Part shown: in pieces, positions 1-56,637 of the stretch | Layout: every line of letters starts with the position of its first letter | How positions within the stretch are numbered: position 1 is the first letter of the stretch | Assembly (NCBI RefSeq): GCF_003863335.1 | Contig: NZ_RRAZ01000024.1 | Location: 1-56,637 of the forward strand | Length of the DNA: 56,637 nt | Direction of reading: 5' to 3' | Source: Falsigemmobacter faecalis | GTDB lineage: Bacteria; Pseudomonadota; Alphaproteobacteria; Rhodobacterales; Rhodobacteraceae | Notes under the pieces: model-generated | What the model was told of the DNA's origin: nothing | The model's database searches: none | What the model saw: only the letters and a program-made list of their open reading frames with translations | Made by a program: the position numbers and the translations under genes

Positions 1-2
1 GC

Positions 3-383
3 TTAAAAAGCGCCACATCCTGTCCAAGAGATGGGGATCACCTCAATCTCACCCTGCGATTAGGATCGATCCATTCGGTCAAAGGTAAAAGCGTTGATGG
101 CACTCTCGTTGTCGAAAGCGAGGTATGGAAAGGTCGGCGAGCCGAGCAGCAGTGCATTGATCTCACCACAGTGCTTCCTCGCGCGTTCGGTGTTGTTGCT
201 CAGTCATTCACCGGAGTAGGGCTGACCGCTGCGACGAACGTTTTTGTGGGTGTGACACGCCCGAGAGAATTTCTCGGGCTTGCACTGCGAAAATCTGAAG
301 CAACGACGTTGGTGGGGCCGGCTATGGACCAAGGCTGGAAAGTTGTTGACTTGGTATCGCTAGCTGCGCAGTTGAATGAGTAA
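3..383 (+). CDS. C-terminal end of a UvrD/Rep-type ATP-dependent DNA helicase (5' end outside window)
   Basis: The frame is open from the first bases of the window to a TAA stop, giving 126 visible residues with no start inside the window. Two superfamily-1 helicase signatures can be read. A motif V-like stretch GSIHSVKGKSVDGTLVVE lies near visible residues 21-38. A motif VI-like stretch TNVFVGVTRPRE follows about 50 residues later. Their order and spacing match the UvrD C-terminal domain, which couples ATP hydrolysis to DNA unwinding. The helicase core motifs I-IV lie upstream of the window, so the exact family member (UvrD, PcrA, Rep or a UvrD-like defence helicase) cannot be decided. The gene looks intact at its 3' end and is likely part of the backbone next to the tRNA rather than the island. 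Confidence 0.72.
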   Translation, partial: LKSATSCPRDGDHLNLTLRLGSIHSVKGKSVDGTLVVESEVWKGRRAEQQCIDLTTVLPRAFGVVAQSFTGVGLTAATNVFVGVTRPREFLGLALRKSEATTLVGPAMDQGWKVVDLVSLAAQLNE

Positions 384-646
384 ATCAGCTTGCCAACTCG
401 TGAGCGAGGGGAGCGCTGACATAGGTCAGATGACCGTCGGGTTTGACCTCTCACTGTCACAGAAATGCTGCGACACCTACAGCCTCCCTTCCGCCAAATA
501 CGGTCATATTACTCATGGGATTCCAAGTAGGCTGGCGAGATAGGACGATTGCCCGCAAAGTCACAAAGAAATCATTTGACATGAGTGCGCACGCAAAACC
601 CCGCTTTTGCGCACTCTTATGCTTCATCCGCAACAAATAAAGGGGA

Positions 647-722
647 TGGCGCTCTCGGCAGGATTCGAACCTGCACTCGTCGGTTTAGAAGACCGCTGCA
701 TTATCCATTATGCTACGAGAGC
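647..722 (-). tRNA. tRNA-Arg (anticodon TCT)
   Basis: The minus strand folds as a 76-nt tRNA with an encoded CCA end (647-649) and discriminator G. The acceptor stem pairs GCTCTCG (716-722) with CGAGAGC (651-657). The D-arm contains TAGCATAATGGATAATGC. The seven-base anticodon loop CTTCTAA puts anticodon TCT at 687-689. The T-arm is GCAGG-TTCGAAT-CCTGC. The bottom pair of the anticodon stem reads as G.A, and everything else is canonical. tRNA-Arg genes are common integration targets, and mobile-element debris begins about 300 bases away. Confidence 0.95.
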
Positions 723-766
723 CGAAGCCATTGTCTGTATTCTATCTTTTTGGCTTTCTCAACCAG

Positions 767-796
767 TTTCTACGCCAGTTTCCTGCCGCAGTGGCC
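767..796. repeat. Direct repeat copy 1 beside the tRNA-Arg gene
   Basis: The 30-base stretch starting TTTCTACGCC and ending TGGCC recurs at 968-997 with 26 of 30 positions identical. Both copies lie 5' of a tRNA-like sequence on the minus strand. The first is upstream of the real tRNA-Arg and the second upstream of the decayed tRNA-like fragment at 857-905. This suggests that a unit of about 200 bp including the tRNA was duplicated and one copy decayed. An attachment-site origin is an alternative. Confidence 0.55.
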
Positions 797-856
797 AGAA
801 CTCGCGAGGTATCCCGAAAACTCTCGCCTTGCTTTATGAGCCCTTTAGCCAAGTTC

Positions 857-905
857 GGATGTCCTTAGAGTGAACATCCATGCTTCATCCGTTATACTAC
901 GGAGG
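857..905 (-). pseudogene. Possible decayed tRNA fragment (5' half, Arg-like)
   Basis: On the minus strand the stretch GTAGTATAACGGATGAAGC (882-900) resembles the D-arm of the intact tRNA-Arg; about 20 of 30 bases match over the 5' region. It is followed by a stem-loop, GGATGT/ACATCC, at 857-879 in the position of an anticodon arm, with an enlarged loop. No T-arm or matching acceptor 3' strand follows. It cannot be a working tRNA. It could be a relic of a duplication, or chance similarity. Confidence 0.3.
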
Positions 906-967
906 TAGAAAGCTTTTTAGCCTTATGACGGCTTCTTATAGATCATACTCTAAGCCTTGAAAACCCA

Positions 968-997
968 TTTCTACGCCAATTTCCGGCCGTACTGGCC
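968..997. repeat. Direct repeat copy 2 beside the tRNA-like fragment
   Basis: This is the second copy of the 30-base repeat at 767-796, differing at four positions. Its right end runs directly into ACTGGCCCCATTTCGACC (991-1008). That motif reappears with one extra C at 56549-56567 near the other end of the window, and the first transposase remnant starts just beyond it. Confidence 0.55.
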
Positions 998-1020
998 CCA
1001 TTTCGACCAGGCACTTAACA

Positions 1021-2135
1021 GGCTGCTGAAAAAGTCAGCTGCGCAGGACGGTTATTCTTCACCAGGGCCGGTTTTGCTTTGATTTCTCGTCCTAATCGCA
1101 CGCTTGCATGCCGTGCTTGCCTGAGGTCGTCATGCAGCCGGCAATTTCGGCAGCCTTGCGAGATTGTTGGCGGCCATGGCCCTGATGAAGCGCGCGCATG
1201 AATCCGATGCCGCGACAGGCGGTTTGTGCAATGCCTCCGATGATTTTTGCCCAGCCGAACGCGTCCTCGATCCGTTTGCGATGTTTGAGGGACATGGCGT
1301 ATCCCTTGCGGCATGTAGTCCGACGATCAATGGCTGAGTGCTGTGATTTCCGGGCAGCATGGGGTGTGACACAAGCTTTTCGCAGGTCGGGCACGAAGAA
1401 GGCGACATCGAAGTTCCGGTCACCACCCAGCGTCAATCTGCGGGCGAACCCGGGTGACTGACAATGGATCATGCGACGCTGTGCTCTGCCTGTCCATCAG
1501 CCTGGGTCAGATCGCCCTGCACGATCAGGCCCGCACGGTTTTCCATCAGCGCATGGCCAGTGTAGCACAGCATGTGCACTGGCACCCCGCGACTTCCTGT
1601 AAAGCCGTGCCTGCGGATCCGTTGCCGAGGCATGAGTTGCGTTGCTGCCCGTCTCTGCGCGGAAATCGACTGCCGCATTGCGGCTCTGGAGGTATCTGGC
1701 GGGCATCTGGCTGGCTTCGGTATTCTAGGACGTGACTGGCGCGACGGTGGCGGCTTGAGGGCCTGGAGATATGCCTGGAGCATCGCCCCCGGGGTCCTCT
1801 CCTCCTTCCGGCGAAAACTCTTCATGGAAGCCCAGGCTTTGACCAGAGTGCCATCAACCGAGAAAGGCTTATCGGACAAGAGAGGCTTTACCTCACGATG
1901 GGCAAGGATCGCCGCCATGATGCGGCGGAACATATCCGTGTTCAGCAACCGATCACGGTGCTTGCTGCATACGGCAGGACCCCAGACACGCTCCTCCACG
2001 CGCAGGCCGACGAACCCGCACAACAGCAGGTTGTCGGTCATCTGCTCCATCAGCTGCCATTCGGATCGGAGCGCGTAAAGGATCTGCAGCAGGCTGGCAC
2101 CGGTCAGACGCTCAGGCGAAATCGAGGGACTGGCC
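1021..2135 (-). mobile_element. Decayed IS5-family element with broken transposase gene
   Basis: A terminal-repeat-like GGCTGCTGAAAAAGTCAG lies at 1021-1038. Behind it a minus-strand transposase is readable in pieces. The N-terminal part (from about 2120) contains ASLLQILYALRSEWQLMEQM, then FVGLRVEERVWGP, and FSVDGTLVKAWASMKSFR near 1800-1880. The middle part contains HALMENRAGLIVQGDLTQADG. The C-terminal part (1120-1440) contains SAIDRRTTCRKGYAMS, KRIEDAFGWAKIIGG and finally LARLPKLPA. These are hallmark segments of IS5-type DDE transposases, but they sit in at least two frames, and roughly the first 45 residues are missing. It is therefore an inactive relic. A related relic in the same orientation lies at 50370-51100. 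Confidence 0.8.
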
Positions 2136-2220
2136 TGATGGCTTCAGAGCCCCTGTCGGCCAAGGGTTCAGATTTCCGAACACCTCAGCAGGCCACCAGC
2201 CTTGATCCTGTGTCTGGGGG

Positions 2221-2990
2221 ACGCTGAAGGTCGGGGTTGAGGCCACAGGAGGTTTGGAATGGCGGCTTTGGCAGCGCTTAGAGCAGGCGGATATCGCAGC
2301 GGTTCCGCTGCCTCCGGCTCAGATCAAGGCCTTTGCGAGGTCTCGCGGCACGCATGCCAAAACGGAGCGCATTGATGCGGAATTCATTGCTGCCTTCATG
2401 GCTTTTCGCCCTGAAGCCGGCCGGGAGCTGCCGGATGAAACCATTGTGGCATTAAGGTCTTACACGACCAAGCATGCGCAACTCGTGGAGATAAAGCAGC
2501 GCCTGAGAGCGCAGAGTTCGGCGCGACGGAAACAGGATGCGCCAGCGGCTATAAAGACTCTTGATCAGGAACTTATTGTGGCAATCGAAGCCCGGATCCG
2601 TGATATCGAGAGCGGATCCGAAGGCTGATCTGCGCCTCTGACGACATGGACGAAGAATGGACGAAGATGAGAGGCTGCTGCGCTTTGTGCCGGGCATTGG
2701 CCCTGTTTGTGCCAGCCTTCTGAGTGCAGAAATGCCCGAACCGGGCTCCATGACAGGCCTGGCACCCTCGCCCAGGACAGCGGCGCCCTGAGAGGACGCC
2801 GTATGAGCGCTGGCGGGAGAAGGGACTTACGGCAGGCGCTGTTTCAGGCAGCGCTCACGGCTTCCCTGCACAATCCAACTCTGACGACCGCAGCACAGCC
2901 TCTGCGCGATAAGGAGAAGCCCCATAACGTCGTGATCATTATAATCGCCGCGCGGCTCGTGGCGATTGCGAAATCAAGGCAGAAATGGAA
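2221..2990 (+). pseudogene. IS110-family (DEDD) transposase, truncated and frameshifted
   Basis: The frame 2221-2628 reads LKVGVEATGGLEWRLW followed by a segment with AFARSRGTHAKTERIDAEFIAAF, the typical C-terminal part of the IS110 RuvC-like domain. The N-terminal half with the first catalytic acidic residues is absent. After the stop, sequence from another frame gives RLLRFVPGIGPVCASLLSAE (about 2667-2730). A third frame gives GGRRDLRQALFQAALTASLHNP (about 2810-2880), the Transposase_20 segment. At least two frame changes are needed, so the gene is dead. The 290 bases from 2990 to the thiolase stop contain no recognisable gene. Confidence 0.8.
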
Positions 2991-3282
2991 CGCTGCAGCC
3001 GGAAAGAAACACAGTTGCTGGCACGTCCCGTCAAAACAAAAACTCAAAGACATGCACGCAACAGCGCCCGGTGAATGGCGCCTGTTCCTCTCCGGCGGGT
3101 CGCCGTTTCGACTGCGACTGCCCCCAAAGGGGCCAGGTTCCTTTCCCCCTGGCAGGCTTAACCGCGCAGCACCCGATGTGAGACGGTCTTGCAGGTGAGA
3201 GCCGATGCTCCTCCTTACGATATTGACTTGTCATAGTCTTACGAGTGCCTTGAGACTGTCACGGGGACCTGCAGTGAGCCGC

Positions 3283-4458
3283 TCAGAAGCGGATCAGCCC
3301 CGCACAGCCCATGCCGCCCGCCACGCACATAGTGACCACGCCCCATTTTGCCCCCCGGCGCTGCCCTTCGCGCAGCAGATGCCCGGTCAGGCGCGCGCCG
3401 CTCATGCCGTAAGGATGACCAATGGAAATCGCGCCGCCATTGACGTTCAACCGATCAGAGGCGATGCCCAGCTCTTCGGCGCAATAGACCGCCTGGCTGG
3501 CGAAGGCCTCATTCAGCTCCCAAAGATCAATGTCTTCGACCCGCAGGCCATGGCGCTGCAGCAGGCGCGGCACCGCAAAGACCGGGCCGATCCCCATCTC
3601 TTCGGGCGCGCAGCCCGCAGAGGCAAAGCCCGCAAAGCTGCCCAGAACCGGCAGCCCGCGCGTCTCGGCCTCGTGGCGCGACATCAAAAGCACCATCGCC
3701 GCCCCGTCCGAGAGCTGGCTGGCGTTTCCGGCGGTGATAAAGCCGCCCTCGCGGACGGGCTTCAGCGCGGCCAGTCCCCCGGCGGTGGTCTCGGGGCGGT
3801 TCCCCTCATCGCGGCTGAGGGTGACGCGCTTTGCCGAGGTCTCGCCGGTGGCGCGGTCGGTGACCTGCTGGCTGACGGTCATCGGCAGGATTTCGTCGTC
3901 GAAAATTCCCGCCTCCTGCGCGGCGGCGGTGCGCCGCTGGCTTTCCAGTGCAAAGGCATCCTGGGCCTGCCGCGAAATGCCGTAGCGCGCGGCGACCAGA
4001 TCGGCGGTCTCGATCATCGGATGATAAAGCCCCGGCATATGCTCCGCCAGCCAGTCATTGCGCAGACGCTTTCGGTTGGGATCTGAGGCGGTCAGGCTGA
4101 TCGATTCAACGCCCCCCGCAATCACCGCGCCCAGACCGTCGAGCCGGATCGCCCGCGCCCCTTGGGCAATCGCATCCAGCCCCGAGGCACAAAAGCGCGA
4201 GACCATCACCCCCGCAGAGCTGACGGGCAGCCCTGCCCGCAGCGCGGCCGCGCGGGCCAGGTTGCCGCCCGTGGCCCCTTCGGGATAGCCGCAGCCAAGG
4301 ATCACTTCCTCAATGTCCTGCGGCTGCAGGCCGCTGCTTTCGACCAGATGACGGATCAGGGGAGCGGCCAGATCCACCCCGGCGGTGTCGTTAAAGGCCC
4401 CGCGAAAGGCCCTGCCAATGGCCGTGCGGGTGGTGGCGACGAAAACGGCTTCGGTCAT
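3283..4458 (-). CDS. Acetyl-CoA acetyltransferase / thiolase family protein
   Basis: This 391-residue protein has the normal length and motif order of a biosynthetic/degradative thiolase. The acyl-accepting cysteine is Cys90 in SRFCASG, the active-site histidine is His348 in SIGHPYG, and the second catalytic cysteine is Cys378 in CVAGGMG. It would cleave 3-ketoacyl-CoA with CoA to acetyl-CoA plus a shortened acyl-CoA in the cytoplasm. Its ATG overlaps the stop of the FadB-like gene by four bases (ATGA). The pair is therefore translationally coupled, like fadBA of beta-oxidation. It is the last gene of a minus-strand SDR-fadB-thiolase operon. Substrate chain type cannot be read from sequence. 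Given the neighbouring monooxygenase and ligase, a role in the last step of degrading a branched or alicyclic acid is inferred. Confidence 0.93.
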
Positions 4459-6503
4459 GGCGTCACTCCTGAAAGGGTCCGGGACGGGTCGGTCAGCCGC
4501 CCGCCTGTGGCGGCCAGCCCGCGCAGCAAAGCGCAGGGGCGCAGACGGGCATTGCCGGTCTGCTCCGCGTAGTGATCAAGACCTGCGACAATCCCGGCCA
4601 GCCCGCGTTCATCGGCGTAAAACATCGGCCCGCCGCGCCAGCGCGGAAAGCCGTAGCCATTGAGCCAGATCGCATCGATATCGCTGGCCGAGGCGGCAAT
4701 CCCCTCCTCCAGGATCCGCGCGCCCTCATTGATCATCGGCAGGATCAGCCGGTCTGTCAGCTCTGCCTGCCCGATAGCGCGCCGCGTGATGCCCAGCCGC
4801 GCAGAGGTGTCGCGGATCAGCGCCGCCACCTCCGGGTCGGGCTCAGGCCTGCGGCCATCGGCGCCGTAGCGGTAATAGCCGCGCCTGGTTTTCTGCCCGA
4901 GCCGCCCCGCTTCCACCAGCGCATCGGCGACCGGCGCTGTCTGCCCCGTCGCCTGTCGGTTGCGCCAGCCGATATCGAGGCCCGCCAGATCCGCCACCGC
5001 ACAGGGGCCGAGCTTCCCGCCAAACGCAGTGAAGGCCGCGTCGAGATCTTCGGGCAGCGCGCCTTCCTGCAACAGCGCCTCGACCTGGGCGGTGCGCTGC
5101 GCGAGCATGCGGTTGCCGACAAAGCCATGGCAGTTCCCGACCACCACCGGCAGCTTGCCGATGGCCCGCGCGGTCGCGGTGATCAGATCAATGGCCGCCG
5201 GAGAGCTGCGCGGGCCGCGCACCACTTCCACAAGCTTCATCACATTGGCGGGGCTGAAGAAATGCATCCCCGCCACCCGCTCTGGTCCGGATGCAAAGCC
5301 CGCGATCCGGTCGATATCGAGATAAGAGGTATTGCTGGCCAGCACCGCATCGGGGCGCGCGATCTGCGCGATCTGGCCGAAGATCTGCTCTTTGACGGCG
5401 ATGTCTTCAAAGGCCGCTTCGATGATCAGATCCGCGGCGGCAAGCCCGGTCAGAGCGCCCTCAAAGCGGATCGCCGCCAGTTGCGCATCCCGCGCCGCCG
5501 CGCTCAGCGAGCCGCGCGCCACGGAATGGGCGTAGCTTTCTTCGACGCGCGCCCGCGCCCGTCCGGCTGCGGCCTCATCGGTCTCGCAAAGCGTCACCGC
5601 AAAGCCTTTCGCCGCAAAGGCCATGGCGATGCCCGCCCCCATGGTGCCGCCGCCGATCACCCCGATCTGACGCGGCAGGGCCGGACGCCCCGCGCCACCC
5701 GTACCGCGCTCAGCAAAAAACGCATAGCGCAGCGCCTTGGAGCGGGGATGAAGACGCAGTGCATTAAACGCCTCCCGCTCACGGCTCAGGCCCTCCGCCA
5801 GGGGCAGATGCGCCGCCGCGCGCAGGCAGTCGATGATGGCCGCGATGGCCGGATCATCGCCGCGGGACTGCATAAGCGCGGCCGCTGCCTCTTCAAAGCC
5901 CGCCGCGTCGATCCCGGCAGGGCGCGGCAGGGCGTCCCCCGCTGCAAGGCGCAGCGCGAGGGCCGAACCCGCCTCAATCAGCTCCTCAGAGGGGGCGAGC
6001 AGATCCGCCACACCCGCCGCAAGCGCCGCCTTTGGATCCAATGGCTTACCCGAGGCGATCAGATCAAGCGCCCGCACCAGACCCGTCAGAGGCGGCAGGC
6101 GCTGCGTGCCGCCCGCGCCAGGCAGCAGCCCAAGCGTCACTTCCGGCAGACCAACACGGGCTTTGGGGCCCAGCACCCGGGCGCGACAGCCAAGCGCCAG
6201 CTCCAGCCCGCCGCCAAGGGCCGCGCCATCGATCGCCGCCACAACGGGTTTACGACCCGCCTCAATCTGCAAAATCAGATCGGGCAGCAGCGGCGGCAAA
6301 GCGCCCGCCTCAAACTCGCGGATATCGGCCCCCGCGCTGAAGGTCTTCAGCCGCGAGGCCAGCACAATGGCCCGCACACCGGGATCGGCCTCAGCCGCAG
6401 TCAGCGCATTTTGCAGCCACAGACGCATCTCATGCCCAAGCGCATTCACCGGCGGCTGCGCCAGCCAAAGGACCGCCACCTGGCCGCGGATCTCACTTTC
6501 CAT
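4455..6503 (-). CDS. FadB-type bifunctional enoyl-CoA hydratase / 3-hydroxyacyl-CoA dehydrogenase
   Basis: This 682-residue multifunctional beta-oxidation enzyme has a crotonase domain in the first ~190 residues, with the oxyanion-loop region [13 protein letters not shown]. From about residue 290 there is a Rossmann NAD-binding segment, [19 protein letters not shown], followed by the 3-hydroxyacyl-CoA dehydrogenase domain and its C-terminal repeat ([15 protein letters not shown], then [16 protein letters not shown]). It would hydrate 2-enoyl-CoA and oxidise the 3-hydroxyacyl-CoA with NAD+. The frame extends 19 codons further upstream. I chose ATG at 6503 because it is preceded by a GGGGGAGAG ribosome-binding site. 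It lies 105 bases downstream of the SDR stop and overlaps the thiolase start, consistent with one operon. Length and architecture resemble the peroxisomal-type/FadJ-like subfamily. Confidence 0.93.
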
Positions 6504-6608
6504 TGTCTCTCTCCCCCTGCTCCCGCCCGCAGCCTGCAGGAGAGAGACCTCTATCGGCAACTCTTTTTGATCTGCAGGCTGCGCCCGGCCCGGACGCAGC
6601 CCCTGGTC

Positions 6609-7424
6609 TCAGCGCAGCACGGCGACCCGCGGATCGGCAGGCCGCTCGGAATAGGGATGCGAGGACGACAGGCCACCGTCGACCGGAATGGCCTGGCCGT
6701 TCACATAGCTTGCCAGATCCGAGACCAGAAAGAGCGCCGCCTTGGCGATCTCATCCGGGATCCCGCCACGGCGCATCGGGTTGCGGCGGCCGATCTGGTC
6801 CTCCTGCCCGGCCGCCCGCGCCTGGTCATAAAGCCGCTTCGTCATCGCCGTTTCAATCAGGCCCGGGCAGAGCGCATTCACCCGGATGCCGCTGCCCGCC
6901 AGCGCTTGAGCGGCGGTCTGCACCAGGTTGATCACACCCGCCTTCGAAGCCGAATAGGCCGCCGGCCCCGCCCCCGCCCGCATCCCCGCCACCGATGCGG
7001 TGACGATGATCGAGCCGCCGCCCCGGCGCTGCATCTCGGGCGCGGCGTGGCGGATCGCCAGATAGGGGCCGATCAGATTGACCCGCAGAATTTCGGCCCA
7101 GGCCTCAGGCGTGGCATCAAAATAAGAGGCGAGCGGCCCGCCGGTAATCCCCGCATTGGCGAAACAGGCATCAAGCCCGCCAAACCGCTCCCGCGCAAGG
7201 GTGACGGCTGCGATCACATCCGCCTCTGCCCCCGCGTCCATTTCCAGCGCTGCCGCCTGACCGCCAGCCGCCTCGATCTCAGCCGCCAGCGCGCTCACGG
7301 CGCTGTCGCGATCCCCCAGCACCACCAGCGCGCCCGCCTTTGCAAAACGCAGCGCCGTTGCGCGGCCAATGCCCGATGCGGCTCCGGTGATCAGCACCAC
7401 CTTACCTTCGATTGAGACTGTCAT
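6609..7424 (-). CDS. SDR-family NAD(P)-dependent oxidoreductase
   Basis: This 271-residue classical short-chain dehydrogenase/reductase has the cofactor motif TGAASGIG at residues 13-20 and NAG at 90-92. The catalytic set is Ser144, Tyr157 and Lys161 (YSASK), and a C-terminal PVDGGLSS segment follows. Asp38 after the second beta strand suggests NAD(H) preference. It would interconvert a secondary alcohol or hydroxyacyl compound and a ketone. It is the first gene of a minus-strand unit with the FadB-like protein and thiolase, and it is divergent from the tandem TetR regulator across a 110-base promoter region (7425-7535). The likely role is to oxidise the starting alcohol to a ketone or a hydroxy intermediate in the same pathway as the adjacent BVMO; this is inferred from context only. 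Confidence 0.9.
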   Translation of the reverse strand: MTVSIEGKVVLITGAASGIGRATALRFAKAGALVVLGDRDSAVSALAAEIEAAGGQAAALEMDAGAEADVIAAVTLARERFGGLDACFANAGITGGPLASYFDATPEAWAEILRVNLIGPYLAIRHAAPEMQRRGGGSIIVTASVAGMRAGAGPAAYSASKAGVINLVQTAAQALAGSGIRVNALCPGLIETAMTKRLYDQARAAGQEDQIGRRNPMRRGGIPDEIAKAALFLVSDLASYVNGQAIPVDGGLSSSHPYSERPADPRVAVLR

Positions 7425-7535
7425 TCTGTCCTCCCTTGCTCCATACCCGATCCCGCATTATCAGTGCGGTATGCCTGAATTTTAAGGCTTTAGCGCCTCA
7501 TTCCTTCGTTTTCATTTTCAAAAGGACGGCCTCCC

Positions 7536-8771
7536 TTGACCGATCCCACCCCTGAGCGCCGCAGTTCCGCAAAGTTTGAGAAGCGCCGCCGTGCCATTCT
7601 TGATGCCGCTGCGGTGCTGATAAACCAGCACGGTGTGCGGGGACTGACCTTTGTGGAGGTGGCGAAAGCGGTGGAAATGAACACCACCTCGATCACCTAT
7701 TACTTCCGCAAGCGCGAGCTTCTGGCCGCGGCCGCGATCGAAGAAACCATCCTGCAGCTCGATGAGATGACCCGCGAAGCGGCGCTGGCCCCGGACCCCA
7801 TGGCGCGGGTCAGCCGTCTGTTGCGGCTGCGGCTTGATTACAGCGCCGCCGTGCGGCGCGGGGAAAAGCCGCCGCTGGCGCTTTTGGGCGATCTGCGCGC
7901 GCTGGAGGATCCGGCGCGGGCCGCGCTGATCAGCGGCTATGCCGAAATCTCGCGCCGGGTGGCCGGATTTTTCGGCCCTCTGGAGGACCGGGGGCTTTAT
8001 CTGCAGCGCCGCGCCTGCGCGCATGTGCTGCTGGATCTGCTGCATTGGATGCGCGCCTGGCTGCCCGATTTCGCGCTGCATGACTTTGACTTTGTGCATG
8101 ACGCGCTGATGGATCTGCTGCGCCATGGCTTTCTGGGCGCTGCCACCCCCTGGCAGCCCCATCTCAATCAACCCGCACCCGGCGAGGAGGACAGCAGTGC
8201 CGCCTATCTGCGCGCAGCGACCCTGATGCTGAATGCGCGCGGCTATCGCGGGGCCTCTGTCGATGAGATCGCGGCGCAGCTGAACCTTTCGAAGGGGAGC
8301 TTTTATCACCACATCGACAGCAAAGACGATCTGGTGCTGGAATGCTTCCGGTCGAGCTACAGCCGCGTGGTGCAGATCCAGGACCGCGCCTCGGCCCTGG
8401 CCGGGCCCTGGGGGCAGCGGCTGGCGCAGGTGCTGTCGGATCTGCTGGCCATTCAGTTCGACGCCCGCTTTCCGCTGCTGCGCACCACCGCCATGCAGGC
8501 CCTGCCCGCCGAGATGCGGCGCGAGACCATCACCCATGCGGCCTGGATGGCCAATGGCTTTGGCGCGATGCTGGCGCGGGGCGCGGCGGATGGCTCGCTC
8601 AGGCCGGTGCATGCCGGGATCGGCGGGCACTGCCTGCTGGCGCTGATCAACTCGGCCTTCGACTTTCACCAATGGCCCGACACCATGCCCTCGACCGCCC
8701 GCGCGATCGAGGTCTATGCCGGGGCGCTGGCGCGGGGCCTGCCGCTGACGGCCGCGATTGACGAGGGCTGA
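7536..8771 (+). CDS. Tandem-domain TetR/AcrR transcriptional regulator
   Basis: The 411-residue protein is about twice the usual TetR length because it carries two complete TetR units. The first helix-turn-helix is near residues 12-62 (ILDAAAVLINQHGVRGLTF, then NTTSITYYFRKRELL). The second is near residues 225-275 (ATLMLNARGYRGASVDEIA, then LSKGSFYHHIDSKDDL). Each is followed by its own helical region. The start is TTG at 7536, with AAAGGA twelve bases upstream; no ATG gives a full first domain. The gene is divergent from the SDR-fadB-thiolase operon and convergent with the BVMO gene, so it probably controls that operon, perhaps in response to an acyl-CoA or ketone. A single-chain pseudo-dimer with two DNA-binding heads is the interesting possibility. 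Proteins of this layout are known in proteobacteria. Confidence 0.88.
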   Translation: MTDPTPERRSSAKFEKRRRAILDAAAVLINQHGVRGLTFVEVAKAVEMNTTSITYYFRKRELLAAAAIEETILQLDEMTREAALAPDPMARVSRLLRLRLDYSAAVRRGEKPPLALLGDLRALEDPARAALISGYAEISRRVAGFFGPLEDRGLYLQRRACAHVLLDLLHWMRAWLPDFALHDFDFVHDALMDLLRHGFLGAATPWQPHLNQPAPGEEDSSAAYLRAATLMLNARGYRGASVDEIAAQLNLSKGSFYHHIDSKDDLVLECFRSSYSRVVQIQDRASALAGPWGQRLAQVLSDLLAIQFDARFPLLRTTAMQALPAEMRRETITHAAWMANGFGAMLARGAADGSLRPVHAGIGGHCLLALINSAFDFHQWPDTMPSTARAIEVYAGALARGLPLTAAIDEG

Positions 8772-8779
8772 AAGGCCCC

Positions 8780-10300
8780 TCATTCCGCCGCAACCTGGTC
8801 AGACCCCTCCGCAATCTGGGCCGCGGGCAGCCGGACGGGCGTGCCGCGGCTGAACTGCAGCGTGCCGTCATCAATCCGGCCGCGCTTCAGGGTTTTGCGG
8901 TCCCAGAAATAATCCTGCTCATGGATCCAGGGCCAGGCTTTGCCGTGTTTAGGCAGGCGGTGCGCGGCACGCACGACATAGCCCGAGATGAATTTCAGCG
9001 CCGAATTCACATTGGCCACATCGGCCTCATTCGCCGCCGGGACCACCTGGGTATGGCCTTTGCGCTGCATGAAACGCAGCAGGCGGCAGGCATAATCGGC
9101 GACCAGATCCACCTTCAGCGTCCAGGAAGCATTGGTATAGCCGGTGAAATAGACGAGGTTCGGCAGGTTCGAATACATAAAGCCCTTGTAGATCAACAGC
9201 TTTGAGCGATCGACCGCCTGGCCGTCCACCACAATCTCCAGCCCGCCCAGCGATTCCATCACCAATCCGGTGGCGGTGATGATGAGATCGGCCTCCAGAT
9301 GGGTGCCATCGGTCATCTCAACCCCGGTCGGCGTAAAGCGGCGGATCTCGCCGGTGACCATGCTGGCCTTCCCCTCTGAGAGGGTACGGAACATATCGCC
9401 ATCGGGCACCGCGCAGATCCGCTGCTGCCCCGGCAGATAGCGCGGCACGAAATGGGTTTTCCAGTCGTAATCGGGCGGCAGTTCCTTTGCGACCGCGCCG
9501 ATCAGCATTTTCCGCGTGCCCTCAAGATTGGCAACCATGCGTTTACGCCGTTTCGCGCTGCCAAAAATGGTGCGCCAGCGGGTGATCGGATAGGCGAGTT
9601 TCTCGGGCAGCCAGCGCCGCAGGCGGTTGGCAAATTCATCCTCACCCGGGCGCGACACCACATAGGTCGGCGAGCGCTGCACCTGCCAGACATGCGCCGC
9701 CTTCTGCGCAAGGGTCGGGGTCAGCGTCACCGCCGTCGCACCCGAGCCGATCACGATGATCTTTTTGCCACTGTAATCAAGGTCTTCGGGCCAGAACTGC
9801 GGATGGACCAGCTGTCCCTGATAGTCCTCATAACCGGGCCACTCCGGCAGATAGCCCTCATGGTGGCGGTAATAGCCCGCGCAGGAGAAGAGAAAGCGGC
9901 AGGTCAGGCTGCGGATCCCGCCGTCATGAAGCACCTCCAGCCGCCAGATCTGCTCGGCCGAGGACCAGGTGGCGCTTTTGACCTGGTGATCAAAACGGAT
10001 CATCTGCGTGAGGTGATTTTCCTCGGCCGTCTCGCGGATGTAGTTCAGAATCGCGCCGCCGTCGGCGATGGCCCGGGCATTGGTCCAGGGCTTGAAGGCA
10101 TAGCCCATGGTATGCATGTCACTATCCGAGCGGATGCCGGGGTAGCGGAAAAGATCCCAGGTCCCGCCGATGCGCGGCTTGCTCTCCAGAATGGCAAAGC
10201 GCTGATCGGGGCAGCGGGTTTTCAGATAGCGGGCCACCCCGATCCCAGACAGACCCGCACCGATAATCAGCACATCAAACTCCGGTTGCGTCATGGCCAT
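8780..10300 (-). CDS. EthA-like Baeyer-Villiger flavin monooxygenase
   Basis: This 506-residue flavoprotein has an N-terminal FAD-binding GAGLSG (14-19). It carries the EthA-type block GGTWDLFRYPGIRSDSDMHT, a BVMO fingerprint variant YQGQLVHPQFWP near residue 160, and a second dinucleotide motif, GSGATA, for NADPH. The family inserts one oxygen atom into ketones, giving esters or lactones, or oxidises sulfides. The frame extends 16 codons upstream of the chosen ATG at 10300. That start has AGGAGG in front and no conserved sequence is lost. The gene is divergent from an alpha/beta hydrolase across 141 bases. The pairing suggests ketone to ester/lactone followed by hydrolysis. It ends nine bases from the TetR stop, tail to tail. 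The substrate is unknown. Confidence 0.9.
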   Translation of the reverse strand: MAMTQPEFDVLIIGAGLSGIGVARYLKTRCPDQRFAILESKPRIGGTWDLFRYPGIRSDSDMHTMGYAFKPWTNARAIADGGAILNYIRETAEENHLTQMIRFDHQVKSATWSSAEQIWRLEVLHDGGIRSLTCRFLFSCAGYYRHHEGYLPEWPGYEDYQGQLVHPQFWPEDLDYSGKKIIVIGSGATAVTLTPTLAQKAAHVWQVQRSPTYVVSRPGEDEFANRLRRWLPEKLAYPITRWRTIFGSAKRRKRMVANLEGTRKMLIGAVAKELPPDYDWKTHFVPRYLPGQQRICAVPDGDMFRTLSEGKASMVTGEIRRFTPTGVEMTDGTHLEADLIITATGLVMESLGGLEIVVDGQAVDRSKLLIYKGFMYSNLPNLVYFTGYTNASWTLKVDLVADYACRLLRFMQRKGHTQVVPAANEADVANVNSALKFISGYVVRAAHRLPKHGKAWPWIHEQDYFWDRKTLKRGRIDDGTLQFSRGTPVRLPAAQIAEGSDQVAAE

Positions 10301-10336
10301 CCCTCTCACTCCTCCTGCTTTCTCTCTGGCTAGCAA

Positions 10337-10364
10337 AAACATACTCATCTTTCAAATAGTGTTT
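10337..10364. promoter_or_regulatory. Candidate operator dyad between BVMO and hydrolase
   Basis: The divergent promoter region 10301-10441 contains AAACATACT and, 28 bases end to end, its partial mirror AGTGTTT. The half-site AAACACT is also the left arm of the dyad at 39398-39422, in the divergent region of the second BVMO module. This suggests a shared TetR-type binding motif. The symmetry is imperfect, so the call is tentative. Confidence 0.28.
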
Positions 10365-10441
10365 GTCCAGAGCGCAGAAAATCGTTTCACTGTGTCGGAA
10401 CGCAACCGGGCACTGCCCGGAATTTAAGAAGGAGATCCCCC

Positions 10442-11332
10442 ATGCAAAGACTGAAGACCGCAGGTCTGACCCTGTGCCACGACATCGAAGGCGAAGGAAA
10501 TCCCACTGATCTGCTGCTGATAAGCGGAATTGGCACCCAGATGTTGTGGTGGAAAGACAGCTTCGTGAAGACGCTTGCAGGCCGCGGATTCCGGGTGATC
10601 CGCCTGGACAACCGCGACACCGGGCTCTCGGACGGTTTTGAGCAAAGTGGCATACCTGATATTCAGTCAATGATGGCAGACCGCGCGGCAGGGCGTGGAT
10701 TGACGCCGCCCTACCGACTGGAGGATATGGCCGATGACTGCGCCGATCTGCTGAGCGCGCTTGGGGTTAAAGCCGCCCATGTCGCCGGCGGCTCCATGGG
10801 CGGGATGATCGCGCAGCTTCTGGCGATCCGGCATCCCAACCGGGTTTTGTCGCTGACCTCCATCATGTCGGGGACCGGAAATCCCGCGCTGCCTGGTGCC
10901 ACCCCGCAGGCGCAGGCCGTTTTGCTGCGCCCGCGCCTTTCCCCCGAGACCGACCGCGAGGGCTGGCTTGACGCCTCGGTCTCCGGCGCCCTTATTCTGG
11001 GCAGCCCCGGCTATCCCGAGGATCCCGCCGATCTGCGCAGGGCGTCGGAGGCCTCGTTGGACCGTGCCTACCGGCCCAGCGGCTTTCTGCGCCATTATGC
11101 GGCCGTCATGGCGGCCCCGGATCGCCGCCCGCTGCTGAACGACCTGCGCCTGCCCGTCACCGTGATCCATGGCGCCGAGGATCCCCTGGTCCGCCCGGAG
11201 GGCGGCCGCGATACCGCCGCGGCGATCCCGGGCGCGCAGTATCACGAAATCCCCGGCATGGGGCATAACATCCCGCCCGCCCTTGAGGCGCAGATCGCGG
11301 ATCTGATCGCCCAAACCGCCGCCCGCGCCTGA
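10442..11332 (+). CDS. Alpha/beta-fold hydrolase (esterase/lactonase-like)
   Basis: The 296-residue protein has the alpha/beta-hydrolase nucleophile elbow GGSMGG with Ser118. An acid residue follows in HGAEDPLV near residue 243, and the catalytic histidine lies in GMGHNIPP near residue 278. The N-terminal segment DNRDTGLSDG is typical of the epoxide-hydrolase/haloperoxidase-like branch of cytoplasmic hydrolases. The start has AAGAAGGAGA ten bases upstream. It is transcribed divergently from the EthA-like monooxygenase. I infer that it opens the ester or lactone made by that enzyme. It ends just before a symmetric hairpin that separates it from the ABC transporter operon on the opposite strand. 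Confidence 0.88.
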   Translation: MQRLKTAGLTLCHDIEGEGNPTDLLLISGIGTQMLWWKDSFVKTLAGRGFRVIRLDNRDTGLSDGFEQSGIPDIQSMMADRAAGRGLTPPYRLEDMADDCADLLSALGVKAAHVAGGSMGGMIAQLLAIRHPNRVLSLTSIMSGTGNPALPGATPQAQAVLLRPRLSPETDREGWLDASVSGALILGSPGYPEDPADLRRASEASLDRAYRPSGFLRHYAAVMAAPDRRPLLNDLRLPVTVIHGAEDPLVRPEGGRDTAAAIPGAQYHEIPGMGHNIPPALEAQIADLIAQTAARA

Positions 11333-11340
11333 GCGCCCTG

Positions 11341-11364
11341 CCCTGCCCGGACCACCGGGCAGGG
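11341..11364. terminator. Bidirectional terminator hairpin
   Basis: A perfect 10-bp stem, CCCTGCCCGG / CCGGGCAGGG, with loop ACCA sits between the convergent stops of the hydrolase (11332) and the ABC ATPase (11366). There is no clear T-run, so termination may depend on the stem alone. Confidence 0.65.
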
Positions 11365-11365
11365 A

Positions 11366-12346
11366 TCAGAGCGGGTGATGGCAGGCGACCATCCGCCCCG
11401 CCGAGAGCGGGCGCATCTGCGGCACCTCTGCCGCGCAGCGCGGCGAGGCCAGCGGGCAGCGGGTGCGAAACCGACAGCCCGAGGGCGGGTTCAGCGGCGA
11501 GGGCAGCTCCCCCGGCACCAGCTGCGGCGCGCCTCTGGCATAATCCGGATCAGGCCGCGGCACCGCCGCCAGCAGCGCCCGGGTGTAGGGATGCGCAGGC
11601 CGCGCATAAAGCGAGGCGGACTCCGAGAGTTCGCACATCGCACCGAGATACATCACCGCGACCCGGTCCGAGACATGCCGCACCACCGCCAGATCATGGC
11701 TGATGAACAGCATCGTAAGGCCAAATTCCGCCCGGATCTCTTCCAGCAGGTTCAGGATCTGCGCCTGCACCGAGACATCCAGCGCCGAGACCGCCTCATC
11801 ACAGACCAGAAGCTCGGGCCGCAGGATCAGCGCCCGCGCGATCGAGATGCGCTGACACTGCCCGCCGGAAAACTCATGCGGCCTGCGGTCCAGCGCCTGG
11901 GTGCCGTGCAGCCCCACACGGTCGAGCATGGCGATCAGACGCGCCTCCCGCGCGGCGCGCGGCTCGCGGATCCCGGCAATCTCCAGCGGTGCGGAGAGGA
12001 TCTGCCGGATCGTATGGCGGGGGTTCAGCGCGGCAACCGGGTCCTGAAAGACGATCTGAAACCGCGCCCGGGCCTGCTGCAGCGCGCGGCCGCGCAGCGC
12101 GGTCAGATCGGTGCCACCCAGCCGTACCTGCCCGGCCGAGGGGCGGGGCAGCTGCATAATGGCACGCGCGGCTGAGGATTTTCCGCAGCCGGATTCGCCC
12201 ACCAGCCCCAGGGTCTCGCCCCGGTGCAGGGTGAAGCTGAGCCCTGCCACCGCCTGCAGGCTGCGACCCCGGCCAAGGGAATAACTGACCGTCAGATTGT
12301 CGACATCAAGAAAAGGATCGGCGGGCGGGCGGGTCTGGGCATTCAT
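11366..12346 (-). CDS. Dpp/Opp-type ABC transporter ATP-binding protein (DppF-like)
   Basis: This 326-residue ATPase has Walker A GESGCGKSS near residue 53. The Q-loop is in QIVFQDPVAALNPRHTI, the signature is FSGGQCQRISIARAL, Walker B is LLVCDEAVSALDVSVQ, and the switch histidine is in FISHDL. The C-terminal extension, with CRFRTRCPLASPRC and a final ACHHPL, is the oligopeptide/dipeptide ATPase C-terminal region. It energises import by the DppBC-like permeases encoded upstream. It is the last gene of a minus-strand operon (binding protein, two permeases, two ATPases). Only 13 bases separate it from the DppD-like gene. The context with ligase and beta-oxidation genes suggests the importer may serve a carboxylated or other organic solute rather than peptides. 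Confidence 0.93.
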   Translation of the reverse strand: MNAQTRPPADPFLDVDNLTVSYSLGRGRSLQAVAGLSFTLHRGETLGLVGESGCGKSSAARAIMQLPRPSAGQVRLGGTDLTALRGRALQQARARFQIVFQDPVAALNPRHTIRQILSAPLEIAGIREPRAAREARLIAMLDRVGLHGTQALDRRPHEFSGGQCQRISIARALILRPELLVCDEAVSALDVSVQAQILNLLEEIRAEFGLTMLFISHDLAVVRHVSDRVAVMYLGAMCELSESASLYARPAHPYTRALLAAVPRPDPDYARGAPQLVPGELPSPLNPPSGCRFRTRCPLASPRCAAEVPQMRPLSAGRMVACHHPL

Positions 12347-12359
12347 CGGTTCTGTCCCG

Positions 12360-13337
12360 TCATCTCAGAGGGTGCCAGCAGGCAAAGCTGTGAACTCCGT
12401 CGCCCTGAAGGGGCGGCGCATCGGCGCGGCAGCGCGCGGTGGCAAAGCGGCAGCGCGGCTCAAAGCTGCATCCGGGCGGCGGCTCCACCAGATCGGGGGG
12501 CCGCCCGCCAATGGCCTCCAGCCTGCCATGGGCGGGGGCGGAAAGCTGCGGGATGGAGTCGAGAAGCGCGCGGGTATAGGGCATCCGCGTCTGCGCAAAA
12601 AGCGGGCGCACCGGCGCGCGCTCAACGATGCGACCGGCATACATCACCGCCACCTCATCGGCATGGCCGGCCACGATCCCCATGTCATGGGTGATCAGGA
12701 TCATCGACATCTGCCGCTCGCGCACTTCGCGGCGCAAAAGATCAAGGATCTCGGCCTGGACCGTTACATCCAGCGCCGTTGTCGGCTCATCCGCGATCAG
12801 CAGATCCGGCTCACAGGCCAGCGCAATGGCAATGGCCACACGCTGGCGCATGCCCCCGGAGAGCTGATGCGGATAGCGGTCAAGCTGCAGCCCGGGCTCG
12901 GGCAGACCGACCGAGCGCAGAAGCTCTGCCGCGCGGGCGCGGGCGGCAGCTTTGGCAAGCCCCATGTGAAAGACCAGCACTTCGACGATCTGCGCCCCGA
13001 TGCTCAGCGTGGGGTTCAGCGAGGTCATCGGATCCTGAAAAATCATCGAGGCCCGGCGCCCGCGCAGGCGACGCAGCTGACGCTCGGGCAGGCGCGTGAG
13101 GTCCTGACCGTTCAGCAGCACCTGCGCCGTGGCAGAGGTCTCTGCCCCCCGGGGCAGCAGCCCCAGAATGCTGCGCGAGAGCACCGATTTACCGCTGCCG
13201 GATTCGCCGACGATGGCGAGGATCTGTCCGCGCTCCAGCCGGAAGGAGACGCCATCGACGGCCTGAAGCATACCGCGTGCGGTGACAAAGGCGGTGCGCA
13301 GATCCTGCACTTCAAGGACCGGGGTTTGCAGGGTCAT
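12360..13337 (-). CDS. Dpp/Opp-type ABC transporter ATP-binding protein (DppD-like)
   Basis: This 325-residue partner ATPase has Walker [10 protein letters not shown] and the Q-loop region [17 protein letters not shown]. The signature is [15 protein letters not shown], Walker B is [14 protein letters not shown], and the H-loop is LITHDMGI. A cysteine-containing C-terminal tail ([14 protein letters not shown]) is typical of peptide-type ATPases. Its ATG overlaps the permease stop by one base (TGATG), indicating translational coupling. It pairs with the DppF-like protein to form the heterodimeric nucleotide-binding part of the importer. Confidence 0.93.
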
Positions 13338-14272
13338 CAGATCGCTCCGCCACGACCGCCTGAGACGCGCCGGCGCATGGCATCTCCTGCGAGGTTGAAA
13401 CTCAGCACGGTGAGAAACATCACCGCCGTCGGGATCAGGCTGATATGGGGGGCAGCCTCAAGATATTCGCGCCCCTCTGAGATCATGCCACCCCAGCTTG
13501 GGGTCGGGGCCTGGACCGAAAGCCCCAGAAAGCTGAGCGAGCCCTCGACCACGATCGCGATGGGAATGTCGATCATCACAAAGGCCAGCAGCGGCCAGAT
13601 GATATTGGGAAAGACCTCGCGGGTGATGATGCGGAAATCCGAAGCCCCGAGGGCGCGGGCGGCCAGAACATACTCCCGCCCCGTGCAACTAAGGGTCGCG
13701 GCCCGGGTGATCCGCGCAGCCGAAGGGATGAACAACAGCCCCAGCGACAGGCAGACCATAAAGAGGCTACCGCCATAAAGCACCGAGAAAAGCAGCAGGA
13801 TCACCAGCCCCGGAATGGCCAGCCAGCTGTCAATCACAATGCCGATCACCTCATCAATCCAGCCACGGTAATAGCCCGCCGCAAGGCCAAGGATCAGCCC
13901 CAGCCCCACGCCGATCACCGGCGCGGTAATCCCCACCGTCAGCGAGACCCGCGCGCCATGGATCACCCGCGACAGCACATCGCGCCCCAGAGGATCGGTG
14001 CCAAGCAGATGCCCCCCGGTCCCCGGCGGGGCTTTCAGCGCCATCCAGTCGGATTGATCGGGGGCGGCAAGGCCCAGCACATCCGCAAAGACCGCCGCCA
14101 GAGTGACCAGCGCCAGCCAGGCCAGCGAGATCCAGAACACCGGACCCACCCGGCGCGCCTTTTGATGGGCGGCCGCCGCGCGGGCATTGCGGGCCGCCCG
14201 ATCCATGGGGGCGGCGGTGCCGGAGGGGGCAGCAGGTCGCGGGGCCCTCTCAGCCCGTGAGAGATCAGCCAT
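13337..14272 (-). CDS. ABC transporter permease (DppC-like)
   Basis: This 311-residue inner-membrane protein has a hydrophilic N-terminus and a first membrane segment near residues 50-70. It carries the DppC signature LLGTDPLGRDVLSRVIHGAR, several hydrophobic helices, and the EAA-like cytoplasmic loop AARALGASDFRIITREVFPN near the C-terminal half. I chose ATG at 14272. It overlaps the upstream permease stop by eight bases, whereas the longer frame would begin well inside that gene. It forms the translocation pore with the DppB-like protein. Confidence 0.92.
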   Translation of the reverse strand: MADLSRAERAPRPAAPSGTAAPMDRAARNARAAAAHQKARRVGPVFWISLAWLALVTLAAVFADVLGLAAPDQSDWMALKAPPGTGGHLLGTDPLGRDVLSRVIHGARVSLTVGITAPVIGVGLGLILGLAAGYYRGWIDEVIGIVIDSWLAIPGLVILLLFSVLYGGSLFMVCLSLGLLFIPSAARITRAATLSCTGREYVLAARALGASDFRIITREVFPNIIWPLLAFVMIDIPIAIVVEGSLSFLGLSVQAPTPSWGGMISEGREYLEAAPHISLIPTAVMFLTVLSFNLAGDAMRRRVSGGRGGAI

Positions 14273-15218
14273 GACTGCGGGCCTCCCGAACCCGGGGGTC
14301 GAGCCAGGCATAGGCCAGATCGACAAGGAAATTCACCGCCACATAGGTCAGCGCAAAGAAAGTCACGCAGCCCTGGATGACGACCAGATCGCGGGTATAA
14401 ACCGCATGGACCAGCAGCCGCCCGATGCCGGGAATGCCGAAAATCTGCTCCAGAATAATGGCTCCGCCCAATAGCCGCGCCACCTGCAGGCCCAGAATGG
14501 TGATGGTGGAAAACCCCGAGGGCCGCAGCGCATGAACCAGCAGAATGCGCAGTGTTCCCATGCCCTTGGCGCGGGCCAGCGAGATGTAATTTTCCTGCAG
14601 CGTGCTGATCATCTCAGCCCGCAGGGTACGCATCAGCGCGGTCCATTCCACCAGCGCAAGACTGAGCGCGGGCAGGATCATCGGCTTCAGATTGGCCCAG
14701 AGACCCGCACTCATCGGCTCATAGCCGGTGGCCGGAAGCCAGCCGAGATGCAGCGAGACATAATAAATCAGCAGGATCGCCGTCATAAAGCCCGGCATCG
14801 AGACGCAGGCGAAGCCCACCGCCGTCAATGCCCGGTCGGCCGGACCATCGGGGCGCCAGGCCCCGATAATCCCCGCCGGAATGGCGAGTGTCAGCGCCAT
14901 GATCTGCGCCATGACCATCAGCTGCATCGAGACCGGCACGCGCTCAACCAGCGCGTCCCAGACGCTTTCTCCGGTCAGCAGCGAGGTGCCCCAGTCGCCC
15001 TGGATCAGACCCGCCACCCAGGAGAGATAGCGCAGGATAACGGGGCTGTTGAGCCCCAGATCCTCGCGGATCGCTTCAATCTCTTCGGGCGACGCATCCA
15101 TGCCGCCGATCTGATAGGCCGCATCACCCGGCAGAACACTGACCAGAAGAAAGGTCGAAAACGTCACCACCAGCAGAACAATCAGCAGGCGCTGCAGCCT
15201 GCGCATCAGATAAGGCAA
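14265..15218 (-). CDS. ABC transporter permease (DppB-like)
   Basis: This 317-residue inner-membrane permease has a first helix immediately at the N-terminus (RRLQRLLIVLLVVTFSTFLL) and the family hallmark VLPGDAAYQIGG in the following loop. The EAA-type loop is SLARAKGMGTLRILLVHALRP, followed by EQIFGIPGIGRLLVHAVYTRD near the end. Translation probably starts at TTG (15218), which follows GAGAGGGGAC at normal spacing; the next ATG is only four codons in. It is the first permease behind the binding-protein gene of the operon. Confidence 0.92.
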   Translation of the reverse strand: MPYLMRRLQRLLIVLLVVTFSTFLLVSVLPGDAAYQIGGMDASPEEIEAIREDLGLNSPVILRYLSWVAGLIQGDWGTSLLTGESVWDALVERVPVSMQLMVMAQIMALTLAIPAGIIGAWRPDGPADRALTAVGFACVSMPGFMTAILLIYYVSLHLGWLPATGYEPMSAGLWANLKPMILPALSLALVEWTALMRTLRAEMISTLQENYISLARAKGMGTLRILLVHALRPSGFSTITILGLQVARLLGGAIILEQIFGIPGIGRLLVHAVYTRDLVVIQGCVTFFALTYVAVNFLVDLAYAWLDPRVREARSHG

Positions 15219-15252
15219 AAGCGTCCCCTCTCCTGCAGCCCGTAAGCGCCGG

Positions 15253-16773
15253 TCAATCGGCCACGCGGATGCGCGTCACATCCACGATCCCGCGCCAGGG
15301 TTTCGGCATCTCGGTGACCCGCGGGTTGGTGAACACGTGATAGCGCCCGCCACCGCGGTACATCACCGCCACTTCCTCATTCATCCCCGCCACCACCTCG
15401 CATTGCAGCTTCAGGCTGTCTTCGCGGGTGGAGGCCAGACGCATCTTCTCGGCCAGGGCATCAAGCTCCGGGTTTGAGACGCCGCTGAGATTGGTCGTCG
15501 AGCCGGAATGGATCGCCGAGAACAGCTGCGGGGCCATGTCGGCACTGTCCGGGAAGCGCCAGCCGATGATGTCATAGTCATGGGTGTAATAGCGCCGCAT
15601 CAGCGTGGACTGATCGACCGGCTCCAGCACCACCTGAACGCCGACCTGCCTGAGCATCTGCTGCATCAGCTCGCCCAGCTCGCGCCCGCGGGAGGTGGCG
15701 GTATGAACGAAATTCAGCGGCGCCACGGCACCGACCTCCGCCAGCAGCTCTTTGGCCTTTGCCGGGTCATAGGCGCGGTAATTATCGGGCCCGCAGTCCA
15801 CATTGGTGCCCAGAGGATGCGAGACCACCGGGCGGGTATTCTGCCACGAGACCTGCACCAGAGCCGCCTGGTTCCAGGCATGAGCCACGGCCGCGCGCAC
15901 CCGCTTGTCCGACAGAGGCGCTTTGCGCGCGTTCAGGATAATCGTCTCGGCCCCGGCGCCGTCGATGATATGGGGCTTCAGACCCGGGTCCTTCAGCGCG
16001 TCATGGATGGTCTGCCCGCGATCGGTCCAGAGCACATCAATATCGCCCGATTTCAGCGAGGCATAGCGGGTCTGCGTGTCCGGCAGAAAGCGGAAGACAA
16101 CCTGATCCAGCGTGATCTCATCTGAGGCCCAGTAATCCTCAAACCGCTCAGCCACGATCCGGTCCCCCGAACTCCAGCGCGCCATGCGGAAGGGTCCGGT
16201 GCCGATGGGATTGCGGTTCTGCGTCCCCGCGTCCACGGCTTTATGCGACGGGATCGGCCCGCTCATCCCCGTGCTCGCCAGCATCAGCGGCAGCGCGGGC
16301 CAGGGGTGTTTGAGATGAAATTCCACAACATGCGGATCAATCTCGACAACCTTGCTGATCGCCGAAAGCGTGCTGCGCGCCGCCGCCTTCTGCGCCGGAT
16401 CGAGCGTGCGGTTGAAGTGATGCGCGACATCCGTGGCGGTGAAATCAGAGCCGTCGTGGAATTTCACGCCCGGGCGGAGTGTGAACGTCCAGACGGTCTG
16501 ATCGTCACTTACGCTCCACTCCGTCGCCAGCAGCGGGCGGAATTCACCGGTCTCATAATCATACTTCAGAAGCGGCTCCTGAATCGCCCGCATGGTGATC
16601 TCACCTGCCGGATCAAGCGAGCCCCCCTGCACGGTATCAAAGCCGCGCAGTTCAGATTCCAGCCCGACCGCCACGCTTCCCGCCGCAGCGGCTGAGGCGG
16701 CGCTCAGAATGGTTGTCGCCAGCAGCGCGGCCACAGGCCGACACCACATCCGCCATGCAGGATGCCCGGACAT
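15253..16773 (-). CDS. ABC transporter solute-binding protein, peptide/opine family (SBP_bac_5)
   Basis: This 506-residue secreted protein has a Sec-type signal peptide: positively charged N-region, hydrophobic core VAALLATTILSAASAAAA, cleavage near residue 31. The mature part carries the family-5 pattern TEWSVSDDQTVWTFTLRPGVKFHDGSDFTATD, plus NPIGTGPFRMARW. It would bind the solute in the periplasm and deliver it to the permeases encoded downstream. A strong GGGAGGAG ribosome-binding site lies seven bases before the ATG. Upstream is a 263-base AT-richer gap to the acyl-CoA ligase on the same strand. That gap may hold the operon promoter; I see no definite -35/-10 pair in it. Cluster-C family proteins transport peptides, opines, sugars and various organic acids, so the substrate is open. 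Confidence 0.92.
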   Translation of the reverse strand: MSGHPAWRMWCRPVAALLATTILSAASAAAAGSVAVGLESELRGFDTVQGGSLDPAGEITMRAIQEPLLKYDYETGEFRPLLATEWSVSDDQTVWTFTLRPGVKFHDGSDFTATDVAHHFNRTLDPAQKAAARSTLSAISKVVEIDPHVVEFHLKHPWPALPLMLASTGMSGPIPSHKAVDAGTQNRNPIGTGPFRMARWSSGDRIVAERFEDYWASDEITLDQVVFRFLPDTQTRYASLKSGDIDVLWTDRGQTIHDALKDPGLKPHIIDGAGAETIILNARKAPLSDKRVRAAVAHAWNQAALVQVSWQNTRPVVSHPLGTNVDCGPDNYRAYDPAKAKELLAEVGAVAPLNFVHTATSRGRELGELMQQMLRQVGVQVVLEPVDQSTLMRRYYTHDYDIIGWRFPDSADMAPQLFSAIHSGSTTNLSGVSNPELDALAEKMRLASTREDSLKLQCEVVAGMNEEVAVMYRGGGRYHVFTNPRVTEMPKPWRGIVDVTRIRVAD

Positions 16774-17036
16774 TGAATACTCCTCCCAAAGTAACCCGAC
16801 TCTTCCACCGGGCAGGTATGAGACTATGCGATATGGCGCGAATTGCTATACCCAATACTCAAAAAATTAACTTCCGCTTCAGAATTTTCCGTATGTGACC
16901 TGTCTGATTTAAATAACTCAACGGATTACCCTGTGGCGCGTGACATACTGATAACTCAAAGCCAGATCCGACCGGTCGCCGCATACCCAGGTCGTGACCG
17001 CGCCCGCTCCCCCTTATCGGCAAAGCGGGCGCCACC

Positions 17037-18689
17037 TCAGCCAGCGGTTTCCGACCGCCTGCGGCGATCCTCGTCGCGCAGCGCGAGGCGAGAGGTTTTT
17101 CCCACCGCCGTGCGCGGCAGATCCGTGCGGAATTCCAATTCCTGCGGCATCTCATGCCGCCCGATCCGCTCTGCGAGAAAGCGGTTCAAGGCCTCAAGCG
17201 TGAAGGGCTCTGCGCCCTGGCGCAGCACCACAAAGGCCCTGGCCGCCTCTCCGCGGTAAGGGTCGGGAATGCCGATCACCGCCACATCCGCAACATCGGG
17301 ATGCTCATGGATCGCCCGCTCAATCATCACCGGATAGACGTTGAAGCCCGAGGAAACGATGAGATCTTTCTTGCGGTCGACGATATAGAAATAGCCGTCG
17401 CTGTCGCGGTAACCGATATCCCCCGTCATCAGCCAGCCATCAACAAAGGCCTCCTGCGTGGCCTCAGGCCGGTTCCAGTACCCGCGCGTCACCGAGGGGC
17501 CGCGCACGCGCAGCTCGCCCCGCTCCTCAGGTCCCAGAACCCGGCGCGGATCCCCGGCATCGACGATCTCAATATCAATCCCCGGCACCGGAATCCCCAC
17601 GGTGCCCTCTTTGCCAGGCGGCAGATCGGGCGGAATATTGATCCCTACCGGCGAGGTCTCGGTCATGCCCCAGCCGCCACGGATATTGACCCCGGTAAGC
17701 TCGCGCACCCGGCGCATCACCGCCACCGGCAAAGGCGCACCGCCCGAGACGGCATAATTGATCGAAGACAGGTCTTTCCCGGCAATCCCGGGCTGCTGCA
17801 GAAGGGCAATCCACATCGTCGGCACACCGCCAAAGGCCGTGATGCGGTGCTCATGGATCAGATCAAGCGCCTCTGCGGCATCAAAGCGCTGGCGCAGATA
17901 GACCTTCGCCCCCTCATTGAAGCGGCGCAGCAGATTGGTCGTCAGACCGAAGATATGAAAGAGCGGCGTATAGACCAGCGCCCGCTGGTCGCTGCCATAT
18001 TGCGGCTCAAGGCGGAAAAGCTCACCATAGCTCTGCACCGCGGCCGCCAGATTGCGCTGGCTGAGGATCGCGGCCTTCGGCTCTCCCGTGGTGCCGCCGG
18101 TATATTGCAACAGCGCCACGTCTTCGCCCGTGACGGGGACCTCCGGAAGGTCTGCACCGGCATGGGGGTGCAGAAAGCCTTCCGCATCTTCGGCATAACC
18201 CGGCAGGGGCACCACCGGCGGCGTCACCCGGTCTTCACAAAGCAGAATGCGCAGATCCGGCAGCGCCTGGCGCAGACCCGCGATACGGCTGAGACCGCTC
18301 TCGCCATTCACCCCGATCAGCCAGCGCGCACCGCTGTCGGTCATCTTATGAGCAAGCTCGCGCGGCGCATCGAGCGGCGAGAGATTGACCACCGTTCCGC
18401 CCGCTGCCAGCACCCCCAGAAACCAGACCGGCTGCCAGTCCGTATTGGGCAGATAGAGCGCCACCCGATCGCCGCGCTGCAGGCCCGCCGCCAGAAACGC
18501 CCGCGCCACCCGGGCCACCCGGGCGCGCAGATCACCATAGGTCATTTGCGCGCCGTAATACTCCAGCGCCGGATTGCCCGCGAATTCCGACATGGCGCGG
18601 CGCATCAGCTCATTCAAAGTCGCCACGGGCGGATTGTAATCTGCCCGCACCCCCGGCGGCAGCAGGTGAGACCAGGGGCGGTCAGACAT
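17037..18689 (-). CDS. FadD-like acyl-CoA synthetase (AMP-forming)
   Basis: This 550-residue ANL-superfamily ligase has the AMP-binding P-loop LLQYTGGTTGEPKAAILS near residue 180. The motif GGWGMTETSP is near residue 330. The C-terminal-domain hinge region is GWLMTGDIGYRDSDGYFYIVDRKKD, followed by LIVSSGFNVYP, and the acyl-adenylate lysine lies in LPRTAVGKTSR. It converts a carboxylic acid to its CoA thioester with ATP and CoA. I chose ATG at 18689, because the longer frame adds 16 poorly conserved residues. It sits upstream of the ABC operon on the same strand. It is the likely entry point that makes acyl-CoA for the FadB-like protein and thiolase of this block. The substrate may be medium/long chain or alicyclic. 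Confidence 0.92.
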   Translation of the reverse strand: MSDRPWSHLLPPGVRADYNPPVATLNELMRRAMSEFAGNPALEYYGAQMTYGDLRARVARVARAFLAAGLQRGDRVALYLPNTDWQPVWFLGVLAAGGTVVNLSPLDAPRELAHKMTDSGARWLIGVNGESGLSRIAGLRQALPDLRILLCEDRVTPPVVPLPGYAEDAEGFLHPHAGADLPEVPVTGEDVALLQYTGGTTGEPKAAILSQRNLAAAVQSYGELFRLEPQYGSDQRALVYTPLFHIFGLTTNLLRRFNEGAKVYLRQRFDAAEALDLIHEHRITAFGGVPTMWIALLQQPGIAGKDLSSINYAVSGGAPLPVAVMRRVRELTGVNIRGGWGMTETSPVGINIPPDLPPGKEGTVGIPVPGIDIEIVDAGDPRRVLGPEERGELRVRGPSVTRGYWNRPEATQEAFVDGWLMTGDIGYRDSDGYFYIVDRKKDLIVSSGFNVYPVMIERAIHEHPDVADVAVIGIPDPYRGEAARAFVVLRQGAEPFTLEALNRFLAERIGRHEMPQELEFRTDLPRTAVGKTSRLALRDEDRRRRSETAG

Positions 18690-19131
18690 TGCGCGCACTC
18701 CCGGCCTGATCACGACCCGCATCTGTGTAGTTTTCAAGTATTTGGTATGCTTTACACGGCTGCATCTTCACCCCCTCCCAAGGGACATTTCCGCTCTGTC
18801 CGACGATATGAACCCGTGAGGGGTCCAAGGATCAACAGCCCTCCCGCTGCTGCTGAGAACCCAGCCCCGATCGCAAATCCGACAGAACCCGGCCTCAAAC
18901 CTGCAGAAAAGCTAGACTTCAATGACAGCTATGTCAAACGAACTGCCGCGGGCGCCCTCGTTTTCGCAGGCGCAACCTCCCCATCCGGCAGAGCGGATGC
19001 TTGGCTCAGATATAGAGGATTGCGCTCTCGCCCGACCTGAGGCACAGATGGTCGAAAGCACGTTTTCTTGGATTGAGTATGGAAAGCATCCTGCGAACCC
19101 GCGCGTCTGACCCGCAGCCCGGAGCCGGGGT
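18690..19131. other. Intergenic region between divergent genes
   Basis: These 442 bases separate the minus-strand acyl-CoA ligase from the plus-strand AbrB-type gene. The first 100 bases are AT-richer and probably contain the ligase promoter. No convincing protein, RNA or repeat was seen; short open frames here lack ribosome sites and homology. Confidence 0.5.
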
Positions 19132-20253
19132 GTGAAACGCCCCGGCCGGATCTGGGGAGAGGTCAGCCCCCGCACCGCCCTTGGCACGCTGGCTCTGGCG
19201 CTCTGCGGCGGGGCGCTGGCGGCCTGGCTCGCCCTCCCGCTGGCCTGGCTTCTGGGCTCGGTCTTTGTGGTGGGGCTCGCCGCGGTGCTCGGGATCTCGC
19301 CGGGGCCGGGCCGGGTGGATCTGCCCCCCATCGCCCGCAGCCTCGCCATTCCGCTGCTGGGCGCGGGGATCGGCGCGGGCTTCACGCCCGAGGTTGTCGC
19401 GGGCATGCCGCAATGGTGGGTGACGATCCTGGCGCTTGGCCTCTATCTGCCGCTGCTGCACCAGATGGTTTACCGCATCCTGCGCCGCTCTGCGCATCTT
19501 TCAGAGCCAACGGCCTTTTACGCCGCCGTGCCCGGAGGCCTGGTCGAATCCGTCCAGATGGGCGAGGCGGCGGGGGGCGATGTGCAGATGATGACCCTTT
19601 TGCATCTTCTGCGGATGATTGCCTGCGTGCTGCTGATCCCGCCGGGGCTTGCGCTGGTCTCAGGCCAGGATCTCAGCCGGCTGCCGGTCAGCCCGCAGGG
19701 GGCGGATCTGGCCTGGTGGCGGGCGGCGGCAGAGCTGATCGTCATCAGCCTTGCGGGCGCGGGCCTTGGGCATCTGCTGCGCCTTCCGGCTGCGGTATTT
19801 TTCGGCCCCCTGCTGATGAGTGCCCTGGCCCATGCGACCGGGCTGAGCACCGCCACGCTCTCCCCTCTTGTGATCATTGCCGCGCAGGTCGTGATCGGCG
19901 CCGGGCTGGGTGCGAAATTCGTGGCGATGTCGCCGCGCCTTCTGCTGATCGCGCTGCGGCTGACGCTGTTCACCTCTCTGGCGAGCGGGACACTCGCCAT
20001 CGGATTTGCGCTGGCGCTGTCGCGCCTTGCAGGTGTCGACGGCTACGCCGTGTTCCTGGCCTATGCGCCGGGCGGTATTATCGAGATGTCGCTGATCGCG
20101 ATGAGCATGCAGCTGAACCCGATTTTCGTCTCCAGCCACCATCTGCTGCGGATCGTTTTCGCCCTCATCGGAGTGCGCCTGATGGCCCCCGCCACCGCGC
20201 GCCCGCCGGTTGCCGGCACTCACTCTGCGCGCCGCGGAAAAGCCGTCAGATAA
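19132..20253 (+). CDS. AbrB-family (ammonia monooxygenase-like) membrane protein
   Basis: The 373-residue protein is strongly hydrophobic with about ten predicted membrane segments arranged as two similar halves, each with a glycine-rich stretch: LLGAGIGAGF near residue 78 and VVIGAGLGAKFVAMSP near residue 253. YAPGGIIEMSLIAMSM follows, in the position where the first half has YAAVPGGLVESVQMGE. This is the AbrB duplication domain family. It is often annotated as a regulator or ammonia monooxygenase, but it is really an uncharacterised integral membrane protein, probably a transporter. The start is GTG at 19132. It stands alone, 610 bases before eutB on the same strand. A link to ethanolamine or its products is possible but unproven. 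Confidence 0.85.
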   Translation: MKRPGRIWGEVSPRTALGTLALALCGGALAAWLALPLAWLLGSVFVVGLAAVLGISPGPGRVDLPPIARSLAIPLLGAGIGAGFTPEVVAGMPQWWVTILALGLYLPLLHQMVYRILRRSAHLSEPTAFYAAVPGGLVESVQMGEAAGGDVQMMTLLHLLRMIACVLLIPPGLALVSGQDLSRLPVSPQGADLAWWRAAAELIVISLAGAGLGHLLRLPAAVFFGPLLMSALAHATGLSTATLSPLVIIAAQVVIGAGLGAKFVAMSPRLLLIALRLTLFTSLASGTLAIGFALALSRLAGVDGYAVFLAYAPGGIIEMSLIAMSMQLNPIFVSSHHLLRIVFALIGVRLMAPATARPPVAGTHSARRGKAVR

Positions 20254-20862
20254 AGCCGGGAAGGTATACCCGAGGCTGTGCCCCGGCACCACGGCGGTTC
20301 CTCGCCTTGGGAAAAGCAGGCCGGCATTTGCGCGGCCCTGAAGAACCTGGTGCCTGGTGTAAGATCGGCCCCGGCCCCTCCGCTGGCAGGCTTGGGATCA
20401 AGGCGGGCTCCGGAAAAGCGCAAGGCCGCAAAGCGGGAGATCAGTTCTGAGCCCCCCTAAAGCCAGCTCTTCCGCAATCGGAGCTGCCCCGGTTCTGTTC
20501 CGGTCAGCCTGCTGAAAAGGGTTTAAGGCCTTACTCTGATCCGGCAGCGGGACGCGGAGGCGACGTCCCCAGGCCGGATCCCGCCTCTTTGCACCATAGA
20601 CATGCCCTGATTTCGGGCAGGACTGCCTGTCCCGCAGGCGGCGGGAGCCGCGCCGGAAGAAAGGCAAAAAGCAGTTCGCCTGCAGGGCATTTTTTGCTTT
20701 ACTGCGCGACAGAGCCCTCCTTAGAGGGCCCATCCCCCGGGCATCCGGCCGGACCGGACGGGCGTCAGTGCCGTCAGGCCCTGGCGGGCGCATCGGGAAG
20801 GCATCTCCTGCGGCAGCGACGACACCCTGCGGCAGAGAGACCCCAGTCAGACCAGGAGGCTC
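20254..20862. other. Intergenic region upstream of eutB
   Basis: These 609 bases contain no gene I can support. Several imperfect hairpins are visible, for example GCAAAAAGC with GCATTTTTTGC at about 20663-20701, and a run of GC-rich repeats. No cobalamin riboswitch box (GCCACTG-type or the CCGCAAGTCAGGAGACC element) could be found in front of eutB. The eutB promoter should lie in the last 200 bases. Confidence 0.45.
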
Positions 20863-22248
20863 ATGGCACGCTATCACATTGATCTGGGCGGACATCGCCA
20901 CGCTTTTCCGGATCTGGCGGATCTCATGGCCAAAGCCACGCCGCGCAGATCCGGCGATGAGCTGGCGGGCGTGGCGGCGCGGGACGCCGAAGAGCGGGTG
21001 GCCGCGCAGATCCGGCTGGCCGATCTGCCGCTGAAGACCTTTCTCACCGAAGCGCTGATCCCCTATGAGCGCGATGAGATCACCCGGCTGATCATGGACA
21101 GCCATGATACGGCCGCCTTTGCGCCGGTCTCCTCGCTGACGGTGGGGGGGCTGCGCGACTGGCTGCTGTCGGATCTGGCAAGCCCGCAGGCGCTGGCCGC
21201 GCTGTCCCCTGGGCTGACGCCGGAAATGGTGGCCGCAACCGCCAAGATCTGCCGCAACCAGGACCTGATCCTGATTGCCGCCAAATGCGAGGTGGTCACC
21301 CGCTTTCGCAATACCCTGGGCCTGAGGGGGCGGCTTTCGACCCGGCTGCAGCCCAATCACCCGACCGATGACCCCCGCGGCATCGCGGCCTCGGTGCTTG
21401 ACGGGCTGATGTATGGCAGCGGTGATGCGGTGATCGGCATCAACCCCGCCACTGACAGCCCCGGGGCCACGGCAAAGCTGCTGCACCTGCTTGATGAAGC
21501 GATCTCGCGCCATGAGATCCCCACGCAGAGCTGCGTTCTGGCCCATATCACCACCTCGATAGAGCTGATCTCGCGCAATGTGCCGGTGGATCTGGTCTTT
21601 CAGTCGGTGGCCGGGACCGAGGCCGCCAACCGCTCTTTCGGCATCGATCTGGCGCTGCTGCGCGAGGGCCGTGAGGCGGCACTGTCGCTCAACCGCGGCA
21701 CGCTGGGGCAAAATGTGATGTATCTCGAAACCGGCCAGGGCTCGGCGCTTTCCGCCGGGGCGCATCACGGCTGCGATCAGCAGACGCTGGAGACGCGGGC
21801 CTATGCAGTCGCCCGCATGGTTGAGCCGCTTTTGGTTAACACCGTCGTCGGCTTTATCGGACCGGAATATCTATACGATGGCAAACAGATCCTCCGCGCG
21901 GGGCTGGAGGATCACTTCTGCGCCAAGCTCTTAGGCCTGCCGATGGGCTGTGATATCTGCCACACCAATCATGCGGAGGCCGATCAGAATGATATGGATG
22001 ATCTGCTGACGCTGCTTGGCGTGGCGGGGGTCAATTTCATCATGGGAATCCCCGGATCGGATGATGTGATGCTGAACTATCAGACCACCTCGTTTCATGA
22101 CGCGCTGTATCTGCGCCGGGTCCTGGGTAAAGACCCCGCGCCGGAGTTTCAGGACTGGCTTTTGGCAAAGGGCATCGCAGCAGCGGACGGCCCCGGACGG
22201 CTGGCTGACAGCGCGCCACAGCTTCTTTTGCCGGGGCTTGCCCCATGA
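20863..22248 (+). CDS. eutB: Ethanolamine ammonia-lyase large subunit
   Basis: This 461-residue protein matches EutB over its full length. Recognisable blocks include [17 protein letters not shown] near the start, [18 protein letters not shown], and [20 protein letters not shown]. Further on come [29 protein letters not shown] and [14 protein letters not shown]. The C-terminal segment [26 protein letters not shown] is near residue 365. With EutC it performs the adenosylcobalamin-dependent conversion of ethanolamine to acetaldehyde and ammonia. AGGAGG lies six bases from the ATG. Its stop overlaps the eutC start by four bases. No microcompartment, EutA reactivase, ethanolamine permease or acetaldehyde dehydrogenase gene is nearby, so this is a minimal system. 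Confidence 0.97.
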
Positions 22249-22967
22249 GCGGGCTGCGCCCCGATCCCTGGCAGGGGCTGCGCCAGCTGACGCCCGCGCG
22301 CATTGCGCTCGGCCGCAGCCTGCCCACGGCAGAGCATCTGCGGTTTCAGCTCGATCACGCCCGCGCGCGCCGCGCCGTCCATTATCCGCTACCTGCCGCG
22401 CAGATGGAACAGGACCTGGCAGGTTTAGGGCCGCCGGTGCTGCGGCTGCACTCTGCCGCGCCGGACCGGAGTGTTTATCTGCAGCGCCCGGATCTGGGCC
22501 GCAGGCTCAGTGAAGCCTCCGCCGCGCGGCTGACGCCGGGGGAGTACGATCTGGCGCTGGTGGTGGCGGACGGGCTCTCTGCTCTCGCCATTGAGGCCAA
22601 TGCAGCGGCCTTTCTGCAGTCCTTTCTCGGTCATCCCGCCATGGCGGGTCTGCGCATCGCCCCGCTGACGCTGGTGGAACAGGGGCGCGTGGCCATCGGC
22701 GATGAGATCGCCCACCGGCTCGGCGCCCGCCAGGTCGCCGTGCTGATCGGCGAACGCCCGGGGCTCTCTTCGCCCGACAGTATGGGGATCTATTTCACCC
22801 ATGCGCCCCGGCCTGGGCTGACGGATGAGGCGCGCAACTGCCTGTCCAACATCCGCGCCGCAGGTCAGAGCGTGCAGGATGCCGCCGCACGGCTGGCCTG
22901 GCTTTCGGTCAATGCGCGGGTGCGGGGTCTCTCCGGGGTCGCGCTGAAGCTGGAGGCTCTGCTCTGA
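22245..22967 (+). CDS. eutC: Ethanolamine ammonia-lyase small subunit
   Basis: This 240-residue protein has the EutC signature regions [20 protein letters not shown] at residues 13-32, and [14 protein letters not shown]. It also has [20 protein letters not shown] and the C-terminal [14 protein letters not shown]. It binds part of the adenosylcobalamin cofactor and completes the EutBC active site. It starts at an ATG overlapping the eutB stop (ATGA), so the two subunits are translationally coupled. A strong terminator follows 50 bases downstream, which ends the eutBC transcript. Confidence 0.96.
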
Positions 22968-23017
22968 GCGCGCGCACCTGACCGAAGCTGCGCCAGAATA
23001 GCCCGCCCTGACACCAA

Positions 23018-23049
23018 ACACCCCCGACCGCTAACGGTCGGGGGTGTTT
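23018..23049 (+). terminator. Rho-independent terminator after eutBC
   Basis: The sequence from 23018 forms a long perfect stem, AAACACCCCCGACCG / CGGTCGGGGGTGTTT, with a tetraloop of CTAA, followed by a short T-containing tail. It lies between eutC and the next operon and isolates them transcriptionally. Confidence 0.88.
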
Positions 23050-23148
23050 ACGTTTTCTGTCCCGCCAACCGGCAGTCGGATGGCATCGCCGCACAGGGAT
23101 GCAAAACCGATGCCCCAGGCCCCGGCTGCCCAGGTAAAAACACCGGGC

Positions 23149-23206
23149 ATGCAAAATTGCATACAGCTTCTGCCGGATTTTTGCACAAAGACTGCATGCA
23201 TTGCAG
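23149..23206. promoter_or_regulatory. Two dyad operators upstream of the biuret-type operon (candidate GntR/FCD sites)
   Basis: A perfect inverted repeat, ATGCAA-AA-TTGCAT, lies at 23149-23162. A second dyad, CTGCA-TGCAT-TGCAG, follows at 23192-23206, about 40 bases later. They sit in the 342-base leader of the operon, 190-240 bases before the binding-protein ATG. FCD-type GntR regulators bind short palindromes of this TTG(N)CAA-like kind, and a gene for one lies inside the operon (31760-32443). Autoregulation through these sites is inferred. The rest of the leader shows no clear gene. Confidence 0.45.
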
Positions 23207-23391
23207 GAATTTCCATCTTCGCCTTGCAGCCGCGTTTTTTCCTGCGGGCGTCAGCTTGCCCGTTCCGCTGCCCGGGCAGAAAGCTCGGGAAGTAGCCTAT
23301 CCGCTTATCAGTGACTGCCCCCTCCCCCCGACCGCTCAGGCCTGACGGCTTTTGCGGACCGGTCCAGAATTGCCTGAAGAACGGACCAGAT

Positions 23392-25011
23392 ATGACCTTT
23401 TCCATGACCCGCCGTGCGCTTTTGCTCGCCCAGCTTGCCCTCGGCCTCAGCGCCTTCGCCTTTCCCGCCCATGCCGATGCCGATGCCCGCAAAGACATTC
23501 TGGTCGTTGTCGGCGAACAGGGGCCGAACTCGCTCGACACGCTGACGCCGACCGCCAATGACTACACCCGCTTCGTCGCCTGGCATGCCTATGACCGCCT
23601 GGTCTCCTTTGGCACCAAAGTGAATGCCGATGGCGTTAAGACCTACGACAAAGACACCATCACGCCCGAGCTTGCCGAAAGCTGGGACGTGATCGACGGC
23701 GGCAAAGCCTATATCTTCCACCTGCGCAAAGACGCGACCTTCCACGATGGCTCGCCGGTGGAGGCAAAGGACGTCAAATGGTCCTTTGACCGCGCCCTGG
23801 CCGCAGGCGGCTTTCCGCAGATCCAGATGGATGCAGGCTCGCTTTCGTCCCCCGATCAGTTTGAAGTGATCGACAGCCATACCTTCAAAGTCTCGGTGCC
23901 CGATGGCAATAAACTGGCGCTGCCTGATCTCGGCGTGCCGATCCCGATCGTCCTCAACGCGGACCTCGCGCTGTCACATGCGACGGCTGAGGACCCCTGG
24001 GCCAATGCCTGGCTGGCCAATAACACCGCCGGCGGCGGCGCTTATAAGGTGATCAAATTCACCCCCGGCAGCGAGCTGATCTTTGAGCGTTTTGACGACT
24101 GGAAGAACGGCCCCGTCCCGGCGATGAAGCGGGTGATCTACCGCCAGATCTCCTCGGCGGGCACCCGCCGCGCGCTGCTGGAAAAAGGCGATGCGGATGT
24201 CTCGCTGGGCCTGCCGCCGAAGGATTTTGCCGAAATCGCGCAGGACGACCGCCTCAAAGTGATTGGCGTGCCGAAACAATCCTCGCTGGTCGGCCTTGAG
24301 CTGAACCTGAAAGATGAGCACTTCTCGAACCCGAAGGTGCGCGAGGCCGTGGCTTACGCGATCCCCTATCAGGACATCATCGACAAAGCCTGGCATGGCC
24401 GCGCCAAAGGCATGTTCGGCGCCGATCCGGCGGCAGGCTATGAGGCTTCCTGGCCGGTGAAATCGCCCTATTACACCGATCTCGACAAAGCCAAAGCGCT
24501 GCTGACCGAAGCGGGCTACCCGGAAGGCTTCACAACCAACCTTTTTTTCGATCTGAGCAACTCGACCATCTATGAGCCGGCGCTGCTGCTGATCCAGGAA
24601 AACCTGGCCAAAATCGGTATCACCTCAGAGGTGGAGAAAGTCCCGGGCGCGAACTGGATCGCGCGTCTGCTGGACAAGAAGATGCCCGCTGTCTTTACCG
24701 GCTTCTTCGCCTGGCTCGATTATGCCGATTACCACTTTTACTGGACTTATCACGGCGGCAACAATTCGGTCTTCAACACCTCCGGCTATCAATCGGCTGA
24801 GTTTGACGCGCTGATCGATCAAGCCCGGTTTGAAACCGATACCGCCGCCTATGAGGCGCAGCTGAAAGAGGCCATCGCGCTGGCGATGAAAGATCTGCCG
24901 AAGATCCCGATCGCCCAGGATTTCCACGATGTGGCCTTCCAGAAGAACATCGACGGCTATGAGTATTGGTTCAATTCACATCTGAACCTGCGCACGCTCG
25001 TGAAAAACTGA
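23392..25011 (+). CDS. ABC transporter solute-binding protein (SBP_bac_5) of the ureido-compound operon
   Basis: This 539-residue periplasmic protein has a signal peptide (TRRALLLAQLALGLSAFAF, cleavage after PAHA, near residue 28). It then has family-5 blocks: LAESWDVIDGGKAYIFHLRKDATFHDGSPVEAKDVKWSFDR, GGGAYKVIKF, and VREAVAYAIPYQDII. The longer frame adds 27 residues without a signal-like start, so ATG 23392 (or 23404) is preferred. It is the first gene of the operon and is followed 46 bases later by two cysteine hydrolases, then the cognate permeases and ATPases. Its location with biuret- and allophanate-type hydrolases implies that it captures a small nitrogen-rich ureido or amide compound. 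Confidence 0.92.
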   Translation: MTFSMTRRALLLAQLALGLSAFAFPAHADADARKDILVVVGEQGPNSLDTLTPTANDYTRFVAWHAYDRLVSFGTKVNADGVKTYDKDTITPELAESWDVIDGGKAYIFHLRKDATFHDGSPVEAKDVKWSFDRALAAGGFPQIQMDAGSLSSPDQFEVIDSHTFKVSVPDGNKLALPDLGVPIPIVLNADLALSHATAEDPWANAWLANNTAGGGAYKVIKFTPGSELIFERFDDWKNGPVPAMKRVIYRQISSAGTRRALLEKGDADVSLGLPPKDFAEIAQDDRLKVIGVPKQSSLVGLELNLKDEHFSNPKVREAVAYAIPYQDIIDKAWHGRAKGMFGADPAAGYEASWPVKSPYYTDLDKAKALLTEAGYPEGFTTNLFFDLSNSTIYEPALLLIQENLAKIGITSEVEKVPGANWIARLLDKKMPAVFTGFFAWLDYADYHFYWTYHGGNNSVFNTSGYQSAEFDALIDQARFETDTAAYEAQLKEAIALAMKDLPKIPIAQDFHDVAFQKNIDGYEYWFNSHLNLRTLVKN

Positions 25012-25056
25012 CGCCTGCCGCATCCCCCCCTTGAGACGACCCTGAGGAGCATCGCC

Positions 25057-25740
25057 ATGCAGCGATATGTCGACGGCCTTTATCCCTGGCCCTTTGACGG
25101 CAACCTGAAGCCCGAAAACACCGCGATCCTGGTGATCGACATGCAGATTGATTTCTGCGCCGAAGGGGGATGGGTGCATTCATGCGGTGTGGATCTGGCC
25201 AATACCCGCCGCCCCATCGCGCCTTTGCAAAAACTGCTGCCCGCCTTGCGGGCGGCAGGCTACACGGTGATCTATACCCGTGAAGGTCATAAACCCGATC
25301 TTTCCGACCTGCCCGCCAACAAGCGCTGGCGCTCGCGGCAGCTGACCGGCAGGGGTCTGGGAGATATGGGGCCTTTGGGCCGTTTTCTGGTCCGGGGCGA
25401 GCCGAACTGGGACATCATTCCTGAGCTTGCGCCGGAACCGGGCGATCTGATGATCGACAAGCCCGGCAAGGGCTCTTTCATGGCCACCGATCTTGATGAG
25501 GTGCTGCAGCGGCGCGGCATCCGCAACCTGATGCTCTGCGGCGTGACCACCGACTGCTGCGTGCAGTCCACCCTGCGCGATGCCAATGACCGCGGCTATG
25601 AATGCGTGATGCTCGAAGACTGCTGCGGCTGCGCCGATCATCAAAACCACCTCGATCAGGTTGAGATGATGCGGATCATGGGCGGGCATTACGGCTCGGT
25701 CTGCGCCTCGACCGATGTTCTCAAAACGCTGGAGGCCTGA
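25057..25740 (+). CDS. Isochorismatase-fold cysteine hydrolase, biuret/triuret hydrolase-like (copy 1)
   Basis: The 227-residue protein belongs to the cysteine-hydrolase (isochorismatase-like) family. The catalytic triad is visible as Asp28 (VIDMQIDF), Lys135 (IDKPGKGSF) and Cys168 (GVTTDCCVQST). The N-terminal YPWPFDG and the block THREE-like REGHKPDLSDLPANKRWRS resemble characterised biuret amidohydrolase (BiuH) and triuret hydrolase (TrtA) rather than true isochorismatases. It would hydrolyse an amide C-N bond through a cysteine thioester in the cytoplasm. It is followed three bases later by a paralogue sharing about half its residues. The pairing inside an operon with allophanate hydrolase suggests sequential steps such as triuret to biuret to allophanate. 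Ureidoacrylate hydrolase RutB-like activity is an alternative. Confidence 0.85.
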   Translation: MQRYVDGLYPWPFDGNLKPENTAILVIDMQIDFCAEGGWVHSCGVDLANTRRPIAPLQKLLPALRAAGYTVIYTREGHKPDLSDLPANKRWRSRQLTGRGLGDMGPLGRFLVRGEPNWDIIPELAPEPGDLMIDKPGKGSFMATDLDEVLQRRGIRNLMLCGVTTDCCVQSTLRDANDRGYECVMLEDCCGCADHQNHLDQVEMMRIMGGHYGSVCASTDVLKTLEA

Positions 25741-25743
25741 GCC

Positions 25744-26436
25744 ATGACCGCAACCGCTTTCCCTCAGGTCGCCTCTCAGCCCTATGCCTGGCCCTTTGAC
25801 GGCGGCTTCAGCCCCGCAGAGACCGCGCTGATCCTTATCGATATGCAGATCGATTTCGTCGGGGCTGAGGGCTGGTGCGCGCAGTCGGGCGGGGATGTAA
25901 GCCGCATGGCCGCCGCCGTCGCCCCCACCAGAGCGGTGCTGGAGAAGATGCGTGAAAAAGGCTTCACCATCATTCACACCCGCGAAGGTCACCGCGAAGA
26001 TCTGGCCGATCTCAACCCCAACAAGCGCTGGCGCTCGGCACGGCTTGGCGCGGAAATCGGCGCAAGCGGCCCGCATGGCCGGATGCTGACCCGCGGCGCG
26101 CCGGGCTGGGATATTGTGCCCGAGCTTTACCCCGCCGCCGGTGAGCCCATCATCGACAAGCCCGGCAAAGGTGCTTTCTGGGCCACCGATCTTGAACATA
26201 TCCTGCGCGTGCGCGGCATCCGCAATCTGATCTTTACCGGCGTCACCACGGATTGCTGCGTGCATACCACCATGCGCGATGCCAATGACCGTGGCTTTGA
26301 ATGCATGCTGCTGGAAGACTGCTGCAATGCCACGCTGCAGAAAAACCACGAGACCATTTTGCGCATCACCAAAATGGGCCACGGCATTTTCGGCACGGTG
26401 GCCAGGTCTGACGATCTTCTGGCAGCACTGGCATAA
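25744..26436 (+). CDS. Isochorismatase-fold cysteine hydrolase, biuret hydrolase-like (copy 2)
   Basis: The 230-residue paralogue of the preceding gene has triad Asp33 (LIDMQIDF), Lys139 (IDKPGKGAF) and Cys172 (GVTTDCCVHTT). The spacing of 106 and 139 residues from Asp to Lys and Cys matches what I recall for biuret hydrolase; copy 1 has one extra residue. Conserved features shared with BiuH-like enzymes include YAWPFDG, REGHREDLADLNPNKRWRS, RGAPGWDIVPELYP and DANDRGFECMLLEDCC. The likely reaction is biuret to allophanate plus ammonia, feeding the allophanate hydrolase encoded at the end of the operon. It lies three bases after copy 1 and six before the first permease gene, so all are co-transcribed. 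Which copy acts on which substrate cannot be told from sequence. Confidence 0.86.
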   Translation: MTATAFPQVASQPYAWPFDGGFSPAETALILIDMQIDFVGAEGWCAQSGGDVSRMAAAVAPTRAVLEKMREKGFTIIHTREGHREDLADLNPNKRWRSARLGAEIGASGPHGRMLTRGAPGWDIVPELYPAAGEPIIDKPGKGAFWATDLEHILRVRGIRNLIFTGVTTDCCVHTTMRDANDRGFECMLLEDCCNATLQKNHETILRITKMGHGIFGTVARSDDLLAALA

Positions 26437-26441
26437 CGGTC

Positions 26442-27455
26442 ATGACAGGCTTCATCCTGAAACGTCTGGCCAGTGCGGTCCCCTCGCTTTTCGGGGTGAT
26501 GGTGCTGACCTTTGTGGTCTCCCGGGCGATGCCGGGGGATCCGGCGGCCTTTTTCGCCGGACCCGCCGCCACGCCTGAATCCATCGCCCGGGTGCGCGCG
26601 CAGCTGGGCTTTGATCAGCCCATCGTGTGGCAGTTCCTCGATTATATCACCGACCTTCTGCACGGCGATCTGGGCCTGAGCTTTGCCTCGGGCCAGCCGG
26701 TGCTGGACGATCTGATGCGCCGCCTGCCCGCCTCGATGGAGCTGACGCTGCTGGCGCTGGTCATCGCGCTGGCGGTGGCGCTGCCGATGGGCATTCTGGC
26801 CGCCGTAAAGCCCGGAACCTGGATCGACCATATCTGCCGCGGCTCGACCACCCTGGCGGCGGCGCTGCCGTCGTTTTTCATCGGGCTTTTGCTGATCTAT
26901 GTCTTTTACTTCCGTCTCGGCTGGGCGCCTTCGCCCATCGGGCGGCTGGAGATCTGGTATTCTTCGCCTGCGGAAGTGACCGGATTTTACACCATCGACG
27001 CCCTTCTGGAGGGCAATTTTGAGACCTTCCGCGCGGCCGCCGCGCAGCTGGTGCTTCCGGCGCTGTCGCTGTCGCTCTTTGCGCTGGCCCCGCTGGCGCG
27101 GATGACCCGGGCCTCGATGCTCGGGGTGCTGAATGCGGAATTCATCACCACCGCCACCGCCCTTGGTCTTTCGCGCCGCACGATCCTGATCAATTACGCG
27201 CTGCGCAACGCCATGATGCCCATGATCAATATCATCGGCATGGTCTTTTCCTTCCTGCTCGGCGCCAATGTGCTGATTGAGCAGGTCTATGGCTGGCCAG
27301 GCATCGGCTCTTATGCAGTCGAGGCGGTCTTGATCTCAGATTATGCCGCGATCCAGGGCTTCGTGGTGATAATGGCGGTGATCTATATCCTGCTCAATCT
27401 CATCATCGACATTACCAATACCATCATCGATCCGAGGGTGAGCCATGACGCGTGA
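26442..27455 (+). CDS. ABC transporter permease (DppB-like) of the ureido-compound operon
   Basis: This 337-residue membrane protein has an N-terminal helix (RLASAVPSLFGVMVLTFVV) and the DppB landmark SRAMPGDPAAFFAG. Further hydrophobic segments follow. The EAA-like loop is TATALGLSRRTILINYALRN near residue 240, then EQVYGWPGIGSYAVEAVLISD. The protein is slightly longer than usual because of a periplasmic insertion around SSPAEVTGFYTIDALLEGNF. It begins six bases after the second hydrolase and overlaps the next permease gene by 11 bases. Confidence 0.93.
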   Translation: MTGFILKRLASAVPSLFGVMVLTFVVSRAMPGDPAAFFAGPAATPESIARVRAQLGFDQPIVWQFLDYITDLLHGDLGLSFASGQPVLDDLMRRLPASMELTLLALVIALAVALPMGILAAVKPGTWIDHICRGSTTLAAALPSFFIGLLLIYVFYFRLGWAPSPIGRLEIWYSSPAEVTGFYTIDALLEGNFETFRAAAAQLVLPALSLSLFALAPLARMTRASMLGVLNAEFITTATALGLSRRTILINYALRNAMMPMINIIGMVFSFLLGANVLIEQVYGWPGIGSYAVEAVLISDYAAIQGFVVIMAVIYILLNLIIDITNTIIDPRVSHDA

Positions 27456-28323
27456 TCTCTCTCAGAAGCGGCCCTCGGGGCTGCGGCGGGTGGCCGGGAA
27501 CCTGGCCTTCATTCTGAAGCAAAGCCCGCTCACCCTCTTTGCTGCGCTGATCTTTGCCGGCCTCGTCTTTGTGGCGATCTTTGGCCCCTGGGTGGTGCCC
27601 TATGGCCCGCTCGAAAGCTCAGCCAATACGCTGCAGCCGCCAGGCCTGCAGCATCTCTTTGGCACCGATCATCTGGGCCGCGATATCTTCTCGCGCACCC
27701 TGGTGGCGGCGCGGATTGACCTCGGCATCGCGGTGGCGGCTGTCGCGATGTCCTTTGCAGGCGGTCTGATCCTGGGCGCCATCGCAGGCTATTGGGGCGG
27801 CTGGACCGACCGCATTCTGGGGCGGCTGTCAGATACCATCATGGCCTTCCCGCTGTTCGTGCTGGCCATGGGGGTGGTGGCCGCCCTTGGCAATTCGATC
27901 TGGAACATCATCCTGGCGACGGCCATCATCAACCTGCCCTTCTACATGCGCTTTGCGCGCTCTGAGGTGAACGCGCGGCTGGGTGCCGGCTATGTGGAGG
28001 CCGCGCGGCTGACCGGCAACAGCCGGATGCAGGTCCTGTGCCTGCATATCATCCCCAATATCCTGCCGCCGATGATGGTGCAGATCTCGCTGAACCTTGG
28101 CTGGGCCATTCTGAACGCGGCGGGTCTGTCGTTCATTGGTCTCGGCGTGCGGCCACCGACCCCGGAGTGGGGGATCATGGTCTCGGAAGGGGCGCAGTAC
28201 ATCATCTCGGGCGAATGGTGGCTTTTCTTCTTCCCCGGACTCGCACTGGTGCTGGCGGTCTTTTCCTTCAACCTGCTGGGCGATGGTCTGCGCGACCTGC
28301 TCGATCCGAAAGGGCGTGAATGA
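27445..28323 (+). CDS. ABC transporter permease (DppC-like) of the ureido-compound operon
   Basis: The 292-residue permease has the DppC hallmark LFGTDHLGRDIFSRTLVAAR near residue 72 and about six membrane helices. The EAA loop is EAARLTGNSRMQVLCLHIIPN near residue 172, followed by LSFIGLGVRPPTPEWGIMVSEG. Together with the preceding DppB-like protein it forms the channel. The start lies inside the end of the preceding gene, and the stop overlaps the following ATPase start as ATGA, so translation is coupled on both sides. Confidence 0.93.
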   Translation: MTRDLSQKRPSGLRRVAGNLAFILKQSPLTLFAALIFAGLVFVAIFGPWVVPYGPLESSANTLQPPGLQHLFGTDHLGRDIFSRTLVAARIDLGIAVAAVAMSFAGGLILGAIAGYWGGWTDRILGRLSDTIMAFPLFVLAMGVVAALGNSIWNIILATAIINLPFYMRFARSEVNARLGAGYVEAARLTGNSRMQVLCLHIIPNILPPMMVQISLNLGWAILNAAGLSFIGLGVRPPTPEWGIMVSEGAQYIISGEWWLFFFPGLALVLAVFSFNLLGDGLRDLLDPKGRE

Positions 28324-29333
28324 TGCCGAGGGCTGCCGATGTTCCGATCATTGAGGTCGAGGATCTGAATGTGCGCTTCCGCACCCGCGAGGGGCTGCTG
28401 CATGTTCTTGAAAACGTAAGCTTCTCACTGCGCCGGGGCGAGACCATGGGCATGGTCGGGGAAAGCGGCTCAGGCAAATCGGTTTCCGCCTATGCGCTGA
28501 CGCGGCTTTTGCCGAAAACCGCCGATGTTCAGGCCGGAACGATGCGCGTGGCGGGGCTCGATTATCTGAGCGCGCCGAAGGCGGATATTGAGGCGCTGCG
28601 CGGCAAGACCATCTCGATGATCTTTCAAAACGCCCGCGCCGCGCTGAACCCGATCCGCCGGATCGGCGATCAGATCGCCGATGTGCTGCACCGCCACTCG
28701 GGCCTGACACGCAAAGACGCCCGTGAAGCGGCCGTGCAGGCCCTGGCAGAGGTGAAAATCCCTGACCCTGCGGCGCGCTACAAATCCTATCCCTTCCAGC
28801 TGTCCGGCGGCATGTGCCAGCGGGTGATGATCGCCCTTGCCCTCGCCGCCCGGCCCGAGATCCTGATCGCGGATGAGCCGACCACCGGGCTTGATGTGAC
28901 CACCCAGGCCGCCATCATGGATCTGATCCGCGAGAAAGCGGCCTCTGAGCGGATGACCACCCTTCTCATCACCCATGATCTCGCGCTTGCGGCCGATTAC
29001 TGCGACCGCTTTGTGGTGATGCATGCAGGCCATGTCGTGGAAAGCGGCGCGACCGGGCCGATCTTTGCGAGGCCCGCGCATCCCTATACCCGGCGTCTGC
29101 TGAAGGCGACGCCGGACGGAACCTCGGCGCTTTCTGATCTGGAGCCGATCCCCGGCAATCTGCCGGATCTGCGCAAAGCGACCACGCTTTGCCGGTTCGC
29201 CGCGCGCTGCCCGCATTACGCAGCAGATATTTGCGATGTGCCGCAGAAACTGCGCCCCGCCGCAGGGGCTGTCTGGCCCGCGCATCACGTGGCCTGCGCC
29301 CGGGCCGCAGACCTGAATGCAGAGGCTGCCTGA
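28320..29333 (+). CDS. ABC transporter ATP-binding protein (DppD-like) of the ureido-compound operon
   Basis: This 337-residue ATPase has Walker [10 protein letters not shown] near residue 46 and the Q-loop SMIFQNARAALNPIRRI. The signature is LSGGMCQRVMIALAL, Walker B is [14 protein letters not shown], and the switch histidine is in LITHDLAL. A cysteine-containing C-terminal oligopeptide-ATPase tail includes CRFAARCPHYAADIC. Two adjacent ATG codons begin it. Its stop overlaps the next ATPase start by three bases. Confidence 0.93.
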   Translation: MMPRAADVPIIEVEDLNVRFRTREGLLHVLENVSFSLRRGETMGMVGESGSGKSVSAYALTRLLPKTADVQAGTMRVAGLDYLSAPKADIEALRGKTISMIFQNARAALNPIRRIGDQIADVLHRHSGLTRKDAREAAVQALAEVKIPDPAARYKSYPFQLSGGMCQRVMIALALAARPEILIADEPTTGLDVTTQAAIMDLIREKAASERMTTLLITHDLALAADYCDRFVVMHAGHVVESGATGPIFARPAHPYTRRLLKATPDGTSALSDLEPIPGNLPDLRKATTLCRFAARCPHYAADICDVPQKLRPAAGAVWPAHHVACARAADLNAEAA

Positions 29334-30274
29334 TGTCTGATCTTCTGGAACTCACCCGCCTGAAACAGCTCTATCCGGTCAAGGGCGGCCATCTTCATGC
29401 GGTGGACGATGTCTCTTTCTCCATCGGCAAAGGCGAGAGCCTGGGGCTGGTGGGCGAAAGCGGCTGCGGTAAATCCACTCTGGTACGGCTGATTTCCCGC
29501 CTCGTTGACCCGACAGAGGGGGCGATCCTCCTGAACGGGCGCGATATCGCAGGCTGCCCGGCGAAAACCTTTGGTCGTGATGCCGACCGCCGTCGGATCC
29601 AGGTGGTCTTTCAGGACCCGACCGACAGCCTGAACCCGCAGTGGCGGGTGGGGAAATCCATCGCCGATCCGCTGCGCCGTCTGACCAAAGGCATGTCTGA
29701 GGCGGAGATCACCAAAGCGGTGGCGCTGGCCGCAGAGCGCTCGGGCCTGCCGGTGGCGCTGCTGGACCGCTTTCCGCACCAGCTGTCCGGCGGGCAGAAA
29801 GCCCGTGTGGGGATCGCCCGCGCCATCGTGCTGGAGCCGGAGCTGCTGATCCTTGATGAGCCGACCTCGGCGCTCGATGTGTCGGTGCAGGTGCTGATCC
29901 TGAAGCTGCTCGATGATCTGCGCAGCCGCCTCGGCATGAGCTATCTCTTCGTCAGCCATGATCTGAATGTGGTGCGGATGATCTGCGACCGCGTGGCGGT
30001 GATGTATCTCGGCAAGCTGGTCGAAATCGCGCCGACGGAGGCGCTGTTTGAAAACCCGCGCCACCCCTATACCCGCGCGCTTCTCTCCGCCATTCCGGGC
30101 CGCAGCGAGGGGCGCATCACCCTGCAGGGCGATGCCCGCAGCCCGATCAATCCCAATCCTCATGTCTGCCGCTTTTATGGCCGCTGCCCGGTGGGGCAGG
30201 ACCGCTGTGCGCAGTCCGCTCCGCTTTTGACATTCGCGGCGCCGGATCACGGCGCGGCCTGCCATTTTGCCTGA
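29333..30274 (+). CDS. ABC transporter ATP-binding protein (DppF-like) of the ureido-compound operon
   Basis: This 313-residue ATPase has Walker A GESGCGKSTL near residue 41 and the Q-loop VVFQDPTDSLNPQWRVG. The signature is LSGGQKARVGIARAI, Walker B is LLILDEPTSALDVSVQ, and the H-loop is FVSHDLNV. The C-terminal tail has CRFYGRCPVGQDRC. The frame is open another 48 codons upstream, but that part overlaps the preceding ATPase. ATG 29333, overlapping that gene's stop (TGATG), is the natural start. It completes the importer, and the amidase gene begins ten bases after its stop. Confidence 0.93.
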   Translation: MSDLLELTRLKQLYPVKGGHLHAVDDVSFSIGKGESLGLVGESGCGKSTLVRLISRLVDPTEGAILLNGRDIAGCPAKTFGRDADRRRIQVVFQDPTDSLNPQWRVGKSIADPLRRLTKGMSEAEITKAVALAAERSGLPVALLDRFPHQLSGGQKARVGIARAIVLEPELLILDEPTSALDVSVQVLILKLLDDLRSRLGMSYLFVSHDLNVVRMICDRVAVMYLGKLVEIAPTEALFENPRHPYTRALLSAIPGRSEGRITLQGDARSPINPNPHVCRFYGRCPVGQDRCAQSAPLLTFAAPDHGAACHFA

Positions 30275-30284
30275 GGACTGCGTC

Positions 30285-31745
30285 ATGACGCTGAATCACA
30301 AAGACTATTCCAAACTCTCCGCGGCTGAGATCGTTGCTCAGGTGAAGGCGGGCGATATCTCCGCCCGTGACGTAACAGAAGCAGCCCTCGCGCGCATGGC
30401 CCTTGCCGAGCCGCATATCCACGCCTATTGCCACCCGGCCCCCGATCTCGCCCGCGCCATGGCCGATGCGGTGGATGCAAAGATCGCCGCCGGAGAAGAT
30501 CCCGGCCCCCTCGCCGGTGTGCCGGTGGGGATCAAGGATCTGGTCGCCACCAAAGATCTGCCGACCGTGATGGGCTCGAAATACTACCTCGGCTTCATGC
30601 CGGAGGATGACGACATCTCGGTCGCGCGTCTGCGCAAAGCCGGGGCGGTGATCCTTGGCAAAACCAATGTGCCGGAGTTTGGCTATTCCGGCGTCGGCCA
30701 CAACCCGGTCTTTGAGACCGCCCGCAACCCCTGGAACCTGGCCATGACGCCAGGCGGCTCGTCCGCAGGGTCGGCCGCCTCGGTCGTGGCGGGGGTCTCG
30801 CCCTTTGCGATTGCCTCAGACGGCGGCGGCTCGATCCGTATTCCGGCCTCGCTCTCGGGTCTGGTGGGCTTCAAAGCCTCGATGGGGCGGGTGCCGCTTT
30901 GGCCGGGCTGTCGCGATCCGCGGTTTCCGGGGCTGTCAGGCTGGGAGTCGCTGGAGCATATCGGCCCGGTTGCCCGCACGGTGAAAGATGCCGCCCTGAT
31001 GCTTTCGGTCATCTCCGGGCCGGATATGCGCGACCGTCACACCATTCCGCAGGATTTCGACTGGATGGAGGCCTATGAAGAGCCGCTGCCGCGCGGCCTG
31101 AAGATCGCCTTCTCAGAGGATTTCGGCTTTCTGGCCGTCGATCCGGAAGTGCGCCGCCTGGTGCGTGAGGCGGCCTTTGCCTATGCCGAAGCGATCGGGG
31201 CAACGCTCACCGAAGTGGATCCCGGCCACCGCAACCCGCGCGACGCCTTTACCGCGCTGATCATGGCCGAAAGCGATCTGAAGGGCATGCGCGCCATGCT
31301 GTCCGGGCATCCGGAGTATATGTCGCCCCATCTTGCGGCGATGATCTCACGCGACTGGACGGCGGAAGATTTCACCAATGCCAATATGGTCCGCAAGGAA
31401 GTGGTTGAAGCGCATTGGAAACTGATGTCGCAATATGATCTGCTGATCTCGCCGACCCTCGCCGTGCCGGCCTTTCCGGTGCATATGCAGGGGCCCGAGA
31501 AGATCGACGGGCAGATGGTCTCAGGCTTCACCTGGTCGGGCTTTTGCCAGCCGTTCAACTTCACCGGACAACCGGCGGTCTCGCTGCCGGCGGGTCTGAC
31601 GAAAGAGGCGCTGCCCGTGGGTCTGCAGATCGTGGGTCCGCATCTGGGGGATGCGCTGGTGCTGCGCGCGGCGCGTGCCTTTGAAGAGGCGCGCCCCTGG
31701 GCGCATCTGAGCGCACCGCTGGTCGATATGCTCGACCTGGCCTGA
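30285..31745 (+). CDS. Amidase-signature family hydrolase
   Basis: The 486-residue enzyme carries the amidase-signature triad Lys84 (GIKDL), Ser159 (TPGGSSAGSA) and nucleophile Ser183 (DGGGSIRIPAS). The C-terminal segment GQPAVSLPAGLTKEALPVGLQIVG is typical of the family. It hydrolyses a carboxamide. Inside this operon it may release ammonia from the imported compound or from an intermediate such as 1-carboxybiuret, the role of AtzE in cyanuric-acid degradation. AtzE needs the small partner AtzG, and no such gene lies next to it; intergenic gaps here are about 10-14 bases. I chose ATG 30285, which has GAGGA upstream, over an ATG six codons earlier. The true substrate is open. Confidence 0.9.
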   Translation: MTLNHKDYSKLSAAEIVAQVKAGDISARDVTEAALARMALAEPHIHAYCHPAPDLARAMADAVDAKIAAGEDPGPLAGVPVGIKDLVATKDLPTVMGSKYYLGFMPEDDDISVARLRKAGAVILGKTNVPEFGYSGVGHNPVFETARNPWNLAMTPGGSSAGSAASVVAGVSPFAIASDGGGSIRIPASLSGLVGFKASMGRVPLWPGCRDPRFPGLSGWESLEHIGPVARTVKDAALMLSVISGPDMRDRHTIPQDFDWMEAYEEPLPRGLKIAFSEDFGFLAVDPEVRRLVREAAFAYAEAIGATLTEVDPGHRNPRDAFTALIMAESDLKGMRAMLSGHPEYMSPHLAAMISRDWTAEDFTNANMVRKEVVEAHWKLMSQYDLLISPTLAVPAFPVHMQGPEKIDGQMVSGFTWSGFCQPFNFTGQPAVSLPAGLTKEALPVGLQIVGPHLGDALVLRAARAFEEARPWAHLSAPLVDMLDLA

Positions 31746-31759
31746 GGGGATACGCGCAA

Positions 31760-32443
31760 ATGGTCAAAGCAGATCCCGCAAGCAAGGCCCGTGAGCCGAT
31801 GGCCAGCCGCATCGTGCGGGAGCTGACGGAGGCCATTCTGACCGGTCGCCTCGGCTCGGGCGCGCGGCTCGAAGAGACGCTGATCGCTGAGCATTTCGGC
31901 GCGTCCCGCACGCCGGTGCGCGAAGCCCTGCGCGAATTATCCGCGCTTGGGCTGGTTGAGATGGCCCCGCATCGCGGGGCCTCGGTGGCGCGGATCGATG
32001 ACGAAGTGCTGCTCGACCGGTTTGAGGCCATGGCGGAGCTGGAGGCCGTCGCCGGGCGGCTGGCCGCTTTGCGCATCACGCCGGAGGCGGCGCAGGGGCT
32101 GATTGCAGAGGTGGAGGCAGCGGCCTCCCTCGTCGAGGCGGATGATCGTGAGGGCTTTCGCGCCCATAACCGCGCCTTTCACAACGCCATCTATGAGGCC
32201 ACCGGTAACCAAACACTGATCCGGGCCATCCGCCAGGTTCGCATGTCGGTGGCGGTGTTTCGCGCGCGTCAGTTCGATCTCGCCCGCCGCCTCGAAAGCT
32301 CTCATGCCGAGCACCGCGAGATCGCCGCTGCCATCGCCGCAGGCGACGCCGTGAAAGCGGCGGATCTTTTGCGCCACCATCTGCTGATCGTGCGCAAAGC
32401 GGCGGCGCAACATTTGAGACAGACCCGGATCGCCCCCCTGTGA
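31760..32443 (+). CDS. GntR-family transcriptional regulator, FCD (FadR/VanR-type)
   Basis: This 227-residue regulator has an N-terminal winged helix near residues 14-78: RIVRELTEAILTGRLGSG, then LIAEHFGASRTPVREALREL. The FCD ligand-binding domain is all-helical. Its metal- or ligand-binding residues are in the HNRAFHNAIYEATGN region and a later SSHAEHREI histidine region. It is embedded between the two amidase-type genes with a 14-base gap upstream and 25 downstream, so it is co-transcribed with the operon it most likely controls. The palindromes at 23149-23206 are candidate binding sites. The effector is probably a pathway intermediate. Confidence 0.9.
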   Translation: MVKADPASKAREPMASRIVRELTEAILTGRLGSGARLEETLIAEHFGASRTPVREALRELSALGLVEMAPHRGASVARIDDEVLLDRFEAMAELEAVAGRLAALRITPEAAQGLIAEVEAAASLVEADDREGFRAHNRAFHNAIYEATGNQTLIRAIRQVRMSVAVFRARQFDLARRLESSHAEHREIAAAIAAGDAVKAADLLRHHLLIVRKAAAQHLRQTRIAPL

Positions 32444-32468
32444 TCCGGGATGAAAGACAGGAAATTTA

Positions 32469-32891
32469 ATGACTTATCAAGAGATCCTGCTCGCCGTCTG
32501 TGGTGCGCATCTCTCGGGCATGGCGCTTAATCACCAGCTGACCGGGTTGGGGGCAGAGCTGCGCGAGACCACCACCACGGCTGCGGATTATCAGCTTTAT
32601 GCCCTGAACGACCTCGCCCCGCCGCGGCCCGGGCTTCAGCGGGTGGCCGAAGGCACCGGCCATGCGATCGAGGTTGAGATCTGGGCGCTGAGCCCGGCAG
32701 CCTTTGGGGCTTTTGTGGCGGCCATCCCCGTCCCCATGGCCATCGGTATGAACCGGCTGATCGACGGGCGGTGGGTGAAGGGCTTTGTGGCCGAACCCAT
32801 CGCGCTCGGCCAGGCCGAAGACATCAGCAGATCCGGCGGCTGGCGCGGCTATTGCGCGGCCCTCACGCATTCAAACGGAGAGATGAAATGA
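32469..32891 (+). CDS. Stand-alone allophanate hydrolase C-terminal domain (gamma-glutamylcyclotransferase-like)
   Basis: The 140-residue protein corresponds to the C-terminal domain of AtzF/allophanate hydrolase, normally fused behind the amidase domain. Matching features are GMALNHQLTGLGAELRETTTTA at residues 17-38, YQLYALNDLAPPRPGLQRVA and AIEVEIWALSPAAFGAFVAAI. PMAIGMNRLIDGRWVKGFVAEP and GGWRGYCA complete the set. In AtzF-type enzymes this domain helps turn over the N-carboxycarbamate product and shapes the oligomer. Here it is a separate gene located before the amidase, and its stop overlaps the amidase start (ATGA). Production in equal amounts and assembly into a two-subunit enzyme is therefore likely. 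ATG 32469 has AGGAAAT upstream. Confidence 0.87.
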   Translation: MTYQEILLAVCGAHLSGMALNHQLTGLGAELRETTTTAADYQLYALNDLAPPRPGLQRVAEGTGHAIEVEIWALSPAAFGAFVAAIPVPMAIGMNRLIDGRWVKGFVAEPIALGQAEDISRSGGWRGYCAALTHSNGEMK

Positions 32892-34300
32892 CCCTGACCT
32901 GGGACCCCATGACCGGATCGCTGGATCTGGCCACCCTGCGCCGCGCCTTTGACGGCGGCCTGACGCCCACCGCGCTGATCAACGCAGTCTACGACCGCAT
33001 CGAGGCGCGCGGCGAGGATCACGTCTGGATCACCCTTTTCCCCCGCGAAGAAGTCCTCGCCCGCGCGGCGGATCTGGAGGCAAAGGGCCGCTCAGACGAC
33101 CAGCCCTTCTGGGGTCTCCCTTTCGGGGTGAAGGATAACTTCGTGATGAAGGGGGTTCCGGCCTATTCGGCGGTGAAAGCCTGGAAGCACATCCCGCAGG
33201 AGACCTCCTGCACGATCCAAAAGCTGCAGGATCTGGGGGCGATTGCCCTTGGCACCCAGAATATGGACCAGCTGGGGATGGGGCTTGTGGGGGTGCGCAC
33301 GGACTTCGGCATCCCCGCTTCGGTCTTTGACAAGGACTATATCTCAGGCGGCTCAAGCTCCGGGGCGGGCGTCTCGGTTGGCGCGGGGCTTGTCAGCTTT
33401 GCGGCCGCCAATGACGCGGCAGGCTCGGGCCGGGTGCCCCCGGCGCTGAACGCAATTGTCGGCTATAAACCGACACCCGGCCTTGTGCCACGGGCCGGGA
33501 AATCCCCGGCGGGGATGTGCGGCTCGGACAATATGCTGACGCTGAGCGTGGCGGATGCGGTGGAGCTGCACAATGCCTGGTTCACCTGGGACCCGAGTGA
33601 TCCGAACTCAAAGCCCGAGGCGGAGGCCTTCCGCATCACCCTGGCTCCGATCCCGGCAGCGTTCCGCTTTGCGATCCCCGATCAGCAGTCGATCTTCTTT
33701 GATGGCGACGCCGAGGCCGAAAAGCTGTTCCGTCACTCGGTCGAGGTGCTCAAAAGCCTCGGCGGTGAGGCGGTTGAGGTCGATGTCAGCGATTATCTGA
33801 CCGTGGCCCGCATGCTCTATGAAGGGGTCTTCATCGCGCAGCGCCATGCGAATTTCCACCAGCGCTTTGATCAGGACCCTTCGGCGCTGCATCCGGCGAC
33901 CGCAGAGATCCTGTCCTGGGGCGCGAAATGGACCGCGACCGAAGTCTTCAAGCAGATGTACATCGTCAATGCTGCCAAACAAAACTTCCGCAAGCTGTTG
34001 AAAGAGGTGGATTTCCTCGTCACTCCGACCACCCCCACCACCTATACGATTGCCCGGCTGGAAGCCGATAATATTCGCCTGAATGCCAATATGGGCAGCT
34101 ATACGAACTTCGTGAACCTGCTCGATCTGCCCGCCATCTCCGTGCCGGCAGGGCGGCGGCCGGATGGTCTGTCGCTGGGTACCATGCTGATCGGCGGCAC
34201 GCTTGAAGATGAAAAGATCTGCCGCTTCGGCCATGCGCTGCAAAGCGCGATGAATCTGCCGGTCGGCATCACCGGAACGCGCCCGTCAGAGATGATCTGA
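32888..34300 (+). CDS. atzF: Allophanate hydrolase amidase subunit (AtzF N-terminal-type)
   Basis: This 470-residue amidase has triad Lys82 (FGVKDN), Ser156 (YISGGSSSGAG) and nucleophile Ser180 (AAGSGRVPPALN). The AGSGRVP form, the MLYEGVFIAQRHANF segment and the late YTNFVNLLDLPAISVPAG block are specific to the allophanate-hydrolase branch of amidases. The expected reaction is allophanate plus water to N-carboxycarbamate plus ammonia, which then breaks down to CO2 and ammonia. The usual fused C-terminal domain is absent and is encoded by the overlapping gene upstream. The frame is open 39 codons further upstream, but ATG 32888 with GGAGAG before it is clearly right. It ends the operon, and a strong hairpin follows. 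Confidence 0.9.
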   Translation: MTLTWDPMTGSLDLATLRRAFDGGLTPTALINAVYDRIEARGEDHVWITLFPREEVLARAADLEAKGRSDDQPFWGLPFGVKDNFVMKGVPAYSAVKAWKHIPQETSCTIQKLQDLGAIALGTQNMDQLGMGLVGVRTDFGIPASVFDKDYISGGSSSGAGVSVGAGLVSFAAANDAAGSGRVPPALNAIVGYKPTPGLVPRAGKSPAGMCGSDNMLTLSVADAVELHNAWFTWDPSDPNSKPEAEAFRITLAPIPAAFRFAIPDQQSIFFDGDAEAEKLFRHSVEVLKSLGGEAVEVDVSDYLTVARMLYEGVFIAQRHANFHQRFDQDPSALHPATAEILSWGAKWTATEVFKQMYIVNAAKQNFRKLLKEVDFLVTPTTPTTYTIARLEADNIRLNANMGSYTNFVNLLDLPAISVPAGRRPDGLSLGTMLIGGTLEDEKICRFGHALQSAMNLPVGITGTRPSEMI

Positions 34301-34320
34301 CCGCTGCGCAAAGAAAGACA

Positions 34321-34343
34321 GGGCAGAGCCATGGGCTCTGCCC
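34321..34343. terminator. Terminator hairpin between convergent operons
   Basis: A perfect 10-bp stem, GGGCAGAGCC / GGCTCTGCCC, with a three-base loop lies between the amidase stop (34300) and the stop of the convergent alcohol dehydrogenase (34351). It can serve both directions. Confidence 0.7.
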
Positions 34344-34350
34344 GCCTGCA

Positions 34351-35538
34351 TCAGGCCGCGGTCTCAAGGATGCGGATGAAATCTTCCGGGCCGGTGATTT
34401 CACGCGGGTTGGTGCGGCCCCAGATGTCCTGCATGGTATAGTCGGCGATGGTCGCGAAACGCTCGGGCGTCACACCGACAGCCGAGAGCGAGCGCGGCAT
34501 GCCGAGCGAGGTGATGAAGGCGCAGGCCAGATCCCCGGCCGGGGTCCCGGGCGCGCCAAAGGCCGCCGAGATGCGCTTTTGCCGCTCGCCGTTCACTTCC
34601 GCATTCCAGCGCAGCACGAAGGGCGACATCACACAGGAGGTATAGCCATGCGGCACATCGCAAAGCCCGCCCAGCACATGGCCGATGGCATGGCTTGCGC
34701 CCATCGGCACGCCGCCGATGATCGGCAGCATCGACTGCCACACGCCGATCTGGCATTTCAGCCGCGCGTCGAGATCCTGCGGATCGGCTTTCACCCGCGA
34801 CAGCCCCTCAATCAGCAGCCGCAAAGCACTTTCGGCAAGCCCGTCGCAATAATCATTCGAGCGGAAGGACTGCAGCGTCTCAATCGCATGATCAAGCGCG
34901 CGCACCCCGGTCGAGAACCAGAGCCATTCGGGGGTATGCTGCGTCATGGCCGGATCAAGGATGATGCTGACCGGGGCCATCAGGCGGTGCTCATAGCCCT
35001 GCTTATGGCCGGTCTCACGATCCGTCGCGCCCGAGAGCGGGTTGAACTCACCGCCCGAAAGCGTGGTCGGCACGCAGATCGTGCGGATGCTCTGCGGGCG
35101 AAACTCCGGCAGCGCGGTCGGGTTGATCAGCTGGCCTTCGGCATTCACCTGGATATGCAGACGCCCCATATCGGCGGCGGTGCGGATATCATTGGACAGG
35201 CAGATCGGCACGATCTTGGCACAATCCGTGACCGAGCCCCCCCCGACCGAGACGATCAGATCGGCCTTGCAGTCCCGCGCCATCTCGGTCGCTGAGATAA
35301 CATCGGTGCGCGGCCCATGCGGAGCAACCCCGCTGAAGGTCGCGGCATGGCGCGCGCCAAGCGCGGCCTCAATGCGGCTGATTTCATCGGTGCTTTCACG
35401 CAGCGAGGCGCTGGTGATCAGCATCACCCGGTTCGCGCCCAGAAGGGCCGCTTCGGCGGCCAGAGCCTCAGCGGCGGGCTGGCCAAAAATCACCCGCTCG
35501 GTAGCGGTCAGGATAACGGTTCCGGCAGATATGGTCAT
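34351..35538 (-). CDS. Iron-containing alcohol dehydrogenase
   Basis: The 395-residue protein belongs to the group III (iron-type) alcohol dehydrogenase/maleylacetate reductase family. It has the nucleotide-binding stretch DLIVSVGGGSVTDCAK near residue 92. The metal-binding region is WLWFSTGVRALDHAIE, then MGASHAIGHVLGGLCDVPHG, with the conserved histidines around residues 255-275. It would oxidise a primary or hydroxy-acid alcohol, or reduce an aldehyde, with NAD(P). I chose ATG 35538 because GGAGGA lies just upstream; the longer frame adds 12 residues. It is the last gene of a minus-strand operon behind a BVMO and an acyl-CoA ligase. Oxidation of the alcohol released after ester/lactone cleavage is therefore a sensible role. 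Confidence 0.9.
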   Translation of the reverse strand: MTISAGTVILTATERVIFGQPAAEALAAEAALLGANRVMLITSASLRESTDEISRIEAALGARHAATFSGVAPHGPRTDVISATEMARDCKADLIVSVGGGSVTDCAKIVPICLSNDIRTAADMGRLHIQVNAEGQLINPTALPEFRPQSIRTICVPTTLSGGEFNPLSGATDRETGHKQGYEHRLMAPVSIILDPAMTQHTPEWLWFSTGVRALDHAIETLQSFRSNDYCDGLAESALRLLIEGLSRVKADPQDLDARLKCQIGVWQSMLPIIGGVPMGASHAIGHVLGGLCDVPHGYTSCVMSPFVLRWNAEVNGERQKRISAAFGAPGTPAGDLACAFITSLGMPRSLSAVGVTPERFATIADYTMQDIWGRTNPREITGPEDFIRILETAA

Positions 35539-35610
35539 AGAGCTTCCTCCCATGGGTGTAAGACCCGGCCGCACCCCCTCCTCCGGGGCGCGCGGTGGCC
35601 GGGCAGTTGG

Positions 35611-37266
35611 TCAGGCAGTGGCGGTAAAACGCTCGCTTTTCAGGCGGATCCCCGAGGCCTCGCGGTCCCAGGTGTCGGGGGTCACGGCTTCGGCGCGCAA
35701 CTCGTGCTTCAGCACTTTGTTGGACGGGGTTTTCGGCAGCGCCGGCAGCACGCGGATGTAGCGCGGGATCATGAAATAGGCCATGCGCGGGCGCAGCCAT
35801 TCGATGAGTTCGGCCGGATCAAGGCTGCGACCCTCAACCGGGGCCACGATGACCATGACGTCATCCTCCGCCAGATCCGAGGGCACGGCCACGGCGGCGG
35901 CTTCGCTGACATCGGGATGGGCGGCGACCTCGGCCTCCACCTCAAAGCTGGAGATATTCTCGCCGCGGCGGCGGATCGCGTCTTTCATACGGTCGACGAA
36001 GAAGTAATTGCCCTCTTCATCCTGCTGAAACGCATCGCCGGTGTGGAACCAGCCATTGCGCCAGGCTTTGGCGGTGGCCTCAGGATTTTTGTAATAGCCC
36101 GAGTTCATCCCCCAGGGACGGTCAGAGCGCAGGATCATCTCACCGGTTTTGCCGCGCGGCACTTCGCAGTCGTTCTCATCGACCAGACGCACCTCAACAC
36201 CGGGGCGGGCTTTGCCACAGGTGCCGCGCACCCTTGGGTTGGCTTCTGAGATGATCGGCGTTGAGATCTCGGTCATATTGAAGATCGTATGAACATCGAC
36301 CCCAAAGCGGCGGGCAAAGCTTTCGGAATTGGCCGCCAGCGGCACCATCAGCACAAGACGCAGCGGGTTTTCGGCATCCTCCTCGCGGGGGGGCTGCTTT
36401 TCAAGAAAGGTCGCCATAACGCCCAGAAGAAAGGCCACGGTGCAGTGGTTGTTGCGGATGGTCTGCCAATAGGTCGCGGTCTCAAAGCGCTCCACCACCG
36501 CGAAAGAGGCCCCGCGCGCCAGCATGCAATACATCGGCCCCATGCCACCGATATGGAACATCGGCGAATTGATGAGATAGCGGTCGGTGTCGCGCACGAA
36601 GGTCCAGGTCTCAGGCCCCGCATTGGTCCACAGATGCAGATAAGACGACAGCACCCCCTTGGAGGGACCCGTGGTGCCGGAGGTGAAGATGATCGACTGC
36701 GGATCCCAGGGCTCAATCGGGCGCTTCAGGGGCTGCAACACGCCGGAGGCGGGCAGCATGCTCTCTGCCCAGGTTTTGACCGGGAGCGGCGCATCGGCAC
36801 CGTCGCCGGACCCGAGCAGCAGGATCTGTTCGAGCCGGTGCAGCCCAAGCCCCGCCAGTCGCCCGGTCAGATCGGAATGCACCACCGCCAGTTTCGCATC
36901 CGAAACCTCGATCACATGCTCCAGCAGGCGACCCTTATAGGCGGTGTTGATCGGCACATAGACCGCGCCGATGTAGTTCAGCGCGAAGAACAGCCGGATC
37001 TGCTCGCGGCTGTTGGGGGCAAAGACCAGCACGTGATCGCCCTGGGCCACGCCAAGCGCCTGAAGCCCAAGCGCGGTCTGCAGGATCAGCTCGCGGAAGG
37101 CGGCGAAGCTCCATTCCTCGCCGGTATCGTCATAGCGCACGAAGGTCGCTTCGGGTGTTTCGCGGGCAAAGCGGTCGATCAGATTGCGCGTGACCACGCG
37201 GTCGCGGGCCGGGATGCGCGGATCGGTGGTTTCGGGAACGGCGGGCGCGTCGATACAGCTGAACAT
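35611..37266 (-). CDS. CaiC-like ATP-dependent acyl-CoA ligase
   Basis: This 551-residue ANL-superfamily ligase has the P-loop SIIFTSGTTGPSKGVLSS near residue 190. The motif TIFNMTEISTPI follows. The C-terminal block is GWFHTGDAFQQDEEGNYFFVDRMKD, then AIRRRGENISSFEVEAEV, with the adenylation lysine in LPKTPSNKVLKHEL. The RRGENISSFEVE form is characteristic of the crotonobetaine/carnitine-CoA ligase-like branch. It would activate a carboxylic acid to its CoA ester. It lies between the HapE-like BVMO (72-base gap) and the alcohol dehydrogenase on the same strand, so it belongs to the same operon. Confidence 0.92.
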   Translation of the reverse strand: MFSCIDAPAVPETTDPRIPARDRVVTRNLIDRFARETPEATFVRYDDTGEEWSFAAFRELILQTALGLQALGVAQGDHVLVFAPNSREQIRLFFALNYIGAVYVPINTAYKGRLLEHVIEVSDAKLAVVHSDLTGRLAGLGLHRLEQILLLGSGDGADAPLPVKTWAESMLPASGVLQPLKRPIEPWDPQSIIFTSGTTGPSKGVLSSYLHLWTNAGPETWTFVRDTDRYLINSPMFHIGGMGPMYCMLARGASFAVVERFETATYWQTIRNNHCTVAFLLGVMATFLEKQPPREEDAENPLRLVLMVPLAANSESFARRFGVDVHTIFNMTEISTPIISEANPRVRGTCGKARPGVEVRLVDENDCEVPRGKTGEMILRSDRPWGMNSGYYKNPEATAKAWRNGWFHTGDAFQQDEEGNYFFVDRMKDAIRRRGENISSFEVEAEVAAHPDVSEAAAVAVPSDLAEDDVMVIVAPVEGRSLDPAELIEWLRPRMAYFMIPRYIRVLPALPKTPSNKVLKHELRAEAVTPDTWDREASGIRLKSERFTATA

Positions 37267-37296
37267 GAAGTCCTCCCCAATGGTGTCGGGCGGTGC

Positions 37297-37324
37297 GGGT
37301 CCGGAGTTCTCCTCCGCCGGACCC
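37297..37324 (-). other. Stem-loop in the BVMO-ligase gap
   Basis: Inverted repeats GGGTCCGG / CCGGACCC with a 12-base loop lie between the BVMO stop and the ligase start. It could be an attenuator or mRNA-stabilising structure that sets different expression levels for the two genes. Confidence 0.4.
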
Positions 37325-37338
37325 GGCCGCAGATGGTT

Positions 37339-39282
37339 TCAGGCGCACGCAGCCTGTGCGGTGGCGGCCGGTGTCAGCTCAAAATCTTCCGGCCTGGCCC
37401 GGCGTGTCATGCGCCAGAAGTCATCATTGCGCCAGGGCGTAATGGCAACCACCCGGCCGCGCGAATTGCGGTACCAGTTCTCCATGCCCGGATGGGTCCA
37501 GACCATGCGCGAATGGGCCTCATCCACGCGGCGGGCATAGTCTTCATAGACCGGGGATTTCACCTCAACCGCCGCGAGATTTTCGCGCAGCATCATCTCA
37601 AGGACGCTCATCACATAATCCATCTGGTTCTCGATAGAACTGATGATGCTGCCGCCATGGCCAAGCCCCACATTGGGACCCAGAAGCGTGAAGAAATTCG
37701 GGAAACCCGCCACCACAGTGCCCAGATAGGCCTGCGCGTCATCGCCCTTCCAGACCTCACGCAGGCTCGCGCCGCCGCGCCCGATGACCGGCAGAGAGCC
37801 AAGGATTTCCGCCGCCTTAAAGCCGGTGGCAAGGATCAGCACATCGGCCTGATGCCGGCTGCCGTCCGAGGCGGTCAGAGTATCCCCTTCAATCTTCGTA
37901 AGCCGTTGATCAACCAGAGTTACATCGGGCCGCGCCACCGTGCGGTACCAGCCATTGTCGAGCAGCATCCGCTTGCCGAAGGGCGGAAAATCCGGCAGCA
38001 CCTTCTCCAGCAGGTCCTGGCGGGGCCCGAGTTCGGCCTTCACGTAATCGGTGAACATGCGGCGGTGATGATCATTGGTGGCGTTCAGCGCGCGCTCGGG
38101 GTGCGGCCAGTCGGGGTCTTTCTGCAGGCTTGGGTGGATGCGGTCGTTGAAGGTCCAGGCAAGGCGCTGGCGGTACCATTTTTGATAAAGCGGCACATTG
38201 GCCAGCAGCCAGCGCACCGGATCCGGCACCGCACGGCGGAACTGCGGGAAGGGCGCGGCCCATTGCTTTGAGCGGGCAAAGACCGTGAGATGGGCGGTCG
38301 CATCGGCGATGGCCGGGACGATCTGCATGGCGGTTGCGCCATTACCGACCACAGCCACTTTTTTTCCTGTAAGATCAAGGTTCTGCGGCCAGTGCGCGGT
38401 ATGGAAGGACTGACCCGAAAAACTCTCCAGCCCCTCAATCGGCGGTACCAGGGGCGTGTTCAGAACCCCCACGCCCGAGATGACGATGGCCGCGCGCTCC
38501 TCGGTGATCCGGCCATCGGCGTGGCGGATGCGGACCTGCCATTCGCGGCTTTCCTCCAGCCAGCGGGCCTCTTCGACCGTAGCCTCAAAGGTGGTGTGGT
38601 CGGCTAGGTTAAAGCGCTCGGCGACACCGCGGAAATAGGCGTAAAGCTCATCGCGCAGGGCGAAATACTGCGCCCAGTCATGCGGGGCAAAGCTGAAGCT
38701 GTAGATGTGGTTTGGTGTGTCAACCCCGCAGCCGGGATAGCGGTTTTCATACCAGGTGCCGCCGAAAGCGTCGTTTTTCTCAAAGATCTGAAAGGGGATC
38801 CCCGCCTTTTGCAGCCGGATTGCCGCACAGATCCCCGAGACCCCTGCCCCCACGATCAGCGCCCGAAAGCCCGCGCGCTGCGGCAGCGGCGCAAAGCGCC
38901 GTGCCTGAGGCCCGATCCCAAGGCCCGCAGCGATGTTTTCGCCATAAGCCTCAGGCACATCCTCGCCCATCGAGACCGAGAGCATGCGGGCGAGCAGCTC
39001 CGGCGCGGGACTGGCAAGGGCCACCTCTCCCGTCTCGCTCCAGCGGGTCAGGGCCGCGCAGGCGGCGTCGCGGATTTCGCGCTGAATCTCCGGTGGCAGG
39101 CGGGCATCGTCATTGTCATCAAGCCCGCGCGGGCGCAGCGGGCGATAGGGCGCCTCCAGCCATTTCAGATCCGCCGTCAGCTGCACCAGAACCATCAGCA
39201 GCGTCGGAATATTGGCACTCTCAACCGCCTCCTCCAGGCGGGTCAGATCAAGCCGTTCGGCGATTTTCTCTATATCGGACAT
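37339..39282 (-). CDS. Baeyer-Villiger monooxygenase (HapE/4-hydroxyacetophenone monooxygenase-like)
   Basis: This 647-residue flavoprotein has an N-terminal extension of about 140 residues, as in HapE-type BVMOs. It has FAD-binding VGAGVSG near residue 145, and GGTWYENRYPGCGVDTPNHI. The exact BVMO fingerprint FxGxxxHxxxWP is present as FSGQSFHTAHWP, followed by the NADPH-binding VVGNGATAMQI. It oxidises ketones to esters or lactones using NADPH and O2. The chosen ATG (39282) follows GAGGAAG; the longer frame adds 21 residues. It starts a minus-strand operon with an acyl-CoA ligase and an iron alcohol dehydrogenase, and it is divergent from an EstB-type esterase that could cleave its product. 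Its ketone substrate is unknown. Confidence 0.93.
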   Translation of the reverse strand: MSDIEKIAERLDLTRLEEAVESANIPTLLMVLVQLTADLKWLEAPYRPLRPRGLDDNDDARLPPEIQREIRDAACAALTRWSETGEVALASPAPELLARMLSVSMGEDVPEAYGENIAAGLGIGPQARRFAPLPQRAGFRALIVGAGVSGICAAIRLQKAGIPFQIFEKNDAFGGTWYENRYPGCGVDTPNHIYSFSFAPHDWAQYFALRDELYAYFRGVAERFNLADHTTFEATVEEARWLEESREWQVRIRHADGRITEERAAIVISGVGVLNTPLVPPIEGLESFSGQSFHTAHWPQNLDLTGKKVAVVGNGATAMQIVPAIADATAHLTVFARSKQWAAPFPQFRRAVPDPVRWLLANVPLYQKWYRQRLAWTFNDRIHPSLQKDPDWPHPERALNATNDHHRRMFTDYVKAELGPRQDLLEKVLPDFPPFGKRMLLDNGWYRTVARPDVTLVDQRLTKIEGDTLTASDGSRHQADVLILATGFKAAEILGSLPVIGRGGASLREVWKGDDAQAYLGTVVAGFPNFFTLLGPNVGLGHGGSIISSIENQMDYVMSVLEMMLRENLAAVEVKSPVYEDYARRVDEAHSRMVWTHPGMENWYRNSRGRVVAITPWRNDDFWRMTRRARPEDFELTPAATAQAACA

Positions 39283-39397
39283 AGGCTTACTTCCTCCCGA
39301 GGATGCGGCGCACCCTCCCGCCCGGATCCGGGCCTTCTCTTTCACAGTCCGTCTCCGGCTTGGTCTTGACCGGCTGCGACTCTGCGGATAGCGTCTG

Positions 39398-39422
39398 AAA
39401 CACTCGTCTAAAACAGATGTTT
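39398..39422. promoter_or_regulatory. Candidate operator dyad between BVMO and esterase operons
   Basis: The 214-base divergent promoter region contains the imperfect palindrome AAACACTCGTCT / AAACAGATGTTT; reading the right arm in reverse, 8 of 12 positions agree. The left half AAACACT recurs in the other BVMO promoter at 10337-10364. The TetR-type protein encoded at 43800-44483 is the natural candidate to bind it. Confidence 0.33.
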
Positions 39423-39496
39423 TATCCAGTCGTTTATATCTGTCAAGCGGGCTCTCGTGTCACCCGGATGTGACGCGAAGGAAGGGAGGGGGGAAG

Positions 39497-40705
39497 ATGA
39501 CGTCAGCCGTGAGTATCCGCGGAAGCTGTGCGCCCGAATTTGCGCGGCTCGGTGCGGAATTTGAGCGCAATTTCACCCATCGGGGGGAATTGGGCGCGGC
39601 GCTCTGCCTTTGGCATGAGGGGCGGAAAGTGGTGGATCTCTGGGGCGGGCTGACCGCGCCTGAGGGCGATCCCTGGCAGGAGGAGACGCTGCATCTGGTC
39701 TTTTCCTGCACCAAGGTGGCCAGCGCGCTTTGCCTGCATCTGCTGGTGGAGGAGGGCAGAATCGACCCCGATGCGCCCCTCAGCGCGGTCTGGCCGGAAC
39801 TGCGGGCGGGTCAGTTGGGCGGCACTTTGCGCATGCTTTTTGACCACAGTCTGGGCCTTCCGGCGCTGCGCGCGCCCTTGCCCGGTGATGCCATGCTGCG
39901 CCCGGATCTGATGGAAGAACGGCTGGCCGCCGAAGAGCCCTGGTGGGTCCCTGGCACAGGCCAGGGCTATCACGCGCTGACCTTTGGCTTTCTGGCCGGT
40001 GGGCTGGTGCGGCGGCTGACGGGCGAGAGCCTGGGGACGTTCTTTGCGCGCCGGATCGCAAAGCCCCTGGGGATTGAGTTCTACATCGGCCTGCCCGAAG
40101 CCCTTGAGCCCCGCGTCGCCCCGATTGAGGCGCACCGCAGCCGTCGGGACGCCCCCGAGACCGCCTTTCTGCGTGCCGCAAAGACGCCAGGAAGCGCGAC
40201 CCATGCCTTTGTTTTCAACTCCGGCGACTGGGCCGCGCGCGGGGTGAACAGCCGCGAAGGCCATGCCGCGGAAATCGGCGCGGCCGGGGGTATTTCCAAC
40301 GCCCGTGGGCTGGCCGGGCTTTTTGAAGCGCTGACCGAAGGCGGCCACCGCCTTGGCCTCAGCCGCGACCGGATTGCGGCATTTTCCACCGCCACCTCGG
40401 CCTGCCACTGCGACCAGGTGCTGCGGGTGCCCGCGCGCTTTGGGGCGGGCTTTATGCTGGGCATGGACAACCGCGCCCCGACCCGGGGGGGGGAGGGGCT
40501 GATCTTCGGGCGCAGCGCCTTTGGCCATATCGGCATGGGCGGCTCGCTGGGGTTTTCCGACCCCGGGGCGGGGCTCTCCTTTGGTTATGCGATGAACCGC
40601 CAGGGCCCGGGACTTTTTCTCAACGAAAGGGGGCAGGCGCTGGTTGATGCCGCTTACCTCTCGCTTGGCTACCAAAACAGCGCGCCGGGGTTCTGGCAGC
40701 GCTGA
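39497..40705 (+). CDS. Serine hydrolase / beta-lactamase-family esterase (EstB-like)
   Basis: This 402-residue class-C beta-lactamase-fold hydrolase has the SxxK motif SCTK at residues 70-73, so Ser70 is the nucleophile and Lys73 the base. A Tyr-containing second motif lies in GQGYHALTFGFLAGGLV near residue 156. A C-terminal FGHIGMGGSLGFSDP stretch stands in place of the KTG box. This is the EstB/carboxylesterase family VIII pattern. No signal peptide is visible, so it acts in the cytoplasm. It is divergent from the HapE-like BVMO and 34 bases before the TRAP binding-protein gene. It probably hydrolyses the ester or lactone made by the monooxygenase. Confidence 0.9.
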   Translation: MTSAVSIRGSCAPEFARLGAEFERNFTHRGELGAALCLWHEGRKVVDLWGGLTAPEGDPWQEETLHLVFSCTKVASALCLHLLVEEGRIDPDAPLSAVWPELRAGQLGGTLRMLFDHSLGLPALRAPLPGDAMLRPDLMEERLAAEEPWWVPGTGQGYHALTFGFLAGGLVRRLTGESLGTFFARRIAKPLGIEFYIGLPEALEPRVAPIEAHRSRRDAPETAFLRAAKTPGSATHAFVFNSGDWAARGVNSREGHAAEIGAAGGISNARGLAGLFEALTEGGHRLGLSRDRIAAFSTATSACHCDQVLRVPARFGAGFMLGMDNRAPTRGGEGLIFGRSAFGHIGMGGSLGFSDPGAGLSFGYAMNRQGPGLFLNERGQALVDAAYLSLGYQNSAPGFWQR

Positions 40706-40739
40706 TCTGACGCCGCAGTCATCCATCAGGGAGGATAAG

Positions 40740-41882
40740 ATGACGCTTTTGAAAACCACGCTTCTGACCGCCGCACTTGGCGCGGGCCTGGCCACCAGCC
40801 CCGCCTTTGCGCGCGAGCTGAACTTCGCCATCGGCCATCCGCCTGGCTCTTATACCATTCAGGGCGGTGAGGAATTCGCCAAAACCCTGTCGCAGGAAAC
40901 CGGCGGCGCATTGAGCGCGAAGGTTTATGCCATGTCGCTTTTGAACATGGCCGAAACTTCCTCCGGGCTGCGCGAGGGGCTGGCCGATATTGGCACCGTG
41001 ATGTCGACCTATTTCCCGGCAGAATTTCCGGCGACGAACTTCCTGCTGGATGCCTCGATGCTGTTGAACCTGATGGGCGAGGAGGCGGCGAAGGTTGCGG
41101 GTCCCGCCTATGCCGGGGCGATGGCGGAATATGTCATGCTGAACTGCCCGGAATGCACCACCGAATTTGCCGCGCAAAATCAGGTCTATACCGGGGCTGC
41201 GGGCACGCCGGGCTATGGGCTGAACTGCACCCGCCCGGTGGCCAGCCTTGAGCAGATGAAGGGCGCGCGTCTGCGCATCGGCGGCGCGGCCTGGGCGCGC
41301 TGGTCTGAGGCGGTGGGCGCGACCCCGGTCACCATGTCGGGCAATGAGATGCTGGAGGCGCTGTCGCAGGGCGTGCTCGACTGCATCGTGCTGGCGGTGC
41401 CGGATGTGCAGAACTTCGGCATGGGGGCCTCGGTCAAACATGTCACGCTGGGTGCGCCGGGCGGGGTCTATATTGCCTCGCTGACCAATGTGAACCGTGA
41501 GGTCTGGCAGGAGCTGTCAGAGGCGGAACGCGGTGCCTTTATGAAGGCGGCGGCGCGCGCCAATGCGGTGGCGACCTGGGCCTATCACGCGGGCGAGGCG
41601 GAGGTGCTGGAGAAGATCCGCGCCGGCGGCGTGCAGGTGCATCAGGCCGATGCGGCCCTGCGTGACGCCTCTGCCGCCTTTGTTGAGCGTGATCTGGCCG
41701 CCATGAGCGAGACGGCGAAGGGCAAGGGCCTCGCCCGCGCGCCGGAAATGCTGGCAGAGTTCCGCCCGCTGGTTGAGAAATGGGTCGGGCTGACCAAAGA
41801 TATCAGCGATGCGGAAGCGCTGACCGATCTTTACTGGCGCGAGGTCTATTCCAAAGTCGATGTGACCCGCCACGGCTTCTGA
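40740..41882 (+). CDS. TRAP transporter solute-binding protein (DctP family)
   Basis: This 380-residue periplasmic protein has a short signal peptide (LLKTTLLTAALGAGLATSPAFA, cleavage near residue 24). DctP-type blocks include REGLADIGTVMSTYFPAEFP and EQMKGARLRIGGAAWARW. VTMSGNEMLEALSQGVLDC follows, with the carboxylate-binding arginine expected in the RLRIGG segment. It would bind an organic acid and hand it to the DctQM permease encoded downstream. AGGGAGGA lies just before the ATG. A hairpin in the gap to dctQ probably lets this subunit be made in excess. Confidence 0.92.
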   Translation: MTLLKTTLLTAALGAGLATSPAFARELNFAIGHPPGSYTIQGGEEFAKTLSQETGGALSAKVYAMSLLNMAETSSGLREGLADIGTVMSTYFPAEFPATNFLLDASMLLNLMGEEAAKVAGPAYAGAMAEYVMLNCPECTTEFAAQNQVYTGAAGTPGYGLNCTRPVASLEQMKGARLRIGGAAWARWSEAVGATPVTMSGNEMLEALSQGVLDCIVLAVPDVQNFGMGASVKHVTLGAPGGVYIASLTNVNREVWQELSEAERGAFMKAAARANAVATWAYHAGEAEVLEKIRAGGVQVHQADAALRDASAAFVERDLAAMSETAKGKGLARAPEMLAEFRPLVEKWVGLTKDISDAEALTDLYWREVYSKVDVTRHGF

Positions 41883-41889
41883 GGCAGTC

Positions 41890-41915
41890 GCTTCGGGGCA
41901 GAGCTGCCCCGAAGC
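41890..41915 (+). terminator. Attenuator-like hairpin between TRAP binding protein and permease genes
   Basis: A perfect 11-bp stem, GCTTCGGGGCA / TGCCCCGAAGC, with tetraloop GAGC follows the DctP stop by seven bases. It has no T-tail. Partial termination or 3'-end protection of the binding-protein mRNA is the usual purpose of such a structure. Confidence 0.6.
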
Positions 41916-41940
41916 ACGCCCGCCTTTTCAGGATATTTCC

Positions 41941-42459
41941 ATGACATTGCTTTGGACCATCGCCACGCGGGTCACGCGGCTGGGCACCATCTTAGGTGGC
42001 ATCGCCATCGCCATGATGATGCTGCACGTGAGCTTTGATGTGCTGTCGCGCCATCTGTTCAACAGCCCGCTGCCGGGCACGCTGACCATGGTGACCTATT
42101 ATTACATGATTATCGCGACCTTCGTGCCGCTGGCCCATGCCGAGCACAAACGCGCCCATATCTCGGTCGAAGTGCTGACCGAGCGGCTGCCGCAGCGGCT
42201 GCAGCACCATCTGCAGGGCTGGATGTATCTGGCGACCGGCTGCGTCACCGGGCTTCTGGCCTGGCGATCCGCCACCGATGCGATGAAGGCGATGAAACTC
42301 GGGGCCTCGCAGGTTCAGGGCGCTGAGACCATTGCGGTCTGGCCCGCTTATTTCGCCCTGCCCTTTGGCGCGGGTCTGATGACGCTGCTGTTGGCTTTGC
42401 GCTTTGCGGCCTATCTGACCGGCCGCAGCGAAACCCTTGAGACGGAGGCTGCAGCATGA
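41941..42459 (+). CDS. TRAP transporter small permease (DctQ family)
   Basis: This 172-residue membrane protein has four hydrophobic segments. The first helix is IATRVTRLGTILGGIAIAMMM, followed by SFDVLSRHLFNSPLPG, a typical DctQ loop. AHAEHKRAHISVEVLTERLP follows in the cytoplasmic region. It is the small membrane subunit coupling substrate binding to the large permease in sodium-driven TRAP uptake. Its stop overlaps the start of the large permease gene by four bases (ATGA). Confidence 0.92.
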   Translation: MTLLWTIATRVTRLGTILGGIAIAMMMLHVSFDVLSRHLFNSPLPGTLTMVTYYYMIIATFVPLAHAEHKRAHISVEVLTERLPQRLQHHLQGWMYLATGCVTGLLAWRSATDAMKAMKLGASQVQGAETIAVWPAYFALPFGAGLMTLLLALRFAAYLTGRSETLETEAAA

Positions 42460-43763
42460 GCGGCGTTGAGCTGGGACTGGCCGTCATTGGCCTGCTGCTG
42501 GTGCTGATCGCACTCAGAATGCCGATCGGCTTTGCGCTGACCGGGGCCTCTTTTATCGGGCTCTGGGTGATGATGGGCTGGCGGGTGGCCTGGGGCTCGC
42601 TGGGGGTGATCCCCTATCAGTTTGCGGCCAATTGGGTGCTGAGTTCAGTGCCGATGTTTCTGCTTCTGGGCTTTATCTGCTATCATACAAAGCTGACCCA
42701 GGGGCTGTTTAACGCGGCGCGTCTGTGGCTTTCGGCCCTGCCGGGGGGGCTGGCGATTGCGTCTATTTTCGGGGCCTCGGGCTTTGCCGCGGTCTCGGGC
42801 TCCTCGGTGGCCTGTTCGGCCACTATGGGGCGGATCGCGATCCCCGAGATGCTGAAAGCGCGCTATCATCCGGAGCTTGCCACCGGCACCCTGGCGGCGG
42901 CGGGCACGATTGGTGCGCTGATCCCGCCTTCCATCATCCTGATCCTTTACGGCATCATCGCCCAGATCCCGGTGACCGGGCTCTTTCTGGGCGGTCTGGT
43001 GGCGGGGATCCTGACGGCAATCGGCTATATCATCGTCATCCTGGTGCGGGTCAAACTCGACCCCTCGCTGGCGCCATCCACCAGCGAGCGCGCGCCGATG
43101 TCCGAAAAAATGGCGGCGCTGAAGGAGACCTGGCCGGTTATTCTGCTGATCATCGCCATCTTCGGCGGACTTTTCAGCGGCGTCTTCACCCCGACCGAGG
43201 CCGGGGCCACCGGGGCTTTCACCGCCCTGCTGATCGCGGGCCTGAAGCGCACGCTGACGGTAAAGGCTTTCATCGATTCGATCCTTGAGACGGTGACCAC
43301 CACCAGCTCGCTGATCATCATCGGGATCGGTGCCAGCCTTCTGACCCGGTTTCTGGCGCTGTCGGGCACCGGCGACTTCCTGAGTGCCGCCGTGCTCAGC
43401 CTTGGGGCGGATCCGATGGTCATCATCATCGGGATCGTGGTGCTTTACCTGATCCTGGGGATGTTCCTTGAGCCGATCGGCGCCATGCTGCTGACCCTGC
43501 CGATCGTGCTGCCCATCGTCAGCGAAAGCGGCTTTTCGCTGCTGTGGTTCGGGATTTTGCTCTGCAAACTGCTGGAGATCGGCATGATTACCCCGCCGGT
43601 GGGCATGAATGTCTTTGTGATCAAAAGCGTAACGGGCAATCTGATTTCCACCACGGCGATCTTCCGGGGGGTGCTGTGGTTTCTGGTCATGGATCTTCTG
43701 ATGGTCGCCCTTTATATCCTGTGGCCTGATCTGATCCTGGCGCTTCCCGCAGCCTTTGGCTGA
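42456..43763 (+). CDS. TRAP transporter large permease (DctM family)
   Basis: This 435-residue protein has around a dozen membrane segments. Family signatures are IALRMPIGFALTGASFIGLW near the start and FGASGFAAVSGSSVACSATMG near residue 105. GTLAAAGTIGALIPPSIILILYG and VFTPTEAGATGAFTALL follow. GMFLEPIGAMLLTLPIVLPI and TPPVGMNVFVIKSV lie near the C-terminus. It forms the ion-coupled translocation path for the solute bound by the DctP-like protein. It is the third TRAP gene, followed after 36 bases by a TetR regulator. Confidence 0.95.
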   Translation: MSGVELGLAVIGLLLVLIALRMPIGFALTGASFIGLWVMMGWRVAWGSLGVIPYQFAANWVLSSVPMFLLLGFICYHTKLTQGLFNAARLWLSALPGGLAIASIFGASGFAAVSGSSVACSATMGRIAIPEMLKARYHPELATGTLAAAGTIGALIPPSIILILYGIIAQIPVTGLFLGGLVAGILTAIGYIIVILVRVKLDPSLAPSTSERAPMSEKMAALKETWPVILLIIAIFGGLFSGVFTPTEAGATGAFTALLIAGLKRTLTVKAFIDSILETVTTTSSLIIIGIGASLLTRFLALSGTGDFLSAAVLSLGADPMVIIIGIVVLYLILGMFLEPIGAMLLTLPIVLPIVSESGFSLLWFGILLCKLLEIGMITPPVGMNVFVIKSVTGNLISTTAIFRGVLWFLVMDLLMVALYILWPDLILALPAAFG

Positions 43764-43799
43764 TCCCCCGCAGTCCACCGACTTTCAGAAAGCCTGCCG

Positions 43800-44483
43800 A
43801 TGTCCCAAGCCGCCTTTCCTGTTCCCGATGCCGAGAGCCTCAGCGATCCGACGCCTGAAAAAATCAAAGCGGCGGCGCTGAAGCTGTTCTCGTCACGCGG
43901 GATCGACGGGGTCTCGGTGCGGGACATCGTGACAGAAGCCGGGCTGCGCAACGGCGCCTCGCTGCATTATTACTTCGGCTCGAAAGACGGGTTGTTGCGC
44001 GCGCTTGTCACCGACGGGGCGCGCCACTCCGACGGCGCCCGCGCCCGCGCGCTTGCGGCACTGGAGGCGGGCGGCGGGCCGAAACGCGTGCTCGATATCC
44101 TTCGGTTGCTGATTGATGTGGAGACCGGCCTTTACGGGGGCGGGACAGGGGCGGGTTTTGGTCATATGCGCTTTGTCGTGGCCATGCAGATCAACCACCG
44201 TCGCCTCTTCACCGAGGCTCTGCGGGAGGTGGAGAACCCGGCCTATCTGCGCTGTCTCTCGCACATTCGCCGGCTGCTGCCGGAGATCGCAGAGCCGGTG
44301 CTGAACCAGCGTCTCATTCTGATGTATATGATGCTCTGCACCGCACTCGGATCACGCGAGGCCGCCCTCTCAGAGCCCGAGCCCCGCAGGGGCCTTTGGG
44401 GGATGGAGGGCATTCTCGATAATCTGGCGCGTGGCATGACCGCCTTCCTCTCTGCCCCCTCTGAGGAGGAGACCGGGATCTGA
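43800..44483 (+). CDS. TetR/AcrR-family transcriptional regulator
   Basis: This 227-residue TetR-type repressor has its helix-turn-helix near residues 20-68: KIKAAALKLFSSRGIDGVSVRDIVTEAG, then GASLHYYFGSKDGLLRAL. A ligand-binding helical domain and a C-terminal TetR_C-like region follow. It is the last gene of the esterase-TRAP unit and likely controls that unit and the divergent BVMO operon, perhaps through the dyad at 39398-39422. Downstream is a 2.2-kb zone of IS remnants, so it marks the end of the second BVMO module. Confidence 0.9.
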   Translation: MSQAAFPVPDAESLSDPTPEKIKAAALKLFSSRGIDGVSVRDIVTEAGLRNGASLHYYFGSKDGLLRALVTDGARHSDGARARALAALEAGGGPKRVLDILRLLIDVETGLYGGGTGAGFGHMRFVVAMQINHRRLFTEALREVENPAYLRCLSHIRRLLPEIAEPVLNQRLILMYMMLCTALGSREAALSEPEPRRGLWGMEGILDNLARGMTAFLSAPSEEETGI

Positions 44484-44559
44484 GCCAACGGGAAACCGCA
44501 GGGCGTGTTTGCACAAATGCGGCGGCGGCAGGATGTGCTTCTCTCCCCTGGTCCGCCTC

Positions 44560-45490
44560 AGGAGCGCTGTTGCACACCCCGGCCTCTGAGCAGACTTCTC
44601 CTTAATCGCCCGTTGTTTATGGAACGCGGGCTGTCGTCGGCGTGCCGGGAGCCGCGAAGCGGTTGAGGAACGCCATCGGTCCGAGAGAGACTGCGAAGAG
44701 CACGGAGCTGCACTGCTGCAACCTGTCTGTCGAATGCCTTTGCGATGAGCCTTTGTCCGGGTAGTTTGATGCAATTCATTTTCGTCTCCCCCCAGCTGCG
44801 ACGATGAGACCCGCTCCATTTGCCCCAGAGGCGCCAGGACCTGTGCCGGTCATCATGGCACGCCCTGGCACCGTCGGTGGTGGGTGTCCATAAACAGGCA
44901 TTTTTTCGGGGCGGTATAATCGCTACCGCACCTCTGGCAGTGACAGCCGCCTGTGTCGTAAGCCCCGTCAGCGGTCACGCAGGCGATCTTCTCTTGCAGA
45001 GCGATCTGGCTGAGCAGATCCGGCAGGACCGGCGCATCACCGATAGCACCTGAGGTGACGTCAACAGCGCGGACCTCCGGTGTTTTCTCATCAACGGTGA
45101 CATGGACCTTACGCCCGTCGGGCCATGATTTCGCCATCGGTTCGAGAAACCATGACGAGGAACGCTTAGAACCGCCATGTTTGCGCCACTGCCGCTCACC
45201 TTCCCCCCCCTTCACCATTGGGCTCGGACCCATGATGCCTCAATGGCTCAGTGGCTATCAGAAGGTGCAGGCTCTCTTCGCGGCAATCGGGGATCACTAT
45301 GTTCAAGGTCTTCTGACGGCGGCTTAACCTGCTGAAGTCTGGGACGGACCACGGAAATCCTGAAAACTCCGGCAGGTTCTCCATGAACCCTGTGGCCTGC
45401 CCCAAAGGCAGACCTGAACGGCGTTCGTCGGGCAGACCAATCGCCGGGCATTTCATCCCCCGGATCAAATGCTTATCCTGCTCATACCCG
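44560..45490 (-). mobile_element. Decayed IS5-family element (ISL2/IS1031-like group)
   Basis: A broken minus-strand transposase is readable in several frames. From the 5' side it gives LPLGQATGFMENLPEFSG, then VPDFSRLSRRQKTLNIVIP and LHLLIATEPL (45196-45420). Next it gives RKHGGSKR, DEKTPEVRAVDVTSGAIGDAPVLPDLL and VTADGAYDT (44950-45180). It ends with MNCIKLPGQRLIAKAFDRQVAAVQ and, in another frame, AFLNRFAAPGTPTTARVP (44620-44780). Frameshifts and missing stretches make it inactive. A possible terminal repeat, GAGCGCTGTTGCACACC, lies near 44560. It appears to have inserted at or recombined with the IS481 remnant next to it. Confidence 0.8.
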
Positions 45491-45514
45491 AACTGTTTTC
45501 TGATCCTCCTCATA

Positions 45515-45977
45515 CCTCCGCCGTCTGCACCTCTGCTATATCGATGTGGAAGAAGCCGATCGGGTAGCGCTTGAACTTTTGCTTTTTGGGCTTGTCGCCG
45601 CTGACGTCCTCAAGCCGGGAAATACCGTGACGCTACAAACAGCGGTGAAGAGCAGACCGGCTGAGATGCGGGATGCTGGGCTGGAGGGCATAGAGACAGT
45701 CATCCAGGGGAAGCAGGGTGTGGCGCCGGAAGGCCACGACAATAGCCTCTTCTCCCTCGGTCAGAACGGTCGAACGGGGCTCTTTTGGCCCCGTCTTCCG
45801 GTCTTCAACCGAAGATCTCTTGCGCCACTTGGCGACCGTCATTGGGTTGATCCCGAGTTCCCGGCTCAGGTCCGAGAGCACTCAAGCCTGCCTTTGAACC
45901 AATGGCAGGCAAGCCCTCATTATTGCTGCTCTGACGGCGTGCGTAGTCGTGGCGCATCCATGACGAATTTGTCCCAT
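45515..45977 (-). pseudogene. IS481-family transposase, truncated with in-frame stop
   Basis: On the minus strand the frame begins MGQIRHGCATTTHAVRAAI at 45977, meets a stop after about 30 residues, and continues LSRELGINPMTVAKWRKRSSVEDRKTG. PLDDCLYALQPSIPHLSRSALHRCL follows. A frame change then leads into RHGISRLEDVSGDKP and FKRYPIGFFHIDIAEVQTAEV at 45530-45640. This is the N-terminal helix-turn-helix half and the first part of the catalytic core of an IS481 transposase. The rest has been lost where the IS5-type relic begins. Confidence 0.82.
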
Positions 45978-46059
45978 AGGGCATCCTTCCATCCCCTTGA
46001 AAGGATCACACCATCAAACCGTAGGATCAAACAGCTATGCCGCGATCGGGGGGCTGATC

Positions 46060-46560
46060 ATACGTCCTCTTCCCCGCCCCGGATCGGTGTTGGCTTTTCC
46101 AGGTGCCCCGCTGACGCAGCGGTTTCGGCCAGAGCCGCTCTTTACGGGCAGGCTCCCGTTCCAGCACCCGGATCCGCTTGCGCTCCTCCGGTGAGATTAG
46201 CGCTGTTGCCGCACTGGGTCTGATGAATGTGACGGCTTTCGCGCAGGACAGTGAGAGGCCTTTGCATGGCGGACCCGGTCATTCGCAGCCTCGCAGGCCT
46301 GCCGCCAGGCTTTGATCTGCTCGGCGTAAAATCCGCGCTCACGGCACCAGGCGGCTCAATCAGCCTTCGGCACAGCTGCGAATGTGTCACGCGAGCTCCG
46401 GCATCCGGCCAAAGCTGGTCTCGCCCCCGCGCGGCGCCGGTTCTGCAGCACCGCTTCAGAGATCCCCTCCTCCAGCGACAACTGTCGAAGGGAGGTTATG
46501 GTCGGCGAAAGCCTCCGCTTTAAAACTGCCGTTTTATGATCTGGTGAACAGCCCGCGTCA
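46060..46560 (-). pseudogene. IS3-type OrfA-like transposase remnant
   Basis: The minus strand gives LKRRLSPTITSLRQLSLEEGISEAVLQNRRR, then DTFAAVPKAD, CRERGFYAEQIKAWRQACEAAND and, further on, a degraded ERKRIRVLE-like and LRKKA-like tail. The pieces lie in different frames with stops between them. This matches the helix-turn-helix OrfA-type protein found in IS3-like elements whose C-terminus reads ALLVLRKKAQAIWG. It is inactive. The catalytic OrfB part is not next to it, but an OrfB remnant exists at 55270-55560. Confidence 0.65.
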
Positions 46561-46671
46561 TCTGCCTGCCCTGCCCCCTCAAATTCGAGAGACATTCAGG
46601 GATCGGGACAATTCCCCTGACACAGCGCCGCGTGAATGCGCGGGGACCCCCTGAGGGCCCCCGCGACCGCT

Positions 46672-48501
46672 TCAGAACCTCGTGCTCAGACCGACGAAGA
46701 TCTGGCGTCCGGGTTGACCGTAGTTGCGCACCGTCTGGTAGCGCTCATTGAACAGGTTTTCTGCCCGCAGCCAGACATCGGTGCGCTCCGTGACCTGGTA
46801 ACCGAGGCTCGCGTTGACCAGCGTATAATCCGGCATGCGGGAGGCAGGGGCCGGCCAGATTCCATTGTCGCTGAAATCTGCAACATGATGAACGCTTGCG
46901 CGGGCGGAAAGTTTGTCGCTGATCCGGCCCTCGACGCCAAGCGCCAGATCATGGCGCGGCACACGCACCGCCACCGTCCTGACGCCGTTGTTCAGCGTAT
47001 AGGCATCAGTATAGGTGTAGTTCCCAAAGACCTTCCAGCCCTCGGTAAAGGCGTAGTGACCGGTCACTTCAGCCCCGCGGGTCAGGGTCGTGCCAGGGGC
47101 CTGTTCATAGGTGCTGCGACCAAAGCTGATCCGGTTCTCGATCTCCGTATCAAAGAGGGTGACCTGCAGCGCAGCGCTTTCGCCCCACAGATATTCCGCC
47201 CCAAGCTCAAAGGTGCGGCTGGTCTCAGGTTTCAGATCACGGTTGCCGTAGTTACTGTAGAGTTCATAAAGCGAAGGCGCCCGAAATCCCGTCGAGGCGA
47301 CAGCCCGGATCACCCAGGCCTCTGAGGGCCGCCACGCAGCCGCCGCCCGCCCGCTTGTTTTGGTGCCAAAGGTCTGGTGATCATCGCGGCGCAGGGCCAG
47401 AGAGATATCCAGATCCTGCCGCGGGGTCAGAAGGACTTCGCCAAAGACTGCTCGGGTGATGACCGAGCCCTGATCGCTCCCGGCCGCGAAGGTTTCCTTC
47501 GTATAATCCGCGCCCCAGTTGAGGGAGAGCCGGTCAGAGGTGGTCCGGTTGCCTTTCCAGCTCAGCTGATCGCGGTCCCCTTCATATTTTTTGACGAAAC
47601 CCAGCGGGTACTCCCGCAGGGTCGAGACCCGCGACAAAGCCAGCTCATGCAGCGTCTCGCCATAGCGCGCCTCGGCAAAGACCCGGCCCCCGCGCAGCCG
47701 GCCCGTCTCAAACTCGCCGTTGTCTCCGGTCTGGCTGTCAAATTCTGCGTAGCTGTCACGCAGGAAGCCGTTCAGCCCGAGCCGCAGATCTTCGGTCAGA
47801 TCGTAAGCGCCGTAGAATGTCAGCATGCTCGCGCGGAAGGCATCCTTCTCCGTACCGGCGGCATAGGCGGAAATGCCGTCCGTCGAGGTGCGGCTGGCCG
47901 AGAAGGCGAATTCTCCGCGGGCGGTCTTTACGCCGACAGAGGCCGTCGCGCTTGCGGACCGCGCCGAACCGGCCTCAACGGTCACCTTCGCCTCAGTGCC
48001 CTCCGCTTCGGCCCGGAAGGTCGTGATATCAACCACCCCGCCGATGGCTTCAGAGCCGTAAAGGGCCGACTGTGAGCCGCGCAGAACCTCAATCCGGGAC
48101 AGGTTCCCGGAGGTGGTCGAGCCAAAATCATAGCTGCACTGCGTGCCCGAGGGATCTGCCACGTCAATGCCGTCGATCCGCACCCCGATGTAAGGCCCGG
48201 CCAGACCGCGGATCCGCAGAGCCGTCGAGGTGCCGATACCGCCGTTGCGGCTCATGGAGAGGCCGGGCAGCCGTGCGAGCTGCTCGGCGACTGCGGTATT
48301 CCCGGTGCTCTTCAGATCCCCCGCGGTCAGCACGGTGACGCTGGCACCTGTGCGGCTCAGCGCAACCGGGGCGCCTGAGGCGCTCAGGGTGATTTCTTCA
48401 AGGCGGACGGTCTCAGGCAGATCGGATGCTGCGGCTGCACTGATCTGCGCAAGTCCGATGACGGCGCATAAGGCAAGATAAGACACTGATGAGGATCGCA
48501 T
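46672..48501 (-). CDS. btuB: TonB-dependent outer-membrane receptor, vitamin B12 (BtuB-like)
   Basis: This 609-residue protein has a signal peptide (AVIGLAQISAAAAS, cleavage near residue 26). The plug domain reads GASVTVLTAGDLKSTGNTAVAEQLARLPGL, then IRGLAGPYIGVRIDGIDVADPSG, RIEVLRGSQSALYGSEAIGGVVDI. A beta-barrel ends in a terminal aromatic residue (FVGLSTRF), as needed for outer-membrane insertion. The length and plug sequence are typical of BtuB. The specificity call rests on the cobalamin riboswitch 140 bases upstream on the same strand. It would import cobalamin using TonB energy. That cofactor is needed by EutBC encoded 24 kb away. No BtuFCD inner-membrane importer lies next to it. Confidence 0.93.
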   Translation of the reverse strand: MRSSSVSYLALCAVIGLAQISAAAASDLPETVRLEEITLSASGAPVALSRTGASVTVLTAGDLKSTGNTAVAEQLARLPGLSMSRNGGIGTSTALRIRGLAGPYIGVRIDGIDVADPSGTQCSYDFGSTTSGNLSRIEVLRGSQSALYGSEAIGGVVDITTFRAEAEGTEAKVTVEAGSARSASATASVGVKTARGEFAFSASRTSTDGISAYAAGTEKDAFRASMLTFYGAYDLTEDLRLGLNGFLRDSYAEFDSQTGDNGEFETGRLRGGRVFAEARYGETLHELALSRVSTLREYPLGFVKKYEGDRDQLSWKGNRTTSDRLSLNWGADYTKETFAAGSDQGSVITRAVFGEVLLTPRQDLDISLALRRDDHQTFGTKTSGRAAAAWRPSEAWVIRAVASTGFRAPSLYELYSNYGNRDLKPETSRTFELGAEYLWGESAALQVTLFDTEIENRISFGRSTYEQAPGTTLTRGAEVTGHYAFTEGWKVFGNYTYTDAYTLNNGVRTVAVRVPRHDLALGVEGRISDKLSARASVHHVADFSDNGIWPAPASRMPDYTLVNASLGYQVTERTDVWLRAENLFNERYQTVRNYGQPGRQIFVGLSTRF

Positions 48502-48639
48502 GGATCTCTCCCCTTAAACCCGGCGACCCGGGCCATGACAATTTGAGCCGCAGGGCACTGAGCCTTCTGCGAGCGACGGATTGTCACCTCTGCGGGATTG
48601 CCGCTCCCCGGACGCGCCCCGCGCCCTGGATGGGTGATC

Positions 48640-48830
48640 GTCGGGACAGGTCTCCTGACTTGCGGGTCAGCGCGTGCGGCCCACCTTCCCATACCCGAGG
48701 GTACAGTGGTGTTCGGACCGTCGCTCGCCGCTTACAGTTGCGGGGGCAGTCGGGGATTTGCCGGTAATCCGGCGCACCCCGTTCCCTATTAAGCCGCTCT
48801 CACGGCATCTCGACCTGTCGGTTCTGCCTG
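48640..48830 (-). ncRNA. Cobalamin riboswitch
   Basis: The minus strand contains the conserved core in order: AATAGGGAAC near 48785, a GCCGG..CCGGC arm, then CTGCCCCCGCAACTGTAAGCGG. ACCACTG and CCTCGGGTATGGGAAGGTGG follow, and last CCGCAAGTCAGGAGACCTG near 48645-48665. This is the full adenosylcobalamin-type aptamer. It lies 140 bases upstream of the btuB ATG. Cobalamin binding would be expected to lower btuB expression. Confidence 0.95.
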
Positions 48831-48984
48831 CAGTGGGGAGGAACTGTCAAGCGGGCAACCACCGCGCCAGTCCGTGTTTAATGGCCGTCGAATAACGCGC
48901 AGATGCCGGTGCACGCTTCACTGGCCCTGAGCCTGCAATCCTGAGCCTGCGACAGGGAGAGAGCGCCTCCTCCGCGCGCGGCTT

Positions 48985-49767
48985 TCACTTGCCCGGCGTC
49001 GCCGCAGACCCGGCGAGAAGGCCTCCGTCGATTGTCAGCTCAGCGCCGGTCATATAGGCCGCGTCATCCGAGGCCAGAAGAACCGCCAAAGCCGCCACCT
49101 CCTCCGGCCTGCCAAACCGCCGCAGCGGCGTGTCGGCGACCATTGCCGCCTCCCGCGCCGCCCGATCCGGCCCGCTTCCCAGCATCGGCTCCCACATCGG
49201 GGTCATCACCGCAGCGGGATGGATGGAATTGCAGCGAATATTAAGCCCCTGACCCGCGCAATAAAGCGCCACGCTTTTGGTGTGATTGCGGATCGCCGCC
49301 TTTGACGACGCATAGGCCGCCGCCATCGGGATGCCGACCAGCCCTGAACGGGAGGAAATGTTGATGATGGAACCCGATTTTCTGGCGCGCATGGCCCGGA
49401 TGGCATAGCGACAGCCGAGAAAGGTGCCATCCAGATTAACGGCATGTACCGCCCGCCAGTCGGCAAGCCGCGTATTCTCCGGATCCTGCGCAGGTGCCGC
49501 GCCTTCGAGGCCGGTTATCCCGGCATTGTTCACCAGCACATCGAGCGCGGGGAACCGCTCCGCAATGGCGTCCCAATCGGCCTCCTGCGCCACGTCGAGG
49601 CGCACGAAGAGCCCGGCTGTTTCATCCGCTACGGCCCTGCCTCGCTCAACGTCGATGTCGGCGATGATCGTGAAAGCGCCTTCGCAGGCAAAGGCCCTGG
49701 CAATGGCCGCACCAATGCCGCTGGCCGCGCCGGTTATCAGTGCAGTTTTTCCCTGAAGTCTGGGCAT
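48985..49767 (-). CDS. SDR-family NAD-dependent oxidoreductase
   Basis: This 260-residue classical SDR has TGAASGIG at residues 12-19 and an acidic residue after beta strand 2 (ADIDVERG), which favours NAD. NNAGIT lies near residue 88. The catalytic serine is in ISSRSGLVG, Tyr and Lys are in YASSK near residue 155, and a C-terminal TIDGGLLAG follows. ATG 49767, with GAGG six bases upstream, is preferred over a TTG two codons earlier. It stands alone between the riboswitch-btuB unit and IS debris. A hydroxyacyl or alcohol oxidation step for the nearby acyl-CoA pathway is possible. Confidence 0.88.
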
Positions 49768-50370
49768 GAGCAACCTCGTGACACATGAGACGTAAATCCT
49801 GCCCTATCCGGCTGGTGTTGCAAACAGTCAGATAACCCTGCCCCCCCCTGGCGCCGGCCCATGCCATCCCTCCCATCCGGACGGATAGGCTGTGATTGAG
49901 CGGCCCGAGGTCAAAACGTCAGGGTTGAGCGAAGGCCATTGGCTGATGGCTGTATCGGCGGTGACGGGACTGACACGGCCTGCAACAGAGATCGCCAGCA
50001 GGGGGGTGCTTTTCGGTCCCGCACCGCGGACATCCACTGCCGGATCCCGATCCGCTCTACCCTCATTTTTCAGGTTGCAGGCGCGAAGGTTCAACCGGAT
50101 TTCCGCATCAGCGCTCTTCCGCCCTCTGGTCCGGAAACGGATCGCGCCCATCCCGGCCCTGATGCTGCCGAACCCATGCCCGCCCCCTCTGCGGCGGAAG
50201 GTTATGGATGCTGTCGATGCAGTCAGTCTGACCTCTGCGCCTCCCCCGGCATAGGCTCCTGCGTCCAATGCGTGATCGGCGCCCTTAGCCCGCCGTGCCG
50301 TGCATCTGCACCAAGCAGCCGCCACAATCGCGGGTCCGGTCGCATTGTAAGTCCCGCCCGCTTTCAACAG
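49768..50370. other. Gene-poor stretch beside the IS5 remnant
   Basis: These 600 bases hold open frames on the minus strand but no protein I recognise, and no ribosome-binding site stands in front of a convincing start. The sequence is GC-rich and lies directly behind the IS5 transposase relic. It may be remnant DNA from the host locus or from another decayed element. Confidence 0.4.
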
Positions 50371-51100
50371 ACGACACAGGTGCCTGGTTGGCCCGACATC
50401 CTCAGGCGCCAGCAGCTTCGGCAGTCGCGCGAGAGTGTCAGCCACCATCGTCAGAATGACGCGCGCCCGACCGGCTCGGCTCCGCGAAAGAGGGTCCGGG
50501 CCATGCCGCCGACGGTTTGGCCCGAGGCGAGCGTTTGCGGTGTCTGATCAAAAGGGCGGAGCCCTTGGGGCCTGTGGTGCAGCTGTCGATCACGTTCCGT
50601 GCACTGTGCAGAGTGACGCAGACCAGCGACAAAGGTGGCCGCGTCAAACCCCTTCTCCACGCTGGCGCGGCGAGCCGGGGCAACGAAGGTGGATCATGTC
50701 CTGTGCGGCGCGCTGTTCCGCGTGGCAGGCGGCCCGGGTGAGGTCGCTCCTTTTGCAGGATCAAACCGGATCGGTTCTCCTTCAGCGCATGGCCGGGAGA
50801 GCCCGGCATGGCCTTGGTGCCAGGCGATTTTTTGTAAGGTCGCGTGCCGGGATTCGCCGTTGAGGCAGGAGTGGTAGTGCAGCGGCTCTGACCCCGGAAA
50901 TTCACTGCTGCATTGCGGCTTTGGCAGTTCACCGGGGCGCTCTCAGAGGTGGTCGGGAGGGGGCGCACCCGGGCTCTCCGGCCCCTGCGGTCCATCGGAC
51001 TCGTCGTCCGGGGACCTGTCGCAGAGCTTCGGGATCCACAGAGCTGAACCGCACTTCGCTGAAGACAGGACGGCGAATTCAGATTGACGGAGCCGCATAT
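50370..51100 (-). pseudogene. IS5-family transposase relic, same type as the one at 1021-2135
   Basis: From the 5' side the minus strand gives SRNAAVNFRGQSRC, then TRPYKKSPGTKAMPGSPGHALKENRSGLILQKE (about 50750-50910). A degraded AIDGRTTRHKGYAVS-like block (VIDSCTTGPKGSALLIRHRKR) follows near 50540-50600. WPGPSFAEPSRSGARHSDDGG corresponds to the FGW..G.. region in shifted frame, and LARLPKLLAPEDV lies at 50390-50425. The order is complete but frameshifted, and the N-terminal third is missing. It is in direct orientation with the relic at the left end of the island. Confidence 0.75.
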
Positions 51101-51170
51101 CTCGGGCGGGATCTCCCTATGATCCCTGGGCCGCAGCCGGCCTGAGACAGGTGAAAGGGAAGACACCAGG

Positions 51171-52145
51171 ATGAGCACAGACCTGATCCGCGACAGCGCC
51201 GAACGGCTGTTCGGGCCCAAAGGCGGCAGCCGCGCGCCCGCCGCCCTCTGGCGCGAGACGGAAGCGGCAGGCTTTGGTCTCGCGCTTCTGAGCGAGGCGG
51301 AGGGTGGCTTTGGTCTGAGCACGCGGGATGCACTGGAGCCTTTAATCATCGCCGCCCGCTGCGCAGCACCGGTGCCGCTGGCCGAAACGATGCTGGCGAA
51401 CTGGCTGCTGGCGCGCAGCGGGCAGGGGCCGTCGGAGAATGCCTCGGTGGTGGTATCGGACCTTGCGCAGCCCGTCCTCTGGGGTCCGGCAGCCACTGAG
51501 GTGCTGTGGCTCGATCCTGAGGGTCATGTGACACGCCTGCCCGCCGGGGTCTGCACCTGGACGCCGTTGAGCTCCCTCTCGGGCGAGCCAATGGAGCGCC
51601 TTTTGCCCCCGCCACCGGGGGGCATCCGGTTTGATCCCGGCGTCAGCGCGATGCATCTGCGCGCCATGGCAGCCCTGCTCAGGGCGGCGCAGATCTCCGG
51701 CGCACTGGAGGGGGTGGTGCAGTTGAGTGTGAGCTATGCGGCCGGGAGGGTGCAGTTCGGACGCGCCCTCGCGGGGTTTCAGACGATCCGGCATTATCTG
51801 GCACAGATGGCCAATCAGGCCGCCGCCGCCCGGGCAGGCATTGCCATGGCGGCCGCCGCCGCAGATCAGGGCGATGTCGGGAGCTTCATTGCCCTCGTCG
51901 CAGCCGCCAGGATCCGCGCGGGTGAGGCGGTGGGCCCGGTCACCGACCTCGCCCATCAGATCCATGGCGCGATCGGCTTCAGCGAAGACTATCCGCTTCA
52001 TCAACTGACCCGCAGGCTCTGGCTCTGGCGGGACCTCGACGGCGATGAAGCTTACTGGTCCGCCCATCTTGGCGCCAGGCTGATGGCGGGCAAAGAGCGG
52101 GGCCTATGGGCGCAGATCACCGAACTGCAGGGAGGAAGCCTCTGA
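51171..52145 (+). CDS. Acyl-CoA dehydrogenase family protein (short, probable subunit)
   Basis: The 324-residue protein aligns with acyl-CoA dehydrogenases but is shorter than the usual ~380. The N-terminal helical domain is recognisable (WRETEAAGFGLALLSEAEGGFG). The middle beta domain is reduced and lacks the usual FAD-contacting SEP/TEP-type motif. The C-terminal helical domain is kept (LSVSYAAGRVQFGRALAGFQTIRHYLAQMA, then HQIHGAIGFSEDYPLHQLTRRLW). Its stop overlaps the next acyl-CoA dehydrogenase start as TGATG. The pattern of a degenerate plus a fuller subunit, side by side, matches heteromeric enzymes known from steroid side-chain degradation. The start is ATG at 51171 with AGGTGAAAGGGAAG upstream. 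Confidence 0.87.
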   Translation: MSTDLIRDSAERLFGPKGGSRAPAALWRETEAAGFGLALLSEAEGGFGLSTRDALEPLIIAARCAAPVPLAETMLANWLLARSGQGPSENASVVVSDLAQPVLWGPAATEVLWLDPEGHVTRLPAGVCTWTPLSSLSGEPMERLLPPPPGGIRFDPGVSAMHLRAMAALLRAAQISGALEGVVQLSVSYAAGRVQFGRALAGFQTIRHYLAQMANQAAAARAGIAMAAAAADQGDVGSFIALVAAARIRAGEAVGPVTDLAHQIHGAIGFSEDYPLHQLTRRLWLWRDLDGDEAYWSAHLGARLMAGKERGLWAQITELQGGSL

Positions 52146-53281
52146 TGGAACTGCCGGAATTTCCCGTTCCCCCCGCTGCGGGTCCCCACGCCGCCCTGCG
52201 CGCGGAGGTCCGTGCCTTTCTGAAAACCGCCCTGCCGCGCGGCTTCTCAGAAAAAGACCGCGCTCAGAGCTGGACCGGGTTTGACGCGGGTTTCAGCCGC
52301 GCATTGGGTGCGGCAGGCTTCATCGGCATGACCTGGTCGCCCGACTATGGCGGCCATGGCCGCAGCTTTGTCGAGCGCCAGGTGGTGCTGGAGGAACTTC
52401 TGGCAGCAGGTGCGCCGGTCGCCGCGCATTGGATCGCCGATCGTCAGAGCGCACCGATGATCCTGCGCAATGGCACCGAGGCGCAGCGCCGGGAGATCCT
52501 GCCCAAAATCGCCGCAGGCACCTGCTATTTCTGCATCGGCATGAGCGAGCCGGACAGCGGCTCGGATCTGGCCTCGGCCCGCAGCCGGGCTGAGCGGCGC
52601 TCTGACGGGCGCTGGACGCTGAGCGGCACCAAGCTCTGGACCACCTATGCCCATAAATCACACTATATGATCTGCTTTTGCCGCACCTCGGCCTCAGAGG
52701 TGCGGCACGGCGGCTTCAGCCAGTTTCTGGTCGATCTCTCGCTTCCGGGGATCACGATCCGCCCGGTCCGCGATATCTCCGGCGCGCATCACTTCAACGA
52801 GGTGCATTTCGACGAGGTCATCCTGCCCGAAGACGCCCTTCTGGGCCGTGAAGGCGAAGGCTGGGCCCAGGTGATGGCGGAACTCTCCTTTGAGCGCTCG
52901 GGGCCCGAGCGGTTTCTCTCCTCCTTCCCCCTGGCCGAAGCCTTTCTGCGCGCAGCCCCCGACACCGAAGAAAGCCGCCGCGAACTGGGCCGTCAGGCCG
53001 CGCATCTGATGGTGCTGCGGCAGATGTCGCATTCCGTGGCGGGTCGTCTGCAGGCCGGAGAGCGCCCCGATCTTCATGCCGCCATCGTCAAAGATCTCGG
53101 CGCGGATTTTGAGCAGCAACTGCCCGAGCGGCTGCGCCCCTGCCTGAACCCGCTGTGCGCCGACGACAGCTACCGCGAGACCTTTGATCATATCCGCCAG
53201 GCCGCGCCCTCATATTCGCTGCGCGGCGGCACCCGTGAAATCCTGCGCGGCATCATCGCCCGCGGCCTTGGACTGCACTGA
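52145..53281 (+). CDS. Acyl-CoA dehydrogenase (full-length partner subunit)
   Basis: The 378-residue flavoenzyme has the N-terminal segment GMTWSPDYGGHGRSFVERQVVLEEL. The FAD/substrate region is CIGMSEPDSGSDLASARSRAER near residues 136-157. GRWTLSGTKLWTTYAHKSHYMI follows, and the C-terminal RGGTREILRGIIARGLG. It would introduce a 2,3 double bond into an acyl-CoA and pass electrons to ETF. ATG 52145 overlaps the previous stop; the longer frame lies inside that gene. It is followed 11 bases later by an enoyl-CoA hydratase, so dehydrogenation and hydration are encoded together. Confidence 0.92.
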   Translation: MELPEFPVPPAAGPHAALRAEVRAFLKTALPRGFSEKDRAQSWTGFDAGFSRALGAAGFIGMTWSPDYGGHGRSFVERQVVLEELLAAGAPVAAHWIADRQSAPMILRNGTEAQRREILPKIAAGTCYFCIGMSEPDSGSDLASARSRAERRSDGRWTLSGTKLWTTYAHKSHYMICFCRTSASEVRHGGFSQFLVDLSLPGITIRPVRDISGAHHFNEVHFDEVILPEDALLGREGEGWAQVMAELSFERSGPERFLSSFPLAEAFLRAAPDTEESRRELGRQAAHLMVLRQMSHSVAGRLQAGERPDLHAAIVKDLGADFEQQLPERLRPCLNPLCADDSYRETFDHIRQAAPSYSLRGGTREILRGIIARGLGLH

Positions 53282-53292
53282 AGGAGCCTGCC

Positions 53293-54081
53293 ATGACCCT
53301 TGTGACCTATGACGCTGCCCCGGACGGGATTGTGACCCTGACCCTCAATGCGCCCGCGACGCGCAATGCGATCTCGGATCTGCCGATGATCGAAGCGATC
53401 CTCGGCGCGCTGTCGCAGGCCGAAGCGGATCCGCAGGCGCGGGTCATCATCCTGACCGGCGCGGGGACCGCCTTCAGCGGCGGCGGCAATATCAAAGCCA
53501 TGTCGCCTGGTCAGGGCCTCGTTGGCCATGAGCCCGGGCAGACGCGGCGCAACTACCGCGCCGGAATCCAGCGCCTGCCGCTGGCCTTTGAGGCGCTGGA
53601 GCTGCCGGTGATTGCCGCCGTTAATGGCCCGGCCATCGGCGCGGGCTGTGATCTGGCCTGCATGTGCGACATCCGCGTTGCCGGGCGATCGGCGCGCTTT
53701 GCAGAAAGCTTTGTGCGGCTGGGCATCGTGCCGGGTGATGGCGGGGCCTGGCTTTTGCCGCGTGTGGTAGGCTTTGCCCGCGCCTCGGAACTGGCGCTCA
53801 CCGGAGAGATGATCGACGCGGAAACCGCGCTCAGCTTTGGCCTGGTGACCCATCTGGTCGAGGATGCAGACCTGCTGCCCCGCGCCCGCGCGATTGCCGC
53901 AAAAATCGCCGCCAATCCGCCCGATGCCGTGCGCATGACCCGCCGCCTGCTGCGTCAGTCCTGCAACACCACCCTGCCCGCAGTCCTCGATATGTCCGCC
54001 GCCATGCAGGCTGTTGCCCATGCCAGCCCGGACTATCTGATCGCATTACAAAAAATGCTCGATGGCGGAGGCCGCAAATAG
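53293..54081 (+). CDS. Enoyl-CoA hydratase/isomerase (crotonase family)
   Basis: This 262-residue crotonase has the first oxyanion region AFSGGGNIKAM near residue 57 and the second in AAVNGPAIGAGCDLACMCDIRVAG near residues 110-133. The segment FAESFVRLGIVPGDGGAWLLPRVVG has an acidic residue (Asp) in the GDGG position, where the catalytic glutamates are usually sought. It would add water across the double bond made by the acyl-CoA dehydrogenase encoded just upstream. AAGGAG lies six bases before the ATG. It is the last intact gene of the island in this window. Confidence 0.92.
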   Translation: MTLVTYDAAPDGIVTLTLNAPATRNAISDLPMIEAILGALSQAEADPQARVIILTGAGTAFSGGGNIKAMSPGQGLVGHEPGQTRRNYRAGIQRLPLAFEALELPVIAAVNGPAIGAGCDLACMCDIRVAGRSARFAESFVRLGIVPGDGGAWLLPRVVGFARASELALTGEMIDAETALSFGLVTHLVEDADLLPRARAIAAKIAANPPDAVRMTRRLLRQSCNTTLPAVLDMSAAMQAVAHASPDYLIALQKMLDGGGRK

Positions 54082-55265
54082 CAGCCGCCGCTGTTCAGGG
54101 CATATATGCTCCGGATACCCGCCGGGTGCAGACGATGCCTTTAGCCACGTGGGTCCACAGCGATCCCGGCGCAGACGGAATGAAGCGCGAAGAACCGGGC
54201 GCGGGCGATCACACCTGCACCCGGGCGCAGTTCATTGCCTAAGGGCTGGCAGATCGGCCGCCTCCTGGCTCTGCCCGGCCGCACCAAAAAAGGGGTAATG
54301 ATCGACATTGCAAACCCGGTGTCCGGCACGCGTCTGTGAGGTGGCCAGACAACACCATGTGGTTGTTGAAGCCTTTACTTTCGACACATTGCGCCTCTAT
54401 CATATTGATAATGATATTATTTCTTAAAGAAATCCGGGCCGGGCCTGCTGCTCCGCCACCAGATTTGAGCTGCCTCCCCCGCGCGGGCGATGCCAATCTG
54501 ATCCAGGGCATGGACGCTCCGATGAGCGTGACAGGACAAGCAGGCGAAGAGCCACAAAGACAGGTCTGCCGGTCGCAGATCTGTTCACCGTCCTCTGTGC
54601 CGTAAGGGCCGGTCACTGCGCCTGCACCAGAGAGCCACGACACCGATTGCTCATCCTCCTGGCCTCTGTCGCGATCTTTAAAATTCGGGCGATGTGCCAA
54701 ACTTCCCTTGGCGCACGGCCAAAGCGAAGCAAAACCCTGGACAGCTGCGCGCACTCCGCAGCCTTCCAGGCCTCGACGATCCTGGGCTGCCCCCCGATCA
54801 TGCCACCATCGCAGCGCGAACAGTCCACCGCCCGCGCCAAAGGCATGGCCCGAAAAGGCGATCAGCAGCGTTTCTGATCCCATCTGATCGACACTATGGG
54901 CGTTGCAGCTAAGCCTGGCGACAGCACCAGCCAAACCCCCCATTTTTCGATGCGCCCGTCGCGCAGCCCAGATGCATGCCATCAAAACGCGGCTCAAGCC
55001 CTGCCATATTCCTGGCAATTTTGGTTTCCTGCCGGAAACCAGTGCAGTTCTGAGCCTCTGAAGGCCTGCACAATCCACTGATTTCCTGCGCAGGCTCTGG
55101 CGGAGCCCAAGATCCACGAATATTGCGGTGGACGACAGCGTTAAGTGTTTGAGAACAAATCGCAAAACAGAGTTGGTCATTGAGGCTATTCAGGGCAGTA
55201 TAGAGGGAGATGGCTCGGTTGGTCTGAACAGGCTCCGGGCGTTTTCTAAGTGGCTTTCCGCCTCG
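54082..55265. other. Gene-poor region with no recognised gene
   Basis: About 1.2 kb follow the enoyl-CoA hydratase without a supportable gene. A minus-strand frame of 313 codons (54239-55180) has no recognisable domain, odd composition and no ribosome site. A 77-codon minus frame (54613-54846), ending RFGRAPREVWHIARILKIATEA, looks slightly more protein-like but I cannot place it. A short Fur-box-like AT-rich dyad, GATAATGATATTATTTC, lies at 54407-54423. The region is probably decayed mobile DNA. Confidence 0.4.
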
Positions 55266-55269
55266 GTCA

Positions 55270-55560
55270 GGCCGCTGCCGCTTCGGGCATTGGCAGGTTG
55301 CCAAGCAGGCTTGACCCGGGGTTTTCCCGCCAAGCGATAAATGCGGCGGCGGCTGTTTTAAAAGGTCAGATATCGGCCGATCCCGGCGCGGGCTTCGGAT
55401 ACGCTGGCGCAGGCACGCAGGTAAACCTCTTCATATTTGATGGTCCGCCACAGGCATTCGACGAAGACCTTGTCGCGGCTTGCCATCCATGCTGATCCTG
55501 ATGGCGGGCTCGGCCAGCGCCCTGATGAAGTCTGCCGAGGTGCACTGTGCCCCCTGAACG
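55270..55560 (-). pseudogene. IS3-family OrfB transposase fragment (C-terminal)
   Basis: The minus strand contains RISMDGKPRQG-like sequence, then DKVFVECLWRTIKYEEVYLRACASVSEARAGIGRYLTF at about 55360-55480, followed by a stop. In the next frame comes a degraded RRRHSSLGGKTPGQAYLA-like tail near 55290-55340. This is the end of the integrase core, with the last DDE acidic residue in VECLW, from an IS3 OrfB. Everything upstream in the protein is missing. Confidence 0.8.
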
Positions 55561-55574
55561 CCCTGCTCAGCGTC

Positions 55575-56235
55575 ACGTCGCCATTTGCGCCCAGTTGATC
55601 TCCTGAGCCCGTTTGCGAATTATGCCGGAAACTTCGCGGGCAATGTCGCGCTTGAGGCAGCGGATGGCGTCCCTCTGCGTGCTGTCAGCCGCGATCCGCC
55701 TTGTGAGACAGGCCTGCGTCATCGCGTCCCCGCGCAGGCGCCCAACGGCACGCCCTCTTCGCAGCCCGCTCACCTCCGCGGTTCAGGCGATGTCTGGTGG
55801 TCTTGCCGATGATGCCGGCACCGGGCTCCCACCGCAAAGGCCACAAAACCCGCCTCCGGGGAAAGGCCTCAGGATTGTCGCCGGCTGTCAGCAAAAGTTG
55901 CGCGGCACGATGCCCCCAACCGCGGGCCGGGAAAGCCCCTCCGGTGCCAGATCCCCGACGGTGGCTTCGCATATAACGTCCGGATCTGCGATGTCATCAT
56001 GGTACTTGAGGGAGCGGCGCGCCAGGAATCGCAAAGAGATCCGACAGGCCTCCTCACCCTGCCGATATCCCGTCATGTCCGGGCGCCAGGCCACGAGCCT
56101 GCGGATCAACGGCATAGGGGTCATGCTGCGCAGGATCCGGCGCGCCTGCAGAACTGTCCTGCGGCAAACCCGCAGAACTCCGAGACTTTCCACCAGACCG
56201 TCCCGACCAGGGGGCGTCACCCTGCGGCGCTCTCT
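55575..56235 (-). pseudogene. IS110-family transposase relic (inverted relative to the one at 2221-2990)
   Basis: On the minus strand the pieces run RDGLVESLGVLRVCRRTVLQAR, then YHDDIADPDVICEATVGDLAPEGLSRPAVG. AAQLLLTAGDNPEAF follows, then GAGIIGKTTRHRLNRGGERAAKRA and finally RRIAADSTQRDAIRCLKRDIAREV near 55580-55660. These are the linker and Transposase_20 domain of an IS110 transposase in the right order, in at least three frames. The N-terminal DEDD domain is mostly missing. The element is dead. Confidence 0.82.
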
Positions 56236-56637
56236 GCGTCGAAAGTCTCGTTCCTGCCACTACCTCTGCCTGCGCGCCTGTCCGGTCCCGCCCCTTCGGG
56301 GACATCCATGGAGGCCGCCTGCGAATAGCGCAGGCGCCCCGCGCCATAACTGCCCAATCCTTTGCAGCTCTCCGAAGGAGTATCCGTCGTCGAATGATTT
56401 GGAACAGCCGCGCTGATTTTGTAGCGGATGGCCTGGGCTCATCGGGTTCAGGCTATGCTGCTTGACGCTGGTGGTTCAAGCGGCGGTTTTGGATGGTCTG
56501 CTGTTTGATGCGCCTCCTTTCAGCGAGGATGGTTTCACCGCGACCTGAACTGGCCCCCATTTCGACCGGACATGTAAGCACCAATTTGGAGGCTTAGACC
56601 CGATGATCGCTGTGTGAACTGACTGGGTCGGCGGCCT
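56236..56637. other. IS-like terminal sequence at the right end of the window
   Basis: No gene is recognisable in these 400 bases. The stretch AACTGGCCCCCATTTCGACC (from 56548) nearly repeats the motif at 991-1008 at the left edge of the island. It is followed by GGACATGTAAGCACC, which looks like the edge of another insertion sequence that continues beyond the window. Confidence 0.4.

Follow-up and report, generated by a model that had tools for sequence, protein, structure and literature searches.

What compound is served by a row of genes in Falsigemmobacter faecalis that encodes an ABC importer, two adjacent cysteine hydrolases, an amidase and a split allophanate hydrolase? An earlier note on this DNA took the row for a candidate biuret/triuret operon whose two hydrolases would carry out consecutive steps, for example from triuret via biuret to allophanate. 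It is somewhat more probable than otherwise, judging from gene content and residue comparisons, that the operon is a complete unit for uptake and breakdown of a biuret-related ureide that is neither biuret nor triuret.

Within the window, which is the whole stretch of 56,637 nucleotides that was analysed, the row consists of 11 closely spaced intact reading frames on the + strand (23392-34300). All of the parts named in the earlier note are intact on this strand, and the families assigned to them were confirmed (Table 1). Gaps of 45, 3 and 5 bases separate SBP from H1, H1 from H2 and H2 from the DppB gene, respectively; DppB and DppC overlap by 11 bases, DppC and DppD by 4 bases, and DppD and DppF by 1 base. 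Downstream, gaps of 10, 14 and 25 bases separate DppF from the amidase, the amidase from the GntR/FCD regulator and the regulator from AH_C, which overlaps the AtzF amidase domain by 4 bases. Based on spacing only, the 11 genes would form a single transcript. A terminator-like hairpin upstream of the row probably ends the eutC unit, in which case the operon starts downstream of it. EutBC were considered as members of the operon and rejected, since the hairpin lies between them and the row and they are absent from the 28.7 kb annotated around the corresponding operon of Salipiger profundus.

Table 1. Features of the operon and its upstream boundary, in window positions. Gene coordinates are from the list of open reading frames, with the starts of the SBP, DppF and amidase genes shifted to an inner ATG.
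Feature	Position	Strand	Remarks
Terminator-like hairpin	23016..23049	+	15-bp perfect arms, 4-nt loop, after eutC
SBP, family-5 solute-binding protein (SBP_bac_5)	23392..25011	+	profile match
H1, isochorismatase-like cysteine hydrolase, BiuH-derived	25057..25740	+	triad kept, Gln215 to Met
H2, isochorismatase-like cysteine hydrolase, BiuH-derived	25744..26436	+	triad kept, Gln215 to Gly
DppB-like permease	26442..27455	+	profile match
DppC-like permease	27445..28323	+	profile match
DppD-like ATPase	28320..29333	+	profile match
DppF-like ATPase	29333..30274	+	profile match
Amidase-signature enzyme (Ami)	30285..31745	+	profile match
GntR/FCD transcriptional regulator	31760..32443	+	profile match
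AH_C, allophanate hydrolase C-terminal domain	32469..32891	+	own gene, upstream of amidase domain
AtzF-type amidase domain of allophanate hydrolase	32888..34300	+	Ser-cisSer-Lys and Tyr/Arg anchors kept

A plasmid of S. profundus (pTPRO1, strain JLT2016) carries homologues of all 11 genes in the same order. Between the window and Salipiger, dN and dS are 0.22 and 0.92 for H1 and 0.19 and 1.07 for H2, and both genes look to be under purifying selection. This selection and the shared gene order argue that the row is more than a chance assembly. In the region upstream of SBP, no inverted repeat in common with Salipiger was seen. The Salipiger locus additionally contains atzG-atzE-hpxZ, which the window lacks, so the routes in the two bacteria are not identical.

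To place the hydrolases, 191 rows were grouped by identity with the specificity columns masked; the two rows of L123, which duplicate proteins of the window, had been removed beforehand. The rows, which are not independent (many are from close Mesorhizobium, for example), fell into 104 BiuH-like, 74 TrtA-like, 7 remaining and 6 that form a new group, to which H1 and H2 belong. The six proteins, from three loci, share about 56-63% identity with Rhizobium leguminosarum BiuH, and 57-63% outside the masked columns. The phylogeny called for in the earlier note puts both hydrolases close to BiuH and neither in the TrtA clade, which is separate at 100/99. Support is 100/100 for the H1 trio, one member of which (from the alphaproteobacterial genome G688) sits on a long branch, and 100/99 for the H2 trio. 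The sister relation of H1 and H2 is moderately supported (80/84), and their placement relative to the BiuH rows is a fork that the tree leaves open. With NF050097, the NCBIfam equivalog model for BiuH (cut-off 370 bits), H1 and H2 score 321.7 and 335.2 and the other four members of the group 303.9-340.9, all below the cut-off; among the controls, four canonical BiuH proteins score 394-415, two TrtA-like proteins 241-253 and two rows of a Glu215 group 294-311. Annotation by nearest relative would name H1 and H2 biuret hydrolases and presume a pathway for a fertiliser impurity.

In both hydrolases, the Asp-Lys-Cys triad noticed earlier falls on D36/K142/C175 in the alignment with BiuH. All six proteins of the new group have the BiuH residues of the triad and the reactive end (D36, E84, K142, K145, T171 and C175). 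The predicted fold, modelled for H1 only, is that of BiuH from R. leguminosarum bv. viciae 3841 (TM 0.88 to PDB 6azn; see also 6azo and 6azq). The new group differs from BiuH in that Tyr53, Val174, Gln215 and Val218 are replaced in six of six proteins and Tyr47 in five, the exception being H2 of G688. All 104 BiuH-like rows have Gln215, Tyr47, Tyr53 and Val174 together, and Gln215 is also found in 73 of the 74 TrtA-like rows. Position 215 is Met, Ser or Val in the three H1 proteins and Gly in all three H2 proteins. Since the loop around this position varies even within the H1 trio, specificity may not be uniform.

TrtA (Herbaspirillum sp. BH-1, PDB 6xix and 6xje) belongs to the same family and shares the triad, and its gene likewise occurs together with atzF and a gene of the BiuH type. 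The TrtA-type residues F47, N53, E173 and Y200 (BiuH numbering) occur in 74 of 74 TrtA-like rows and in none of the six new-group rows. In TrtA numbering, none of F35, N41, E160, Y187 and Q202 (BiuH positions 47, 53, 173, 200 and 215) is present in the new group, and I205 (BiuH position 218) is matched by H2 of the window alone. It has to be considered that H1 and H2 convert triuret to biuret and biuret to allophanate, with AtzF completing the degradation, as canonical trtA-biuH pairs do (PMC7948467). The origin of the adjacent hydrolases from BiuH and the presence of AtzF in the same operon would accommodate such a sequence, but it is very unlikely given that H1 and H2 lie outside the TrtA clade, carry none of the four residues that mark it and have both lost Gln215. 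H1 was rejected as a TrtA on clade and specificity residues. The reading of the pair as a BiuH and a TrtA acting in sequence is therefore not supported. Nitrogen scavenging that ends in allophanate hydrolase, with a BiuH-derived pair and an importer in the row, is supported, but biuret or triuret as the substrate of H1 and H2 is doubtful, as the two proteins have neither TrtA membership nor TrtA residues, lack Gln215 and score below the BiuH cut-off.

The consequences of losing Gln215 can be judged from BiuH. As described in the structural study of BiuH (PMC5806882), each active site receives Gln215 from the adjoining subunit, and this residue holds the amide that lies away from the nucleophile; Phe41, Tyr47 and Val174 constrain the pocket, and the Gln215Ala substitution lowers kcat/KM from 149742 to 357 with slow biuret turnover retained. 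Weak activity of H1 and H2 with biuret is thus possible. One or both could be biuret hydrolases with a loosened pocket, that is, low-affinity generalists in a plain biuret operon, and their identity to R. leguminosarum BiuH, together with the absence of any other BiuH-like protein in the window's genome at E<=1e-30, is in keeping with this. A natural generalist, RhdBiuH, has been described (PMC7948467), but it keeps Tyr47, Tyr53, Gln215 and Val218. This explanation is unlikely, as two diverged copies that form separate clades in three loci, with low dN/dS between the window and Salipiger, point to a specific task, and G688 has a canonical BiuH besides. Retention of the chemistry with a rebuilt recognition end points to a ureide, of natural or synthetic origin, with an undescribed route of breakdown, in line with the favoured reading of a biuret-related ureide.

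The three loci of the new group are the window, the Salipiger plasmid and G688, and H1, H2, the amidase and AtzF occur together in each. The G688 locus has the order AtzF-H1-H2-amidase without Dpp genes, and its canonical BiuH with Gln215 is encoded at a separate place (L177), so the H1-H2 pair is unnecessary for biuret in that genome. The sampling for further members covered part of the GTDB species. Of at least 589 stretches of genome contigs matching H1, the best 80 loci, all of them in the residue table, contain no instance of the new signature. Plasmid records matching H1 and H2 number 1039 and 883, and among the matches listed (40 for H1 and 12 for H2) Salipiger is the best by far, with 72% for H1 and 74% for H2. 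When H2 was compared with 394 genomes of the family, 43 matched at E<=1e-30, the window's own included, and residues were read for 19 + 10 of the other 42. Among 390 genomes of the order and 398 of the phylum only the window's own matched H2 at E<=1e-93, a threshold which may miss proteins as distant as H2 of G688. H1 matched 30 of 385 genomes of the class at E<=1e-84; the matches listed comprise 15 loci, one of them the window's, and residue reading at this level covered G688 (both matches) and G765. The six sequences now available allow a direct test of substrate change in a small and highly specific hydrolase.

In all three loci H2 directly follows H1, with a 3-base gap in the window, a 4-base overlap in Salipiger and an overlap in G688 (based on longest reading frames). 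Tentatively, and with rather low probability, H1 and H2 might form an obligate heteromer for an N-substituted biuret-type ureide, each loop completing the active site of the partner. The idea derives from the donation of Gln215 by a neighbouring subunit in BiuH (PMC5806882) and is supported by the conserved adjacency and order, the tight or overlapping junctions and the differing 215 loops. Two separate homomers are also compatible with these facts. If the heteromer exists, a two-faced enzyme, served by a dedicated importer and followed by the split allophanate hydrolase, would constitute a new catabolic pathway.

The allophanate hydrolase is split as had been noted, with the refinement that the gene for the C-terminal decarboxylating domain, AH_C, comes first, which is an unusual gene order. 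The AtzF protein keeps the Ser-cisSer-Lys triad and, eight residues apart, a Tyr/Arg pair which we take to be the anchors of allophanate from the role of these residues in the K. lactis enzyme. AtzF of Pseudomonas sp. ADP (PDB 4cp8; also 4gyr and 4iss) has the same two domains, catalytic residues and Tyr/Arg anchors, but in its usual form the enzyme is encoded by one fused reading frame, as it is in 59 of 68 locus rows (56 of 64 with duplicated loci counted once). TIGR02713, a model of one whole protein with a cut-off of 511 bits, gives the two window genes 386.8 and 178.2 bits apart. The lowest conservation among the parts is that of AH_C (43%). In G688, AtzF at the H1-H2 locus has no adjoining AH_C, and a fused AtzF is encoded elsewhere in that genome. 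The window's genome contains no second AH_C domain and no urea carboxylase over the cut-off; urea amidolyase was therefore discarded as a source of allophanate, which should arise from the operon pathway. A urease is encoded elsewhere in the same genome. The operon's amidase scores 240.7 bits with the AtzE model TIGR02715, below the cut-off of 425.75. This amidase is one of three in the genome that match at E<=1e-60, and none of the three scores over the AtzE cut-off.

The importer comprises a family-5 SBP, two permeases and two ATPases, the five-component architecture of E. coli DppABCDF. The SBP differs from E. coli DppA in scoring 109.5 against the DppA cut-off of 1005 and in lacking the residues for the peptide termini: at the columns of DppA Arg355 and Asp408, which hold the peptide N- and C-termini, all 16 proteins aligned have Glu and Trp, in an alignment of low identity with gaps near Arg355. 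A Dpp-type importer adjoins atzF in 14 of the 18 family neighbourhoods read, which ties the importer and AtzF to one pathway and makes these importers candidate ureide transporters. The importer and amidase could instead serve one amide and H1, H2 and AtzF another, as two scavenging units under one regulator. Such an arrangement agrees with the plasmid segments read from Agrobacterium pusense and Rhizobium tropici, where SBP-DppBCDF-amidase sets are accompanied by neither the hydrolases nor AtzF, and with the G688 locus, which has no Dpp genes. It is quite unlikely, however, because both kinds of locus have the amidase, which accompanies H1-H2 in three loci and a related Dpp-type importer in the two rhizobial plasmids, and because relatives of the importer so often adjoin atzF.

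In the favoured scheme of a single ureide pathway, the SBP and DppBCDF would import the ureide. H1 and H2, derived from a BiuH-type ancestor probably by one duplication, would use the Asp-Lys-Cys machinery to attack a terminal H2N-CO-NH- group, and their rebuilt far-end pocket would accept a substrate whose far end is other than a free carbamoyl group, candidates being N-substituted biurets and longer ureides. To yield allophanate, the amidase would remove or split the remainder, and the split AtzF/AH_C would release ammonia and CO2 from the allophanate. We infer the class of substrate, the order of the steps and the direction of transport.

The earlier suggestion that the transporter is new needs narrowing. 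BMP/Nup-type importers beside biuH/trtA have been published (PMC12625717), and another paper notes that ABC transporters occur close to allophanate hydrolase and to atzGEH clusters (PMC6219798). A Dpp-type importer beside atzF was not met in the literature searched. Canonical biuH-trtA loci, such as that on a Sulfitobacter pontiacus plasmid and those of ammonia oxidisers (PMC12625717), likewise combine an ABC importer and allophanate hydrolase with a pair of paralogous hydrolases. In the annotated canonical example, the one BMP/Nup-type case observed here, an ABC ATPase gene lies between the hydrolase genes and the importer has a BMP-family binding protein, whereas in the window the hydrolase genes are adjacent and the importer is of the Dpp type.

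The operon is real and intact. It is a variant of the biuret/triuret scavenging operons, apparently a rare one, and its substrate has probably changed relative to theirs. The gene content proposed in the earlier note proved correct. The eleven genes encode a SBP_bac_5 solute-binding protein (SBP), two hydrolases with an isochorismatase domain (H1 and H2), DppB-, DppC-, DppD- and DppF-like importer parts, an amidase-signature enzyme, a GntR/FCD regulator, the allophanate hydrolase C-terminal domain (AH_C) and an AtzF-type amidase domain. From the ORF coordinates, neighbouring genes overlap by 1-11 bases or are separated by 3-45 bases. The flavin monooxygenase encoded downstream distantly matches a Baeyer-Villiger-type enzyme. 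No published description of the operon variant was found in the literature searched, where most subscription papers were out of reach.

Coordinates of the operon, its surroundings and two features of other loci
Feature	Sequence	Position	Strand	Remark
Second, separate family-5 SBP and Dpp/Opp-type importer	window	11366-16773	-	genome's sole AH_C not adjoining
eutB and eutC (ethanolamine ammonia-lyase)	window	20863-22967	+	upstream of operon
Terminator-like hairpin, perfect, 15-bp	window	23016-23049		after eutBC
Operon, eleven genes	window	23392-34300	+	
H1	window	25057-25740	+	
H2	window	25744-26436	+	
Iron-type alcohol dehydrogenase, acyl-CoA ligase-like enzyme, flavin monooxygenase	window	34351-39345	-	directly downstream of operon
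TrtA-like protein	L112	9923-10561	-	Leu at the Gln215 position, Lys at 84
Row with two SBPs of the window's group	L120, Terrarubrum flagellatum plasmid	11908-25013		

Among solved proteins, H1 is nearest in sequence to R. leguminosarum BiuH and H2 to the BiuH of Rhodococcus sp. Mel, and the AlphaFold model of H1 (mean pLDDT 85.4) matches BiuH best (TM 0.88, 56% identity) and TrtA second. A tree of 58 rows combined random draws of 28 of 102 BiuH-like and 16 of 75 TrtA-like proteins with the two solved BiuHs, six others and six new proteins, namely H1 and H2 from the window, a Salipiger profundus plasmid and the genome G688. The H1 trio (100/100), in which the G688 protein is a long branch, and the H2 trio (100/99) each formed a clade, and the two clades grouped together (80/84) as part of a polytomy that also includes BiuH rows. 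The earlier note had called both hydrolases BiuH/TrtA-like; the position beside BiuH stands, while both fall outside the TrtA clade (100/99). All six new proteins score 304-341 against the NCBIfam BiuH equivalog, below its cut-off of 370, and eight relatives gave 394-415 (canonical BiuH-like, n=4), 241-253 (TrtA-like, n=2) and 294-311 (Glu215 group, n=2), scores which agree with the residue evidence for a changed recognition end. The Glu215 group (L107, L108, L109 and L111) is another BiuH-related group with Glu at 215, Tyr or Asn at 145 and 41-52% identity to H1 and H2, and likely has yet another specificity.

The deciding evidence is a residue-by-residue comparison read with the BiuH and TrtA papers, which indicates that H1 and H2 have retained the chemistry end and rebuilt the recognition end. 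With positions numbered as in BiuH, the 191 rows were sorted by sequence identity after masking of the columns under test (104 BiuH-like, 74 TrtA-like, 7 others and 6 new). Asp36, Phe41, Glu84, Lys142, Lys145, Thr171 and Cys175 are retained in all six new rows. Gln215, present in 104/104 BiuH-like and 73/74 TrtA-like rows (the exception being the L112 protein), occurs in none of the six, and Val174, invariant in both families (104/104 and 74/74), is Cys in all six. Position 53 is Tyr in BiuH (104/104) and Asn in TrtA (74/74), and the new rows have Val, Ser, Gly or Ala there; position 47, Tyr or Phe in relatives, is Trp in five of them and Tyr in one; and position 218, Val in BiuH and Ile in TrtA (72/74), is Ile in H2 of the window and His or Leu in the remaining five. 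According to the accessible text of the BiuH structural study, the neighbouring subunit contributes Gln215, which binds the substrate amide farther from the nucleophile, Phe41, Tyr47 and Val174 limit the pocket, Val218 and Gln215 gate the main tunnel, and the Gln215Ala substitution lowers kcat/KM from 149742 to 357 s-1 M-1 (PMC5806882). The accessible text of the TrtA paper indicates the placement of this Gln, together with second-shell residues, as the difference between triuret and biuret enzymes (PMC7948467). Because Gln215 of BiuH is donated across the dimer interface, it is possible by analogy that H1 and H2 form a heteromer; no paper on a heterodimer of biuret hydrolase was found in the literature searched.

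An N-substituted biuret would fit best as substrate, since loss of Gln215 and Tyr53 would free space at the substituent site. In the proposed pathway, a ureide would be imported by the Dpp-type system, H1 and H2 would attack its terminal carbamoyl group, the far end being other than a free carbamoyl, the amidase would release allophanate or an allophanate precursor, and AtzF with AH_C would yield ammonia and CO2. The AtzF-type domain retains the Lys, cis-Ser and Ser as well as the Tyr/Arg pair, which is the allophanate anchor in the K. lactis enzyme. Because no urea carboxylase and no AtzE were found above cut-off in the window's genome, which has one AH_C, the operon itself should be the source of allophanate; urease is present. 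AH_C is a separate gene ahead of the AtzF-type domain. Among 68 locus rows with AtzF, in which four loci are counted twice (the window as L180/L185 and the fused L124/L146, L128/L151 and L129/L149), the two are fused in 59 (56 of 64 distinct loci), AH_C comes first in three (two distinct loci, the window and Salipiger), they are apart with AtzF first in one, and AtzF lacks a visible AH_C in five, at least one of which (L157) meets its locus end.

The Salipiger plasmid (L105) carries homologues of all eleven genes in identical order, with protein identities of 61-74% for nine, 50% for GntR and 43% for AH_C. Between the window and Salipiger, dN/dS is about 0.24 for H1, 0.18 for H2 and looser, 0.58/1.27, for AH_C; in the H1 and H2 comparisons with G688, synonymous sites were saturated in three of four. 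Salipiger has atzG-atzE-hpxZ as an insertion that separates the amidase gene from that of the regulator; by homology with published enzymes, AtzG-AtzE-HpxZ(AtzH) would process a carboxylated, carboxybiuret-like intermediate (PMC6219798). In G688, of the same class as the window, AtzF, an SsuA/NMT1-like binding protein, H1, H2 and the amidase lie in a row on one strand (L176), without Dpp genes or an AH_C adjoining AtzF; a canonical BiuH that has the complete signature is encoded elsewhere in that genome (L177). H1, H2, the amidase and AtzF are thus common to all three loci, and the Dpp importer to two.

The SBP belongs to a distinct group, with a member at E<=1e-100 in 30 of 394 family genomes, its own included. 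Neighbourhoods were examined for 18 of the other 29 (L143-L160). Ten of these were picked because their contig also had a BiuH/TrtA-type match, and the 10/18 in which such hydrolases occur should therefore not be read as a frequency. All 18 have DppB-, C-, D- and F-like parts, and AtzF (>=150 bits, within 9 kb) is present in 14, comprising 8/10 with hydrolases and 6/8 without them in the stretch. In the other four, the end of the locus truncates AtzF (L156), only AH_C is present (L152), the locus stops with its contig (L158), or there is no AtzF (L154). A Dpp-type importer of this group together with allophanate hydrolase is a recurrent unit, of which no description was found in the literature searched. 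In a low-identity alignment, the columns of DppA Arg355 and Asp408, the residues that hold the peptide termini, contain Glu and Trp in 16/16 aligned members, which makes peptide binding of the Dpp kind unlikely. Two rhizobial plasmids encode this kind of importer together with an amidase of 49-50% identity; the 25 kb examined contain neither hydrolases nor AtzF. An annotated biuH-trtA-type locus has a BMP/Nup-type importer, whereas that of the window is Dpp-type; the accessible text of one paper describes the former at such loci in ammonia-oxidising bacteria (PMC12625717). The T. flagellatum row (L120) combines its two SBPs with a Dpp-type importer, atzF, an atzG-like gene, atzE, hpxZ and one hydrolase, which has TrtA-type residues yet is overall equidistant from BiuH and TrtA.
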